Assembly: GCA_022539475.1 (NCBI GenBank)
Contig: VCMS01000151.1
Coordinates: 62,001 to 126,000, forward strand
From: Gracilaria domingensis
Taxonomy: Eukaryota; Rhodophyta; Florideophyceae; Gracilariales; Gracilariaceae
Reading direction: 5' to 3'
Length of the DNA stretch: 64,000 nt
The translations under genes and the position numbers were made by a program. Shown here piece by piece: positions 1-64,000 of this stretch. Positions within the stretch are counted from its first letter, which is position 1; every line of letters starts with the position of its first letter. The notes under the pieces were generated by a model that worked only from the letters and a program-made list of their open reading frames with translations, did no database searches and was not told the origin of the DNA.

Positions 1-129
1 ATCAATGCCAGTCTTATCAATATGAGCGTTGTCTGGCAGGGTTTGAAATGCGTGAAGAAAGACATTGCCTAAACAAAGGCACACATACTGGTTTGTGCTG
101 TGGACTGGTTTCCTACGTTTTGTCTTTGC
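1..129. other. Left flank, no gene seen
   Basis: This short stretch lies outside the inferred terminal repeat of element A. A 62-codon frame crosses it but has no recognisable feature and runs into the repeat. I see no RNA gene or motif here. Confidence 0.4.
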
Positions 130-468
130 TGTCAAATGGAGGAAGGGAGACAAAGGACTACAATCAGACACCTGCCGATGAAAACATTTACTTGGTCAGT
201 CCGAGCGCCTTAAATGCACTTGAGTGCCGCTTCTAGCCCGCTGCTAGTCAGCGGAGAGATTAAGTTGGTTCTCAGCCTACTCTGTTGCTGTCAACGATCC
301 TTACCTGAAGTAGGCTGACGTCAGCGTTCAAAACAATGTAGGTTTGGTAATTCACACCTCACCACTTAGGCCAAACAGGCAGCTTTATCCGCGATGTTAA
401 CAAGAACCAAATCAACTTAAGTAAACCCCATGTTTCACGACTGGCGTAATTCTCAACACCACATCACG
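130..468 (-). repeat. Probable 3' LTR of element A
   Basis: The repeat begins TGTCAAATGG at 130. The inferred right end (ACCACATCA, about 468) is followed by a C-rich stretch, which on the element's own strand is a G-rich polypurine-like tract just before the LTR. About 60 bp at the left match 12306-12365, the other end of the element. The right boundary is an inference from TG/CA ends and the tract, not from a full second copy. Confidence 0.4.
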
Positions 469-532
469 CCCCCAGGTTAGAGTTGCACTCGTTTCTTTGA
501 GCTACGTGTTAGTCGTACCGCTTTTCAATACT

Positions 533-1020
533 TTTTGATCATGTTTACGTCATTTAAATTTTCCACTGGTTCCCAGCTAGGCTCTACTCCCTTGCTCTTT
601 CACACTACCAGATACCTCAGTTTTCTACTCTTGTCCGTACGGTGGTCCAAGATCTTCTCTATCTCGAATGTCGCGGCCTCGTACGCAGCATTGTCTCCAC
701 TACGAGAAACTAGTTTCAGATGGTCGGGAGGTACTGTTCTCTTGAGCGTGTCAAGGGCATTTTTCAAAACGTAGGCCCCCCTCCATTCTTCCTTACAACA
801 GTAAATGGCCCCTCGTACTTTGGATCCCACTTTGATTCTTGGGTCATATCCCTCATCAGTACCTGGCAAGCACGTAGAAACGCTTCTCCACCAAGCAGTC
901 GGTGGGATTTCCCGAACGAATGTGAGCTATTTTCTTTGACCTTGAGCACTCCCTCCTTTACTGCGAGGTAGACCTCATTGACTAGGTGTAGTGCTGTCAG
1001 CTGCACATGAAAGTCACAAA
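533..1020 (-). pseudogene. Element A integrase C-terminus and chromodomain
   Basis: Minus-strand coding remnant. It contains the integrase C-terminal signature KWDPKYEGPFTVV, followed by a chromodomain-like segment with the typical WEP-VENL ending. In chromoviruses this domain helps target integration to chromatin. It is the 3'-most coding part of element A and sits next to the inferred LTR. It is a fossil fragment. Confidence 0.65.
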
Positions 1021-1067
1021 GGGTCACGATAACACCTCCGCAGTGCCAGCTTGTAGAACACATGCAC

Positions 1068-1165
1068 TGCAGCGGCCATAGCTCAGTCGGTAACCACCTT
1101 TGTGTGCTTTTTGTGTGATCTGGCTGTCCGGGGTTCGAGCCCAAGCTCTGCTTTGCTCCCCTCAC
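1068..1165 (+). other. tRNA-like segment with pol III A and B boxes
   Basis: TAGCTCAGTCGG (A box, about 1079-1090) and GGTTCGAGCC (B box, about 1131-1140) lie at the spacing seen in tRNAs and tRNA-derived SINEs. The D stem and T stem do not pair properly, so this is not a working tRNA. It interrupts the integrase coding remnant of element A, which suggests insertion of a small tRNA-derived sequence. No clear tail or target duplication was seen. Confidence 0.35.
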
Positions 1166-1385
1166 GGTTCACCATACTAGAGATTCGTGGCGTTTCTTCC
1201 ACAGTTGCAACCTCAGGGCAGACTTCGTCTTCGTCGGGCCGTACTTCTCAAAGCTATTTACGCCGCGACCAAACATCAGAGAAAACGGTGTCGAACCCGT
1301 TAGAGCGGCAATCTTACAGTTGTACACCAGTTGGACAAACGGGACAAATTCCTGCTATTTATCCGTAGCTCCATCCAATTCTTTC
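1166..1385 (-). pseudogene. Element A integrase, middle part
   Basis: Minus-strand remnant with the integrase segment VYNCKIAALTGSTPFSLMFG, which normally follows the catalytic core in Ty3/gypsy integrases. It abuts the insertion that starts at 1391. The rest of the integrase core resumes beyond 3283. Confidence 0.65.
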
Positions 1386-1526
1386 AAAAGTGTGTTGGCG
1401 GATTGTGGGTGGGTATCCCGCACCCTCTAGGACCCCCTCAACCGAATTTTTTTATATTTCTAGGGGGAGATAGAGAAAGCGCAGCGTGGAAGCTGCATTT
1501 CACACCTCCTCCTTCGGCGTTGTGTC

Positions 1527-1785
1527 GCGCGCCGCACGTTGCGGCGCGCCAGGCGCTTTGAAGAACGGAAGCTCGCGCGCCGCCCGCTGCGGCGCGCGTG
1601 ATGCAAGAGGGAAGCTGGCGCGCCGCGGTGTGCGGCGCACGAGCCGCATGAAAAGAGTGAAGCTCGCGCGCCGCGCGCTGCGGCCCGTGAGCCGCAAAAC
1701 TTGACTGAGAGTGGCGCGCCGCGCGTTGCCGCGCGCCCGCTACCAAAGAAGAAATCATCATTGCGCGCCGTGGCTCAACGAGGCG
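1527..1785. repeat. Tandem GC-rich hairpin repeat, about 47-bp unit
   Basis: Units begin near 1527, 1574, 1617, 1664, 1712 and 1763, a spacing of 43-51 bp. Most contain an inverted repeat of the form GCGCGCCGC-N4/5-GCGGCGCGC. The units are joined by A-rich linkers of the type GGAAGCTC. The last unit is diverged. The long open frames seen across this block on both strands follow from its composition and are not called as genes. Confidence 0.8.
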
Positions 1786-2043
1786 CCAAAAAGGTGCTGC
1801 TGGTGCTACAGACTGCTGGTGCTGCTGGTGCTACGTATGTTGCAGTGACAATTATCTGGAAGGGTGCTGGCTAGCCCTGTAATGGTGTACGGGCGATGAC
1901 GCTTTGGGGCAAGATTGTAACGCATCAAAACGAATCTTTCTAATGCAACCAAGCAGAAACGCCTTTACAAAAGCACCGACCACACGAGCTCAAAAAAACC
2001 TATCTAGAAGCAATGACGTCAATTGGAGGAATCGTACTGCACT

Positions 2044-2640
2044 TTACGTGCGCGATACACCTTGAAAAAGAAGAGAAGGACCATTCATCAGGACACTATG
2101 GTGTTTGCAAGCAAACAATAAGCCGGCCATTAGACCACGAGTGTAGCCCAAAAGGAACTGCGGAACCGCTAAATAGACTTTCAACATGCCCACATCCACC
2201 TCAACTTTCTTGGCCACGATGCCCAACAGCAGCTGCTCCAAGTTTTCCATTCGAGAAGGAGGGGGAGCGTAATCGTCCGACGTGTACTCCATATCGGCAG
2301 AATCATCTTCCGGGCTAGACCTAACACTAGAAGACGCCTCTTCAGCCTCATATTCGATTACGGTGGATTCCATACGGGGAATATCGGATTTATCAGTCTC
2401 GTCGTCCTTCAGTTGACGAATGTCGGTCATTACGTTGACCATTGTGAGCTGGTGGCGTGAGTACGGCTCGGATACCAGAAGCGAGGTTGGACACGACAGT
2501 ACAAATTGAAAACAAACGTGAGAAGACACGTAGGTACCTCGAACCTGTAACATTATGGGGAAGATACCCCAAAGTGGTGGACCATAGTAGGGCTTTAGCC
2601 CTGAGGTGAGCCGGAAGATGTACTGAATTTGTGCCATCAT
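2044..2640 (-). CDS. Open frame of unknown function in the insertion
   Basis: A 198-codon frame inside the 1391-3282 insertion. An acidic, Ser-rich middle part (runs such as SSSVRSSPEDDSADMEYTSD) is followed by a short hydrophobic or amphipathic segment. The layout loosely resembles the Gag N-terminus of element A (acidic start, then a helix). It could be a Gag fragment carried by a non-autonomous element, or a chance frame. No catalytic motif is visible. Confidence 0.3.
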   Translation of the reverse strand: MMAQIQYIFRLTSGLKPYYGPPLWGIFPIMLQVRGTYVSSHVCFQFVLSCPTSLLVSEPYSRHQLTMVNVMTDIRQLKDDETDKSDIPRMESTVIEYEAEEASSSVRSSPEDDSADMEYTSDDYAPPPSRMENLEQLLLGIVAKKVEVDVGMLKVYLAVPQFLLGYTRGLMAGLLFACKHHSVLMNGPSLLFQGVSRT

Positions 2641-3237
2641 GGCATGTCATCACTGCTAGGGTATTTAGTGGAGACCGATATTCAGCATGTGGCGTAGGGT
2701 ACACGAAGCACTGTGATTGTAGATATAAACCCCGAGTTCGAGACCTCACTGCCAACTCGACTCGGGCTGACCACTCTTCCCCTCACGACGACCCCCCTAC
2801 CCTCTCTCATCCCTCTCCCTCTCTGTCGTCGACCCTCTCCTTTGGCATCCCCACTTTCCTTTAGCACCTTCTGTGCTTCCCTGCCATCAACTACTCCCCC
2901 TCTCCATTTCTTTCTCTCTACGGGCGGCTCGGTCTCTCGCCCTCGTCCTTGAAGTTGTAGTGTGTGGCCCTCCGTTGGGCTCGTGTGCACACTGCAACGA
3001 TTCCCATCGTACCGACGCCGTTGTTCTACCCCCGAACTTAGGTTGTGCGGTGCATCCGCTAGCTACTTGGCCTGTGTTTCTGTCGTCAGTTGCTAGTCTC
3101 GACGTGAACATTGAGACAGGCCGTGTGGCTTCAGTTCTGTTGTGCGGCTGTTGCGTTTATCGCTGAGCTACCGTATTATCTTTCGCCGTTTAGGCTGGTA
3201 CTCTCGGGCATTTGTTTTGTTGCTTTCCTTGGGTTTG

Positions 3238-4971
3238 TCACCACCCGTGCCGTTCCGTTTGCTTACGAAAAATGGTGTCCACAAAAGACATAAGTTCAAC
3301 AGTACCGTTCAATCTCTCAACAGCCCCCTTTGCACGTGGGTTATATGGTGATATAGTGCGATGGTTAATTCCATTCAGCTTTGTCAGTTCCGAAACAAGC
3401 TCGTTAACGAATTCAGTTCCGTTATCAGACTGGATTTTCTTTGGCACACCGAACAAAAAAATCGCTTCCCAAAGCGCTCGAGCTACTTCGACCATCCCCT
3501 TGCTCATCAACGGTCTTAAGATAGCAAACTTCGTCATAAGACATACTATTGTCAACAGTGTGTTATGGGCACTGCCGGACGTCGGCAATGTCGATACGAG
3601 GTCAACCGCAATATGGTCCCATGGTAGGTCGGCAGTGATTGACTTCAATGGGTGGAAGCCACGCTTCTGGATGTTGTAACGCAGGCAGGGAACACAGGAC
3701 GTAGTCTCGCGTTTGATGTCCTTCCTTATTCCGTCCCAACAGTAACCGTCGTTCCAAAGCTTCTGAAAGATCTCGACTTCTCCAAAATGTCCGAAGCTGT
3801 GTGCACGCTCAATTAGGGAGCGTCTACCCCCCTCAGCGTTTGGGGCCGTCTTGTCGCGAACCAGTTGCGAAACTGTTCGGCTGGAAATGGAAACACTTGG
3901 CATTTTTCTTCTCAACGCATCTGCAAAGTAATTCAGTGGTCCGGGGAGGTGCACGATGCGAAAGTCAAATTCGGCGATACGGTCGAACCACCGTGCGATC
4001 ATGGAATTGACTGCTCGTTGAGAGTGTAGAAGGAACAGGGCCCAGTGGTCTGTGAAAAGTGTAATCTTCTTCCCTAACAGGTAGAAACGGAATTTCTCGA
4101 GTGCCCAGACAATGGCCAAAAGCTCCTTCTTCGTGGCCGAGTAGTTGCGCTCCGATCTGGACAAGGATCGTGATGCAAAGGCAATGAGGCGTACTTCTCC
4201 ATTCGTGTGCCTTTGACCCACCCAGGCCCCAATGCCGTAGTCTGAGGCGTCAGTACCGACAACAAATTGCGCGTCGTCCACGGGATATGCCAAGGTGACT
4301 TCTTCCACCATCTTCCTCTTTAGGGTGTCAAACGCTTCCTCCATTTCTGTCGTCCACGTCAGGGGTCCCTTTTTCTTACGCGCTACGTCAAGGGGTTTAG
4401 AGATGTGGGAGAACCTTGAGATAAACTGTCGATAGTAGTTGGCGGCACCAAGAAAACTCAGTAGCTGTTTCGCGGTTTGAGGGCGCTCCCACTCGGTTAT
4501 GGCTTCAATCTTTGCGGGATTTTTCTGTATACCATCTCCGGTGACCACAAATCCCAGTAGGTGAACCTTTTTCTGACTAAATCGGCACTTGTCGACCCTT
4601 ATGGGGATGTTCCAGTCCGTTAGCTTGTCAATGACGTATTTGACATGCGCTGCATGCTCATCCTTGTCGCGCGAGAAGATGATGATGTCATCAATGTAGA
4701 CAGCTACGAATGGGATCTCACCAAGAATCTTGTCCATGAGCTGTTGGAATTTTGCTGACATGGTTTTGATTCCAAACGGAGCCGCTCTCATACGATAGTG
4801 GGCACCATTCCAGCGGAAAGCTACCCAATTTCTATCCTCTTCAGGAATGGGGAACCGAAAGTAGCCGTCTCGGATGTCAAGCGTCGTGAATATTGCGTCA
4901 GAGCCAGCAACAGAGCCAACTGCATCGAGTATTTCTTGGACTCGGGGAAGTGGATAGTCAGAGTCGGGCAA
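3238..4971 (-). pseudogene. Element A Pol: RT, RNase H, integrase core
   Basis: A 577-codon frame, of which about the last 15 codons (3238-3282) belong to the insertion. In order it holds RT with LDIRDGYFRFPIPEED and the catalytic YIDDIIIFSRD (YxDD box), RNase H (FVVGTDASDYGIGAWV and FTDHWALFLL), then integrase with the zinc-binding region, a first catalytic Asp (DHIAVDLVS) and SDNGTEFVNEL. The order RT, RNase H, integrase defines Ty3/gypsy. In the living family these enzymes copy element RNA into DNA and insert it. Here the integrase is cut off by the insertion at 3282. Confidence 0.85.
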
Positions 4972-5640
4972 CTTGGCATTAAGGCGGCGAAGATCGATAC
5001 ATGGGCGAACGTGTACCAGGTTCCCTGCCCCATCTTTCTTCGGGACGCATAGAATTGGAAAGCAGTTGGCGCAATCGCTGGGGGCATGTTCGATTACCTT
5101 GGCCGAGAGCTATCTAGATATCTCCGCGTCTACACGCTGAGTGTCTTTCTTCGAGACGAAATTGACTCGGCTTCACATTGGTGCTGCTGTGCTGTGTCTG
5201 ATATTGAGGACAGCCAAAGGATGCGTGCAACGAGCCGACAAGAGGAGTTCCTGATTCCTTTGCAGGGCATCTGCAACTTCTGGGGATATGTGACCGGCAC
5301 CTTTTCCTCCATCTCTGGCTTCGGTGGCGTCTGGGACCGGTTCTGGCCTGTGATCATCCGTGTCCGCAGCCAAGCTGACCACTTGTGGAATGCCTTCTAC
5401 AGAAAACCCAAAGGCGGGGAATTGCGGAAGGCCTATGACCATATCTCGGCGTGGATGCATCTCCATAATTTCTGCGTTTAGCCCGACGGTGCGCGTTCCG
5501 CTCTCTACCTGGATTAGAGCAAGTCCCTCACGCTCCGCCATGACCTTTCCACGCCCATCGAGGATGTTTCCGTGAGCGTCCAATACTGGCAGTCCATGTT
5601 TGTGAGCGAATTGTGCTGAGATAAACGTTGAGGTCGCTCC
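4972..5640 (-). pseudogene. Element A protease and RT N-terminal region
   Basis: Minus-strand remnant between the Gag-protease frame and the long Pol frame. An open stretch at 5173-5583 has the composition of the protease-RT linker. The sequence next to 4972 carries the start of the RT fingers. It is too worn for exact limits. Confidence 0.5.
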
Positions 5641-6882
5641 CTAATCCACCATGGCCCAACCTTCGACGCCATTGATTACCACGGGGGTGTATAGCAAGTC
5701 GTTGGCCTCTGCCGGGGCAGCACTAAGTGCACTGATGGTCGGATTCTGAGATTGTTCCTCGTTTGGAAGACAGGGGGCCACCTGGGCCACCTGGTCGTGT
5801 TCATCATACTTTAAGAGCGCTCGAATGTCCAAGTCCAGCGTGTCATCTTGCACCGACCCGATGTCGTCGCGGTCCGAGACACACTGCTCCTCGATCTGCA
5901 GATTGGCAGCTTGGGGTGGTTTCTCCTTCTCTTTCGTGCATTTGTGTCCAGGTTTCCACGACTGTTGGCACCGAAAGCATTTTTTCTCCTTTCTCAGGCG
6001 CTCTCGGGTTTCTGCATCTAACTCATCGGCTTTCCGGGATGCAATGCCCTTTCCTCGGTCTTTCTCGGTGGAGTGGTTGCGTGAACCGCAATGGGTACAA
6101 CGTTTCTTCTTGTTTCTTGAATGCTTCGAGGTTTCGCTCTTTCCGGAAGACCCTGATCCATGTCTACGTCTCGAGGTAGACGAAGAATCCAGCGTGATTG
6201 CGCTGGCGATCTCATCGGAAATAGAGGTGGGAGGATCCCCGTGATTGGCTCTCTTCCACGTGTTCACACTTGCAGCACGAGCCACTTGCATCAGGTCCTG
6301 CAGCGAGCTGTCCAATCCCTCGATGTAGACTGCGACCAGCGTTTTATCATCATCACGCCTACCCGTGCGTGACATTAGGCTCGTAAATCTGTCACTGTAC
6401 TCTTGGACTGTTTCCTTTGGTCTTTGGATAATCGTCATTAGCTCACGTAGCAGTTTGTCACGTATAGCGGATGATTCAAAATGATGCAAGAAAAGAGCAT
6501 GGACGGTTTCCCAGTGCTTTTCCGCAAGGTTGTTCTCAACCCATTGTCTGTCATAACCATTCAGTGCGGTCAACAGCGCACGGAACCAACGTTCCCGCGG
6601 AATTTCATGAGCAGACAAAATAGCCTTGATCTTTGCCAAGAACTCGAAAGCGTCCTTGATCGATCCTTTGCGGTCTCCACGGAACGACGGTAGCGAAGAA
6701 ATACTGTGATACAGGGTTCGGGAAGTTCCCGTGGCTGCATTTGGTGGTTCAGGAGATCCAGAAGCGGTCATGAGAGTCGTTGTCGCCTGTACACGCTTTG
6801 ACGGCCTGTCAATGCTCTCCATTACCTCACTTCTCTGCTTCTCTACTTCCCTCAAACGGTTATTGAACTTTTGCTTCTGCAC
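5641..6882 (-). pseudogene. Element A Gag with zinc knuckle and protease start
   Basis: A 413-codon frame. The capsid-like part contains the pattern typical of gypsy Gag (LRELMTIIQRPKETVQEYSD). After it come a basic Ser/Arg/Lys-rich stretch, a CCHC-type knuckle (CFRCQQSWKPGHKC) and the beginning of the aspartic protease domain (PVVINGVEGWAMVD). Gag forms the particle and the knuckle binds element RNA. The Gag N-terminus continues on the far side of copia element B, at 12158-12300, so B inserted within gag. Confidence 0.8.
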
Positions 6883-6923
6883 TGGATCTAAATCTTCATA
6901 ACGAACGGCGGCTAGTTCGTAGT

Positions 6924-7269
6924 TGTAGAAATCATGTTTGATGTGTTACCGGGTACGTGCATGTGTTGCTGCAAGGTACAGTTGGCAATGACACTATCAA
7001 GGCTCGCGTTAGGAACTGCGTGGACTCGTGCGTGTACGATTGTATGACGCATTTGCGTTCTACATAGACTAGCGCTAGACTTGCTGCTGCCCACGTCAGC
7101 CGTTGTTTTGCAATCCCCGTCCGTCGTGCGTAGTGGATTTACTCCGCTGTAAGAACCCCCCACAGACTGGTTTCGTCCGAGACGGGAGGAGGCAAGGGAC
7201 TCGACAACTACTGCCTAGTAGTAAAGATTTGTTTATCTGTTTTCAATCTTCTTCACACCGATTTCTATT
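6924..7269 (+). repeat. 5' LTR of copia element B
   Basis: Starts TGTAGAAATC and ends ATTTCTATT, so the ends are near-inverted. It matches 11808-12152 almost throughout. The 5 bp before it are GTAGT. Confidence 0.88.
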
Positions 7270-7272
7270 GTT

Positions 7273-8511
7273 ATGGGCCCAGAGAGTTCTTCAAGCGACC
7301 ACCCGACGCACACTCGCTTCTCTTGGGACATCCGTAACGTCTCTTGGACAGATGGCCGTGGCAACCAGGAACAGTATGCCAATGCCGTCTCGCTGTGGCA
7401 AGCCTTCCACGCTACTTTGACTGACTCCAACGACAACAAGATTCGAAAAAACGTGCAAGGCATTATGTTGCAGTCGGAATTGTTTGGTCGCGCCCGCGAC
7501 ATCTGCAAGTCAATCCCCGCCGAGAAGATTCGTTCCGAAGAAGGAGCGCAGGCAAGAGTAGACGCTTTGTACAAGCGAGACCCACTTGCAGTTGTTTCTG
7601 ATGTCTATTAGGATTTTCTGGCACTACTCAACACGAAGAGGAATGCCAATGAGAGCTTCAAAAATTTTGAATCGCGCTTTCAAGCCCATGTTTCAAGAGT
7701 CAATGTTCACGGCTCTGAGGCGAAGCTATCAGAAGCCTTAGTTGTCTTCAGGTTGTTGGCCAATTTGGATGTGGACAGCAACCAGCGAGTGTCGGTGCTC
7801 GCTAATTGTTCTCCGAAGGATCTCACAATCACCTCCACATCTACCACTGACGACATTCTCAAGGCAGTGTCATACGAATCCACTGCTTCCGTCCTTCGAC
7901 AGTGTGACAAAGTCCGTGGTCAGACGTCTCCTTCTGCTACGACAACGCTGTCTACCAATGCGTCTTTTGCATCTTCGTCCCGCTCTGGAGGTCGCAAGGG
8001 CACACAACGTCAGCGTATGACTCCAGAGCAGATCAACGATATGAAACAGAAGACGAAGTGCAATAGATGTGGAAAGTACGGACAATGGGCTAACGATCAC
8101 CGCCGCGACGGTTTGTTGAAGCCTGGCTTCAAGGCGATGGATAACCCAGCTAGCACTGACAAGGAGAATAAGAACGTTTTGACATTCAATATGGCAAAGC
8201 TACGCGAAGTGGACAATCCAGCATCTTCTATCCTTGGAGCAGAAGGACCACTGCTGGACAACGCTGCGCCCTACAGCGGCATCGGTTTGAAAGAACTACA
8301 TATGATCAGAGACCTAGGTCTACCAAACTGGAACGGCGCGCTTGATCCATTGCCAGAGGCCGTGGCGGATAAGACGCATTGGCAATATAGATCTGGAAAT
8401 CACAGAAGTGAACCAAGGCCCCAACTTGGATCCGTTCTACTAACGGGACGCACAGATGAAGGTCACATTGTCAAGATCCGTCACCTTGTCATCGAAGGAT
8501 CTTCCCAGTGA
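7273..8511 (+). pseudogene. Element B Gag and protease region
   Basis: Two adjoining open stretches. The first (7273-7611) has the WxxF/L spacing of copia Gag. The second (7753-8511) holds the zinc knuckle (CNRCGKYGQWANDH) preceded by a Ser/Arg-rich stretch. The segment after the knuckle, about 8150-8511, lies where the protease of copia elements is found and includes a hydrophobic stretch ending at a GLKELHMIRDLGLP block. Confidence 0.65.
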
Positions 8512-9642
8512 GTGATAGGGCGCAACGTAACGACACATTGTGACATTCTACACATGGATCACAATTTGTTAAGATTGCCCAACGATCAGCATGAAGGGCA
8601 AACAAGAACTATCACACTCATCAACGAAGACATGCACACCTACATACCGTACTCAGTGTTTACAGATCACAACTCAGCGCTCACGACGGAGAACAAGACA
8701 ATTCTATTCTGCGCGACAGCTCACCTAGACAAAGGACTCGCTGACAGGCCTTGGAAGGAGCTGAAGAAAATTGTCGATAAGGTCCATCGTCACATCTGTG
8801 GCCATTCTACGTACTCGGATATCAAGTTGCTTTTGCATTTATGGAACGATCAGATAGGCACCTACCTTTGCCAGGTACTGGAAGAATGCCCCTCATGCAT
8901 AGCTACGGCCACGCCGAAGACTACGCGCAAAGTATCGCTCAGCAGCATGAGCAGGAGTTTCAATGAAGTAGTTTGCGTCGACCACATGTACCTTGACGAG
9001 TTTTGTGTCATGCACATTATGGACGCCACATCACGCTATTCCGTCGGAGTGGTAGTGGACAACACCTCGATGAAGAATGCGAATTATGTTTTCGACGCAC
9101 ATTGGACTACTCCGTTTTGGACGCCTCAGACTGTCGCATATGACCCTGCGTTTAGAAACAGCATCTTTGAGAACTTTCTCATCCGAAACGCAATTGAACC
9201 CAGACCTCTGCCACCTCGTAGACACAACAAGAATGTTCTTGAGTCGAAACACAGAATCATCCGTGATGTATTCCTCCGCCTGAAGGAAGACTCCACCAGC
9301 GACTACGAAGGGAATATGCCGTTACTAATTAGTCAAGCCATTTGCATCACCAACGATCTTTACGGCAATGACATCATGTCCTCCCACGAACTAGCAAAGG
9401 GGTACTCGAGGCCCATCAAATCTGGCGAGTCTCCCACTCTGATTCCGCAACAGATCGTAGACGCACACCAACAGCTTCTCGCCAAACGCAAAACTAACAC
9501 CAATACTCCGCTCGAAGTCTTCGCAGGAGTTACCCATCTCAGTAGGCGAATGGTGCAGCTTTACATCAAACAACAGCATGAGAAACGCGGCAAATGGTCG
9601 ACATCCAAGCAAGTGCTGTCGTTTGACGGAGCCGAACTGTAA
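8512..9642 (+). pseudogene. Element B integrase
   Basis: A 376-codon frame that starts directly after the preceding one ends. It shows an HHCC-like zinc region (HICGHSTYSDIK, then CPSCIA) and a core with an Asp after VVCVDHMYLDEF and a second in YDPAFRNSIF. Then comes a stretch with ESKHRIIRDVFLRL, where the catalytic Glu is expected. Integrase joins element DNA to the host chromosome. Its position before RT is diagnostic of copia. Confidence 0.75.
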
Positions 9643-9808
9643 CTGTACCCGGAGCGTCTGGCAGAACAGTCTCCGCAGCTATTGAGGACGTTAGACCGGC
9701 ACCGCGTACCGACGAACTAGCTGCCGCTGTGCAAGAGGCCGTTGACATCATGGACCGAACGTTAGAAGACAAACTTCGTGAAGCAGTCAATCATTCCGAC
9801 GACGAAGA

Positions 9809-10933
9809 ATGCACCCATCCAGGCATCAGTTCCATCAGCCGCAGGTCAATGATTCTCTGGAAGAGCCCGCCAACATCGGCCCACAGTACCCTAGTGTAGG
9901 AGACCAGATCGAAGTTTACTGGCCAGGCGACAAAAGGTACTATGGTGGAAATGTTACGCGACGTAATCCAAGAACAGACAAGTTCTCAATCGAGTACTTT
10001 GACGGAGACCGAGAAGTTCTGAAGTTGCAGGATGAGAAGTGGAAGTATTTATCTGGTTCAGACCCCGGAAATCAAGCAGAACCGAGTGGTAATCAGGAAA
10101 TGGACCGCGAAGCCGAGAAGTCATTGGAAGCCGCAGAAGTTTTATTATCGCCGGGACAAGAGCTGGAGAGTAAGGAACGAGAGATTATCAGAACTTACTA
10201 CGAGGCATTTGGCAACCAAGAATTTATGCTACACCAAGCCCAAGGCCTCCCACCCTTTGCCAACCAGAATGCGTACCACAAGGAAGAGCAGTCCTTTAGG
10301 AAAATTGTTCGCGTCTTGCTAGTGCAAAGTGTACCCACTACTGCCAACATTGTAACTAGCCACGTCTTTTACAACGTCAAGACTTGTGACGACGGCTCTC
10401 GTACTCTTAAGGCACGCATTGCAGTTCACGGTAACAAGGATCGAGACAAGGGTATCCTTAAAACCGATTCAGCTACCTGCCTACCAGTAGGAATACGCAT
10501 CTTACTGTCAATGGCCAGTATTTTCCATTGGACATTAGCGAAGATAGACTTTAAGAGTGCCTTTCTTCAGATCGAGGCCAAGAGAGATGTGTACGTGGTA
10601 CCACCTACGAAGTGCAGAACTAGACGTCAGCACTACTGGTTGCTTCTGTCCACCGCCTACGGATTAGCGAATGCCGGAGCCAAATGGCAGCAAGTGAGTG
10701 ATGACGTACTTCGCAGTCTAGGATTTCAGCAACTGGTGTATGTACCACAGTTATTTTACCTCTCGAAGAACGGTCGCATCTGCATTGTCGCTGTTAAGGT
10801 GGTCGATGATATCCTCTTTGCCGCCAAACGCAAACTGCTGTCTTCTGCGATTGAAAAGATTGGCACGCAGTACGAAATCGGCACAATCGTGTATGGACCA
10901 GGGCAGCTGAACTTCTATGGACTGCGAATCTAA
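9809..10933 (+). pseudogene. Element B reverse transcriptase
   Basis: A 374-codon frame containing copia RT signatures: KARIAVHGNKDRDKG, TLAKIDFKSAFLQIEAKRDVYV, LSTAYGLANAGAKWQQ, and VKVVDDILFAAK, which carries the catalytic Asp pair. The N-terminal third (IEVYWPGDKRYYGGNVT) looks like a Tudor-like or SH3-like fold upstream of RT. I have seen such a segment in copia Pol proteins of algae, but the function is unknown. Confidence 0.78.
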
Positions 10934-11081
10934 CAAGAGAAGACTGGCACCATCACGATTGACGGAGAAGAGAAGCTTCAAGCCCTTGAAGGTTATGTGC
11001 TGAGCAGGCCCCGGCGTAAGCAGTACGACGAGGCTCTGAACTCCATAGAGTCTTCTGCATTTCGCTCTATGAACAGTTCTA

Positions 11082-11785
11082 TTGGCTGGCTCGGTATCGC
11101 CGCCTCACCGTTTTGCTCGCATGCTGCGATTTTATTTGCAGCAAAAAGGGCCACACCCGATGGTGAAAGATCTTTTTCTACAGTTGAATCTACTGAAACA
11201 ACTCAAGGGGCGCGGTTCCCTGCTCAAGTACCTTCGCGCCCCTGATACGAAGAGCTCATCTGTGAATGTAGCAGTGTTCTGTGACGCCAGCCGCGCTAGT
11301 GATTACGGACAATTGGGATACATTGCAGGAGTTTTATTTGGAAATCTATCTCTTGGGACAACCTTCCACACCTTAAGTTGGAGTTCCCATAAGTCCCGCC
11401 GCCCAGTTATGTCGATTGGTTCCGCCGAGACATTGACTGCTGTGAAGGAGGCAGGGTGTTAGTCAACGCTATTTCTGTTCTCTTGGGAATTAAGGTTTCT
11501 CTTTGGATGGTACTTGATTCTAAGGATTTGTACGGTACTCTCTCTACTTGCCGCAACGCAACTGATCGCTCTATTCGCGGCGACGTAAGCGTAGTCCGTT
11601 ACGACTTCGAAACTGGAAAGATTGACCGAATGGTTTGGATTCCTGGCAAGTGCAACTTTGCAGATCCTGTGACGAAAACGGACAGTCAGATGTGCGAAGC
11701 TCTTCAAATTCTTCTCTACACCGGAAAAATTTCCATTGATCTTAGCGGCTCTTTGTCAATCCAATCCAACAAATCCACAGGTTAG
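11082..11785 (+). pseudogene. Element B RNase H
   Basis: Two overlapping stretches carry copia RNase H motifs: NVAVFCDASRASDYGQLGYI (first catalytic Asp), SIGSAETLTAV (Glu in the SxAE box), VLDSKDLYGTL, and IPGKCNFADPVTK near the end, which matches the usual NxADxLTK block. It ends just before the polypurine tract and the 3' LTR. Confidence 0.75.
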
Positions 11786-11807
11786 TGGTTTTTCAAAAGG
11801 GAATGAG

Positions 11808-12152
11808 TGTAGAAATCATGTTTGATGTGTTACCGGGTACGTGCATGTGTTGCTGCAAGGTACAGTTGGCAATGACACTATCAAGGCTCGCGTTAGGAAC
11901 TGCGTGGACTCGTGCGTGTACGATTGTATGACGCATTTGCGTTCTACATAGACTAGCGCTAGACTTGCTGCTGCCCACGTCAGCCGTTGTTTTGCAATCC
12001 CCGTCCGTCTTGCGTAGTGGATTTACTCCGCTATAAGAACCCCCACAGACTGGTTTCGTCCGAGATGGGAGGAGAAAAGGGACTCGACAACTACTGCCTA
12101 GTAGTAAAGATTTGTTTATCTGTTTTCAATCGTCCTCACACAGATTTCTATT
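11808..12152 (+). repeat. 3' LTR of copia element B
   Basis: The second copy of the 6924-7269 repeat, preceded by a purine tract and followed by the target duplication GTAGT. Confidence 0.88.
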
Positions 12153-12157
12153 GTAGT

Positions 12158-12305
12158 ACTCTACCTCTAATTTGATGAAAGAAGCCGACAGAGATTTAAT
12201 CTCAAGCTGCTGACGACGCAGCAAAGCACCCATCACCTCCAACGTGTTGTCGGTCATCGGCACTGGCTCCACAAGAACTTGAGTTGGGCGGTCGATTTTA
12301 AAAAG
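12158..12305 (-). pseudogene. Element A Gag N-terminus beyond the copia insertion
   Basis: A minus-strand open stretch whose part from about 12262 downward (starting MTDNTLEVMGALLRRQQLE) reads as a helical Gag N-terminus. It ends at the GTAGT target site of element B, and gag of element A resumes on the other side at 6918. About 45 bp of leader separate it from the LTR fragment at 12306. Confidence 0.55.
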
Positions 12306-12365
12306 TGTCGAATGGAGGAAGGGAGACGAAGGACCACAATCAGACACCTGCCGGTGAAAACATTT
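12306..12365 (-). repeat. Fragment of element A 5' LTR
   Basis: Sixty bases starting TGTCGAATGGAGGAAGGGAG match 130-189 with a handful of differences, then similarity stops. This marks the right end of element A and suggests that the rest of this LTR was lost or replaced. Confidence 0.45.
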
Positions 12366-12826
12366 ACGTTTTCTTTTCTAGCACCGACATGTCATTTTAA
12401 TGGCGGTGTTGCGGTCTGCTGTCTTTTTCACGGCCATTTTATGGCAACATGGCAGAGAAAGAGGCTTTTCTTCATACCGAAACACATGCGAAAAAGCACA
12501 CAAAGCGCTGTAGTGACCATGGCGCAGTCGGAAAGTTGCGTTTCTCTTCCTTGCTCCCTCAGAAAAAGAAATTTCGGCCAAAGAAGGTAAATATTATGAC
12601 AACCGAACAAGAGCTCACTGTCCACATTTTGGCACAGTGCGTTACGCTATCATAGCAAATCTTCTACTAACATTTATTCTGAGCTAAGGTTGAGCTACTA
12701 GAGCACTTTGCTCAACTCAAAACCTCTTTTAAAGCGACAAGTATTTGCCTTAAGGTACTCGAAACCTACTGTTTGGTACACCTTCGAAACTAACCGCTTA
12801 GATTTAGAACAGATTGATTTTCTTCA
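12366..12826. other. Unassigned stretch left of the interrupted ORF
   Basis: I see no domain, repeat or RNA gene here. Short frames on both strands have no supporting motif. It may hold the promoter of the open frame that begins at 12827. Confidence 0.4.
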
Positions 12827-13235
12827 ATGAGAGCATTCTCAAGCACCAAACGTACATTGGCCGCGGCTTCGTCTTCTTCAACGCCCACGCCGGTGCAAGC
12901 AATTCTGACAGACCTGTCCGTGATTAAACGTGCCGCGCACGCGCCAGAACGCTTTGACCTGGAGAAATTTGTAGATCTGGTGGAACAGTTGCTGCCAACG
13001 CCGTCGCTGGACCCGTTCTCACCGAGCTTCATTCTCACGTGCGAGTCCAACAGGTGCACCACGAAAGCGGGGCACGTATTCGACTGCGAAAATGAGCTGT
13101 TGGACATCTTCCCATCCGAAGAAGACGGCGCTGACGTGCTGTTGTTGTAGGTCGAATTTGACACACAAATCTATGAGTTTCGCGCGCGGTATCGAGCTTT
13201 GTATCCCAAGGAATGCCTGCGGCATCCTTATCTTG
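12827..13235 (+). pseudogene. 5' part of an ORF of unknown function split by element C
   Basis: The frame starts at ATG 12827 with a Ser/Thr/Ala-rich leader. A segment with CESNRCTTKAGHVFDC follows (possible metal-binding Cys/His), then an acidic stretch. An in-frame TAG lies at 13148-13150, but the same frame stays open and protein-like beyond it (YEFRARYRALYPKECLRHPY) up to the LTR of element C at 13236. The frame resumes in phase on the other side of C at 24202. I do not recognise the family. It could be a host gene or part of an unrecognised transposon. The in-frame stop and the insertion make it a pseudogene here. Confidence 0.5.
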
Positions 13236-14089
13236 TGTAGAGCAAAATGCCGTGGACAGGGATGCACCGAGGTGTTTTTCATAGTCTGTTGATCCGTTAC
13301 CGGCTTCGACACCTCATGTTATGAGACGCTACTGTAGTAGTGGCCCTATTATGGAGTATGCCTAGAAAGGGTACTGTTTCTGCACACGTGTTCTGAGTTA
13401 GCCCGATGCCGGGTGCACCGTGGCAAGCCTGCCACGGTTTCACACGTGTAGGGTGTTGGCCCCCAGCGCCGGATAGTTAGATATTTCTAGTTGATATTTT
13501 CAACTGCCCTATATAAGTGGCGGCACTTGCCGGCACTTTACGGGAAGTAAACCTCAAGGAGGCTTCTGGCTCTGACTTTCTTGCCGGTTGTGAACGGTCT
13601 TCGTCTATAGTCGGGCAAGCTGCCGCAGTTCCGGGCTATTCATCCGACCTCTACCATTGAGGAGTTCTAGTCCATCGTTACGGCATCTTTGCTGTTGTTT
13701 TATTGTTATTATTTCCGTCATACGGCTCCGATCACTCTGCCCTGTTATACAGGTTTGACCCACATTGTCTGGGAATATTTCTCGATCTCGCGAGTCAGTG
13801 CACCACTGCGCGGCTCGTTGGTTGCCCGTTTTACCCAACACCGTTGGCTTGGATATCTCCACTCGCTGTGGCTCTTCGGAATTACCCGGATTCTACGCCG
13901 ATTCTACCTACCCCAACCTCCGGCTGCACACCCAGGACGGGGCTGCTCAGATTTACACCCGACCTGTGTCAGCCATATCGGAGGGTTCCACTACCGACCG
14001 TACCCCTACAGACAGCGGGGCTCGAACAACCTGTCCGTGCGCTACCCGCGAGGCGGCTCTTGTTTGCCCACTTGGGGAACTGCACCACA
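13236..14089 (+). repeat. 5' LTR of element C
   Basis: Starts TGTAGAGCAAAATGCC and ends GCACCACA, with a near-complete match to 23349-24201. It holds a TATA box (TATATAA, 13510-13516) that would drive element RNA. Open frames of 139-161 codons within it also occur in the other LTR and are composition effects. Confidence 0.92.
13510..13516 (+). promoter_or_regulatory. TATA box in LTR of element C
   Basis: TATATAA in the middle of the LTR, conserved in the other copy at 23623-23629. Its place fits the U3/R boundary region of an LTR promoter. Confidence 0.55.
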
Positions 14090-14091
14090 AA

Positions 14092-14108
14092 CGGGTCTCT
14101 CGACCTAA
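14092..14108 (+). other. Primer-binding site of element C
   Basis: GGGTCTCTCGACC starts 3 bp after the LTR. It closely resembles the primer site of element D (TGGTCTCCCGACGTAG on its own strand), so both appear to use the same tRNA primer. The tRNA itself was not identified. Confidence 0.45.
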
Positions 14109-14253
14109 AATCCGCTTTATTTGCCAACATCTGTTGGAGTTCGTTCGTTTGTTTGGAGCCCAGATAGTTGGGAATATCCGTTCTTACGGTTCTTTCATTG
14201 TCCGTTTCCGTAAGTTGCTTTGGTTGCCAATTGGCCGACCGTGTCGGTGAACG

Positions 14254-16220
14254 ATGTCATTTTGTCGCAGGCGGTGCGCGCCACGTGCCGCTTCTGTGCC
14301 CGGTTCGTCCGGCTTGCCGGCAAGCCTGCCTCCTCTGCCGAAGGACACACTTGAGTTCCTCGGTAATCGCGATCCGAAACCGGCTTCCAGGGGTCTCCGT
14401 TCTGATAACGGGGCCCCACCCACTCGTAGCCCAACTGAAACCGCACCTGCGGCTGATTCCGCCGCAGAGGTTGAAGTTATGTCGTCACGGTCCGACGAGT
14501 ACACCTTCCGTGAATTAGAGGCTCAGGTTTGCATTCTGCAGAACTCTCAAGTGGGCCTCATCCGGGATAGTACGAAACTCTGGCAACGGCTCGATGAAGC
14601 CGGTGTCCGGGATGTTTCGGGCGACGTCCGTGTTTTACAGTATGATGTCAACCAGATTATGGAACACCGACAGATGTCGACTGCCCTGCACGAGCAGGCT
14701 ACCGCGCGCCTGGACCGCTTGGCTACCCGTCTGGAGACGGTCGAACAAATCATCATTTCTGATGCTACTACGCCCGGAACCCGGGTTTTCGAAGGTTCTC
14801 GGCATTCGCACCGCTCCCGGGGTCACCCGGCTAAGGAGAAGAAGGTTAGGTTGGAACCTCATTCGTCTTCTTCGTCCTCTCCAGAAAAGAAAGCCCAAAA
14901 TGTAGGATCTTCATCCGACTCGTCGGACAGCGAGAAAGATCGCTCTCGCCAGCGTGCTTCCCGTTCGCGGGCTACTGAAGCCACTTCTGGTGTTGCACGA
15001 GGCCGTAAGAAAAAACAGAGGCACCTTGAATTGAAGGAATTGAAGCCGACGAATCTACTGTATCGGAAGTTCCTGTCGTACAGATATTATCGTCTCGAAG
15101 ACACGATGCCACAGAGGACCCCACATGGGATTAGCAAAGTGCGAAATCATCTCCGACAAATGGAGCTCACGCGAAAGCCCGACAAGTTCTCTGGGGAAGG
15201 TCCAATTCTTGTCTTGGATTTTCTTGGCCGCTTCGTGGCGGAAGCCGATGTACTTTGGATGAGTGAGGCACAGGCCTACATTGCACTGCCGTACTTCTTG
15301 ACGGGCGTAGCCGAAGATAAATTCAATTCGGTTCGTGGGTCATCTCGTGCCTCCGAAGGAGGAGTTACGTGCTGGCCGGAAGCGGTACAATATCTCCTGC
15401 GCTCTTACGCGACAGGCAACGCGATACAGGCTGCTATACTCACGCTGCGAGACACGAAGCAAGGAGCCGACGAAAGGAAAAGTGTTTATTCTACACGCCT
15501 GAACAAGGCTTTTCCCGCTGTGGTAACGTGTACTCTGCGACAGAGCGATGCACGATGTTTGTTGATGGCTTGGACCGATCAATTCGGACGTTGGTAGCCC
15601 GTTATCGGGAGAACAAGCTCCGGATTACCTATCCGGAGCTCGTACAATTTGCCCAAGCTGAGGGAGATGCAGCTCGCGCACGCGCTCGTGTCAAGACGCG
15701 CACGCGCTGCCTCCTTCATGTCGAAGGCCGAGACTCTTCTTTGCCTCTATCACGAGGTTCGGTTCAAGAGGGTTATGACAACCTACACCTGTTACATGAT
15801 GGTTCAATGCCGACTACGGAGTTTCCGTCGGCGACGGAGCCGTCTACTGTTAACGTAGACCCCGCTCTGTACACCGGTCAACACGTTCCGGCTTTGCACG
15901 TGCCACATTCTGGTAGATATCGCAGTGAACGCCCTGGTTGGAGGGATTTCTATCCTCCCCGACAGGAACGCCGTCAGCCAAATCCGGATCTTCTCCGGCA
16001 CCTTATTTGTTACACCTGTTACAGGCATGGACACATCGCTCCGAATTTTTTAATGCCCATACGGGATATGGCGACGATCGTGCCTCAGTATCAGTCGTTG
16101 ACGCCCGCCGAACGGGAACGTGTTGCCGACAAATCTTACCTTCGTGCGAGGGCGGAGACTCAGCCTGGAAGTCAGGAAACGGTGCCATCGAATGGTGGAA
16201 CTGTAGCCGCTCCTGTGTAA
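14254..16220 (+). pseudogene. Element C Gag
   Basis: Two overlapping frames, 14254-15597 and 15369-16220. The first has a coiled-coil-like N-terminal part, a Ser/Lys/Arg-rich linker (SSSSSPEKKAQN) and a capsid-like region. The second carries the end of the capsid region and a knuckle-like CYTCYRHGHIAPN. Gag builds the particle and packages RNA. Confidence 0.7.
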
Positions 16221-16394
16221 TCAAAACCTCCGCAGATTGGCGGCGAAGCTCAGACAAACTGAGCATGGGAGCCCCAAGCATTGGAGAGGCGCCCCCAGCG
16301 ACGGAGTCTAGTGCGCCTGAGGCTGAGAAGCCTCGCTCCCGGGTCACAATCCTTTCGAGGAAAATAGCCACTACAGACGTGAACTCTGAGCAGC

Positions 16395-17751
16395 TTGGTG
16401 TCTTGCGTCGCCCGTGGATACGGTCCAGGAACAGCCGGTCCCCAGATAGAGTCCTGGTTGGTCATAACGGAACGAAAATACAAAGTTTACGCCGACCTAG
16501 GGGTTTCCGACCAGTATATGGTTCGGCAGTTGTCAGTGCTTGATACAGGAGCTGGGCCAAACTTTTTGGTTGAGTCTATGATTCCGCCGCACTTGCGGCC
16601 TCGCGTTGGTGCGGCGCCACATATTGATATCGCGGATGCGAATAATCCGCCACTCTCTACAGTGGGAGTGATAGACCTGCTCTTCAGGCTTGGCCGCTAC
16701 GTGGTAAAGCTCCACTTCTTCGTCTGCAAGCAGGCAGCTCGCTGCGTTGGTTATACTCGGATGTGACTTCTCTGACCGCTTCGTCGAATCAATTCGACCA
16801 CGGCAAAGAACCATCGAACTGGAGGATGGGACCATTGTACCGATCGTTCGGCGTCCTCTTCGACGGGCTTTGGAGAAGCAATTTCCTTTGCCCGCTGCGC
16901 AGGAGTCTGCCGCTGATGAACGGAAGTCTACGAAGCTCCGAGTTGCTCGGTTTTTTTGCATTACGCCCGAATCGCAGGTCTGGGTTACTGTAACATCTCC
17001 ACAGTGTGGCTTACAAACGGTGCAACCGTTGCCTGCGTTGCAAGAGAAGCATCAGCTCGCCCTGGCTGATGGGATTGTTTTCGTCGAACCCAAGAAGCCT
17101 TTTCAGATGCTGGTTGCGAACGTCAGCCGTTTTCCTCAACGTTTGGTTAGGAGCCAAGTTATTGAATCATTGCTTCCGCACCCTGCGGCTATAGTTCCTA
17201 CTCAGTCTTCTATGGCCGAAGCTCTCGGTATCCTGAAAGCTGAGGAGGGGGAGGCGGAACGGAACTGTGCCGGACCGAACACTGGACCAAAGAGTCTGTC
17301 GGGAGATACTGCACTGACTTCGTCGGATGCGAATGACCGCAGCCTGTCGAAAGAAGCAAGGCCGACCTCGTCGAACAATAATAAGAAGAAGGGCCGGAGT
17401 GCTGCTGACACGAAGGATAAAGCAGTACAGGAACTGGAGTCTCTGGATCTTGAACATGTCCCAGAGACTCACTGCGATAAATTGCGGCACATGCTCGAAG
17501 AGTTCACGCCCATGTGGGATGGCACACTGGATAAAATTGGAATAACTGAACATCGGATCGATCTAATGCCGAACACACGGCCAATCTCACAGCACCCTTA
17601 CAGAGCAGGACCGACAGCTCTACAAGAGGAGAAAGCTCAAGTCGAGAAAGAGCTCCGCGCTGAAGTTCTCGAGGTGCCTCAGTCACCTTGGGCATCTCTA
17701 GTGCTGCTCGCGCCCAAAGCTGATGGGTCTTGGCGATTTTGCATCGATTAA
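16395..17751 (+). pseudogene. Element C protease and start of RT
   Basis: The protease active-site motif VLDTGAGPNFL lies near 16537, followed by the C-terminal ILGCDF block that closes retroviral-type proteases. A linker rich in Ser, Asp and Lys leads into RT thumb-finger sequence (ITEHRIDLMPNTRPISQHPY and VPQSPWASLVLLAPKADGSW). Confidence 0.75.
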
Positions 17752-18929
17752 CGCAAGCTGAACTCGGCCACGGTCAAGGATGTATATCTTATCCCACTAA
17801 TGGATGCGTGCATCGATTCGTTGGGCGACTCACAACCTTAGACGCGAATTGGGGCTTTTTGCAAGTTCCCGTGAGGGCCGAAGACTGTGACAAGACAGCC
17901 TTCTTTTGTCATGAAGGATTGTACCGATTTAATCGGATGCTTTTTGGGTTAACGGACGCGCCAGCCACATTTCAGAAAGCTGTGCATATTTTACTCTCCT
18001 GCTTCAAGTGGAAGATTTGCCTGGTTTACCTGTACGACATCATTATCTACTCCAGCAACCTGGACGAGCACTTGACCCACGTACGAGAGGTAATGCGAAT
18101 CCTACGCAATGCAGGCATTACGCTCAAGCTCGAGAAGTGTGAGTTCTTCACTGAGACCGTCAGGTATCTCGGCCACGTTATCCTTCCTGGACGGCTGTCG
18201 ATAGATGAAATCCGTGTGAAATCCCCCGAAGAGGCTAAGCATCCGCGGACGCAGACTGAACTCTCATCTTTTCTCGGCTTGTGTAATTTTTGCCGCCGCT
18301 TCATACCGAACTTTGCGGACATCGCGGCCCCGTTGAATGAGCTCCCCCGCAAAGGACAGTCAGTCAACCTGGAAGAATTCGACGACCGCAAGGCTGCGGA
18401 TTTTTCGTCGCTCGTGGACGCGGTGACATCGCCACCTGTCTCATCCCTATCTAGGGCTGGTTTGCCGTATGCAATAGATACGGATGCGAACGACTACCAA
18501 GTTGGCTGTGCATTGTTCCTGACCACCGAAGATGGCGAGCGATTTCCAATTGGGTATTGGTAAAGAAGGCTCAACGTTCACGAGAGAAATTACTCGGTAT
18601 CCGAGAAGGAGTGCTTGGCAGTTGTCTGGGCATTACAGACACTGCGGCTCTATCTTATGGGAACTCGCTTCATTGTTCATACCGATCATTCTGCCTTACG
18701 CTGGCTACTCTCTATAGCAGAGCCATCTGGCCGCTTGATGCAGTGGAGACTTCGCTTGTCGGAATTCGACTTTGAAATCCGCTACAAGAAAGGACTCCTG
18801 AACACTCAGGCTGATGCATTGTCGCGCTTAGAAACAGCGGCTGAAGCTGCGCCAGTCGATGATCTGGAAATACTGTGCTTCCTCGCGGAAGACGGCTCTA
18901 GTGATGCCGATGAAGATTCGGACGGATAG
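17730..18929 (+). pseudogene. Element C RT palm and RNase H
   Basis: The RT palm is visible through FNRMLFGLTDAPATFQ, the active-site region VYLYDIIIYSSNLDEH, and the thumb (LGLCNFCRRFIPNFADIAAPL). RNase H follows, with AIDTDANDYQVGCALFL, then VVWALQTLRLYLMGTRFIVH and TDHSALRWLL. It ends with the AdALSR block that closes Ty3/gypsy RNase H. Confidence 0.78.
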
Positions 18930-19057
18930 GAGATCTACGATGCTGTTTTAGCCGTGTCTGACAAGCACCCAGAACCGGGTTCTTTCGTACCGCTCAAGCC
19001 GGAAGAACTCATCCGGGAACAACACACGGACCTTTTTGTACTGAGATTCGTAGCCGT

Positions 19058-20569
19058 TTGAATGGCGAAGCACGGCTGCCTTTCGTCGAGAACGACCAAG
19101 GATTCCTCATCCGAACTGTCAGATACAGGCCACAGATTGTGGTTTCGCACTCCCTTCAGTCACGAGTACTGCATCTGTCGCACTATGCGAAGCTCTCAGC
19201 CCACCCTGGTGGCAGGAAGTTGTACTACACCTTGAGGAAGGACTTCTACTGGCGAGCGATGGCTTTTGATGCGTATGACACTGTTCGTGGATGTTCTGAT
19301 TGCGCAAAGAACCGCGTCAAACTGCGGAAGTACTCCAAGAAGTTGGTACTCTTCCCTGCTAGGGCTCCACTCGAATTCATGGCTATTGACTTGCTCGGCC
19401 AGTTTATTCGCACTCCCCAGGGAAACCGGTTTCTACTTGTGATCACCGCCCGCTTTTCTAAGCTGGTACGGACTGTGCCTTTGAAGAAGGTTACCGCCAG
19501 TGCGGTCGCCCAAGCTTTCGTTACACACTTGGTTTATGTCTACGGACCGCCGATTGACTTGCTATCGGATAATGGACCGCAGTTTGCGGCTAAGTTCTTT
19601 CAGGATGTCTGCCGCATCTGGCGGATCTAAAACTGGTCCGCGACAACATATCATCCCCAGAGTAATGGGCAGGTTGAACGCTTTAACCGCACAATGCTCA
19701 ATGCATTACGAACGTTCTTTGCCGAGCATCCGTCGGAATGGGATCAGTACACCGATGCGGTGACATATGCCTACAATACGCAGTTTTATCGCAGTACTCA
19801 GATCTCGCCGTTCGAGTTTGTGCTATCATGCGTTCCACGGTCGGTGGACATCGAGTTACAGCCAGTACTGGACAAATTCCCCTCGCCGCGCCTACATAGG
19901 GACGTGTGGAAGGGATGGCTCACGAAGATTATTCCTACGTTTAGGCAGAATATCGCTCAAGCACAAGCCGCCTACAAGCAAAATTTTGACGCCAGAGTGT
20001 GCAAAAATGCCCCTCAGATCAGGGAGGGTACCTATGTCTTCATAAGGAAGGAATATTACAATCCCAAGAAGGAGAAGCGCCACAAGCTTTCTCCTATGGC
20101 GGATGGTATCTATCGGGTGATTTCAGTTACCGACACTACGGTTGTACTTGACATCAACGGAGAGCACGAGCGTTTTTCGCGGAATCGCGTAACGCCTGCG
20201 CCAACGCCTGCTTCTCAAGAAACGCAACCGGAAACGCCGGAAACCGCTACGCCTACTGTCGAACCAGCCGCCGAAGCCGAAGCGCGCACTTCGTTGTCAG
20301 TATTGCCGCAGCATGACCGCGGACTCGCTGATTTGCCGGATAAGCCGGAATCTTACCAGTCAGCCTCTGCTGCCGCTCACGTAAGCACGCGAATACTGGC
20401 CCCTCCAGGGATTATAACTACCGCCCCCGACGCTCCAACTGAGGAGGGGGAGGAGGCAGATCACTCTTCATCATTGTCACCATCGTCGACGGAATTGCCT
20501 TCGCAGGCCTCTGTCCGCACGCAGCACGCGCTGACGCAGGAGAAACAGACGGAGATCCAGAGCGAATAG
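19058..20569 (+). pseudogene. Element C integrase
   Basis: The HHCC zinc region is seen in HPGGRKLYYTLRKDFYWRAM and GCSDCAKN. The core holds MAIDLLGQF (first Asp) and LLSDNGPQFAAKF (second Asp), then NGQVERFNRT-type sequence with the Glu. A C-terminal part with FIRKEYYNPKKEKRHKLSP resembles the SH3-like domain. A long Pro/Glu/Ala/Thr-rich tail follows. Confidence 0.78.
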
Positions 20570-21715
20570 AATGACCCGCAGTTATCGCGAAAGCCTGAGG
20601 AGGAACGCACCACTTCGGTGGAGCACGAAGCCGGAGAACCGGAAGAACACCAGGATTTAGCTGCTGCAGAAGCCGCCGCTTCGCCCGCGGATAGTACTGT
20701 ATTGCCGTCACAGACGGAGGGACAGCAGCCTGCCCCAGCTGTGCAGCGTGAGACTCACACGCCGAAAAAGAGTTTAGTAAACACCGCAACAGCCGCGTCG
20801 AATGCGGAGAATACACGAGTGCTGCAGTCGGAGCCCGCGAGCAGGAGCGGAAATGCATCAAGGAAAGCCGGAAGTCCGGAAGAAAGGTTAGTCAAAAGAG
20901 ACCGTGCTGTTGAGGCAGACCCGACTTGGGAGATGTCAGTGAAGCATCGAGTGATGAAGCCGTTGAAAACAGGGAAGAAACCGGCGATATGGAGAACCGG
21001 TACGCCACAGTAAGTGGGAAGAAGCACAACGCTGCACACACGCGCACATTGCGCGAAGTTTTTGGTTCCGCCGGCGATCCGTCTCCAGTGGAGAATGACA
21101 GCACACGAGCCGAGCACGTGCCTGCTGTAAGGGTTGCGGCCGCCGAAAACGGAAATTCCGAATTAGAATCGGCAGCGCACAGCCGTGCAACGGCGCAGGC
21201 TGCATCACCAGCAGTGAGTGGCGAAACGCCGCCACGGCGCGCACGACAGCACCACTCGCTGGTGCACCGCAATGCGGACCGTTCATGCTCACGACGGGAG
21301 ATCCCGCCGGAACGCCGGAAGCTCTCTGTACGAGAAGACCAAGCAAGGTCACAGGCCGACAACTCGGGAAGGAAATCCAGAAATCTGGAAGCCTGAATGT
21401 CAGGAACACACAATCGCCACCAGGACTACCTGGCGTACATAACGCACTGCCGTCAGAAATGGAGCCGTTTGGCAACGACGCCCACGACGGGAAAGCAATC
21501 AACGACATCTCAGAAGAGAGCACAATAACCGAACTGCACACTGAGCGGCTTGTCCTCGACAGGGAATACGTTATAGACCGTCTGATTAGTCACGTCTACG
21601 TCTCTGATGGAGAGCTATTGTGCCGAGTCCGTTGGTACGGCTGTCCTTCTTCGAAGAACACACATGAGCCTATCGAGCATTTGCCTCGCTCTAAGGTCCT
21701 ACAGTAGAACCGTCT
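20570..21715 (+). pseudogene. Element C Pol tail and chromodomain
   Basis: A low-complexity tail (Glu, Ala, Pro, Arg) ends in a chromodomain at about 21570-21706 with YVIDRLISHVYVSDGELLC, then VRWYGCPSSKNTHEPIEHL. The aromatic residues and HEP (usual WEP) match the family. Element D has the same domain with VRWYGYPPSRDFWEPL. Confidence 0.7.
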
Positions 21716-23348
21716 CACACGGACACCGATACCGGCTACGCTGGACAAAGCCCAAGTAGGTTGACCACCCACAACTTGTGAGTTATGCCGTCTCAGACGG
21801 AAAATTCCGCTTCACGCGGATGGAACCTTGTTGATACTAACATGCCGCTCTATGCGGAAAGCCTTTGCTGAACAGACGAGCCGCAAAACGTGGAAGCCAC
21901 GTAGAGCGGAGAAGAGGATGAAGACGAAAGAAGCCTAAGAAGAAGGAGAAGAAGCCAGGACACTGGAAGGAAGACTAAGAAGTTTTATCGCTACAGCCGC
22001 TTCTGCGGAAAGTCAGCCCTCTCTTGTAGGCCATTCGCAACAGCCTCGAACGAGGTATTGCCTACTGAGAAGGGGGAGAACAAGAAGAAAAAATTGAGCC
22101 AAGCCGGCAAGGGCTTGATGAATTACCTCTGCTATACGGGGCATGCCTTATCGTCTATATCACTTTTGGTGCCACTACATATAGAGCAGTGCCGAGCCTC
22201 GTCGGTTTCTTTGCCGCAGAGACGGACTTACATTCGCCATTACTGGGAAATTGCGCTTGACCGTTCTCGCTGTTCACGGTTTCATAGCCCAGTTTTCTTG
22301 GAATGTTTGCACGTTCATGGGTGTCTGGTATCTGTTACACCGTTCTACGACATGTCCGGATACCGTTTATTGACTGCATGCCTTCATATGTGACGAAGGT
22401 CTAAGCACTACAGTACTGCTGATACACTGGATCGGACTTGTGCTTTCTCCGTCACACGGCATTTCCTAATATCTCAACGTCGCGAAGACACCTTTGTGGA
22501 TGGTATTAGCCCCCTCTATGAGGTCTCTTTCATTGTGAGAAGGTTGGATGCGAAGTTCCGAAGTCATCTCGGTTGGTCAATCAACTTGCCCTTTTGGGAT
22601 GTCCGAACGGGAACGATCTCGTTTGACCCACTTAATCAAGCGCAAATTCCGATCTTTCGGTGTAAATCGACTCTAATTAGAAAGACTTAAACATGAACGA
22701 GACGGCCTACTGCCGTTTGCAACGGTTCCAGAGTTATGGCGTTCTCGAAACACCCCTCGGTTGAGCTATTTTTAGCATAACTTGGGAGTGCGCTATCTCC
22801 GCAATGCAGTTGCCAATTACTCCGGGAACTGGCGTCAGAATAGAACTTCGGTAGGGCTACGAGGAATTGTAAACAATGCTGACTTTCGTTGTCATTCAAG
22901 CCGCCCAGCAGAGGTGTTCAGTTCGCCGATTTTCGGATGTGTGCAGTGAGGCCGAACCGAAACGACCTCGTTTAAGGCACTTTCCGGTCTTCAAATCCGG
23001 CTTTCTTTGACTTAATCTTCTTGTTCGAGTCTGGAAAATCACCGGAGGGGCCGGTTTGCTCCGTGCTTGACGGCAAGCTGAAAACTCGGAACTCCCGATA
23101 TTGGCGAAGAACCTACTGTAACCGATACCAGTCGGGATTTTTTTTTGGGGAACGACCACATTCGTGGACTGGAGTCTCGCTCGGGAAGATGTAAGACTGG
23201 CTGGGATGTGTGTATCGGGAGGCACAGCCGCTCGGTTGTTGAAAGGGAACCCAAAATTAGGGATTTCAGCGCACGACCTGGGTAACCTGCAGGCAGTTCG
23301 GACGCATCGAGCCGACGAAGTCGGTGTCTCAGCACGACAAGGGGGAGA
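21716..23348 (+). other. Element C 3' noncoding region
   Basis: No domain is seen in 1.6 kb. Palindromes of the form CCG-N-CGG cluster here, for example at 21710, 21788, 21807, 21845 and 21997, most with 4-5 bp stems. A purine tract (CAAGGGGGAGA) lies directly before the LTR at 23349. Confidence 0.6.
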
Positions 23349-24201
23349 TGTAGAGCAAAATGCCCTGAAAAGGGATGCACCGAGGTGTTTTTCATAGTCT
23401 GTTGATCCGTTACCGGCTTCGACACCTCATGTTATGAGAGGCTACTGTAATAGTGGCCCTATTATGTGGTATGCCTAGAAAGGATACTGTTTCTGCACAC
23501 GTGTTCTGAGTTAGCCCGATGCCGGGTGCACCGTGGCAAGCCTGCCACGGTTTCACGCGTGTAGGGTGTTGGCCCCCAGCGCCGGATAGTTAGATATTTC
23601 TAGTTGATATTTTCAACTGCCCTATATAAGTGGCGGCACTTGCCGGCACTTTACGGGAAGTAAACCTCAAGGAGGCTTCTGGCTCTGACTTTCTTGCCGG
23701 TTGTGAACGGTCTTCGTCTATAGTCGGGCAAGCTGCCGCAGTTCCGGGCTAGTCATCCGACCTCTACCATTGAGGAGTTCTAGTCCATCGTTTCGGCATC
23801 TTTGATGTTGTTTTATTGTTATTATTTCCGTCATACGGCTCCGATCACTCTGCCCTGTTATACAGGTTTGACCCACATTGTCTGGGAATATTTCTCGATC
23901 TCGCGAGTCAGTGCACCACTGCGTGGCTCGTTGGTTGCCCGTTTTACCCAACACCGTTGGCTTGGATATCTCCACTCGCTGTGGCTCTTCGTAATTACCC
24001 GGATTCTACGCCGATTCTACCTACCCCAATCTCCGGCTGCACACCCAGAACGGGGCTGCTTGGATTTACACCTGGCCTGTGTGAGCCATGCCGGAGGGTT
24101 CCACCATCGACCGTACCCCTACAGAGAGCGGGCTCGAACAACCTGTCCGTGCGCTACCCGCGAGGCGGCTCTTGTTTGCCCACTCGGAGGATTGCACCAC
24201 A
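23349..24201 (+). repeat. 3' LTR of element C
   Basis: The second copy of the 13236-14089 repeat. It is preceded by a purine tract and followed by TCTCG, the partner of TCTTG at the left end. Confidence 0.92.
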
Positions 24202-24442
24202 TCTCGAAGAGCAGTGTCTTTTTCTCATGCTGTTGCTGTCGACGGACGGTGATGCGGCTCCGACGCTGTGTTACAGGAAAAGAATTGGAAAGTCGTTTGG
24301 CACGTGTTGCCGCCTGTGCTCTGGATGTATACAAATCCAGAGCACGGGCGGCAAAATACGTATTTTATTCGGCATCGACGGTGACGATGATGATCTCAGT
24401 AAGACTACAGTATTGTTGTACCTACAGCGGTACTGTATGTAA
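24202..24442 (+). pseudogene. 3' part of the ORF split by element C
   Basis: Directly after the LTR the frame that entered element C at 13235 continues in phase for about 80 codons and ends at TAA 24440-24442. It contains a Cys cluster (GTCCRLCSGCIQI) and an acidic DGDDDD run, consistent with a metal-binding region. The family is unknown. Frame continuity together with the target duplication is good evidence that C landed inside a coding sequence. Confidence 0.5.
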
Positions 24443-24772
24443 CAATTGAACCTGACATCAGGTTTTTGTACGCGCAAGTGCGCGCGCAAATGTTTTCCAC
24501 CCTGCAAAGTAGTTACAGTATGCTTCGTTCGTGGTGTCATTGTATGCACAATCTGTCTACGAAAGCATTATTGTTCGCCTAGTTCAAGCTTGGAGCCTGA
24601 GATATTTAGTGTTTGGAAAAAATTGGCGGAAGTGCAGACGGCCATGCCTGCTCACCATGCGAATTGAGTAGAACTCAAGACACTCTGTACACTCTAGAAG
24701 AGATGTACTGTTCCCGTTCCCGTATCCGTCAACCAATAATGACGGTGCTCTATAATAACCCAGAGGGTCACG
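24443..24772. other. Unassigned spacer
   Basis: I see nothing certain. It holds a short palindrome (ACCTGACATCAGGT, about 24450-24463). The 3' end of the tyrosine-recombinase element must lie here or near 24773. Confidence 0.4.
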
Positions 24773-25417
24773 TTACGCTTCAGGTCTTGAAGGTGTATCC
24801 GCAGCATTAAGCGAAGTTGGAATGTGTAGAAGCGCAGCATGAATGTTTGACACGGTGGATAGAGCGGCAAATCGGTGGCACCGTAAAAGAATTGGCATGG
24901 ATGAAGATCTTTCTTTCGAGAGCGCACCAAGTGTCACAAGCGAATCGGTAAAGAGAATAACTTTGCAATGACTGAATCCCTGACTTACCATCCAGCTTAG
25001 AGAGAACAAAGCTGTAGCAGCCTCTAGGCAGTCTATGTGTTCAGGCGTTTTCCACTTGTGAACCAATTCAGGTGTCCATTCCGTAGATTTGTACAATTGC
25101 TGCACTTCGGTTTGCCAATTCATGTATTGCTGATGTTTGGGATCTGCGTGTCGCAGGTTTTGGCAGAAAATCAATAGAGTGCTTGCCACATTAACGCTAA
25201 CTTTCGCAGAGACGACTGCTTCAGCAATCGGCGATGCGTTAAAGAATATAACCAGTAACGAGATCGGAAGATTGATGTTGATGCAAGCCATACGTAGAAC
25301 GCTCGCAGGCATAGCAACTTCTCGTTTTGCCTGTTTGGAGATTATAATCGGCCGGTCCTCTGGTTCCCGGAGAATTCTAAAAGCGTCATTGAGACATGAG
25401 AGTAGTGGTCGGTTCAA
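24773..25417 (-). pseudogene. YR-element RNase H
   Basis: A 214-codon frame. It has IDCLEAATALFSLSWM, ILFTDSLVTLGALSKERSS (Asp in the LFTDS box) and the ending HIPTSLNAADTPSR, which matches the NxADxxSR block that closes DIRS-type RNase H. Confidence 0.7.
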
Positions 25418-26307
25418 AAGTGCTGGTCAGATGAGCTTGCCAAGGAGCGATTGACATTCGATCCGTCCAATGCTGCTAAAACGAAGCAAAGTATTTAAGA
25501 ATGGTCTCAATAATGTGAGTTTTTGAGCGTTTGGGAAAATGAAACCGTTCTGGAGATCCCAAGTGCATCCGATAAACGGTAAGTATTTCTTGACGACTTG
25601 GTCAAAGAGACAGGATTTGCTGAGCTGAACCAGGAGATTTGCAGAGCGAAATAGTGTCCTGATAGTTCTGTGGAGTCATAAGAGCGATTGATGAGGCCAG
25701 CACTCGACAACGACTGCGATATCGTCGATTATGTGTAGGAGAAATGCCTGCTCAGCGAAAGAAAAGGGAGAATTTTTTTTCACGGCAAAAGAGAACCAAG
25801 CACTTCGCAGCTTGCGGCGCAATTCGAGATTGTTCGAAGATATAGAAGGACTCCTGAAGCAATTTTGACGCGAACGTGTGACTAATATATACCGATCATT
25901 TAAACCCCATAGGCATTGAAGCTTGACAGGGTCGCAGCATCATCTGTCCAGATATGTCCGTATTGATGCTGAGAGGAAATATTAGTGAAAAGGAATGGTG
26001 AGAGATCTTCAGCACGAACTTTGAGTAAAGAGAACAGCTCCGAGAAACATGTCGGTAGCACAACATTGTGAAACATATTCGCAATGTCCAAGTACATCCC
26101 AGACAATTGTCTTCCGGGGCCAATTGAGTGAAAGAGGGAGGACTCAGAGAGAGAGACGTACGGGGGATCCTGTATCACTTCGTTTTGCAATATTGGCCAG
26201 GAAGTAAGACGGTCATCGGTCGGAGATTTGGTGACCGAAAAGAGAGTATTTGGATAACTTCTGCAAGCTTTGAGTAAGAACTGTCTTCTTCTGCTACTAA
26301 GGACCAT
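25418..26307 (-). pseudogene. YR-element reverse transcriptase
   Basis: The RT palm start is seen in the 25900-26307 frame as GMYLDIANMFHNVVLP (first catalytic Asp), a pattern of the DIRS/Ngaro group. The remaining palm and thumb to 25418 are worn, with only short open stretches. Confidence 0.6.
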
Positions 26308-26893
26308 CTAACCATTCCGGAGTTATTCATTCAATCCAAGAGCTGTAGATAGTTTGACTGCGCCCCATGCGTTATTGGGAGTGGTAAACGCTCACGTATC
26401 GCTGCCGAGTTGCTAGCCTCAAAAAGGGTTTGCTTGAGTCGAGACTGGGACTGAGCAAGTTGCTGGTAGACTGCTGGGGGAATTCTAGAGATCCAAAGAA
26501 GACAGACATCGGCGCTCGGTGGCTCTTTTGGAGGCGGAAGAGCAATTAGAGCTGGGTTGATTCTCTTGAACATACCTCGAGCGAAGGAGTCTTTGGGGTT
26601 TCTGAAAGGGTGTTTCAAGGGATCGGAGAAAGGAGCAGTGGAGGGAAGGCGAAAGAGGAAGTCTGGTAGCGTTTCCAGTCTGATTTCTTCTGTGCAAAGG
26701 CTATGGAAGGACGAAAGATTCGCCGAAACATGGGTGACAGCAGTTTTCTGCTGACGAGTGACGTAAGTGGGTGACTAAGAGGTCAATGACGGAGCATGGG
26801 GGCCAAGATACAAATTTTTAATAGCGTTCAGCGCGGCATGGGTAGAACTCGGGATGCCGGTGTGGGCTGAAGGAAATGGAAATAGAGGCTTTC
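26308..26893 (-). pseudogene. YR-element Gag-RT linker
   Basis: A minus-strand open stretch at 26331-26618 with a Pro-rich middle (INPALIALPPPKEPPSADVC) lies between Gag and RT. No motif beyond that. Confidence 0.4.
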
Positions 26894-28284
26894 CTAGCTT
26901 CGCTCCGTGTGGCCCTTGTCTTTGTTTGGGTGATCGGATTGTTTGTCTGCATAGGGAGTTCGTCTCGAGTGGTGTCGGATCTTGGCTTTTGCTTCTTGAA
27001 TTGTTTTCATGGCCGACAGTCTCTTCTTCTGTAGAGAAATATTATTTGTCACTACGTCCTCCAGATCCTGGGATCTCACCGTTCCTTGCGGGAGTGTTTC
27101 GATAAGGTGCATTACCTCCTCCCACGCGTCGCGCTTGTGGGTGTGCAACCCTTTTGAAAGGTCTTTTTCCACGCGGAGAATTGCAGATAGTTGCCGAAGG
27201 GCAACCTCCAAGGAAGGACTCTGCTCGAGTGCTTGCGGGGGGGACTCGTGGACTAATATCTCTAGATGAATGATTCTTCCAAGAGTCACGGCTTCGATCT
27301 CTGATGGGAGTGGCTGTCCAGTTACGCTCCGTTTCCAATGTTTGAAATGATGTTGAAGGAAGGTTGAGATGTCCGTTCCTTTGGAGGTGAGTATAGAGAA
27401 TATCGTTGGACCGATGAGCTGCTCGACCTTTAAACTTGTGGAGGTTATACCCTTTCCCGGATCGTGAGCTAAAGCAATTTGGTGTGCGTTGGATACTCCA
27501 AAAGAGAAGGTCTTGGGGCTGATTACTTGCTTCAACTTCTTAATAGGGGGCTCTCCATTGCCATCTTCTGAATTCTCTGAGTCTACGTTGTTCTGATTCG
27601 CTTGTGCAGATGGACCTGATAGGAATAGAAGACCTCCTGCGGTGAAAGAGACTGAGGATGGGGCAGTGGATCGTCGTAAGTTTGGAATGACAGCGGGAGT
27701 GCCAGTTTGCTTGATTTGGGATGAGGTGGCAATTAGCCAAGACATGACTACCGATGCGGCTTCAAACGGATCGTTCTGTGGAATGGAACAGGGCGACAAG
27801 GACGGCTCCTGTTTCAAAGCCGAATTCCTGAGTTTCTTCGGCTGATCCCGGTGATGGCGCGCCATTGCCATGACTTGAGATGGGGTCATTTTCATGAGAC
27901 TATCCAAATTCTGGGCGTCTGTTCCACTTTGATTCTGAGGAAGGTGAATTCGATATCTCGGAGACGGAAAACATCCAGCAACAGTTGGTCTTTGCCCGGA
28001 AATGGGCCGTGACTGGTGCGGAGGTGAGGAGGGGCGCTTTGAGAGATGGTAAGCAGCTGACCATTAGACAGATTAGTCATAAAGTATGCGGAGCTTTTAG
28101 AACTGAGGTTTCCGAAGGTCGGAAGTGAGGACGATGGGGCGCTTAGAGGCTGCTCGGCGATAGGGACTGCTCCAGGTGAGGTGACAAGCATAGAATCATA
28201 CAGACTTAGGAAAGTTGGGACCTGAGATATGCCCTCACCGACTGCGGGTGCCTGCGGGTTTGAAGGCTGCACTTGGTTAGACAT
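26894..28284 (-). pseudogene. YR-element Gag-like protein
   Basis: Two adjoining frames (27892-28284 and 26894-27907). The first is a Ser/Pro-rich N-terminus starting MSNQVQPSNP. The second has an FTAGG-containing linker, a helical middle and a basic C-terminal end (KAKIRHHSRRTPYADKQSDH). No zinc knuckle is seen, as is common for DIRS-type Gag. The assignment rests on position and composition. Confidence 0.5.
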
Positions 28285-28530
28285 CTTACTATGTCAATAA
28301 GACGAAAAACGATACCAAGCAGGTTCGGTTTTGGTCGAATGTTAACAATAAAGGCAGTTACTGTGGATGCGGTAGAGTGAGAAGTCCAGGGAGAAGTGAA
28401 CGGATAGGATTCCGAGTGAAGCTGGGTCGGTCGTCGTTGTTGGGTTAGAAACGTTTGTTATGAATTGTAGACTGAACTATGTCTGACCGTTGAGATTTCA
28501 TTTCAAAATCAGGAGGTAGTGGAGTCATTG

Positions 28531-29298
28531 TTAAAGCGCCTTGAGCAGAGAAGGGCGTTTCAAGCGCCATTCAAGAGTTGAAGTACTTGGTTTTGCGCAA
28601 GAACGAATGTGAAGTTGGCTTCGTGTTGGGATGTTCATGTTAAGAATCCACGACTTGCCGTTGTCGAGGTAGTTTCTGTGGGAGTTGAGAGATTTCCAAC
28701 GCCCGTTAATGGCGATTTGCTCGACTCGGTTTCCTTTGATGGAGTCGTCGGTGGCCTTGCCGATGCGAGCGGATTGGGATGTGAGTTTGGCTTGGGATAT
28801 CTGAAATTGTTTTGCAACGCGCTTGATATTGAGTTCGTAAGATTGATGACTCAAATTAGGAGCGAAGAAGGATAGGCGGAGATTTGTGTTGCGGTACAGG
28901 ACGAGGAATTTGACAATATCCGGGTCGGTGATTGGGACAAATTACAAGCGGTCTGTTTTTCTAAACGTCTTCGCATTACGTATGTTGATCCCCGCCGTGT
29001 TCAGACCGAAGGAAGATAAACGAACATCTCTGGGTAGAGCGATGTGATTCCATCTCAGTTCACGAGCTTCAGACACTCTTAAGTAAGCTCCGTACGAGAC
29101 AAGCAAAACCGCAGCAGCTGTGTTCTGCTTTGTCCGCAGCAGCGCGTATGCAAAGGCGAGACATGTTTCCTTCGTCAAGGGAGCAGAAGAAAGCGCTGGT
29201 TTGATATGTCTCCATCCTGCAATACATCTCCTGGAAAGAGCAAAGTCGTGCTTCAGGGAAAGAATCATGAGAAGCACCATACAAAGAAGGTTGGACAT
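28531..29298 (-). pseudogene. YR-element tyrosine recombinase
   Basis: The frame at 28942-29298 has LLVSYGAYLRVSEARELRW, matching the box with the first catalytic Arg. The frame at 28531-28854 has the second box (LTSQSARIGKAT) and the C-terminal GRWKSLNSHRNYLDNG with the candidate nucleophile Tyr. This combination is specific to tyrosine recombinases. Confidence 0.75.
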
Positions 29299-29727
29299 TT
29301 ACTGGCGATTACCAGGTCTTGAGTTTCGCATGAATTGCTCTTGGATGTATGTAGCAATTCGTTGATCCAAGGTCAGGTACAATCCGGATGCGAAACAAGG
29401 AGAGTTCATAAAAGGATCTAGAGCTGATTCGTACTTCAGTTGCCGTTTCGGACAGATTTTAGCCGATACCCAAAGATTTTCTTCGAAGAAACGTCTGGAG
29501 GGACGAAAAAGAAAAGCTCAAGAACTGTTTGGAGGAAAGGAGCGGCTGCTAGAGCAGTAAGAGAGTGGTGGCTTGGCGACTCTGTACTTCAATTCTGTAG
29601 ACTTTGTTGGTTGAATTGTGCGAGACACGTCGATGACGGATCGGCACGGTGGGACCTGAGCATAGATAAAGCAGATTTTGAAAAGGGAGATGTAGTAGGG
29701 CGCATCATGGCCCGTTTTCAGTCGCAA

Positions 29728-30669
29728 AATACTGTGAAAACGAGAAAGGTTAGTGAATAACGAAGGAAGAAAGGGATAAGAAAGACGTAGTGAATGACCA
29801 AGGTGTAGGGTCTTTGGTTTGAGACAAACATCTGTGTCGCATGTAAAGAGTCTTGAAAGCGTTGCGCGAAGAAAAGAGGGTGAACTCAGGGGTTACATCA
29901 AAGAGTGACGGATGTAATGGTGTGTGAAACGGTTTACATATAAGCACCTGTTAAGTTATACAGAAAGATCGCGTCGCAGGTGATTAGACAGGAAGGACGG
30001 AGGGGCAACGCGTTTGGAATTGTGCTGTAATAGACACGCAGGCAGCGTTCAACAGAAAATCTGATGTTGATGGAAAAGAATCAGGGTATGAGAAAGGTTT
30101 TCTGACCTCCAACACGATGTAAATGTGCAGGAGAGAAGCAAATTAATGCGCGACACGTATTGGTGAATGAAAGAAATAGAGATTGTCAAAAAACGATTTC
30201 TCGCGCTGCCAAACAGCGATCAGATGTCAAACACCAAATACGCCGACGTTTGGTACAGCGAATAATGTTGAACCGAAGAGCTTGCAGAGATTGCAAACAG
30301 CCATCAGACGATTTTCGCAGCGAACAGAGGGATAGAGCTGCAGATTCAGCAGCAAACAGGCGCAGATAGCTATCGAAGTGCTCTGAACACGACAACTCGA
30401 CGGCGGACGTCTGAGTCCACCGAGTTGGATAGAGCATCTCACGCCTGATAGCTGAATCAATTGCTCAAATAAATCGACTTTTCCGGTTCCTAGAAATTCT
30501 ATTCTGGAGTGCCAAGTCGAAGAGTGTTTGTCATGTCACTGCGAGGATCAAACTTGTCCACACCAACATCCACCGATTCAGTAGTTTTCAGACTCGGTGG
30601 GGATGCCTATAAATGCCTCTCCGACTTCGGAGGGCAACCTGGAGTGAAGCAGACAGCTTCACGAACAGA
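29728..30669. other. Unassigned; possible LTR of element F
   Basis: No coding domain is seen. A TATA-like TATAAAT lies at 30608-30614, and Gag of element F starts about 500 bp further on. Part of this stretch (about 30360 onward, continuing after the MITE to about 31100) may therefore be the 5' LTR and leader of F. No second LTR copy was found to prove it. Confidence 0.35.
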
Positions 30670-30948
30670 CCCTATGAACATCGAAAATGGCCGAAATATG
30701 GCCAAAACATGACCGAAATGTGGGAGTTTAGCTCAAAAGTTTATCAGAATGTGTAACTGGTGAAGATAAACAATTTTCATTTTTTAGTGGCCATATTTCG
30801 GCCCCATTTGGGACATATTTTGGCACTCTCTTCGAAGATGAAAGTTGTGTTTTTTGACGAAATACATGTTCTCACAAATTTTCGAGCTAAACGCCCACAT
30901 TTCGGTGATGTTTGGGCCATATTTCGGCCATTTTCGATGTTCATAGGG
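30670..30948. mobile_element. Foldback MITE, 279 bp
   Basis: Starts CCCTATGAACATCGAAAATGG and ends with its inverse complement. The inverted arms are about 100 bp each with some mismatches. CAGA lies directly outside both ends (30666-30669 and 30949-30952), fitting a 4-bp target duplication. GGCCGAAATATGGCC occurs at 30689, and its inverse at 30789 and 30915. It has no coding capacity and must be moved by a transposase encoded elsewhere. Confidence 0.8.
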
Positions 30949-31103
30949 CAGATGTACCCGTTCTACTCTTTCTCTTACTCCACGCACACTGCACAGCTTC
31001 TCATATCCTTCTACGCAAAATTTTGCAGGCCACCAACAGGCTAGCGCTATACTTGTCAACAAAGCGCTTCGCTTTTTAAAGGGCATCTCTATTTCCTTTC
31101 CTG

Positions 31104-32189
31104 TTGAAAGTCTGCCGTACGGTTTCCTCTAATTTTGGCGTTGTTTTTGTTATCCAGCCTCTGTTACTGAAGAAACTTGATCAGCCCTCACTCATCAAAT
31201 TTGAAAAGGCGTACGCCGCATATCGCGCCAAGGTAAAAGATGTGAACAAAGACCATGACGAGAGCTCAAAGCCTTCTGTCGCCAGTATCAAGGACTGTAT
31301 GGAATCAGCAACACTACACGCACTCTGTTTTATTGGAGAGATCAACAGTGCCAATACGGTCGAAGAAGCTACAAATGAAATGGTCAAAACCTGGTTTGGG
31401 AAGTGGATTCCAAAAGATCTAGCGGAGAGAATAGAAGCTAAGTTTCGATCTGTTACCTTCAAGGCGAAGAAAGAGGACCCAGCTGGTGGTGTAGCCAGTT
31501 TTAGCATTGATATTATTACGGCTCTGGATCAAAATAGCGCCTCTGAAGTCCTCAAAGACGTCGATAGGGCCAAGAAATTTATTGACCGGTTCGTTAGTAA
31601 ATTTACAACGCAGGTTCTCCAAGAACGGATTAAAATGATACGGCGTGGATGGGAGAAAGAACAGTTGGCCAATATCAAATTATTCAAAGACGAAGTGTCT
31701 AACATTGCGTTAGAAATATCCCTAACTGAGACCGCGCTTGCGAGGGTTCACCCAAAGCAATCAAGAGCCCTAGGAGATCGTCCTCGCAGACGGGATGACT
31801 CCTCGAAGGTCAGTCAACCAGCCAAGAAGGTACATGGATATCAGATTGGCGACGCTAAAGCGACTGGAAAGCGAAAGGAGAGCGAATGGGATCAGTCTTT
31901 TCTCAACCCCGACTGCAAAAGGATTCATCGCTTAAAGGATTGTCCGAACACATCTACTGATCGGGAAGAGGAACTGTTCGAACAGCATTACGGAAACAAG
32001 AACAGAAAATATGCGAAGACTGTAAGCGCTGCTATAACATCTAACTTTACACTACCTGAGGCAAGTACGGTCCGGTTTAGGGTCTCATTGGAGGATTCGT
32101 TCTTTGATATAGTACTTGGTTTATTCTGGCACGGATTTCAGCGCCATCGATGCCAATGTTTTCAACCAAGTTGTCTCTGCAGTGCCTAG
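31104..32189 (+). pseudogene. Element F Gag
   Basis: A 361-codon frame. The capsid-like part has SLIKFEKAYAAYRAKVKD and a long helical region (VLQERIKMIRRGWEKEQLAN). A knuckle-like stretch (FLNPDCKRIHRLKDCPNTS) has the form seen in Gag proteins of oomycete- and alga-type gypsy elements. The true start may be a later codon. Confidence 0.65.
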
Positions 32190-33696
32190 TTTATCTGTCA
32201 AAGTGTTTGAAAAGCCTATTCCTCTGGCAGGCGCTTTCACCTCTGACACGGACAGTACTGTGTATGCTTCTCAATCCGTGGTTCTTTCAATCACCATATA
32301 CCTCCCTGGGTTCAACATTTCAGTGGTGTACGAGGCGTAGAGTTCTTTGTCGTTGATTGACCGATGGAGGAAATGCATTTGGGAAGACCATTCCTAAATT
32401 CTATTGGGTTCATCATAGGAGACTACCTGAAGCTCGTCCGAGATGATATTGACGATCGACATGTGGATGAACTCGACTCAAAGCAGTTGAAGCTGGCAGC
32501 CGCGAAGTACCAAGGCTTGCCGTATGCAAACAATGAGGACGATGACCCCATTGAAGTTCCTGAATCTCTCGCTGCCGGAATTGGGACAGACAGTGAGGCA
32601 TCCATCAATCAGGCATTCTCCAAAATGCTTGTTGAAGCGGAAAATAACGAAATGTCAGTACAGTCCTTGAAAGATTTGAAAGATCCTCTCCAGGAATATA
32701 GGGATGTTTTTCGCATCAAGCTAGGACCTGATTCTCCTGTTAATATCGAAAACCTCGTCATAACTCCGGTTTCTAATGCTAAGCCATATAGATGTTCTCA
32801 ACATCGCAATGCGTCGCAGCAAAGAGACGTTATTATCCAAACAGTCCGTGAACTCGAAGCGGTTGGTGCAGTCTGCAAGAACTCCTCCGCTCGTTGGGCT
32901 TCACCTGCACTCGCTGTCTCAAAGCCTGGCTCTACTAAGCTTCGTTTTACTGTCTACCTCCGAGGCCCAAACGCGCGCACCATACCCATCCAATCAGCAA
33001 TGACTCATTTAGACTCCAAATTTCAAGATATCAGTGAAAGCGTTTGCTTCGCCAATCTTGACCTCGCTCATGGTTATTAGCAGGTGCCACTTTCTCCTGA
33101 ATCACAGGAAATGATGTCCATCCAGACACCCATAGGTGTTTATTCATCAAAACGCCTTCTAGAGGGTGGAAATGATTCTGGTAATCAATTTCAAGCAGTC
33201 CTTGCTCAGAAGTTCGAAGGTCACGTCCAAAAAGTTTCTGCAATGGATTTACGATTTCTTGTTCTACGCTAAGAACAAACAAGAGCTACTCAGCAGTCAA
33301 CGATCCCTCTTATCCGTGTGTAAGGAAATCGGACTGAAGGTGCACGCTGAGAAAACAACCCTGTTTACCAAGAAGGTTACGTTCTGCGGCCGAATCATAA
33401 CTCCGGAGGGCGTACAATACCAACCTCATCATTATGAGTCAATGCTCTCGATGCGCACACCATCCTTTGCAAGCGAGCTTCAACAGTTTGTTTGCGCCAC
33501 GAACTGGATGCGAAACTCCATACCTGAGTACTCTAAGCGCATCGCACCGCTACATCACCTGCTTGAGGACTGTTACCCCAGGGCAGGTAAGCACACGAAA
33601 CGAACTCTCCGCAATCTATCCATCACCACCACGTGGGGCACAGAACATGATGCGGCTTTCGCTGACATCAAGAACCAACTCGCTGCCTCTGTGTAA
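32190..33696 (+). pseudogene. Element F protease end and RT
   Basis: The frame 32364-33080 begins with a protease C-terminal block (HLGRPFLNSIGF), then RT fingers (LEAVGAVCKNSSARWASPAL) and the palm start CFANLDLAHGY. The frame 33166-33696 carries the RT palm end and thumb (CKEIGLKVHAEKTTLFTKKV and QFVCATNWMRNSIPEYSKRI). Confidence 0.7.
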
Positions 33697-34519
33697 CGAA
33701 CTACGAGAGTGCTCGTGAAAAAGTGTGAGAGTTCGATGCCTCTATTTTACTGAGAGGGCAAAGAATGACTGCTTAAGAGCAGTTGGGTGACGCTGAATTG
33801 GGAAACGACTCGCTATCCGAATGTTTCCCAATCGGGAACTCTACCCACGAGTGCAACCTAGAATGTCCTACAACTCGTGGGGTCTTAGGTGGCCGTTCTG
33901 GCCGGCAACCTACACCGATCTACAACTGTATTGAAGCCAGAACTGGCTACACTCCCCTCTTTCAAAGACCTATTTGCAAACAGGCGCTCTTAGCCAGCTT
34001 CGCGGGATTGTTTTTGCGTTTCGGAAGACGTTGCAGCATGACCGGCACGTCCTGGTTTAGAGTTACACATTATGAAATGTTCGAGATTTTCATCTGGATC
34101 TCGTTCGCCTTGTGGCCGTGAAGGCCAAGGGATTGGTATCCTCTTTCGTGGTGGTTTAACACGTACATTGCTAGGAATGATACTGAACATCTCTCTCGAG
34201 AGATATACTGGGATATATGTAATTGATTTATATTACAGGCGCATATGCGCAGTGATAGAGCTCCTGCAATTAATCTGGCTCGGTGGGGAGATACGCAGTT
34301 TTGGAGGTTTACGCCATCTCAAGATAGTACTTAAGTAGCTTGTAGTGGTCGGCAAGTGACTTCAACAAAACTAATCGACTATCTATCTTCTACAATAAAG
34401 TACATTCAACTTTACGTCGTCTTGCGACACTACGCGACACAGCCTTTTTGGGGCCGCACGTCCATCTGCGCATGCAGCCTATTCCGGGGCCGCCACTGTG
34501 CCACCCCGACGCCGTTCGC
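33697..34519. other. Junction between elements F and E
   Basis: No domain is recognised. It should contain the right limit of F and the 3' LTR of E, but I found no second copy of any part to define either. Confidence 0.4.
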
Positions 34520-35185
34520 TCAACCAGCCTCTCTGGAGGCCGCGAGACCGGACATCGTTGGTTCGTGCTCTAGCTCTCTTAAGAGCCAGAAGGCACGCAT
34601 TGGGACAGATCTCGACACCTGGTAGATGCGACTGAGCGGTTCGAGTGTATCTTCTTCCGCTGGTAGACCTTCCCAGCGCACTTGGACCTTGATGCCTTCA
34701 TCTGTTTCCAACAACTTCATGAGGCGAGCTACTTCCATGCCAGTTTCGGACGTCAGCACATGAGACATGATAGCCTTCTAGTCCAAGGATTTGTCGTGAT
34801 AGAATCTGAATCGACTTCCCTGTATTTCTTCTATCCGGCCATTTCGAAGATCTTCAACTTGATAGACGTAATCTGATACGGCCTTAAGAATACGGCGGGG
34901 CCCACCCCAGCGTAAAGCTAACTTCGCTCCGGCGTGAAATTCATTGCGCGCTACGAGCACAAAATCTCCTTCAATAAAGTTGGGTAAAACGCCAGACTCC
35001 GTCTTCCTTCGCGACTTCTCCCTGTTTTTCTGCAATCGGTCTTGTACTAATGGGTGGAGAGTCCGCAATGCTCTTGGAGCTTTCAAATGTTTATGGCACG
35101 TTCGAGAACGACTTCGGACACTTCTATAGTTTTTCGTGATGCGGAACGAATAAAAGAAGCTATCGGAGGGTGGATTCCATTCCAA
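34520..35185 (-). pseudogene. Element E integrase C-terminus and chromodomain
   Basis: The frame 34778-35185 has the integrase C-terminal SH3-like part (VLPNFIEGDFVLVARNEFHA and LRWGGPRRILKAVSDYVYQV). The frame 34520-34768 has a chromodomain (RLMKLLETDEGIKVQVRWEG, then TLEPLSRIYQ). Confidence 0.7.
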
Positions 35186-35902
35186 TAAATGCCGTTACGG
35201 GAGCGACGTTCATTCGGTGAGAGGAAACGGCGCTGTTCAGTGCACTTTGCACGACGGGAAGTAGATCCGGCCATTCGATAAAATCCATTTGCAGTTCAGA
35301 CGTCAGCGCTCGGAATATTCGCAAAACTTCTTGAACAAGTCGTTCTACTGCGCTATTGCTCCATGGAGTGCATGGAAGCGTGAAGAGTTGTGGGACATGC
35401 AATGACCGGGACAAAATTCGGATGGTTTCCTTCCTGAAATGCGTGTGTCCATCGGACATGAGCCCGTTCGGTACGGCGAATATAGCACACCAGTCCACCA
35501 GAACGTGTGCAGTGTGCTCCGCAGAGGTATATGGGCAGGCAAAAAACCATTTATAGTCCGAATGGTCGTCACAGAGCATCAACAAATACTTCGTGCAGGA
35601 GTTGCTTTGGCCTATTCCAAGAAATCGAACTGCGACAGATCATTTGGGCCTGTGCCATGCATGGTGGGACGAAAAGGTCAAGGAACTTTCTGTCCTCCGG
35701 TAGTAGAGATACACTGTATGCAGACGTTGACGAGAGTGTGCACGTCGTTCTCGAGCGTTTTACAGGTGTAGTGCTTCTTGAGAGTCCTTTCAGTTGCCGT
35801 GCTTTCTCTGCGTCCTGCAGGCTCTGTATGTGCTATGATGCATAACCGCAGCTGGAGTGAGTCGCGTGGTTCTGGTAACCATATTGCTCCAGAATTGTTC
35901 AT
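35160..35902 (-). pseudogene. Element E integrase core
   Basis: The zinc region is seen in the 35678-35902 frame (VNVCIQCISTTGGQKVP). The core frame 35160-35585 has LMLCDDHSDYKWFFACPY, LMSDGHTHFRKE and CTPWSNSAVERLVQE. The last is the usual place of the catalytic Glu. Confidence 0.7.
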
Positions 35903-35929
35903 CCAAAGATCATTCTTCTTCTCGAAACC

Positions 35930-36356
35930 TGTAGTACAGCCACAGGCCGTGACAACGTACTATGCCCTGATAAAGGAAAAAATTGCGCAGCACTCAAGCG
36001 GGGACGAAGGAGCACTCAACGGACGCTAACAACGGGGCGCGAGATAGGCGCGCAGCACCGGTAGTGACGGTAGGATGACCGTTGTGGGAAACTAGACGAT
36101 GGAAGAATCGGCTAGGAGGTGCTTGAGGTTTACCACGGTGAGCTCTGCCCGGTGGGAGATGCTTAAGTGCACCTCCCACGGGCACAAGCCACGTGTCGAA
36201 AATAATAAACTATGTACCTATAAGGGGGGTCCCGAAGGGCGACACGACAACTGTCACAACCCTACACGTGTGGGACCCCGAGGTGCACCCTGTGCACACT
36301 AACTAAATAAACTAATACTATGCACCTGTCAGGGCGGTGCCTCTCACTGCACTACA
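35930..36356 (-). repeat. 3' LTR of element D
   Basis: On the plus strand it starts TGTAGTACAGCCAC and ends CACTGCACTACA, with inverted TGTAGT/ACTACA ends. It is nearly identical to 43392-43818. A pyrimidine run (CTCCCCTTCTT) follows at once, which is the polypurine tract on the element's strand. Confidence 0.92.
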
Positions 36357-39300
36357 GACTCCCCTTCTTAGGCCTGGCTTCGTCCCGAGGCTGGCCAAAC
36401 ATTCCCATTCGGGGAGCGACCGCGATTTCGGCCTTCAATGTACAACAATTTCCAGTCCACCAAGATCCCAGTTGGGTGACAATCATACTCCACGCAACGC
36501 GCGAGGGAGCGGCGCACAGCGCCCGCGGTGGAAACGTTACCGATGTGGCGAGCATCACGGCGACCCACTTCCTGTCTTCCCTAGAATTCCCGATTGGGTG
36601 GCGAGTCAGCGCGCGAATGCTGCGGCTGACCGACACGGCGAAGTACGGGTAATTGGAGCTCCGAAGCGCCCATAGGGTGCGTTCGCCTCAGATCGAATAA
36701 GGCCCACTGGGTTGGCCAAAGGACTCAAAATAATCTTCCCGACGAGGGCGTTCGTGCCCGAGGATACCGCCGTCGATTCCCCCACGGGCCGCGGAGATGT
36801 GCGGCCTGTCACTGACTTCCCGGTTGGGGCACTACGACCATTGGCAGCGCGCCCTATAATTCGTAGACCGCCAGAATCCCTATGGGCAAATGTGTCGCCC
36901 GTTCAGCGACCAACACGTCTCAGCGAGCGGTGGTGCTTCCCAATGGGTCGAAGTCAGGGCGCGCGCATGCGTTGCACGACAAGAACCCCGAGCATGGGAA
37001 GTAACAACACTAAACCCGGTCACAGAAGCGCAAACTGCCGAAACAGTCTCTGCGGGCACAAAAACGCCAAGGCCAAGAAGGCACAGTGCTTTCCCAAGCA
37101 TCAAATCCCGAATGGGGCAACCAGCGCGATATTAAGCATGCGCGTAACGCCTAATGGCGCCGAACGGCCAGGTTTCCCAGTTAAGTTCGTTGAATTCCCT
37201 CTGGGGAGCACGCGACACGCCGATGACGCTCCCACCTCCCCAACGGGTCACTGTCCGTTGCGCACGCGAGCGCTGTAGGTTCCTGAGAGTAGTCGTTTAG
37301 ATTGCTCTCCATGGTCAGTTGATGGTACCCCTCAGGGCAGTGCATCCAATTATACTACCGACTCCCCTTCTTAGGCCTGACCTAACAGGTCGGCCAAGTC
37401 CCATGCGGAAAGCGAACGCGAGCGTAGCACGGCGAAACACTCAGTTCCATACCAGCACAATCCCACTTGGGCAACGAGCGAGTGCACCAAAATGGGAACG
37501 GTGGGAGCAATGCGCGAATCCCACTAGATGGGGGGATCCGTTCTTCAATGCCTATCAACAGACACGGCGAAATGACGAGGTTCAAATCGTCGAGAATCCC
37601 GTAAGGGTTGGAAGCGGCGGAAAAAGAAACCGTTCGCAACGGTGTAGTTCTCGAAAGAATCCCATGCGGGTGAATATCACAAGCGAAAACACGCGTGAAT
37701 GAGCGCCACGAAGTACCCAGATGGGAACAAGACCAGCACACGAAATCAACAGGGTGAACCACGTTTTGCCTTTCTCGAAGTCCCAGCCAGGTGACACACG
37801 AGCGCACGAGCGCTGCGGCTGACCGACACGGCGTGAGACGAATTACCGAAGGAAGAAATCCCGAGAGGGTCACGAACAAGCGCGACCTTGAAACAGCGAG
37901 GTAGAGATTACAGCAGTCCCGTAGTGGGCAATCCGACCAAATTAAGAACCGGCGACAGTCGCCAAGGATTGCTGGAGTTTCAATTCCTACAATCCCTGCG
38001 AAGCGCGCGCGAGCGATGCGACACGGGGAGCCTCAGTGCGGAAAAATCCCGTTTGGGTCGACAGTCTGATAAGCAAACCAGAAACAAATTCCAGACCAAT
38101 CTGGATCCCGGTTGGGCAAGCTACGACCGAAACAAGGTTCGCGGTTGCTCCCTAATGCGAGAATCCCACGCGGGGTCCAGCGGTGCCAAGTGTGCAAGAG
38201 CAGGTTCGAACCATCCTCAAAACTCCTAGAGGGGTGATACGCCATGCACGGAATCATGAGTAGAGCCCGTGGTTGGGTAACAGACTGTTCTTTCGAGGAG
38301 AAGCTAGTAGACGCATACCGCATTACCGGACGCAGCATTTTCCTGTTAGGTCAGTGAAGGTACGAGGAACACGCTTCGATACAGCGAGGCAGTGATTCCC
38401 AGCTGGATCCGTAATGACGGATGACCTGCTTAGCTTCTGTAGAGGAGTCAACTCCCCAAAGGGCAAGCGTAGCCCTCTCCGCTTATCCCATAGGGCCGCT
38501 GCCTATCCTGCGCAGATGTCACGCAGCGCACTTGTCATGTATCTGTAGAAAGGCAGTCCCAACAGGGCGTTCATGTGGCACGGATACCATCTCCATTATT
38601 TCAAATAGCCCATCATGGGATTGATCTATCGAAATTAGAATGGGTCTCGCTGTACTCCATGGAGGGTTGACGCACCTGTGGCCAGTACACGGTTCGAGCT
38701 GAGAAGCTCTCCGATCCCGGGGAGGGTCTGAGACATAGTACGAATAATTGTACATTCAATCCCGTATGGGTCCGTTTCACTCAACGACATTCCTCTGCAG
38801 GCGCTTCAGTTTCTACTGTATCCACCTGTAGGGTTCCTTCCGATTACGCATTGTGTTGAAACGACGCGCGTCGACGACAAACGTTTGTTCCCAATGGGTA
38901 TAATTTCCTTCCCAGGGGTCTACAACAGGAGACAGAGGCTCTCGAAGTTGTTTTCCCAAGCGGTCACATGTCTGAATGACAGGCGTTGGCGTTTCGTACA
39001 TAGATTCTAACGATATCCCATAAGGGCCCTGCGCGTCGTCACGAATCGCTTTCTCTCCAGCAACGACTTTCACTGATCCTACTGGGTGCTACGCGTCTCA
39101 GTCGACCCGCTATCTGCTGCCGACGGTCGCAGAACTGTTCAGGTGTCCCCCATGGGTCGTGTCTTTTGCCGGTTCCAAGGGCAGCCAATCCCACAACGGG
39201 TACTCTTCTTACCGTGTACGACCCTGGCGAGGGGCATTCCGAAAAGGTTCCAGGTTCCCTGGTGGGTGATGGTCCCGGTGGGCTTCGCTCGCTGCACGCG

Positions 39301-40466
39301 CCTGCGAAAGGTGAGTCTTCTAACGCGTCTTCCGAATCGGACATGGACGTTCCCATCAGTGCCGTCCGTTGCCGTCTTCATACCCGTGGTGGGAATGCGT
39401 AACGCGCTTCTGCTCTCTTGAGTCAATAAAGAGCTTCAGCTTGCCCTTTTCCCCTAGAGGGATGCGTGTTCGAGATCTGTTTGCGGCGAGATTATCCCTC
39501 CCGACGGCCAGCGCGGGCACTTCGGCGATGCGCGCGCAGGGTGCGCAGCGTGCGGCACGGCGCTCAGGGCGTAAATTGAGCCCTTCTTGGGTCCCCTCCC
39601 CTTCTTGGGGCGCGCTTGGACTCCAAGCACCGAGATTTCCCGGCCGGGTGAGCCGGAGAGCCGTTGGCGGCACGCGCGCGCGTGCGTGGCACTGCGCGCG
39701 TGAGCGCGGCACGTGCCAGCAAGGCTGGGGGGGTGCACAGTACGCGCGGCGGCCAAGTGGGCATGTCCTCGATAGGTGAATAGCCCAGAATCGGCTGATT
39801 TCCCAGAGGGTTACTTGCAAGGCGAATCAAAAAATTCGCGCCGGCAATTACCCTCTCAGATGGGGTGGAAAACGCCGATTCTTTGTTTTGCCCGTAGCTC
39901 GAAAACGCGGGCGTTTCAGTGGCTCGCAATGCCTGATTTGGGGTGCGCGGCACATCAAAGTACTTAGGATTTTTTGATCGTGCCAGAACGCATCCCTACG
40001 GGCAATACTGTATACCCAATTGGCTACCGACAGGCGTGGGCCACGTGGCGTTTGGCACGCTTGCAACGGCGCATGGCGGTGCACGCGCTTGTGCATGGCG
40101 CGCGCGTGTCCTACGTGGGTATTCCGAGCGTGCAATGGCGCGCGCGTGTCCATCGTGGCCCTCCCACGCGTGCAACGTCGCATGCCAGCAAGGCCGTGCG
40201 CAGCACAGGGTGTGCATAGTCCTCAAAAGGTCGCCCGCTTGGTACTCCGGGCGTTCCGAGTCGTCCTAGATCATCTCAAAGGGGTCCAAACTTCTCTGAA
40301 AGCGTCGCGAATCCCTCCGAAGGCCTCCGCGAGACCCATAGGGACTTCAAACGAGCGCTATCCCGCCGGGAAAAGTTTTGGCCGCCATGGCCGGTGGGAG
40401 ACTATGCCAAACTTTTTCGTACCCGAAAGGGGAAAAGCACTCCAAAGTCCAGGAAAGAGGTTGCGT
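36357..40466 (-). other. Element D 3' noncoding region
   Basis: 4.1 kb between chromodomain and LTR with no recognisable domain on either strand. About 45 bp next to the LTR (36327-36371) recur in similar form at 37327-37372, as if an end-proximal segment was duplicated about 1 kb inward. GC-rich runs occur at 39500-39760 and 40040-40200. The CCC-N4-GGG motif is the only pervasive structure. Confidence 0.65.
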
Positions 40467-40688
40467 TCAGTTGCGCGAGCGTTCGCGATCACGGCGGGCG
40501 TGAAATCGGGCGACATCGTTAAAGGGAGTGTTGTTGAGAGGCTCCCAGAAGTCTCTCGAAGGTGGGTAACCGTACCATCGGACTTTGACCACAGCGGACC
40601 CATCGGTGGCCACTCCCTCGTCAAGGACGTTTTCTACGACCCGTTCGCGTGAATCGTCGCCTTCCTCCTCGAGGAGTTCAGGCGACAA
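40467..40688 (-). pseudogene. Element D chromodomain
   Basis: Contains VVENVLDEGVATDGSAVVKV, then RWYGYPPSRDFWEPLNN, a good chromodomain match and the closest relative in this window of the domain in element C. A basic Arg-rich tail ends it. Confidence 0.75.
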
Positions 40689-40874
40689 TTACACGTCTGG
40701 ATGGGGTATTCCAAAGAGTTCAGGCAAGGTAGTAGGATCGACCGAGACCTGTTTCGGGCCAGTAGCCTGTGACTCAGAAGGAGTGTTCCCAGTGGGGTCA
40801 GACGCCTCGGAAACCGGCGTCGGCGTTCCCTGTTGGGCTGATGCGGGCTTAGGCGACTGCGGCAGTGTCGTTGG

Positions 40875-41431
40875 TCACTCGGCTGCGTCAAAACCCCGTG
40901 GGGCTTTCGTGATACAGTCGATGGAGACCGTGTCGTGCATGTTGGCGTCCAAGATGGTCACGGTTGTGTCTGTAGCTTTAACAACCCGAAAGGGACCAGT
41001 TGTTCTAAGAAGGAGCTTGCGGGAGACAAATTCTTCTTCCGCAGTCTCCGTAGCTTTCCGTGGAGGGCGGTCTAAAAAGACGTAGTCCCCAGGGGAAAGT
41101 GAGAGCTGAGCTCGTACACAAGAATCAGAGTCGGCCTGGTAGCGCCGCTGGACACGGTCCAATGTCGCTTTGGCCTTCGAGAGGAGATACCGAATACGGG
41201 CGTGTCTCTGACGTTTCACTGTGACCGAATTCGGATTGTCAGACCCAGCTGGGGAGATAGCGGTGGTTGGCGCATCAACAACGATCCCAGGGGGTGTCGC
41301 GTTAGCACCAAATCAAAAGGTATCGTCCCGGTGGTTCTATGAACCTGGGAGTTGTACGCGAAGACCAAGGGCTGGACGAAATCATCCCAGTCTTGCTGGT
41401 GCTCAGACACGTAATGCCTGAGGCCTCCCAA
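40875..41431 (-). pseudogene. Element D integrase C-terminal half
   Basis: Two adjoining frames. 41216-41431 has WDDFVQPLVFAYNSQVHRTT and GTIPFDLVLTRHP, the region after the integrase core. 40875-41219 has the C-terminal part (LSPGDYVFLDRPPRK and GPFRVVKATDTTVTILDANM). The catalytic core upstream is not seen. Confidence 0.75.
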
Positions 41432-42242
41432 AAGGGTTCGTCATAGATAAAAGGAAAGGAAAGACCATCAGAGAAAACGGAAAAGAATAACCGCGCTGCC
41501 CGACAAGAAAGTCAAGGGAAAGCGAATAAATCCCAGAAGGGTGTACTTTTCAAGCAGAAACTAATGCGAAGAACCAACGAAAAACGGGTTGAGATTAGTT
41601 CGAGTCCCAAACTGGGGCTTGAACCGTTTCGGTTGTTTCACGACCGTAACGCATGTTCAACCAACCGCTCTCCATCTTGGGCGAGCGCACTGCATGAGCG
41701 AAACCACCGCAAAGGAAACAGTGCGCAAAAGCCTGCACAACTCCAATAGAAGTGGAGTAGAGCATAGAAAGAGTCCCGTTGGGTAGTCAAGACTCTGAAA
41801 ACGTGTACGTTGTCCAACGAACAAAACAAACTGTCCCAGCCAGGGTTATTTTTCTTTAAGGAACAGTAGTGGACAAGCACTTTCAAAGAGAACGGTGTTC
41901 CTCGCAACCGGAAAACGTTGTCGAGGACATAATAAGGCAGTTAGTGATGGGCAAGTATCCCGTACAGGGTGATCCCAGAGTGACATGGGGATTCGATTAA
42001 CTTGTGTAACAAGTGTAAATGATTCCCACATGAGGGTACCTGCACGAGACAAGTCGAGAGGTGTAGGACCAGTCCTTGTCCCATATGGGTTCCGAACCGA
42101 TCCATGTTCCATGACGGTGGTGACAACGTCCTAGTTAGGTCATGTTAGACTTGTCAGGAGTTAGAGTAAGCGGGAGAGACAGAAGCATACATTTGATACT
42201 TCTGCGGGTCGAAGAGCAGAGCTTGGAGCTAACCGCCTTCAA
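41432..42242 (-). other. Element D stretch between gag and integrase
   Basis: About 0.8 kb where protease, RT, RNase H and integrase core would be expected. I recognise none of them. The CCC-N4-GGG motif continues through it (for example 41532 and 42080). Confidence 0.55.
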
Positions 42243-43265
42243 TTAGTTCCCGTGTGGGGGTAGAATGCTTTGCAATTCGTCCCGCTCAGGGTCGGAGCAG
42301 TCCGACTCGCTCCACTCGGGCATATCTGAGCTCAAGTGAGAGTCTTCCGAGTCGGAAAAGTCAAGACCCAAAAGGGATGACTTCCTCCGGTTCCGACTTC
42401 GGCCTGGGCGTCTCCTTCTTCCCCTTTTGTCGCGTCCCAATTGGGTCACGCCACCGGTACTCTTCTGTTTCCCTAGAGGAGGAGTTCCCAAGTCGGGTCT
42501 ATCACTACTGGGGTCCCTGCCGGGTCTGGAATCTGCTTCATGTTCGGCAGGGATAGTGGTCGGTTGCCATACCGAGACGGCCGGCTGACAGTTGACAGTT
42601 TGCTCGTACTCAATGGCAGCGAGCTGGACACGGCGCTGTACCTCAGTGTGCACACTGGTGGCAATAGCGCCGTCCAGAATTCCGGTGACGGTCATCTTAG
42701 AAGCGACCCGCTGGACAAGGGTATCCAGCAGGCCCTCCACTTCAGCATTAACCCTGTGGGGAATACGGCGCTCGACCTCAAGTGTCACCATAGACTTCAC
42801 GAGTGGCCTCAGGGCTATGAGTAGCTCTCCCGTAACGGGTTGAACCTCACTCCCTACGGGTCGTTGCGGAGTCCCAACGAAGGTCTCGGGCGCTGTTGCC
42901 CTGGGGGTCTGCGGCTGCGGAGTCGCTTCTCGAGAGGCATGCTGACGCATGGCCTCGAGACGGTTCCGAAAGTCGGTCGGGGAGGACTGACGGAGTATGC
43001 GCTCCGGGTCCTCCACAGGTTGTAGAATCCCTCCATGGGTACTACGAGTGCTCGGAGCCTCTGAACCGGGAGCAGGCGGAACTTCGTCAGTGCCGTTATC
43101 CCGATGGGGTTGAGCAGAACCGGCGTGTTCATGGGAGGATTCTGGTGCGGTGGCCATAACGGGAGGCGGAAAGGATTTTTCGTCCGGCTTGCGGAAAAAT
43201 GAACGCAAATGCGGGCAAGTTCGAGAAAACTCTAGAGAGAAAAAGCGACGGAGCGGTGAAACCAA
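42243..43265 (-). CDS. Element D Gag-like protein
   Basis: A 340-codon frame that appears open. A Ser/Pro/Glu-rich N-terminus is followed by a helical middle (LLDTLVQRVASKMTVTGILD) and a basic segment (KRGRRRRPGRSRNRRKSSLL). It ends in an acidic Ser/Asp-rich tail (SDSEDSHLSSDMPEWSESD). No zinc knuckle is seen. The layout is like the N-terminal half of Gag in element C. CCC-N4-GGG sites fall in all three codon phases here. Gag function is inferred from position after the LTR and leader. Confidence 0.55.
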   Translation of the reverse strand: MVSPLRRFFSLEFSRTCPHLRSFFRKPDEKSFPPPVMATAPESSHEHAGSAQPHRDNGTDEVPPAPGSEAPSTRSTHGGILQPVEDPERILRQSSPTDFRNRLEAMRQHASREATPQPQTPRATAPETFVGTPQRPVGSEVQPVTGELLIALRPLVKSMVTLEVERRIPHRVNAEVEGLLDTLVQRVASKMTVTGILDGAIATSVHTEVQRRVQLAAIEYEQTVNCQPAVSVWQPTTIPAEHEADSRPGRDPSSDRPDLGTPPLGKQKSTGGVTQLGRDKRGRRRRPGRSRNRRKSSLLGLDFSDSEDSHLSSDMPEWSESDCSDPERDELQSILPPHGN

Positions 43266-43375
43266 ATGATCCGCGACGGGTCTAAAAGGCCCGAGAGGGA
43301 AGAAGTGATTCGAAAGCGACGAAGCGAATCCCGTGACGGTCGAATAAACTAGAAAAGACCCGAGAGGGTTATTCT

Positions 43376-43391
43376 ACGTCGGGAGACCAGT
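43376..43391 (-). other. Primer-binding site of element D
   Basis: On the element's strand TGGTCTCCCGACGTAG follows the 5' LTR after one or two bases. It begins TGG, as expected for pairing with a tRNA 3'-CCA end. It resembles the site of element C. Confidence 0.6.
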
Positions 43392-43818
43392 TGTAGTACA
43401 GCCACGGGCCGTGACAACGTACTATGCCCTGATAAAGGAACAAATTGCGCAGCACCCAAGCGGGGACGAAGGAGCACTCAACGGACGCTAACAACGGGGC
43501 GCGAGATAGGCGCGCAGCACCGGTAGTGACGGTAGGATGACCCTTGTGGTAAACTAGACGATGGAAGAATCGGCTAGGGGGTGCTTGAGGTTTACCACGG
43601 TGAGCTCTGCCCGGTGGGAGATGCTTAAGTGCACCTCCCACGGGCACAAGCCACGTGTCGAAAATAATAAACTATGTACCTATAAGGGGGGTCCCGAAGG
43701 GCGACACGACAACTGTCACAACCCTACACGTGTGGGACCCCGAGGTGCACCCTGTGCACACTAACTAAATAAACTAATACTATGCACCCGTCAGGGCGGT
43801 GCCTCTCACTGCACTACA
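43392..43818 (-). repeat. 5' LTR of element D
   Basis: A near-identical partner of 35930-36356, followed on the right by the target duplication AAACC. Confidence 0.92.
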
Positions 43819-44677
43819 AAACCATCAGGACGAGATTGTTCGCGGGCGGTTTGCTGAGTGACAATTTCGTCTGCTCTGGGCCAGCAGAAATCTTCGGCAG
43901 CGGTAGTTGGAAGCTCTGAAACTTTCACAATTCGGCGTAGGGTTGGAGGGGTTGCCCAACGTGTGAGAAAGTCGGTCCAAACATTTTCCAATTCGTTGAT
44001 GTGAAAACAAATGTAGTTGTAAATGCTGATTCGAACTGCCCAGCGCAAAACTTCGCGAACGGAGGGCATGCTGAGGTCAGGGATGATAGAAAGCGGGTCT
44101 AATAAGAACACGAGGTTGTTGTGATCTGTGTAAAGATCAAATCTTGCAATTATGGCGACCATCCAGTGAATATGTTCTAGAGTGGCGACAATTGCAAATG
44201 CCTCTTTCTCCATGGTAGACCACCCAAGCTGCCTCGTGTTGAATAAACCTGAACAGAAAGCCAGCGGTGTGTGCCTTTGTTCGTGATGTGGCTTGGTGTG
44301 GGTGGGCCCTGAGTGACTATACCAGACCATATGTTGTCCGACGCATACGTGTAAACACACAAGCGCTGGTTTTAGTCGCTGTGAGCGAGTGTCAAACTGT
44401 GGACGAGGGCATCTCTGCAAGCGATGAATGCCTTGGTCTCTTTCTCTGACCAGTTTAGAGAGGCGAGTTCAACCCGTGCCACGGCAGATTTCGTGCGTTT
44501 GCCGCCCTTGGCATACACGTTTTCCAGGAATTCATGGAGCGGGAGGATGACCTGCGATAAATTCGGGATGCTCATCTTTGCCCATTGAAGCGCACGGAGA
44601 AACTGTTGCAAATGTGCGCCGTTAGATGGGGACTCCATGCAAAGTACTCTCTCTAATTGCCTTGCATCGTACTTCAC
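43819..44677 (-). pseudogene. Element E RNase H and RT thumb
   Basis: The frame 43806-44420 (its last few codons are LTR of D) has STMEKEAFAIVATLEHIHWM and RFDLYTDHNNLVFLLDPLS, classic gypsy RNase H. The frame 44372-44677 has the RT thumb (QFLRALQWAKMSIPNLSQVI). Confidence 0.75.
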
Positions 44678-44704
44678 GCCTGCTGCTGAGATGATTCTAC
44701 CACA

Positions 44705-45015
44705 TCACCGGATTGATGTTGCAAATAGAATGCACTTCTTAGGGTAAAATGGTATGGAATACTGTTCACAAAGGCGAATTAGCTTTTCTATTTCTTTTAG
44801 TAGTCCGTCCGGGTCATTGCTGTGAAGAACGATGTCGGCCAGCCAATACAGTAACAGCTGCCAAAGTTCGGGTGGAAGGATGGAAAAGTCTCGGCGAGCA
44901 CGGACGGCAGATGAGTTGTCGCGTTTGTAGTTCCGTGTAGCACGCGAGATCGGGACAAGATGTTGTCTAGAGTTAAAAAACACTGCAGCGCTTGGCATCC
45001 TTCATAGAGTGGGAC
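44705..45015 (-). pseudogene. Element E RT palm, second part
   Basis: Contains the active-site neighbourhood LLYWLADIVLHSNDPDGLL and the following YSIPFYPKKCILFATSI. It abuts the solo LTR that starts at 45016. Confidence 0.65.
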
Positions 45016-45820
45016 TGTGGTGCAACGCGATTGCGGGACTCTGTGGCTGGTGCGATTCATAATATTAAAGGCGATCACGGGACGTGGTGGTACTCAGTGT
45101 GAATAACTGGTGAGATCAGCCCATTCTTGGGTATTCTTAATATTAGAATTAGTGTTATGAGGTGCATTGTCTAGCTGGTGAGTCACCCACGTGTGGAAGG
45201 TTTGCACCCATTCATTTGAGTATTTTATGTAGATATTTGTATAACTGCTGTACCACACTGATAGTGGGCCAACGTAATGCACTGTTTAGTTAGTTGATCG
45301 GCACCAAGAGTTGGGGAAGTCAACGGAACGACCGAGTGTTTGGCTCTAACTTTCCACCCCAGGTATGTAGTAAACTGCTTTCAAAGAGCTTGAACTTGTT
45401 AGGGAACTGTTATTTTCCTCGTGACATCTCTAAGACCACTAGCGCTACTGCATGTTTAGTTCGTGTGCTTGTTTGTTCGTGTTGTACCCTGCTATCAGGT
45501 ATTGCTACACTGGATACCAGTGCTTACCATATTTGGCTCGACCACGCGCCTGGCTCTTTACCCCTACGGGTTTCGTCGGGGCTCGTGTGAGAGTGTTGTA
45601 ATGGATACTGTAGTCTCACTACCGACAGTGTTGTTATCTTTATTGCTGGAAGCGTCTTCTTTGGTTTTTGCTTTCTTCGTTGTCGGGAAGGGTTGATCCT
45701 AGAGTTACGCCCGGCCTGGTCTTTTTATTCCGTAAGGACGCTGAACTGTTGTGCAGCCTTACAAGAGAGAGGTTTGAAACGCTTTTATTTGTCGTTCTCA
45801 TGGCTCGGTTTTGCACTACA
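45016..45820. repeat. Solo LTR, 805 bp, inside element E
   Basis: The ends TGTGGTGCAA and TTGCACTACA are near-perfect inverse complements and have the TG/CA form. RT coding of element E lies directly on both sides. The flanking 5-mers are GGGAC and GAAAC, so the target duplication is imperfect or the limits are a base or two off. No coding domain is found inside. The family is unknown and the sequence is not a copy of the LTRs of B, C or D. Confidence 0.6.
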
Positions 45821-46265
45821 GAAACTGCTAATATCCATGTAAAAGGTCAAATGTTGCCAAGGCTTCAGACCCTGCAAGCTTGGAAAATTTCTGCTCAACA
45901 TTTGGAATAGGCTACTGGTAACGTGCAGTGTACCTGTTGACAAAACGGAGGTCTACGGTGAACCAAAATCGAGCGGGGCCAGGTTTCGGGAGTAATAACA
46001 AAGGGATGGCCGATGGGGATGACGGGTTGCCATAGGTTCTTTCTGTGTTGACAAGGTCGGTGACAAATTGCTTTATGGACTTTCGTTGTTTTTGAGAGTA
46101 GTTGTGTAGTCGCACGCGGACAGGTTTCGCGTATGAATTCAATTCTATTTTTAGCGGTCGGATGATCACTGGGGCTCCAGCTGATAGAGCGAAGTTTGTT
46201 TCGTTGAAATTGGAGCAAGTACCATGAAGATAGGCGCTCCATACTTCCGAAGAAGTGGACTTCAA
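45821..46265 (-). pseudogene. Element E RT N-terminal part
   Basis: The frame 45912-46265 carries RT fingers (IPLLLLPKPGPARFWFTVDL, then RFVNRYTARY). Past its end, up to the solo LTR, the palm start (ATFDLLHGY) is visible. Gag and protease are not seen further right. Confidence 0.65.
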
Positions 46266-46661
46266 GAAAAGATTTACTATTAATATGTTGAACGGTTACT
46301 CGGTTCTTTCATCATCAGATTGATGATATCGTTCTGGCGCAGTGGACGATGCGGAATAAAAGTTGTTTATTTTGAAAGTTTAATTTGTTGAACTTAGTTA
46401 CTAAGTTTGCTCACAAAACGTATACCACGTATTCCACGTCTCTTTCAGCTTGGCCTAAATCGCACCAGATGCTATTTGTGCCGAAATCTGCAATACGTGT
46501 GCGACGTTTTGATACATGCGATATATTTAGAACAAGGGTTTATTTATTTACAATCATTGTTTATTTACATTGTAAGCCATATATACAACCGTCTGCTTTC
46601 AGAAAAGCGATCCTCATCCCTTCGTTTTCGTATACTAGGCAGACATATCATTTCTGGTCTC
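46266..46661. other. Spacer between element E and the kinase gene
   Basis: AT-rich, with no feature seen apart from what must be the 3' end of the kinase transcript on the minus strand. Confidence 0.4.
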
Positions 46662-47522
46662 CTAACTGAACAAGGGTTGGTTCGGATCTACCGTCTGCGT
46701 ATAGGCCTGTGCCAACAGAGCATTCATCCGCTCGTAGTTCGGCGGAGCCTGATCAACGACCTCATGCACCAAAGCCTTTATCGGATCTGGTATGGGCATG
46801 GCCTGATTGTTCCGAACCTGCACGGCGTCTTCAAAGTTGGCCATGAGCGTCTGAACCTGCTCTTCTGACAAGTTGGACCAAATATAATCATCCATTTCAC
46901 CGGCCGGTACAAGCCCCTCCCCGCCACCACGGAACAATCTTACCATCATATCGAGCAAATCCCCAACATCTGTAGCTGGAGAGCTCAAGACAATGTCTTT
47001 TGACGCTCCAAAGTCGATGAGGAAGAACTTATTCTGCTCTGCACCCAGACCGCGCGCGACATTGCCCTCTTTTACGTCACCGTGAGTGACACCCAGACCG
47101 TGCATGGCTCTTATGATCTGAAAAACTTGTCGAACAATTACAATGATTTCAGAGTTTGAGAATTTCAGATCTGCAGCCTCGTGAAGCGTATCGACGGTAT
47201 CTCCAAACTTGGTCATGACCAAGAATGGAGTATCGGCCTCAAGGTCGCTGTCAAAAACTTTCGGGACTGAGAGGTCTGGGGCTCTGCTGCCGAGATCTTG
47301 CAATTTCTCGACCTCATTCATCAGGTCGTCTCCCGCTTGATCTACAAGGTCTTCGAGCTCGTCTTCAGACAAGTCTGCGTCTTGAACATATGCCAGTTTT
47401 ACCACGGCATTGGCGTGCACATTTGTATTGTCTTCAGCTTGGTGAACTACTCCGAAACCGCCCGCACCAATTTGAGGCCCAATCACCCACCTATTTTTCA
47501 ATACTTGCCCCTCAAAATTCAT
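46662..47522 (-). CDS. Atypical protein kinase (CK1/VRK-like)
   Basis: A single-exon protein of 286 residues. The kinase fold is complete in its core motifs: Gly-rich loop IGAGGFGVV (18-26), ATP-binding Lys42 in VVKLA, a helix-C Glu near 70, the catalytic loop VTHGDVKEGN (Asp149, Lys151, Asn154; HGD instead of HRD) and the metal-binding Asp170 in IDFGAS. DFG is followed by ASK and no APE motif is evident. Together with the HGDVK loop this points to the casein kinase 1/VRK branch. It is predicted to phosphorylate Ser/Thr, with unknown substrate. The C-lobe is short. Start: first ATG, about 30 residues before the Gly loop. Likely a functional host gene; the nearest neighbour is the remnant element E. 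Confidence 0.82.
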   Translation of the reverse strand: MNFEGQVLKNRWVIGPQIGAGGFGVVHQAEDNTNVHANAVVKLAYVQDADLSEDELEDLVDQAGDDLMNEVEKLQDLGSRAPDLSVPKVFDSDLEADTPFLVMTKFGDTVDTLHEAADLKFSNSEIIVIVRQVFQIIRAMHGLGVTHGDVKEGNVARGLGAEQNKFFLIDFGASKDIVLSSPATDVGDLLDMMVRLFRGGGEGLVPAGEMDDYIWSNLSEEQVQTLMANFEDAVQVRNNQAMPIPDPIKALVHEVVDQAPPNYERMNALLAQAYTQTVDPNQPLFS

Positions 47523-48295
47523 ATCTATACTTCAGAACTGAGCTCCTGGTGTTTTGATCTGTTGCTGTTCTCTTCTTGGTGCAGGAAGGCTTGTTGTGGA
47601 GAGCAGGGAATGGAGCAAGGAAGTCATAGGACGTGTATTTATGCTGAGAAAAGAACTGGGGGAAGGTTAATTCATGCTGTTCAGCAACGGATGCTACTTT
47701 GGCTACGGAATGGCGTTTTTGGGATCTTTCATTGCACATTTGTTTCATAATCAGGAACGCAACCGTTGTCTATGTCTCCTCTGTTTTATGATTCTTGAGA
47801 GTATCGAAGAAGCTGCAGGAAAGGAACGAGTCCGTTGAGGGCAGCGTAGGTCTTCATTGAGATCTTCACGGACGGTTCCGCATTTGCACTTCGTGAATGG
47901 ACGCACGTGTTCAGAGCGGCACACAGCCGATCACGTCATTCGTCCGAAACTGGAATTTTGAAAATAATTCTAAATTCGAAACTTAGTGGGCATCTGGTAC
48001 TTTCACACAAAAACGCGCCCGTCGATCTCAGAATCGCCGATCAAATCATCGGCCGCACGTTCCGACGCAGCCGTTCGAAGCGTGACGCCGACGTCCGCCA
48101 CGGTGCGCCATGCGCATCGTCGCCAACGCCGCACGCGCCCGCCGCTGCGCCCTCATCCTCCGCAGAAAATCACACAATCTCAGAGAGGACAAACGGCTCT
48201 CGCGATGCAAGTACTCAGACTGCCGATACTGTGTAGAAGCCAAATAATTCCGAACATGTTGCATTCGGGAGAACTAAAGATTTAATCAGACCACT
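47523..48295. other. Intergenic, nothing identified
   Basis: Presumed shared upstream region of the kinase and the 3' side of the Cys-rich gene. Short plus-strand frames around 47900-48285 have no supporting motif. Confidence 0.4.
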
Positions 48296-49220
48296 TTAAT
48301 ATGCATCACATGTTGGCTCAGGGACATCGTAGTACGTATTCGGCGGACCCTCTCCGCACTCTTCGCTCTCCGCCAAGTAGGCCTGTTCAAAAGATGAACA
48401 GGCGAAGCACGTTGTCGCCCCGCGCCTGGCAAAGCTTCTCAACTGGCAGCTCCTGCACAGGCGTTCATTGTCATGAACGGTGAATTGAATATAAGGGCAA
48501 TCCTTACAAACTTGATCGTTTTCGTCGTAGAACATGCCTGGCTTACATTTCTCACACCTCTGAATCATCATCGTGAAAAATTCTCCCGCAGGACACTCCG
48601 CGCACCCTGGACAGCTTCCATCGAGAAAGCCATTATTGTCGCAATGAGCGCACGAGATTAAAATCCGCGAGTTATATGAATGCACACCTTCGTAGCAATC
48701 ATAGCACTCCAGACTGATTTCGTCGTAATACTATTCTAGCGGGCACACGGTGCACGCACCATTGCTCATTGGAATCAGTCCCGGTTGGCAGTCGATACAC
48801 TCCGAAGCTCCGCTTTCCAACGTGAAGTGATGTATCGGACACGGGAGACAACCTCCTAGTCCTTCTTCTGATTTAAAGAAGCCCATCGGACACTGGACGC
48901 AAAGACGGATATTATCCATGAAGCACTCGCCAGGTGGGCAAGTTCCGCACTGTCTGCCCATGATTATCTGCCCTTCCGGACAGGAAAGACATTCAGTTGC
49001 GACGCTCCAAGAAGCAGAATCTGGGGGGCATGAAGTGCACTCAGTTTGACCTGCCAGTGGTTGAAATGCATTGGGCGGACATGGAGCACACCATCCATCG
49101 CCGTCATCGAATTCACCTGGTTGACAAGCTGTGCACACTCCATCGTTGCGTTCAGCTTATCCGGGCTCACAGTCGATGCCTGCCAGAGCGCAACCAAGGC
49201 AGAGAACGAAAAGGAAACAT
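48296..49220 (-). pseudogene. Cys-rich repeat protein (GCC2/GCC3, ephrin-receptor-like), broken
   Basis: One minus-strand frame runs from about 49309 to 48296 with repeated CxxC units of about 45 residues (CPPGECFMDNIRLCVQCPMG, then GFFKSEEGLGGCLPCP). This is the GCC2/GCC3 type seen in extracellular proteins. Its N-terminal part is signal-peptide-like (CFLFVLCLGCALAG). In-frame stops lie at 49157-49159 (TAA) and 48731-48733 (TAG), and no ATG is in frame. The nearest ATG, at 49220, is one base out of phase. It was probably a secreted or surface protein and is now a pseudogene. Sequencing errors or an unrecognised intron are the alternatives. Confidence 0.7.
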
Positions 49221-49309
49221 AATTGCGAGACAGACTTGGTGAAGGCTGCGGGTTGCGGTGGTAAGGCGTGAGAGGTAACGGATTCAGAGAGCAAGAAGCG
49301 GCGGGAAAG

Positions 49310-50805
49310 CTATGTTTGAGCTGTCATATGTAGTCATGATTGTCCCCCTGCAGCTCGGGCAGTAGGCGCTTTGGAAGAGACAGTAGGCGTAAAAATTAAT
49401 TCTCGTGCTGCCGCTGTATCCTGATGCAACGTTATCATTCTGAGACGGATAGGGACATAATTAACCGTCAGATATGCGGTCTTTTTCCATACGGAAGCCA
49501 TGAATGAGGTTGCGTGAAATATTACAAAGCTTCTCGGAGGCATGAGACTTGAGAAGGATTATTATTCGAAACCAATACTTGAGCAGACGTGTACCCTGTT
49601 TCCATGAACTAAATATGGGGAGAGGGGCCGACCATGCCAGGATTTACATCTTTGTCACAAGTTTCCTGGGCATGCACTCATTTGATTTGCCCAGCCAGCT
49701 GAGTGAAACGAGGGATGTCATACTACGAGCTCATGTGGTGCATGTAACTCGTTCGAGGCACGTGGCAGGCGTTGCTGCGGTTGGAGTGCTCCAGGAAGCG
49801 CAAAGAGGAACACTTTTTTGTTGTCACACTTGGCGCGGTTCGTCGACCGCAACGATAATAACATTCGAATGCTGTTTCCGCCCCGTGTAGTGCGTGGCGC
49901 GGTCGGCCGACGGCAAGCGCGAAGCGCCGCGACACCAGCGCGCCGTGCTCGTCGTGTGCGACGTGGCGTCGCACGTGGCCCCGTGCCACACGTCCGCCTG
50001 CGCGCCGCCGCCCTCGAAGCGCTGCGTTTCGCGCAACTCTGCGCAGCTGTGCCGCCTGCACACACGGCTCGGCGTGCGCGCCGCACTCCGCGCCGCGCCA
50101 GCGGCCGCTGTGGCGCGCAAAGGCGCGCAAGTTGCAGCCCGCGCACTCGCACAGCCGCAGGCGGCGGCGTGGCACGGCCGGCCACCACTGGCGCCGCCGT
50201 CGAGCCTTCGCCGTTTGCTTTCCCATCTTTTTGCCGCTCGCAGCTCCACCTTGGCCCATCCCCAGCGACGCCGTGCCTCTCTCAGCCGCTGACAGTTGCC
50301 GTTGCCTTCGTCTGCTGAGCCGTGGTTCCTTTCAAAGAGAAGCGTTAGCATCGGGTACGTTAGCCTCTGTATTCTAGAATCAAGGCTCTGGCACTCGCAG
50401 GCCAGCAACAAGCCAAGTGTGTGTATTATAGAATATTGCCTTGCCGTTTGAACCGTCGGTCACTTACTCCAAGCTAAAGATCTTCTTTTAGAACCCGGAT
50501 TCAAACACCCAGTGCGTCCTGCATACAGTCTGCTTCTGCTTTTGTGGCGAACAGGTTCATCGCTTCCCTCAATATCAACCCGAGCTCAGGCCGAACCGAC
50601 ATTTCGGTTCGGTTCACCAGCCGTGCTTGTCGCAATGGTCGGAGCACAAGATCATAACCCTGTAAACTATAGTGTATCTTCACCAGCTGCATGTGAAGCG
50701 AGGTGCCTAGTCCAAAGCTGTATTCCTCCGTCAAGCCGTCAAGTTCACGCCGTGTCGTTCGGGCGGACGGAATTTGTCCGACAAACACATCCTACTTCCG
50801 CTCAC
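49310..50805. other. Intergenic with GC-rich block
   Basis: No gene is supported. The block at 49890-50300 is very GC-rich and open on all sides. On the minus strand one frame shows a Cys/His pattern (LCECAGCNLRAFARHSGRW, then ECGAHAEPC) that could be a zinc-binding domain, but composition alone can cause such frames. 50440-50805 precedes the secreted-protein gene. Confidence 0.35.
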
Positions 50806-50812
50806 TATAAAA
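50806..50812 (+). promoter_or_regulatory. TATA box of the secreted Pro-rich gene
   Basis: TATAAAA lies 109 bp before the ATG at 50921, followed by a C/T-rich leader. The spacing suggests transcription start near 50840 and an 80-base leader. Confidence 0.55.
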
Positions 50813-50920
50813 GCCGCGTAACAGCGTCCTAGTCGTACTCAGTTCCAACCTCGCTACAGAGCAATTTGCCTACTACCTCCCTCCTGTAACCGACCGATTG
50901 CTCCATCTTGCTCTCAGAAT

Positions 50921-51283
50921 ATGAAGTCTTTCGTTTTCATCTTCTCTCTCTTTGTTCTCACCATTTCAGCAGCCCCCGTTAGACAGTTTGACTTCTTGTT
51001 CGGTTTTCCTGCTCCTCCTGCTCCTCCTGCTCCTGGTCCTCTTCCTCCTGCTCCCATTACGCCTCCTGGCTTTCCTCTTACTGCTCCTGCTCTTCCTCCT
51101 GGTGTTCCAGAACCGGCTCCTGCTGCTGCGGCTTCTTTTGCTGACTTTTTCGGAACGCTTACTTCGGCTACACATGTACCTGACTCACCCCCAGCTTCTT
51201 CCCGTTTTATACGTGGAGCTGAAACAGATGCTGAAGTCTCGTCCGACGTTCTTGAAGGCACCACCTTTGTTGGTAGGCGTTAA
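50921..51283 (+). CDS. Small secreted Pro-rich protein
   Basis: 120 residues in one exon. A clear signal peptide (MKSFVFIFSLFVLTISAAP, cleavage likely after residue 17-18) is followed by a low-complexity Pro/Ala stretch (about 29-75: repeats such as APPAPPAPGPLPPAP) and a polar C-terminus ending FVGRR. There is no Cys and no known domain. Such proteins may be wall- or mucilage-associated, but that is an inference. A TATA box upstream and the good signal peptide support a real gene. The start is the only ATG giving the signal peptide. The 112-codon plus-strand frame at 50952-51290 is an overlapping shadow. Confidence 0.7.
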   Translation: MKSFVFIFSLFVLTISAAPVRQFDFLFGFPAPPAPPAPGPLPPAPITPPGFPLTAPALPPGVPEPAPAAAASFADFFGTLTSATHVPDSPPASSRFIRGAETDAEVSSDVLEGTTFVGRR

Positions 51284-52792
51284 CGTGTGAGCGGGGTCTT
51301 CGACTGTGTGACTGTTGAGGTCTGTCGAAGAAACTTGCTCTGGGCGCGGAGTGGGGCAAGGCAAGTGCTGTCAGCGGGCGCTCGGTGTGGCGGCCTCGGA
51401 GTAAGGCTGTTGCCCCCGCGGTCGCTGGCGAGCACAGTGGCGCCCCGTTGATGGGCTCAATGTGCGGAACGGACCTACGGCTCCGGGGTGAAGCCGCGTC
51501 GCGTACGGTCAAAGACTGGCGTAAAGCTGTAGTTTCCTGAAAGAGGTCGGTTCGATTGACGCAACAGGGTAGTTACCACTAGAATAAACAAGAAACGCAA
51601 TCGTGCGCTTGATCTAAGTACTGCTGCAGCGGCGGCGAACGCGACTGTCGTCAACAGCGCATCCAGCGCTTCAGTCGCTGTCGTCGTATGCGGCGCAACA
51701 AGCGTACAGTCCTCGCCGCTTCCTACTCCCCCGATATCGACGGCAGCATGCGAAGCTCAGTGAGCTCTGATGACTCCTTGCTTGGTTTGGGTCCCGGTGG
51801 AGGTGTTGGCAAGTACTTGCTACAAGAATGGTGATGAGGGTTGTTTGTGAAGCCACGCGGTGTTCTGTAACCGTTTTCGATTTAGATATCATTTGAACTT
51901 TTCAGATTGAGAGAAGCGCAACTGCTGGAGCAGGCGAGATGTGGGCCTCTTCTTTAATTTCGATTATAGCGCCGTATTACAGGTAGCTCAGATACCGTCG
52001 GGTACCGACCGTATCTCGTTAATGGGCAGAGATCGCCCGAGCTCGCCGCTGACAGACACGGTGGCCACGGTGTGCTGTCGCAGACGCGTGACTAGGGGAA
52101 CCACGTGGCCTCACGCGTTGTGCGGATACAGCAGGAGCAGGAGCGTGTGGCGCGGCCGCCTCGGCGGCGACGTGCGACCGCTGCGCCGATACACCGTCAG
52201 CAATCTGTCAGGTTTGATGAGTGCGTCGTTATTCTCTTGCATTGTTTCCGTTTAGCCGTCGCGTCGATGCTTCCACTCCGCGCTTTAATGGTCCCCAACC
52301 ACCTGGCCAAGCCGCGCTGGCCTTACTTGCCCGCTCACAGTGGGCCCGAATCGAATGGCTAAAGATCGCTCTTTCCCACATTAGGGTATGCTGCACACTG
52401 CGTTACAAGCAAAATCGCATGACACCGCGTCAACTCGCGTAGACGCTTTCTTTCCATATCCGCTCCCGAGAGTTATCACACGGCTCAAGTGCTAATACTG
52501 GCCCGGAACAACAATATGTATGGGTTATATCAACAGCCGAGTGCAGATAACGGGGCACGAGACAGCAAAACTTGGGCCCGAGCCGAAGGCGAGGGACCAA
52601 TTTTGCTGTCGAGTGACCCGGTATTGCACGAGGCTTTTGATATAACGCGCTTATTGCACGGTTGGACGCCGGAGAGCCACGGAATTGCATGCCAGCAATG
52701 GAACGCACTGTATGCGCACGTGATGTGCACAACGTACGAAGTCTGCAGAATTTAAGTAAATTTCTTGGTTCTCCTCCAATGCTGCCCCGATT
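51284..52792. other. Intergenic, no supported gene
   Basis: Several short open stretches occur (for example about 51590-51830 plus strand, and 52105-52362 plus strand with an Arg-rich start). None has a domain, start context or other support. Confidence 0.4.
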
Positions 52793-52885
52793 TGGTTATT
52801 GCCCTGGAAGAGGGCAATAACATTGCCCTGGAAGAGGGCAATAACCAAGGCCCAATTGGTTATTGCCCTCTTCCAGGGCAATAAC
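52793..52885. repeat. Three copies of a perfect hairpin
   Basis: TTATTGCCCT-N5-AGGGCAATAA, or its shortened form, occurs at 52793-52820, 52821-52845 and 52857-52885. The loop is GGAAG in the first two and CTTCC in the third, so the third copy is inverted. Together they form a larger inverted repeat centred near 52851. Confidence 0.8.
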
Positions 52886-53833
52886 CAAGGACCGATCAGT
52901 TTATCGCACATCGCTCGAGTGCAATAACAGTGCGTTATCGAGCAGGACCAAGCTTGATATCTAGCGGGGCACTTGGACGGGACGTAAAAATTGGGAATTC
53001 CGTTTACTTTGTTGGACCACGATATAGCAAACGTGTGTGGTACGGCCGTTGCTATATCATGGCGGTTAGAACTCAATATCCGGTGAGTCTATGAAAAAAA
53101 TGCAGTGCGTTTTGTGATATAGCTTTTTTCAAATCTTGGTTCTTCCTATATCGCGGTTAGAAATTTCTGCTCGATAAGCAAGCTATCAACCTTGTGCTCG
53201 ACACAATAATATTATGAGGTCACTCGGCTCGATATCGGTCCTCGGCTTCGCCTCGGGACCGATATCCTCGCCTCGGGACCTTCATATTGTCGTCTCGCCC
53301 CGGTTGATAACTTATACATATCGATAGGGCATGTTACGGCAAGGGTCACGTTTTGTCGGCGTTACTGCTTGCTTTCCTTCTCTTCTGCCTGATTGAAAGT
53401 GATGTTTCGCCCTCTCCGTGCCATCTCCACGTTGACTGTCCTCTTTAAGTAGCAGACTGACTGTCGGTTTGACAGCCAGAAGAAACTTTCCGGGCAGTGT
53501 GGTTCTGAGCGACTCGGTACTTGCCTGACTCTGATAAGGCTGCCTTAAGCTGCCTGGAGCAGAAATCATCAGCATATTGGCTCTCAAACTGCTCGAGCTT
53601 ATCTGTCGACCGTCAACATCGGTGTCCGTGATCCACGGCTGTCTTCTTCGATCAGGCGAGCATTCTTCGTCCTGCGTTCTCAGTGTTGCGTCGATTTCCT
53701 TTGAATGCGTAGCAATTCCGCACATGATAAAATATACGTACTTTCACTGAAATTCAGTGCTGCAACACCACATAAACGTCACTGAATGCTGGTATTGCCG
53801 TGCTGGATGACGGCCGTCGAGACTACGGCGCGC
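52886..53833. other. Palindrome-rich spacer
   Basis: Holds further short inverted and direct repeats: CGATATAGCAA...TTGCTATATC around 53023-53058, and a repeated CTATATC..GCGGTTAGAA unit near 53050 and 53140. No coding signal. It may be a remnant of a foldback element, but no outer ends were found. Confidence 0.4.
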
Positions 53834-53858
53834 GGGGGGGGGGGGGGGGGGGGGGGGG
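53834..53858 (+). repeat. Poly(G) run of 25
   Basis: Twenty-five consecutive G residues flanked by CGCGC and CGCC, 0.3 kb upstream of the membrane-protein ATG. It could form a G-quadruplex, or its length may be an assembly artefact. Confidence 0.85.
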
Positions 53859-54156
53859 CGCCGACAGCAATTAAAGCATTAAAGAGGAACTGCTACTAAC
53901 ATTTTGATGAGAGTGATTAAACTTGGCTATTGTACAATCTCAATAAGTCAGAATAATGATCACCTAAGGTTCTCCTTCAACGCAGTTTTGCTTCTCTGTA
54001 TTCCGATTTTCTTCCAGCCTTGCACTGCTGTGCTGTCGTTGCCCCAGGGGGATGCATTGCTGTGCTTCCGGGGGCCTCTCAAGAACCCCCCTGGCAAAAC
54101 ACTTCATATCTTGAAGCCTTCCTTCTCGCAATTGACAAAAACGAAGTTGCTTCGAA

Positions 54157-56343
54157 TTGCTTCGCATTATCACAATCAACTCCGCCTCAATGCTTTCCCT
54201 CACTTTTCCCCTAAAGATACTACTTTGCGCCCCAATATTCTCGCTTCTTGCTCCTCAAGTGCGCTCCGAACAAACCCAGGTCACGTACGATGATATCAAT
54301 TTCGTTCTTTCAAACCAATATCCAACCTGGCCAGAACTTGTAATGCTGCCATCTTCAAACCTCAGCGGGCTCACTGCAGACCTCTGCAACGGGAATGGGG
54401 ACTGCGTTGGTAATCGCATATGTATGAACTGTCCAAATCCTCCTAATTGCACGTGCCGCTTACAAAACCCATTGTCGGATGCCTTCAATTGTTCATCGTC
54501 ACGAGATTGCGTGCCAGGAGAATTCTGCATGTGGCAACCAGCAGTGGGCATTACGTCAGGAGTTTGTGTGTCTATCCGCGCTCACAATAGGCTCTCAGTT
54601 CTTGCACAGGAATTGCGACAGCCCATAGAGTCCACACTGCCTTTGAGTGGTTCCGGTCTTACAGGAGATCGATGCTTTTCACTTTCCGATTGTCGTGATG
54701 GTCGAAACTGTCTTGGTCGCGGGGATCCCGGTGGGGAAAATGTAACTGTGTGCAGGGCCTCCAGGCGCCCTTGCGTTTGTATGCCGGCCGAGTTAATGGA
54801 ATGTTCTTCTACCTCTGGTTGTGACTCCTCCGACGAAATCTGCGCCTCTATATTCTTTCAAAAGCAATCAATTTTCTCGTACTGGCTGGGGAATGATTCT
54901 GAGATAATGAGACTCTCTCCGATATGCATGTCTCCAAGTATTCCTAAGTTGGGGAGGGTGGTTCCGGTCTCATCGCTGTCATTAATAGACAACTTACTCG
55001 AGTTCCGAATTGCAAGCATCCAACACCCTGTTCCATTTGACCCAACCGCGATACAGACATCGTTGAACATGACGTTGGATAAACCGCCCTTCTCTGTTCC
55101 GCCATTATCTCAATTTAATTCTTTCACCACCAACGAGCTTGCAAACGACTTTATTGGAGGCATACTATCTCTCCTTGTGGTCGCCCTTCTGCGCAGGATC
55201 TTTCGAGGGCTGATTTACTTCTTTTCAGGTATTCATCACAATGGATACTCTGCTTTCATCATATTCTCACGACTGGCATCTTTCCGTCACATACTTCGCC
55301 TTTTCAAGAGACGAGAACCCTTTGGGGACTTCAGCCGACGCCAGGAAGCCCAAGAATTTGGCTTCGGTGTCAGAACAATTCTGTTCCCTATTGCGGCTTT
55401 AGCTGGATTATATATTGCAGAACTCGTCACGATTATTGCAGGGACACAAGTACGCTCAGAATACATTGCCGAACAAAACTTCGATCCGAAGCTTTCTGTG
55501 GTGGGCGATACACAGCGGCCACGGTGGGAAGATGACGTCAGGAGCGATTGTGATGACTTTTTCGTACCCATCAGGGGGTTGTTCGAAGCAGGAAAGGTGC
55601 TCAAATGTGTTTCAGAAGTGCCCCCAGATCGTTTCATCTTACTTAGAGGAGCTATCAGACTCTCCGTGTTCTACTTTTCGGGAGAGTCCCGTTTTGATAT
55701 TTTCTCAGCGAATGGTAGTGCTGTAGGCATTGAACTTTCGACGTTTGTCGTCTCGAAAAGTAGGGTGTTTATGAGAACGATGCCTCTACGTCCAGATCTT
55801 CAGAGCGAAGCGGAGCTCAAGTATTTCTTGAATGTCATGTTGAACGGCGTTAGGCGTCGACTGAAATACGATGAACTGGACGTTCGTCATACTTTGTGGC
55901 GCAGAGGCGAAGATTCCGGTGCAAACGAAGTTTCTGACGGTACCTTCTTTGATCATTTTCATGAGTTTAACGTTTCTGCGGAAATGATAGGGAAGGCGCT
56001 TAGGGCTGAACTACGAGACATGGATTTGGAACTTAACAGCACTGGTAAACCATGGGTGTTCAGAAGGTCGCATACGTTTGAACAGATGGAACCGGCAATG
56101 GCTGTTGTAAGGCACCATCGCATTGCCAATGCATGGCTGTTGATAGCTCTGGTGCTTGTTTCTATGATTCAAATTATAGTGAATGCTAGAGCCACTCACT
56201 TTGACGAAGTGGCATTTGTGGCAATGAGGGAATTGATGGGAGAAGACTGCTTGCTTGGACCGCTTGTGACTGATGGTGTAGTGGGGAAGGAAGTAGATCT
56301 CCGGAAAGAGGGTGGCAAGCCGTCGAATGAAGGTGATCAATAG
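54157..56343 (+). CDS. Cys-rich membrane protein of unknown function
   Basis: 728 residues in a single exon. A signal peptide is visible (best from the second Met, residue 12: MLSLTFPLKILLCAPIFSLL), so translation may begin at 54190. The N-terminal ~310 residues are extracellular-like, with several Cys clusters resembling EGF-type folds (CNGNGDCVGNRICMNCPNPP, then RCFSLSDCRDGRNC). Three hydrophobic segments follow at about 332-358, 407-428 and 659-677. The ~230 residues between the last two are polar, with Cys and N-glycosylation sites. The C-terminal tail is charged. I do not recognise the family. Length, intact frame and signal peptide make it a solid host gene, perhaps a surface or sensor protein of red algae. 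Confidence 0.8.
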   Translation: MLRIITINSASMLSLTFPLKILLCAPIFSLLAPQVRSEQTQVTYDDINFVLSNQYPTWPELVMLPSSNLSGLTADLCNGNGDCVGNRICMNCPNPPNCTCRLQNPLSDAFNCSSSRDCVPGEFCMWQPAVGITSGVCVSIRAHNRLSVLAQELRQPIESTLPLSGSGLTGDRCFSLSDCRDGRNCLGRGDPGGENVTVCRASRRPCVCMPAELMECSSTSGCDSSDEICASIFFQKQSIFSYWLGNDSEIMRLSPICMSPSIPKLGRVVPVSSLSLIDNLLEFRIASIQHPVPFDPTAIQTSLNMTLDKPPFSVPPLSQFNSFTTNELANDFIGGILSLLVVALLRRIFRGLIYFFSGIHHNGYSAFIIFSRLASFRHILRLFKRREPFGDFSRRQEAQEFGFGVRTILFPIAALAGLYIAELVTIIAGTQVRSEYIAEQNFDPKLSVVGDTQRPRWEDDVRSDCDDFFVPIRGLFEAGKVLKCVSEVPPDRFILLRGAIRLSVFYFSGESRFDIFSANGSAVGIELSTFVVSKSRVFMRTMPLRPDLQSEAELKYFLNVMLNGVRRRLKYDELDVRHTLWRRGEDSGANEVSDGTFFDHFHEFNVSAEMIGKALRAELRDMDLELNSTGKPWVFRRSHTFEQMEPAMAVVRHHRIANAWLLIALVLVSMIQIIVNARATHFDEVAFVAMRELMGEDCLLGPLVTDGVVGKEVDLRKEGGKPSNEGDQ

Positions 56344-57148
56344 AAAGTATGTTTCATTTAGCAAATCACGCTAATATCGGAAATATTCTGTTGCCGTTCT
56401 CATAGAGATACATCGGTGCGTTGCAGGGCCGTATTTGTGACTAGATTTTTGAGCAAGTCCAAAAGTCACTCTACACAAATTCATTGTCAGTCACATTTAG
56501 TCATATTCTCTTTGGCTGTTTTTCTGAGCGTTTTTGCTTAGAAAATAAACTGCACTGCTCTTCCTTTGGGATATAAAAGTATGTATGTCAATTTCTAAGG
56601 CTGTAACAACGTAAACTCGTTAAAGAATGGTAATATCAAACTTCAAAATTTGTAAAACGTTTTAGAAATGAGCAGAAAAATGAAAAAAATGGTAAAGTTA
56701 ACCAAACAAAGGGACATCTTAACAAATTATTAACTATGTATACTATTTATAGTGAAAATAATACTTGAGACTTAATTTGAAAGCCATTTAAACTATCATA
56801 TTACACAAGTGTAGGAATATTAGTGGTTGTTAAAGTGCCACGTGTTTTTGTGGCCACTTGTACTGTAATACTGTACATGACTAAATGTGACGAGCAATTT
56901 ATTGCATTTGCTAGTCAGTCGGTCATTACTCATTTCTTTTCCTGTCAGGTCAGTCAGCCAGAAATACGGGCCTGGTGCGTTGAGAGTATACAATCATTAC
57001 ATTCGTTACTTATATTTTTGTAACGATTATGGAACGTTTGTAACGATAAAAAGCGTTACAAACAACGTGAAACACGTAGACACTGGATTCAAATTTGAAG
57101 TGCAATAAGTTCCAAAGTTGAAACAGTTACGATTGTGTCTTCCAATCA
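56344..57148. other. AT-rich intergenic
   Basis: Strongly AT-rich, with nothing coding seen. It probably contains the 3' end of the membrane-protein transcript and the left flank of the hAT fragment. Confidence 0.45.
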
Positions 57149-58018
57149 ATGGTCTTTGTACATCCCAGATGCACTATTGTCTACCCCACATACAAAGCAA
57201 CGTCAGCAAGCATAAAACGCAAGCAAAGCCCAGTTGGGCGACACTTCTCTCGAACACAGAACAAAGGGACCTCGAAAACAGAAAAGGATATATTCAATTA
57301 CTGCCAGCTCACCCTATTCGCAAAGCCTGCAAATCTTAAAGCGCAATTAGGTAATTGCGTTTCTGCTCCTTCAGCTTTAGCATCAGTACTGTCTGCTCGA
57401 ACAAATACCTCTAATGCAAACCTCCTAAACAACAGCATTACTACAATCAATCTACGTCTAGACAGCAAACTAAAAGTAAGAAGCGCCCATAAAACTTTTT
57501 GTCCTTTGTCCACCATAATCTTGAATACGATCACCCCAAGAACAACGTACTATTTGGAAAGAGATTTTTCAAAAGCATTGCAATCCACACGAACACCATT
57601 TGAATTTTATGATAACGAAAACTAGCACAACTTTTGAGAGGTAATCACACCAAATTGGAAAGTACCCAGTCCTGAACGAATAGGAAACGAGCTTCTAGCT
57701 GAAGAATATCAGAAAACGATGAAACAAGTCATGGAAATAATCAATGGAGAGCACGGTGGTGTTGTTGGAATTGATGGTGCAACCAATATCTTATCTAAAT
57801 CGTTTAGTAATTTAATTGGTAACACACCAATACCCGTTTTCATTGAATATCTGAAGTCCGATATAAAGCGAGAAACATCAGGAGAGAGCGGGAAATGGCA
57901 AATTTCGGAATACTTCCATGACAAATGTAAAACATTTTTTACTTTTATACAAAAGGTTTATACATATATACTAGCAAGTATCATTGCTGTTGCGTCGCAA
58001 GCAATGTGTTGTACGTAG
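57149..58018 (+). pseudogene. hAT-like transposase fragment
   Basis: A plus-strand remnant. The frame 57719-58018 carries a DUF659-like block of hAT transposases (VVGIDGATNILSKSFSNLIG, then TPIPVFIEYLKSDIKRETSG), with the VDGWT-type box reduced to GIDGAT. The frame 57149-57625 ends with KALQSTRTPFEFYDNEN, like the segment that precedes DUF659. Between them (57626-57718) the phase changes and stops occur. The C-terminal dimerisation region and terminal repeats are not seen. A dead fragment. Confidence 0.55.
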
Positions 58019-58063
58019 AAGTTTTGCAAGTTGATCGCTGTTCTTCTCCGATACCTGATCGTA

Positions 58064-58090
58064 CCTTCCCCGCGCGGGCATTGTTGAACG
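58064..58090. repeat. Left TIR of pogo-like transposon
   Basis: CCTTCCCCGCGCGGGCATTG begins the repeat; the right copy has CCTTCCCCGCACGGGCAATG in inverse. TA precedes it. Confidence 0.8.
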
Positions 58091-58227
58091 GATTTTGGTT
58101 TAGTGAGCAGGAGACGGTCAATAACCACCGCAATATAAAAGAAGATTTATTCAATCATTAGCTCTACAAGCCAGGACTTCACACCCAAGGCTTGAGAACC
58201 ACCGCTCTACTACTTTTCGGACCAGCC

Positions 58228-60532
58228 TCAAATCTTCCCTTCGCTCATCACCCCTGCATTCAACTCCCAAGCAGGGCTGAGTTGAACTCCGGACATTTTA
58301 TCTAACAAATTCCACCCTCTCCACCCCGGCTCCTCCATGCACATCTGATCTCCCACAGACACTTCCCACTCTACTTTGTGAGACAACAGCCAATCTGCAT
58401 CAGGGCTATGCATCTTCATTAAGACATAAGCGCTCTCCTTGAGCTCAAAATTGTCTACGCTCGATAGGCACCTCTTCTCTAAAAGTCCTAAACGCTGTGC
58501 TAAAGACTGCTCCTTTCCCTCTTCGAACGCATTCACAGACTTATCGACATCCCCCTTCTCACTCTCACCCTCGCCGAGCATAGCAGAAGGCACATTGACG
58601 ACACCAGTAGTTTTTGATGATTGGAAGTGATTGGCTTTGCGGCTTTTTTTGTTCTTTTCTGACTGGCTTTTCTTGCGTTCTTCCTCTCGAGCAGTGCGCT
58701 TTTGAGCAGTCCCGGCGGGCTTGCGCTCGAGTTCAAGGCACTTCTGTTGGCGCTCTTCTTCCCGCTGAAGCTTTCGTTTCTGTGCCGCTACTTCGCGTTC
58801 TTTGTTCTTCTGCTCGGCCTGGACCTTCTCTCTCTTTCGTTCCACTGCTTTCTCTTCCTTTCTCTTCTGCCTTTTTTCTTCTTCTTTCGCCGCCTCTTTC
58901 TCAGCGGGCTCTCTTTTGCGATGAGCTCTCCATGGGTAAGATACACAGCAGGAGCCTCTCTCGCAAGTGTTGCCCGATCCACGCTAACCACCCCGTTGTT
59001 CCACATCTTTGTTTTTGTCGGCGTTCGCTGCATGACGATCTCCTCCACCCTCAGTGACCCCCCCATGACGAGACTCTTCACATCGTGAAGCTTTGTGGAA
59101 GCATCTCAATGCTCATTATATTGTTCCATTTATTGGCGTCGGCTCGTCTCTGCGATCGACGAAGGCGTTCATCATTGGCCTCTTTCTTACCAATCCACTT
59201 CTGTTTAGCCAACCTAAGAAAGCGGAAATCCATCGGCCACATTCCCACAGCATCAAAGGCCTTCCTGACAACCGTGGGTGTCAGAGCCCGAAAACCAGCC
59301 GCCCCAAGTTTGAACTTGATGCCAAGCTCCCCGATGTCGACAAATGCCGTTTTGCTTGAATGTTCGTATGTGCGCTTTACTGTTTGGCTGTAGACACTGT
59401 TGCTAGTCTGGTCTTAGGCCTTTAAAAAGTGGGACGTGTTAGCGAGGCTTTGGACGACGTGAGTATTGTTGGCTTTCGCTTTCTTCAACCAAGCCCAGCC
59501 GTTACGCGATTTATGCCCGTCCATCGTTAACAATATTTTCTTGTTCCCGACGTACTTTGGCGCGTGGGTGCGAATGCGGTCTATGGCCAGATGAATAATA
59601 CCTTTCGTCATTGACCCATTATCGGTTCCGACTTCAAAGCTTTCTTCAGGATACCATCCCTTCACTGCAAACCAATGAAGAGTGCCGGTCTCGTCTTTAA
59701 AGATCTCGTCAGAAAGAGGTTCGAACCATCGATTCATTGTGTTCTTCCCCGCGAACACGAAAAACGGCGGAAGCTTGTGTCCTGAGGCCGATGCAATAAC
59801 AACCGCGGTAAGGTGTTTTCCATCGTTGTCTGCTTTCAGACGATAGCCACCATGGTGCGTAGAGGCCCTGACAAATCCTTTTTCAGTTGGACTGTCATTG
59901 ATCGAGACCTCTCTTTCGTCCATGTTCCAGATGCAATCAGGGTCGTCAAGAATTCCCGGATTCTCTCTCTCGCAGTGCCTGAGCGCATTCACCAATGTTT
60001 TCACATGGTCTGGGTGCTCAGCAGCAAGTTTCGCCCCTTCTTTGTTCTCCAGTTTCCGAAAGGTCAAATCGCGGTGTGGGGCTCTGAAGCTACGGACCCA
60101 ATCATCTGTTGGGTACCCACCCCAAAATTCATCGCGACCATCGTTCGCAATCTCGGCCGCGATCGCCTTTAAAGTTTTTTTCGAAATGGCAAAGCCATGA
60201 TTGGCAACTTCCTCGAGTCTGCGAACGATTGTGCGCTCTTCGTGGTAGTTAAGAACCGTACGACGGCCGCCCGTGAGCTTGTAACCACTATCGTCGTACG
60301 GAATATTTTTCTGTGCGCACTCGTCCATGGACGACTTGATGCTCGCAACAGTTCCAATGGAAAGGCTAGTGGCTCGAGAAATGCTTGGAATGGCTACTTT
60401 GTTGTTCAACAGATCAACCGATCTCTGTCGCTGAATGCGTACTGTTCGCTGAAACGCATCTCGTTTCTTTAGATTTTGCGTCTGACGTCGCATAGAAAAC
60501 GTGACCATTGTTTGGTCCGGTTCAAAGCGCAC
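58228..60532 (-). pseudogene. pogo/jerky-type DDE transposase, broken
   Basis: The main frame (59414-60532, 372 codons) has an N-terminal helix-turn-helix region (about 25-70), a CENP-B-like second DNA-binding part (about 90-155: NYHEERTIVRRLEEVANHGF) and the DDE domain. Asp205 lies in CIWNMDE and Asp338 in LLTMDGHKSR. The frame ends at TAA in SHFLKA-stop, where relatives have SHFLQPLD. Beyond the stop the same frame reads DQTSNSVYS..., so the third Asp is still present. It stays open to a TGA near 59086. A Lys/Glu-rich C-terminal tail follows in two phases (58788-59081, then 58228-58845). At least one stop and one frame change inactivate it. Confidence 0.8.
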
Positions 60533-60837
60533 ATTGTGCGTCTTGCTTTGTAGGCAGAGGGAGCTTTTAGTAGTGTCAGAGTCGCCATCGTAGTTTGGCG
60601 CGCTTTATGTTTGAATTGTTCCGTAAATAGCCAAGATCGATCATGGATATGACGAAGATGGCTCTGGCATACACCTCTGCCGCTTGAAAGTGGCGCGTTT
60701 TTTTCAACAAGTGAGCTATCACGCGTTAAGCAATACGTAAAGACCTTCTGTGGTCTGTTGGTGTAAAATAGCGCGGGGCTAATGTAGGCTACGAGGCCAG
60801 TCTCCTGCCGATGTTCTGGGTGTTCAACATTAGCCTG

Positions 60838-60864
60838 TGTTGAACATTGCCCGTGCGGGGAAGG
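60838..60864. repeat. Right TIR of pogo-like transposon
   Basis: The inverse complement of the left repeat with a few differences, followed by TA. Confidence 0.8.
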
Positions 60865-60866
60865 TA

Positions 60867-61446
60867 GATCTACGGGAAATATGTTGATACTGCCGCTATC
60901 TCGAAATGAGAACTCGTGTTACTCACATTTACTTTGAGCTAACCGTGTCAATTGTAGGCGTTCTGAGAGATCAATGCAAGATCTATTGAATCACCCAAGC
61001 TTCACTTTCGTCTGTGTTCTGCAAAGTGGAATATAGTCTGCTCGCTTTGGAAACTAAGCTAGTTTTGGGGCTATTTGGGGCGCGCGAGGGGGTAGCAGAG
61101 GCTGGCACTCAAAAAATTAAGAAATTTTGGAATATTAAATTCCATTTCGCGCAGTTTAGTGCTTGGGTCCCCTAGTTTTTGTAGAGGTTCTACTTCGCCG
61201 CACCACCCCATTCACTCTTTTCCGCGACCCTCTCTCAAAACTGCACTCGTGCTAGTTTGCGTTTCCATTTTCTCCCATGTTGCAATGCCAATCGCAACTC
61301 ATCCCACCTCAATCATCCCATCACTTCTTCCCAGTCCACACCACCCCCGCTATTTACCCATTTCTCGCCCATCACGCGTTCATTTTGTAGAAGTCAGGTG
61401 CACAACTCTCCCCCTTCTCGTATACCCGCCTCGCCCCAAAACGGCT
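60867..61446. other. Intergenic, nothing identified
   Basis: No motif, RNA or repeat was seen apart from the flank of the pogo-like element. Confidence 0.4.
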
Positions 61447-62472
61447 TCAAATCCCTCCCATCCTTCTCTCCTCCTGTCCCCTCAGAATCCCCTTCGCAGT
61501 CCGCGCTACCTCCGCCGCACTCCTAAACCCAGTCACCACCGGAGCTCCCACTCCCTCCCGCGGCACCTCCTCCACCACCTTCTTCATCTCCTTACGCCTC
61601 TTCTTCAGACGGCTCTTCCCATCCCCAACCCCACCACCCTTTGTCTTCGGTGTCACAGGAGACCCCTTCTGCACCGCCACCCTTCCCACACTTCCCTTCT
61701 CCGTCTTTCCCTCCACACCTCCTTTCACCCTCTCCTCTTCCACCAATCTTTGCCTCTTGCACAGCTCCTTCACCTCCTTCTCCAGCACGTCCAACCTCTC
61801 GTTCAGAACCCTATTCTCCTCCCGCAACTCTCCAACCTCCCTTCCCGCACACTCCACTATCCCATACACATGATTTCTCATCTCCACTCCCAATACCGAC
61901 AACGAATTCCGCAAGCTCGAAATCGCCTCAACCGAAACACCACTACCACCCCCACTCAGCACCACACCGCCCATTTCCGTTACAATCTCCACAATTCCAT
62001 CGTCCAGTTGCTCCTTCATCACCAACCCCAACATCCCCACCCTCGCCTTCATCTCCCCCACAAACCGCATCTCCCTGTCACCCTCTCCGCCCCCACTCTC
62101 TATCTGGTCTCCAACCTCTAACTGACTCAGATGCACCGCACCCCTTCTCTCCATTGCGACCCCCTCCACCTCCAATTCTACCCCCTTCTCCACCTCATCA
62201 CCATCCCCTCTCCTCGCCTCACACTTCTTTCCTTCCTCAGCCACTTCCTTCTTCTGCGGCATCCGACCAGCCGCCGTAATCACGTCCTCTTCCCGCTTTG
62301 GTGACGGCGTCTGCGGTACCTCCTTCCCCTCCAACAGCACCCACAGCTCCTCATCCTTCACGTATCCGTTCGACATATTCAGAAGAAGAAGTAGTAGTTG
62401 GATCGAAGTTTCCGCTGCGATACAGTGCAATCGAGCTAAACTGTGCTGTCCACCCCCACTGTCCAACCACAC
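61447..62472 (-). CDS. Coiled-coil protein of unknown function
   Basis: 341 codons, but the better start is Met33 (MSNGYVKDEELWVLLEGKEV, ATG at about 62376), giving about 309 residues. The N-terminal half is acidic and Glu/Gly/Val-rich. A heptad-like coiled coil follows (ELREENRVLNERLDVLEKEV), then a Lys-rich basic region (KSRLKKRRKEMKKVVEEVP) and a conserved-looking end (VTGFRSAAEVARTAKGIL). The coiled coil plus basic stretch could fit a structural or nucleic-acid-binding protein, or an ORF1-type protein of a LINE, but no RT lies nearby. The coding strand is extremely purine-rich, which also opens a long shadow frame on the other strand. Confidence 0.5.
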   Translation of the reverse strand: MWLDSGGGQHSLARLHCIAAETSIQLLLLLLNMSNGYVKDEELWVLLEGKEVPQTPSPKREEDVITAAGRMPQKKEVAEEGKKCEARRGDGDEVEKGVELEVEGVAMERRGAVHLSQLEVGDQIESGGGEGDREMRFVGEMKARVGMLGLVMKEQLDDGIVEIVTEMGGVVLSGGGSGVSVEAISSLRNSLSVLGVEMRNHVYGIVECAGREVGELREENRVLNERLDVLEKEVKELCKRQRLVEEERVKGGVEGKTEKGSVGRVAVQKGSPVTPKTKGGGVGDGKSRLKKRRKEMKKVVEEVPREGVGAPVVTGFRSAAEVARTAKGILRGQEERRMGGI

Positions 62473-62617
62473 GGGCTATATCCAGCACCATGATTGTCCC
62501 TGTTTCCCTCATCCCATTTCCCGCCAAAACATCCACTGTACACCTCCGCACCTTCCACTATTTAAGCGCCATCTCTCTGTCCCCTCTTCACATAGTCCCC
62601 ACCCACCTCGCCTCGAC

Positions 62618-62995
62618 CGGCGATATTTTTCTCTTCCACCATAACCCCACTCGATGGTTATAGCAAAACAGGAAGATATTGCCAGTGGAGGCAAGCTAGG
62701 GACTAGTGATTGTACTTAGAGTTGCTCACCCTCTGTCTCGACTGGGGGCATGTTCTTCTTCCGTCACATCCTTTGTGGGTTGTGACAAAAAAAGAATATG
62801 TCACCACTCGACACCGGATGGGTAACAATGATAGCACGTAGAGTAGTTCATCCTCCCTCTCAGCGTCCACTGGGGATATATTTATGTTCTCTCACATCCT
62901 TTCCCGGTTGTCATACAAGAGAAATACATCTCCAATGGAGACGGAGAATATAGTCGTGATAACACGTAAAGGTAACAATGTAATAAACAATAAAT
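62618..62995. repeat. Imperfect tandem repeat, about 125-bp unit
   Basis: Three diverged units share the order: CACTGGGG-like box, ..ATGTTCT.., CACATCCTTT, GTTGTGACA or GTTGTCATA, AGAATATGTC-like box, GTAACAATG or ATAACACGTA. They lie at about 62618-62720, 62725-62850 and 62855-62995. Each unit has a weak internal hairpin. No coding signal. Confidence 0.55.
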
Positions 62996-63009
62996 TTATG
63001 CTACTATCT

Positions 63010-63330
63010 CTAACCAACCTTTCGAAAACCAGCTATGACATGAGCTGGGTTACTCGAGCCAAAGATGGCAGATCCTGCAACTGAAATGTTTGCACCGGCC
63101 TTCACTACTGCTTTCACAGTACTCAGTCCAATACCTCCATCCACCTGTATCCCTATTCTTGGGTACAACTCCCTTGCATGTCGCACCTTATCAAGAACAC
63201 CCTCCATAAACGCCTGTCCTCCAAACCCTGGCTCCACCGTCATCAACAATAACATGTCTACAACTCCTTCCTTCATAAGTGCTTCTACGACCTTTATAGA
63301 CGTATTCGGGCGCAATCCAACTCCATCCTT
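63010..63330 (-). pseudogene. rpe: Ribulose-phosphate 3-epimerase, C-terminal fragment
   Basis: About 106 codons match the C-terminal half of RPE: GVGLRPNTSIKVVEALM, MTVEPGFGGQAFMEGVLDKV, the catalytic-Asp region IGIQVDGGIGLSTV and the phosphate-binding VAGSAIFGSSNP. RPE interconverts ribulose 5-phosphate and xylulose 5-phosphate in the Calvin and pentose phosphate pathways. The N-terminal half (KIAPSILSADF-type start) is not found up to 63727. The frame closes upstream at TAA 63331-63333. A 3' exon of a split gene is possible (a TTAAAAG/GAT acceptor-like site is present), but a truncated copy is likelier in this intron-poor DNA. The end of the protein is shorter than in most relatives. Confidence 0.7.
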
Positions 63331-63333
63331 TTA

Positions 63334-63727
63334 ATTATGGCAATCCGAGTGAAGCTATAAAACCCGTTCACGTCATTTATGAAGCCAAAATGGCTCCTTT
63401 CATCCTGTATTCAAGCTCCCCGTAAATCGTACTTTACAACTACTTTACAACTCAGGTTCGAAATCAGTTTCATTCATTGCACACTTTCTACTCTTCCACC
63501 TACCTTTCATAAAACATCATCACACTTTGTGGCTTGTCGTCTCATACAAGGCCTATCATTCATTCAGTACAATCACATATCATACATTTCGCTCACTTTC
63601 ACAAAGTGAACCATGTTCCCGTTCTGCGCTTCCCAACCGTTTGTACTTACGTATCACTCTTTACCCCAGCAGTTCTCCGCCCCATCTTCCCTTTTTATCG
63701 TCACACAAAAACAATCGAACACTTGCA
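63334..63727. other. Divergent upstream region
   Basis: No coding sequence. It contains the promoter and leader of the gene at 63728. It is pyrimidine-rich on the plus strand, with repeated TTTCA/CTTTC elements. No clear TATA box. Confidence 0.4.
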
Positions 63728-64000
63728 ATGAACTCCCAGTCCGACATGCCTCCGACTCCGCCTCCGAGTCCCAGATACTCTGACGTCCCTCAGGCCTCAT
63801 CTCCCGCCCGAAGGACTCGGGCCGTTATTGTTGGAAGGGGGCGTATAGGTACCATGCTGGCGAACGAAGAAGATACGGTCATTTCCGCACACGAATTCTG
63901 CAGCATGGCTGCTACCTCTCATCTTTCTGATGTACCGATACTAGTTTGTGGAAGAACGAACACCCTGGAGACCGTAATTCAGGCTTGCCCTTATTCGCTC
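63728..64000 (+). CDS. 5' end of a gene with a Rossmann-type GxGxxG motif
   Basis: An open frame from ATG 63728 to the window edge (91 codons, no stop). A Pro/Ser-rich N-terminus (MNSQSDMPPTPPPSPRYSDV), possibly disordered or part of a targeting sequence, is followed by RAVIVGRGRIGTMLANEED. This matches the beta-strand and Gly-rich loop (GRGRIG) of an NAD(P)-binding fold. DVPILVCGRTNTLETVI then fits the fourth strand region, as in ketopantoate-reductase-like or related oxidoreductases. The exact enzyme cannot be named from this part. The gene continues beyond the window. Confidence 0.6.
   Translation, partial: MNSQSDMPPTPPPSPRYSDVPQASSPARRTRAVIVGRGRIGTMLANEEDTVISAHEFCSMAATSHLSDVPILVCGRTNTLETVIQACPYSL

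Follow-up and report, generated by a model that had tools for sequence, protein, structure and literature searches.

Ty3-type LTR retrotransposons of the red alga Gracilaria domingensis carry arrays of very short inverted repeats that lie far above chance and vary in kind from family to family; in two of the families they depend on complementary arms. Choice among synonymous codons lets the repeats overlie coding sequence. Neither a simple array of DNA sites nor ordinary RNA folding fits them well. At only just short of an even chance, they would represent a new class of cis-signal: private inverted-repeat codes written through synonymous codons, with a putative reader that requires exact complementarity, sums sites and tells own from foreign.

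The window, a stretch of 64,000 nucleotides of contig VCMS01000151.1, holds the element in which the array was noticed (element D) and a second array-bearing element, with the following features:

13236..23648, plus strand: second array-bearing Ty3-type element, from its terminal repeats and CCxy array
35930..36356, minus strand: left LTR of D (3' LTR in sense), TGTAGT...ACTACA ends
36357..43391, minus strand: internal region of D with the CCC-N3-5-GGG array, 73 merged sites, from site counts versus shuffles
36357..40585, minus strand: long 3' part of D, taken as non-coding, 45 merged sites
40875..41219, minus strand: remnant of the integrase C-terminal end, an ORF resembling by reading a 198-aa ORF of the relative L064
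42243..43265, minus strand: gag-like ORF of D, 340 aa, named from position and composition only
43392..43818, minus strand: right LTR of D (5' LTR in sense), TGTAGT...ACTACA ends

The LTRs of D are 427 bp each and identical at 420 of 427 positions; AAACC, present at both 35925-35929 and 43819-43823, is the 5-bp duplication of the target site. D and its relatives are Ty3/Gypsy-type LTR retrotransposons, as indicated by the TG..CA LTRs, the target duplication and the pol order of L064, an RT-bearing relative whose Pfam domains run RVT_1, RT_RNaseH, Integrase_H2C2 and rve. By ORF list and Pfam, the pol content of D is the integrase-end remnant only; inspection by eye of the listed ORFs of at least 80 aa gave no RT-like ORF. 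The remnant has no Pfam match of its own, and its counterpart in L064 lies just downstream of the pol ORF. A search of 7361 candidates at E 0.001 gave no homologue of the gag-like ORF, which also has no Pfam match, and a pattern search of D for a CCHC-like zinc knuckle found none.

In the internal region of D, CCC-Nk-GGG occurs 1, 5, 8, 27, 42, 23, 8, 4 and 2 times for k = 0 to 8, and the reversed GGG-Nk-CCC 1, 2, 2, 0, 1, 0, 1, 3 and 3 times. The 42 N4 sites agree with the roughly 40 reported in an earlier sequence-only reading; the N3/N5 forms, which it put at about 25, are present but more numerous (50 with overlaps, 31 after merging with N4). The comparison with shuffled sequence that it called for went in its favor: 300 dinucleotide shuffles of 36358-43390 never reached 42 N4 sites (mean 3.2, sd 1.9, max 10), nor did 300 trinucleotide shuffles (mean 3.8, max 12), and about 3 sites each were obtained in shuffles for N3, N4 and N5 (27/42/23 observed). 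When all trinucleotide pairs at spacers of 0-27 are ranked by z, CCC-N4-GGG comes first (42 versus 3.7), and its one-mismatch versions show no enrichment (z -1.6 to 1.6 for 18 of 18). The array ends with the element, as claimed, with zero sites of k=0-8 in 35000-35929 and 43819-45000. The LTRs, although the RNA includes them as well, show no clear enrichment (k=2-5 sites per 427 bp: 3 in the left, 6 in the right, 4 each for the reversed-order control). Chance and base composition are ruled out by the shuffles of both kinds, by controls at far distance and by permuting synonymous codons. A tandem-repeat origin is also ruled out, as the direct-repeat families found (four, of 2-3 copies each, LTRs included) contain none able to hold the array.

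CCCN4GGG is in excess genome-wide, because it occurs 21025 times versus 9886 for the reversed pattern; the sources of this excess were sampled in part. Across the window in 2-kb bins, 4-bp repeats are elevated at 11-25 kb and 33-36 kb and, more weakly (z 2.0-3.4), in bins starting from 2, 8, 37-39, 45, 46, 51, 56, 57 and 59 kb. Repeats of 3 bp are elevated over D and 11-25 kb and reach z 2-3 in a few further bins. A search of viral contigs for relatives found none.

A common period of 55-80 bp, with sites 54-78 bp apart from 37462 to 38165, had also been described and did not hold. N4 intervals in that stretch are 136, 63, 55, 144, 188, 59 and 58 bp; with N3/N5 added they are 136, 63, 55, 144, 58, 130, 59 and 58 bp, and only 20 of the 72 merged-site intervals in D fall within 55-80 bp. 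Merged sites lie 97 bp apart on average with a CV of 0.71, at most a little more evenly than sites placed at random (simulated CV 0.88, P 0.036). Regular spacing or nucleosome phasing was rejected on this slight evenness, seen in three elements (P 0.036, 0.058 and 0.036). Chromatin phasing, one of three roles offered for the array, therefore finds no support in the spacing. The flank preference was borne out: on the sense (minus) strand the base after GGG is A at 63 of 92 overlapping D sites, and at 34 of 45 merged sites in the 3' part (36358-40585). Bases beside the stem form Watson-Crick pairs at 5 of 73 sites in D (15.9 expected); such pairing is avoided in L064 (6 versus 13.7 expected) and favored in L065a (16 versus 6.8 expected).

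The array is written over coding sequence. The gag-like ORF of D contains 15 overlapping CCC-N3-5-GGG sites versus 3.5 under synonymous-codon permutation, and the pol ORF of L064 carries the D-type array with 29 sites versus 8.0 (sd 3.3, max 19 of 500 synonymous permutations), distributed 14/9/6 by codon phase. Ten other Ty3-type pols of the genome, at 58-61% identity, are without a CCC array at the strength seen in D, which rules out a pattern imposed by the protein; they are not ten independent cases, because they form three groups at the 60% level (L067/L068/L070/L073, L069/L076/L071/L072 and L074/L075). The comparison of families draws on pieces, mostly pol, with longer stretches only for D, L066, L065 and the window element.

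The sibling pols have repeats of other kinds, in motif classes picked after looking, a bias against which the codon-permutation maxima guard in part. CCG-N-CGG is the top repeat in 8 of 10 (z 4.5-10.4 versus synonymous permutation), including L071 and L072, where z is 4.7 and 4.5 and lies below the highest permutation maxima of 6.4 and 6.0. The weaker ACC-N-GGT leads in L074 (z 4.6 versus a maximum of 5.0) and in L075 (z 5.5 versus 4.7). CCC sites are in excess in L067, L068, L070 and L073 (10-13 versus 3-5) and near expectation in the other six; the family codes overlap in part and are not fully exclusive. At some shared occurrences of the YPYG, HPGG and PFG motifs, different synonymous codons build the private repeats of different families; in L067 and L073 the YPYG codons form the CCC repeat and not their own code. 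Site positions coincide between families beyond a shift control (e.g., 11 versus 4.1 for L064-L069), a coincidence at 60% identity that arises partly via conserved amino acids.

Two further families have 4-bp repeats. In L066, which belongs to a young family with 70 scoring places, ACxy-N2-7-y'x'GT occurs 112 times versus 16.1 (sd 4.2, max 27, 200 shuffles), and in the second window element, whose terminal repeats at 13236 and 23349 are 97% identical over at least 300 nt, CCxy-N2-7-y'x'GG occurs 122 times versus 15.7 (max 29 in shuffles). Spacers of 2-7 are tolerated in these repeats and of 3-5 in D. All four Watson-Crick inner-pair types are raised in both families, and G-U and A-C are not raised in L066; inner bases thus covary strongly as Watson-Crick pairs, not as G-U, in two families. 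With mismatched inner pairs pooled, the ratio is 1.35 for G-U versus 1.17 for other mismatches, and sense-strand A-C exceeds G-U (69 of 109, or 69 versus 40; P 0.016), with no A-C excess at the first inner pair of L066 (6 versus 7.9). Stem stability is seemingly irrelevant, because stronger inner pairs are not accompanied by greater enrichment. Folding energy shows small gains, alike on both strands and not clear in D, and a control stretch at 25-31 kb (sense) gave a larger gain than the arrays. Ordinary RNA folding is disfavored because G-U pairs are not tolerated.

That copies keep the sites is true as far as identity goes, with arms 92% identical to D in 29 copies in each of two element parts; conservation above that of the flanks is weak. 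The ratio of shared to singleton variants in D copies is 0.36 in arms, 0.52 in the rest and 0.45 in other CCC/GGG, indicating weak constraint on the arms, and two decayed L066-family copies show no clear protection of stems. Singleton mutations in D copies are nearly strand-symmetric (C>T 395, G>A 352), and biased decay is therefore not the explanation of the A-C excess.

The leading explanation, a tentative one clearly short of even, is a family-specific stem-loop code with a predicted reader encoded by the element, most likely Gag. Related Ty3-type elements carry many very short inverted repeats over nearly the whole internal length examined, of a kind that differs by family: in D and L064 mostly A/G-CCC-(3-5 nt)-GGG-A, the stem being flanked by unpaired bases, and elsewhere CCG/CGG or stems of 4 bp (ACxy or CCxy) whose inner Watson-Crick pairs are free to vary. 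As mini stem-loops these may be recognized by a nucleic-acid-binding protein of the element, with Gag, when it packages the genomic RNA, as the likeliest candidate, and the sum of many weak sites would mark an RNA as that of its own family. D, whose code is that of a presumed helper, could then be packaged in trans; the sense RNA as the strand recognized is less securely inferred. D has no RT ORF that was seen and nonetheless shares the code of L064, which counts in favor of this explanation. Among the three roles offered, packaging hairpins fit best; a hairpin is consistent with the accepted spacers of 3-5, the unpaired stem neighbors and the inner covariation; the intolerance of G-U speaks against ordinary folding of the RNA. 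The excess of A-C over G-U also counts against the leading explanation, as it is the opposite of the prediction for sense-strand RNA.

Sites on double-stranded DNA for a dimeric protein of element or host, such as a VANDAL-like anti-silencing factor whose specificity drifts between families, are an unlikely alternative with several points of agreement: each site is an inverted repeat whose half-sites differ by family, the sites are densely packed and stop where the element stops, and exact CCC/GGG without partial sites in D is like a protein site. VANC motif arrays are similarly described as dense and family-specific (PMC5735166). A plain two-fold DNA site, as the sequence-only reading had offered, nevertheless predicts independent half-sites at a fixed spacer, and neither was seen. 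A dimer on two half-sites would produce no inner covariation, which is strong in L066 and the window element, and spacers vary over 3-5 or 2-7. Furthermore, D flanks are strongly strand-asymmetric, and the sites run through coding sequence, whereas VANC21 motifs are described as mainly non-coding and often in tandem repeats (PMC5735166).

Stem-loops might form in minus-strand cDNA or antisense RNA, for example to organize single-stranded cDNA in the particle, which is improbable. Sense A-C, which is G-T or G-U on the antisense strand, exceeds sense G-U; the strand symmetry of D mutation removes biased decay as an alternative; and the L066 element has an intact gene beside pol on the opposite strand. 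The A-C signal is, however, weak and missing at the first L066 inner pair, and the D-family pieces examined have no match to the antisense gene except at the L009 edge, which contains a piece of an L066-type element. In addition, the flank asymmetry of D can be read from either strand, and DNA hairpins of three base pairs are expected to be unstable.

Another role at the RNA level (in export, in shielding the RNA from silencing or decay, in controlling translation or in binding a host protein) is equally doubtful. It draws on the same sequence evidence as packaging, and the sequence does not name the reader, but a host reader leaves the different codes of coexisting relatives unexplained, and a generic structure would accept G-U and any stem sequence. 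Least probable is a mutational trace, such as fold-back copying by reverse transcriptase that repeatedly writes small perfect inverted repeats. In its favor, Watson-Crick complementarity regardless of pair strength is the expected leftover of copying. Against it, copying imposes neither one favored outer sequence per family nor exactly three pairs with unpaired neighbors, site positions coincide between families at 60% identity (partly via conserved amino acids), and the synonymous switches at YPYG and HPGG look selected.

The arrays touch the question of how LTR retrotransposons choose their own RNA and why siblings do not simply package each other, which a dispersed family-specific code readable from sequence would make testable. 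If true, such a code would explain the carriage of RT-less D by one particular helper, and a second code would lie over reverse-transcriptase genes via synonymous codons. Should the reader work on DNA or cDNA instead, the rule of complementarity would stay unexplained, and it is undescribed in the open-access literature found. Open-access titles and the starts of abstracts, a body of text with subscription papers mostly outside it, contained no description of such an array.

Among known systems, the Su(Hw) array of Drosophila gypsy likewise consists of repeated protein sites inside an LTR element, but it is a single non-coding cluster of about a dozen sites without pairing logic. Packaging signals of small RNA viruses (MS2-type) are numerous short stem-loops, spread genome-wide, that have a recognition feature in common, and a review speculates that repurposed Gag-like proteins may assemble similarly; the cases in the available parts of that review come from RNA viruses and hepatitis B rather than from LTR retrotransposons (PMC6281560). 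Many copies sharing a feature along the whole length were found in the D internal region, L064 pol and L066, and these arrays, unlike MS2-type signals, reach at most ~110 sites per 8 kb, pair as Watson-Crick without G-U and have sibling-specific codes. VANC/VANDAL of Arabidopsis is described as having dense short-motif arrays highly enriched in one TE family, with a motif that changes between families (PMC5735166), and the CCC array is likewise strong in D and L064 but, among the ten sibling pols, only mildly elevated in four and near expectation in six. In that description, VANC motifs are DNA sites, mainly non-coding, often tandem and of single orientation (PMC5735166), whereas the repeats here are inverted, covarying and non-tandem and run throughout coding sequence, in gag and pol. 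Ty1 Gag is reported to have high affinity and low specificity in vitro and to prefer Psi-containing RNA in competition (PMC8396678). Psi of retroviruses and Ty1 is a structured RNA preferred by Gag, as proposed here, but lies near the 5' end (PMC8396678), whereas the present sites are spread along the element.

Element D, a Ty3-type LTR retrotransposon, carries in its internal region a dense array of short inverted repeats of the form CCC-Nk-GGG, where Nk is a spacer of k nucleotides. Its parts, and other elements of the window that served as negative controls, are as follows.

35930-43818, minus strand: element D, Ty3-type LTR element bounded by two 427-bp LTRs
42243-43265, minus strand: gag-like ORF in D (ORF listing)
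40875-41219, minus strand: integrase-end remnant in D (ORF listing)
3238-4971 and 5641-6882, minus strand, and 31104-33080, plus strand: other Ty3-type and copia-like elements without the mini-repeat array (negative controls)

The two LTRs are identical at 420 of 427 positions, the termini are TGTAGT/ACTACA and the target duplication is AAACC. No RT-like ORF was seen by eye among the ORFs listed for D, and its 3' part is a long stretch without long sense ORFs that includes a 40-nt direct duplication of 80% identity (40095-40174). Sites in the internal region numbered 27, 42 and 23 for k = 3, 4 and 5 and 8 each for k = 2 and 6, and were close to background at longer k; the reversed-order control GGG-N4-CCC occurred once, and one-base variants of the site were not enriched. 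The density of N4 sites claimed in the sequence-only reading was upheld, as shuffles preserving di- or trinucleotides gave 3 to 4 sites, which excludes chance and composition. Likewise, the array ends where the element ends, with no site for k = 0 to 8 in the 930 and 1,182 bases beyond the LTRs. The proposed spacing of 54 to 78 bp proved to be no general rule across D. In the element hosting the D insertion (33000-35900), 4-bp inverted repeats are also somewhat in excess, with a z of 5.0 in the bin from 33 kb and of 3.2 in that from 34 kb (outer CC, 10 versus 2.9).

DNA searches of the genome (77.9 Mb, 680 contigs) with D 37400-38400 and 42100-43390 gave at least 53 and at least 41 matches, respectively; one set is D-like, and a second covers only part of the 37400-38400 query. 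Three near-identical cluster matches on contig C144 (near 66.6, 78.2 and 89.8 kb; spacing, ~11.6 kb) suggest tandem copies of one element. The same genome holds 14 phycobilisome-linker matches, 10 on eight other contigs and 4 on contig C680 (3 of these 4 in one 878-aa frame), read as nuclear linker genes plus a plastid contig and hence as those of a red alga. In the second set of D matches, the two matched parts on contig C21 are ~8 kb apart; L064, the central portion of that element, contains an intact pol ORF of 965 aa whose domains are RT, RNase H and integrase. This pol contains 29 CCC-N3-5-GGG sites, versus 8.0 (standard deviation [SD], 3.3; maximum, 19 in 500 permutations) after synonymous codon shuffling. 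They occupy all three codon phases; the array therefore overlies a conserved gene.

Ten other Ty3-type pol genes (L067 to L076), selected at 58 to 61% identity from the 47 matches listed, all lack a CCC array at D's strength (1 to 13 sites for k = 2 to 8, versus 36 in L064), which excludes a pattern imposed by the protein. Four (L067, L068, L070 and L073) have a mild CCC excess (10 to 13, versus 3 to 5 expected), and the other six are near expectation. When all 64 inverted triplets were scanned without bias, each of the ten proved to have another repeat. Against synonymous permutation, CCG-N-CGG was the top repeat in 8 of 10 (29 versus 5.2 in L067; 36 versus 8.3 in L069), and a weaker ACC-N-GGT was top in L074 and L075; the top-repeat z of L071, L072 and L074 is inside the range of permutation maxima. 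Coding controls from the window (Ty3-type element, copia-like element, host gene and DDE transposase) had a total excess of at most ~1.6 SD.

Some shared protein motifs are encoded differently according to the repeat type. [F/Y]PYG forms CCC-ATAT-GGG in L064 (TTC CCA TAT GGG), CCG-TA-CGG in L069 (TAT CCG TAC GGG) and ACC-CTTAT-GGT in L075 (TAC CCT TAT GGT), each the gene's own type, but the CCC type in L067 and L073 (TAC CCT TAC GGG), whose own type is CCG. HPGG forms the own type in each of L064, L069/L076 and L075, and PFG is CCC TTC GGG in L064 versus CCG TTC GGG in L069 and L076. Of the 24 L064 sites, 12 have an own repeat of L069 no more than two codons away, 8 one of L076, 7 one of L067, and 4 each one of L071, L073 and L075. 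Coincidence exceeds the shift control in many pairs (L064-L069, 11 versus 4.1; L064-L067, 8 versus 3.0) and only slightly in others (L064-L074, 2 versus 1.1); conserved amino acids explain part of it.

In other families, the stems covary. L066 (C1:780800-788800, picked for its clustered CCC-N4-GGG sites) contains 112 ACxy-N2-7-y'x'GT repeats (x' and y' being complementary to x and y) in 8 kb, versus 16.1 (SD, 4.2) in shuffles. Each of the four Watson-Crick pairs is in excess in ACx...x'GT (observed/expected: AT, 16/6.0; TA, 31/6.7; CG, 66/18.8; GC, 36/12.5), and mismatches are not (G-U, 11/18.6; A-C, 12/21.7; others, 65/81.4). The second array-bearing Ty3-type element of the window (13236-23648, plus strand) has 122 CCxy repeats versus 15.7 (first inner pair: Watson-Crick, 190/68.2; G-U, 39/35.7; A-C, 55/26.5; others, 164/122). 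Complementarity of the pair directly flanking CCC/GGG occurs at 16 of 24 sites in L065a (expected, 6.8) but at only 5 of 73 in D (15.9) and 6 of 38 in L064 (13.7), and 4-bp stems are not raised in D. D thus seems to want stems of exactly three pairs, and L066 and the 13236-23648 element four or slightly more.

Opposite in strand to the adjoining pol (8000-4339), L066:1145-3034 (plus strand) encodes a 629-aa gene without a Pfam family above the cut-off, through which the mini-repeat array continues. Of 70 genomic places scored (91 to 100% identity), 50 have no internal stop. A partial homologue, 51% identical over the aligned part (L065:768-2090, minus strand), is broken across several frames.

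Across 29 copies, identity to D was 0.917 in arms versus 0.866 elsewhere (37400-38400) and 0.922 versus 0.902 (42100-43390). The ratio of shared to singleton variants was 0.36 for arms, 0.77 for loops, 0.45 for other CCC/GGG and 0.52 for the remaining sequence. Two decayed L066-type copies had no clear difference in stems. Copy conservation lends slight backing to constraint on the arms.

At the sequence level the array is established, and chance, composition and protein sequence fail to explain it. We tentatively propose, at somewhat less than even confidence, a family-specific stem-loop code by which a putative reader, most likely Gag, would recognize the family's own nucleic acid. Other roles at the RNA level may apply instead. 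On the sense strand of D, A follows GGG in 63 of 92 sites (34 of 45 in the 3' part), and such asymmetric neighbors suggest that one strand matters; L064 flanks are nearly symmetric (n = 52; after, A 24 and T 16; before, A 23 and T 19). Pooled one-mismatch repeats (counted/expected: G-U, 40/29.7; A-C, 69/32.9; others, 149/127.8) and the lack of a rise in enrichment with strong inner pairs count against ordinary RNA. Folding energy in 50-nt windows was ~0.5 kcal/mol lower on both strands in L066 and the 13236-23648 element, did not change clearly in D, and was lower by 0.74 on the sense strand in one of three control stretches. Given these results, one would need to assume a protein that reads exact pairing. 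Stem-loops in cDNA or antisense, or a mutation process by copying, may instead account for the repeats. DNA-site arrays may do so too, but variable loop length and complementarity imply that the two arms have to locate one another, a demand that a fixed dimer site on DNA does not make. No compared system shows all its defining features here, and we therefore rate the feature itself as new in kind and its mechanism as a proposal.
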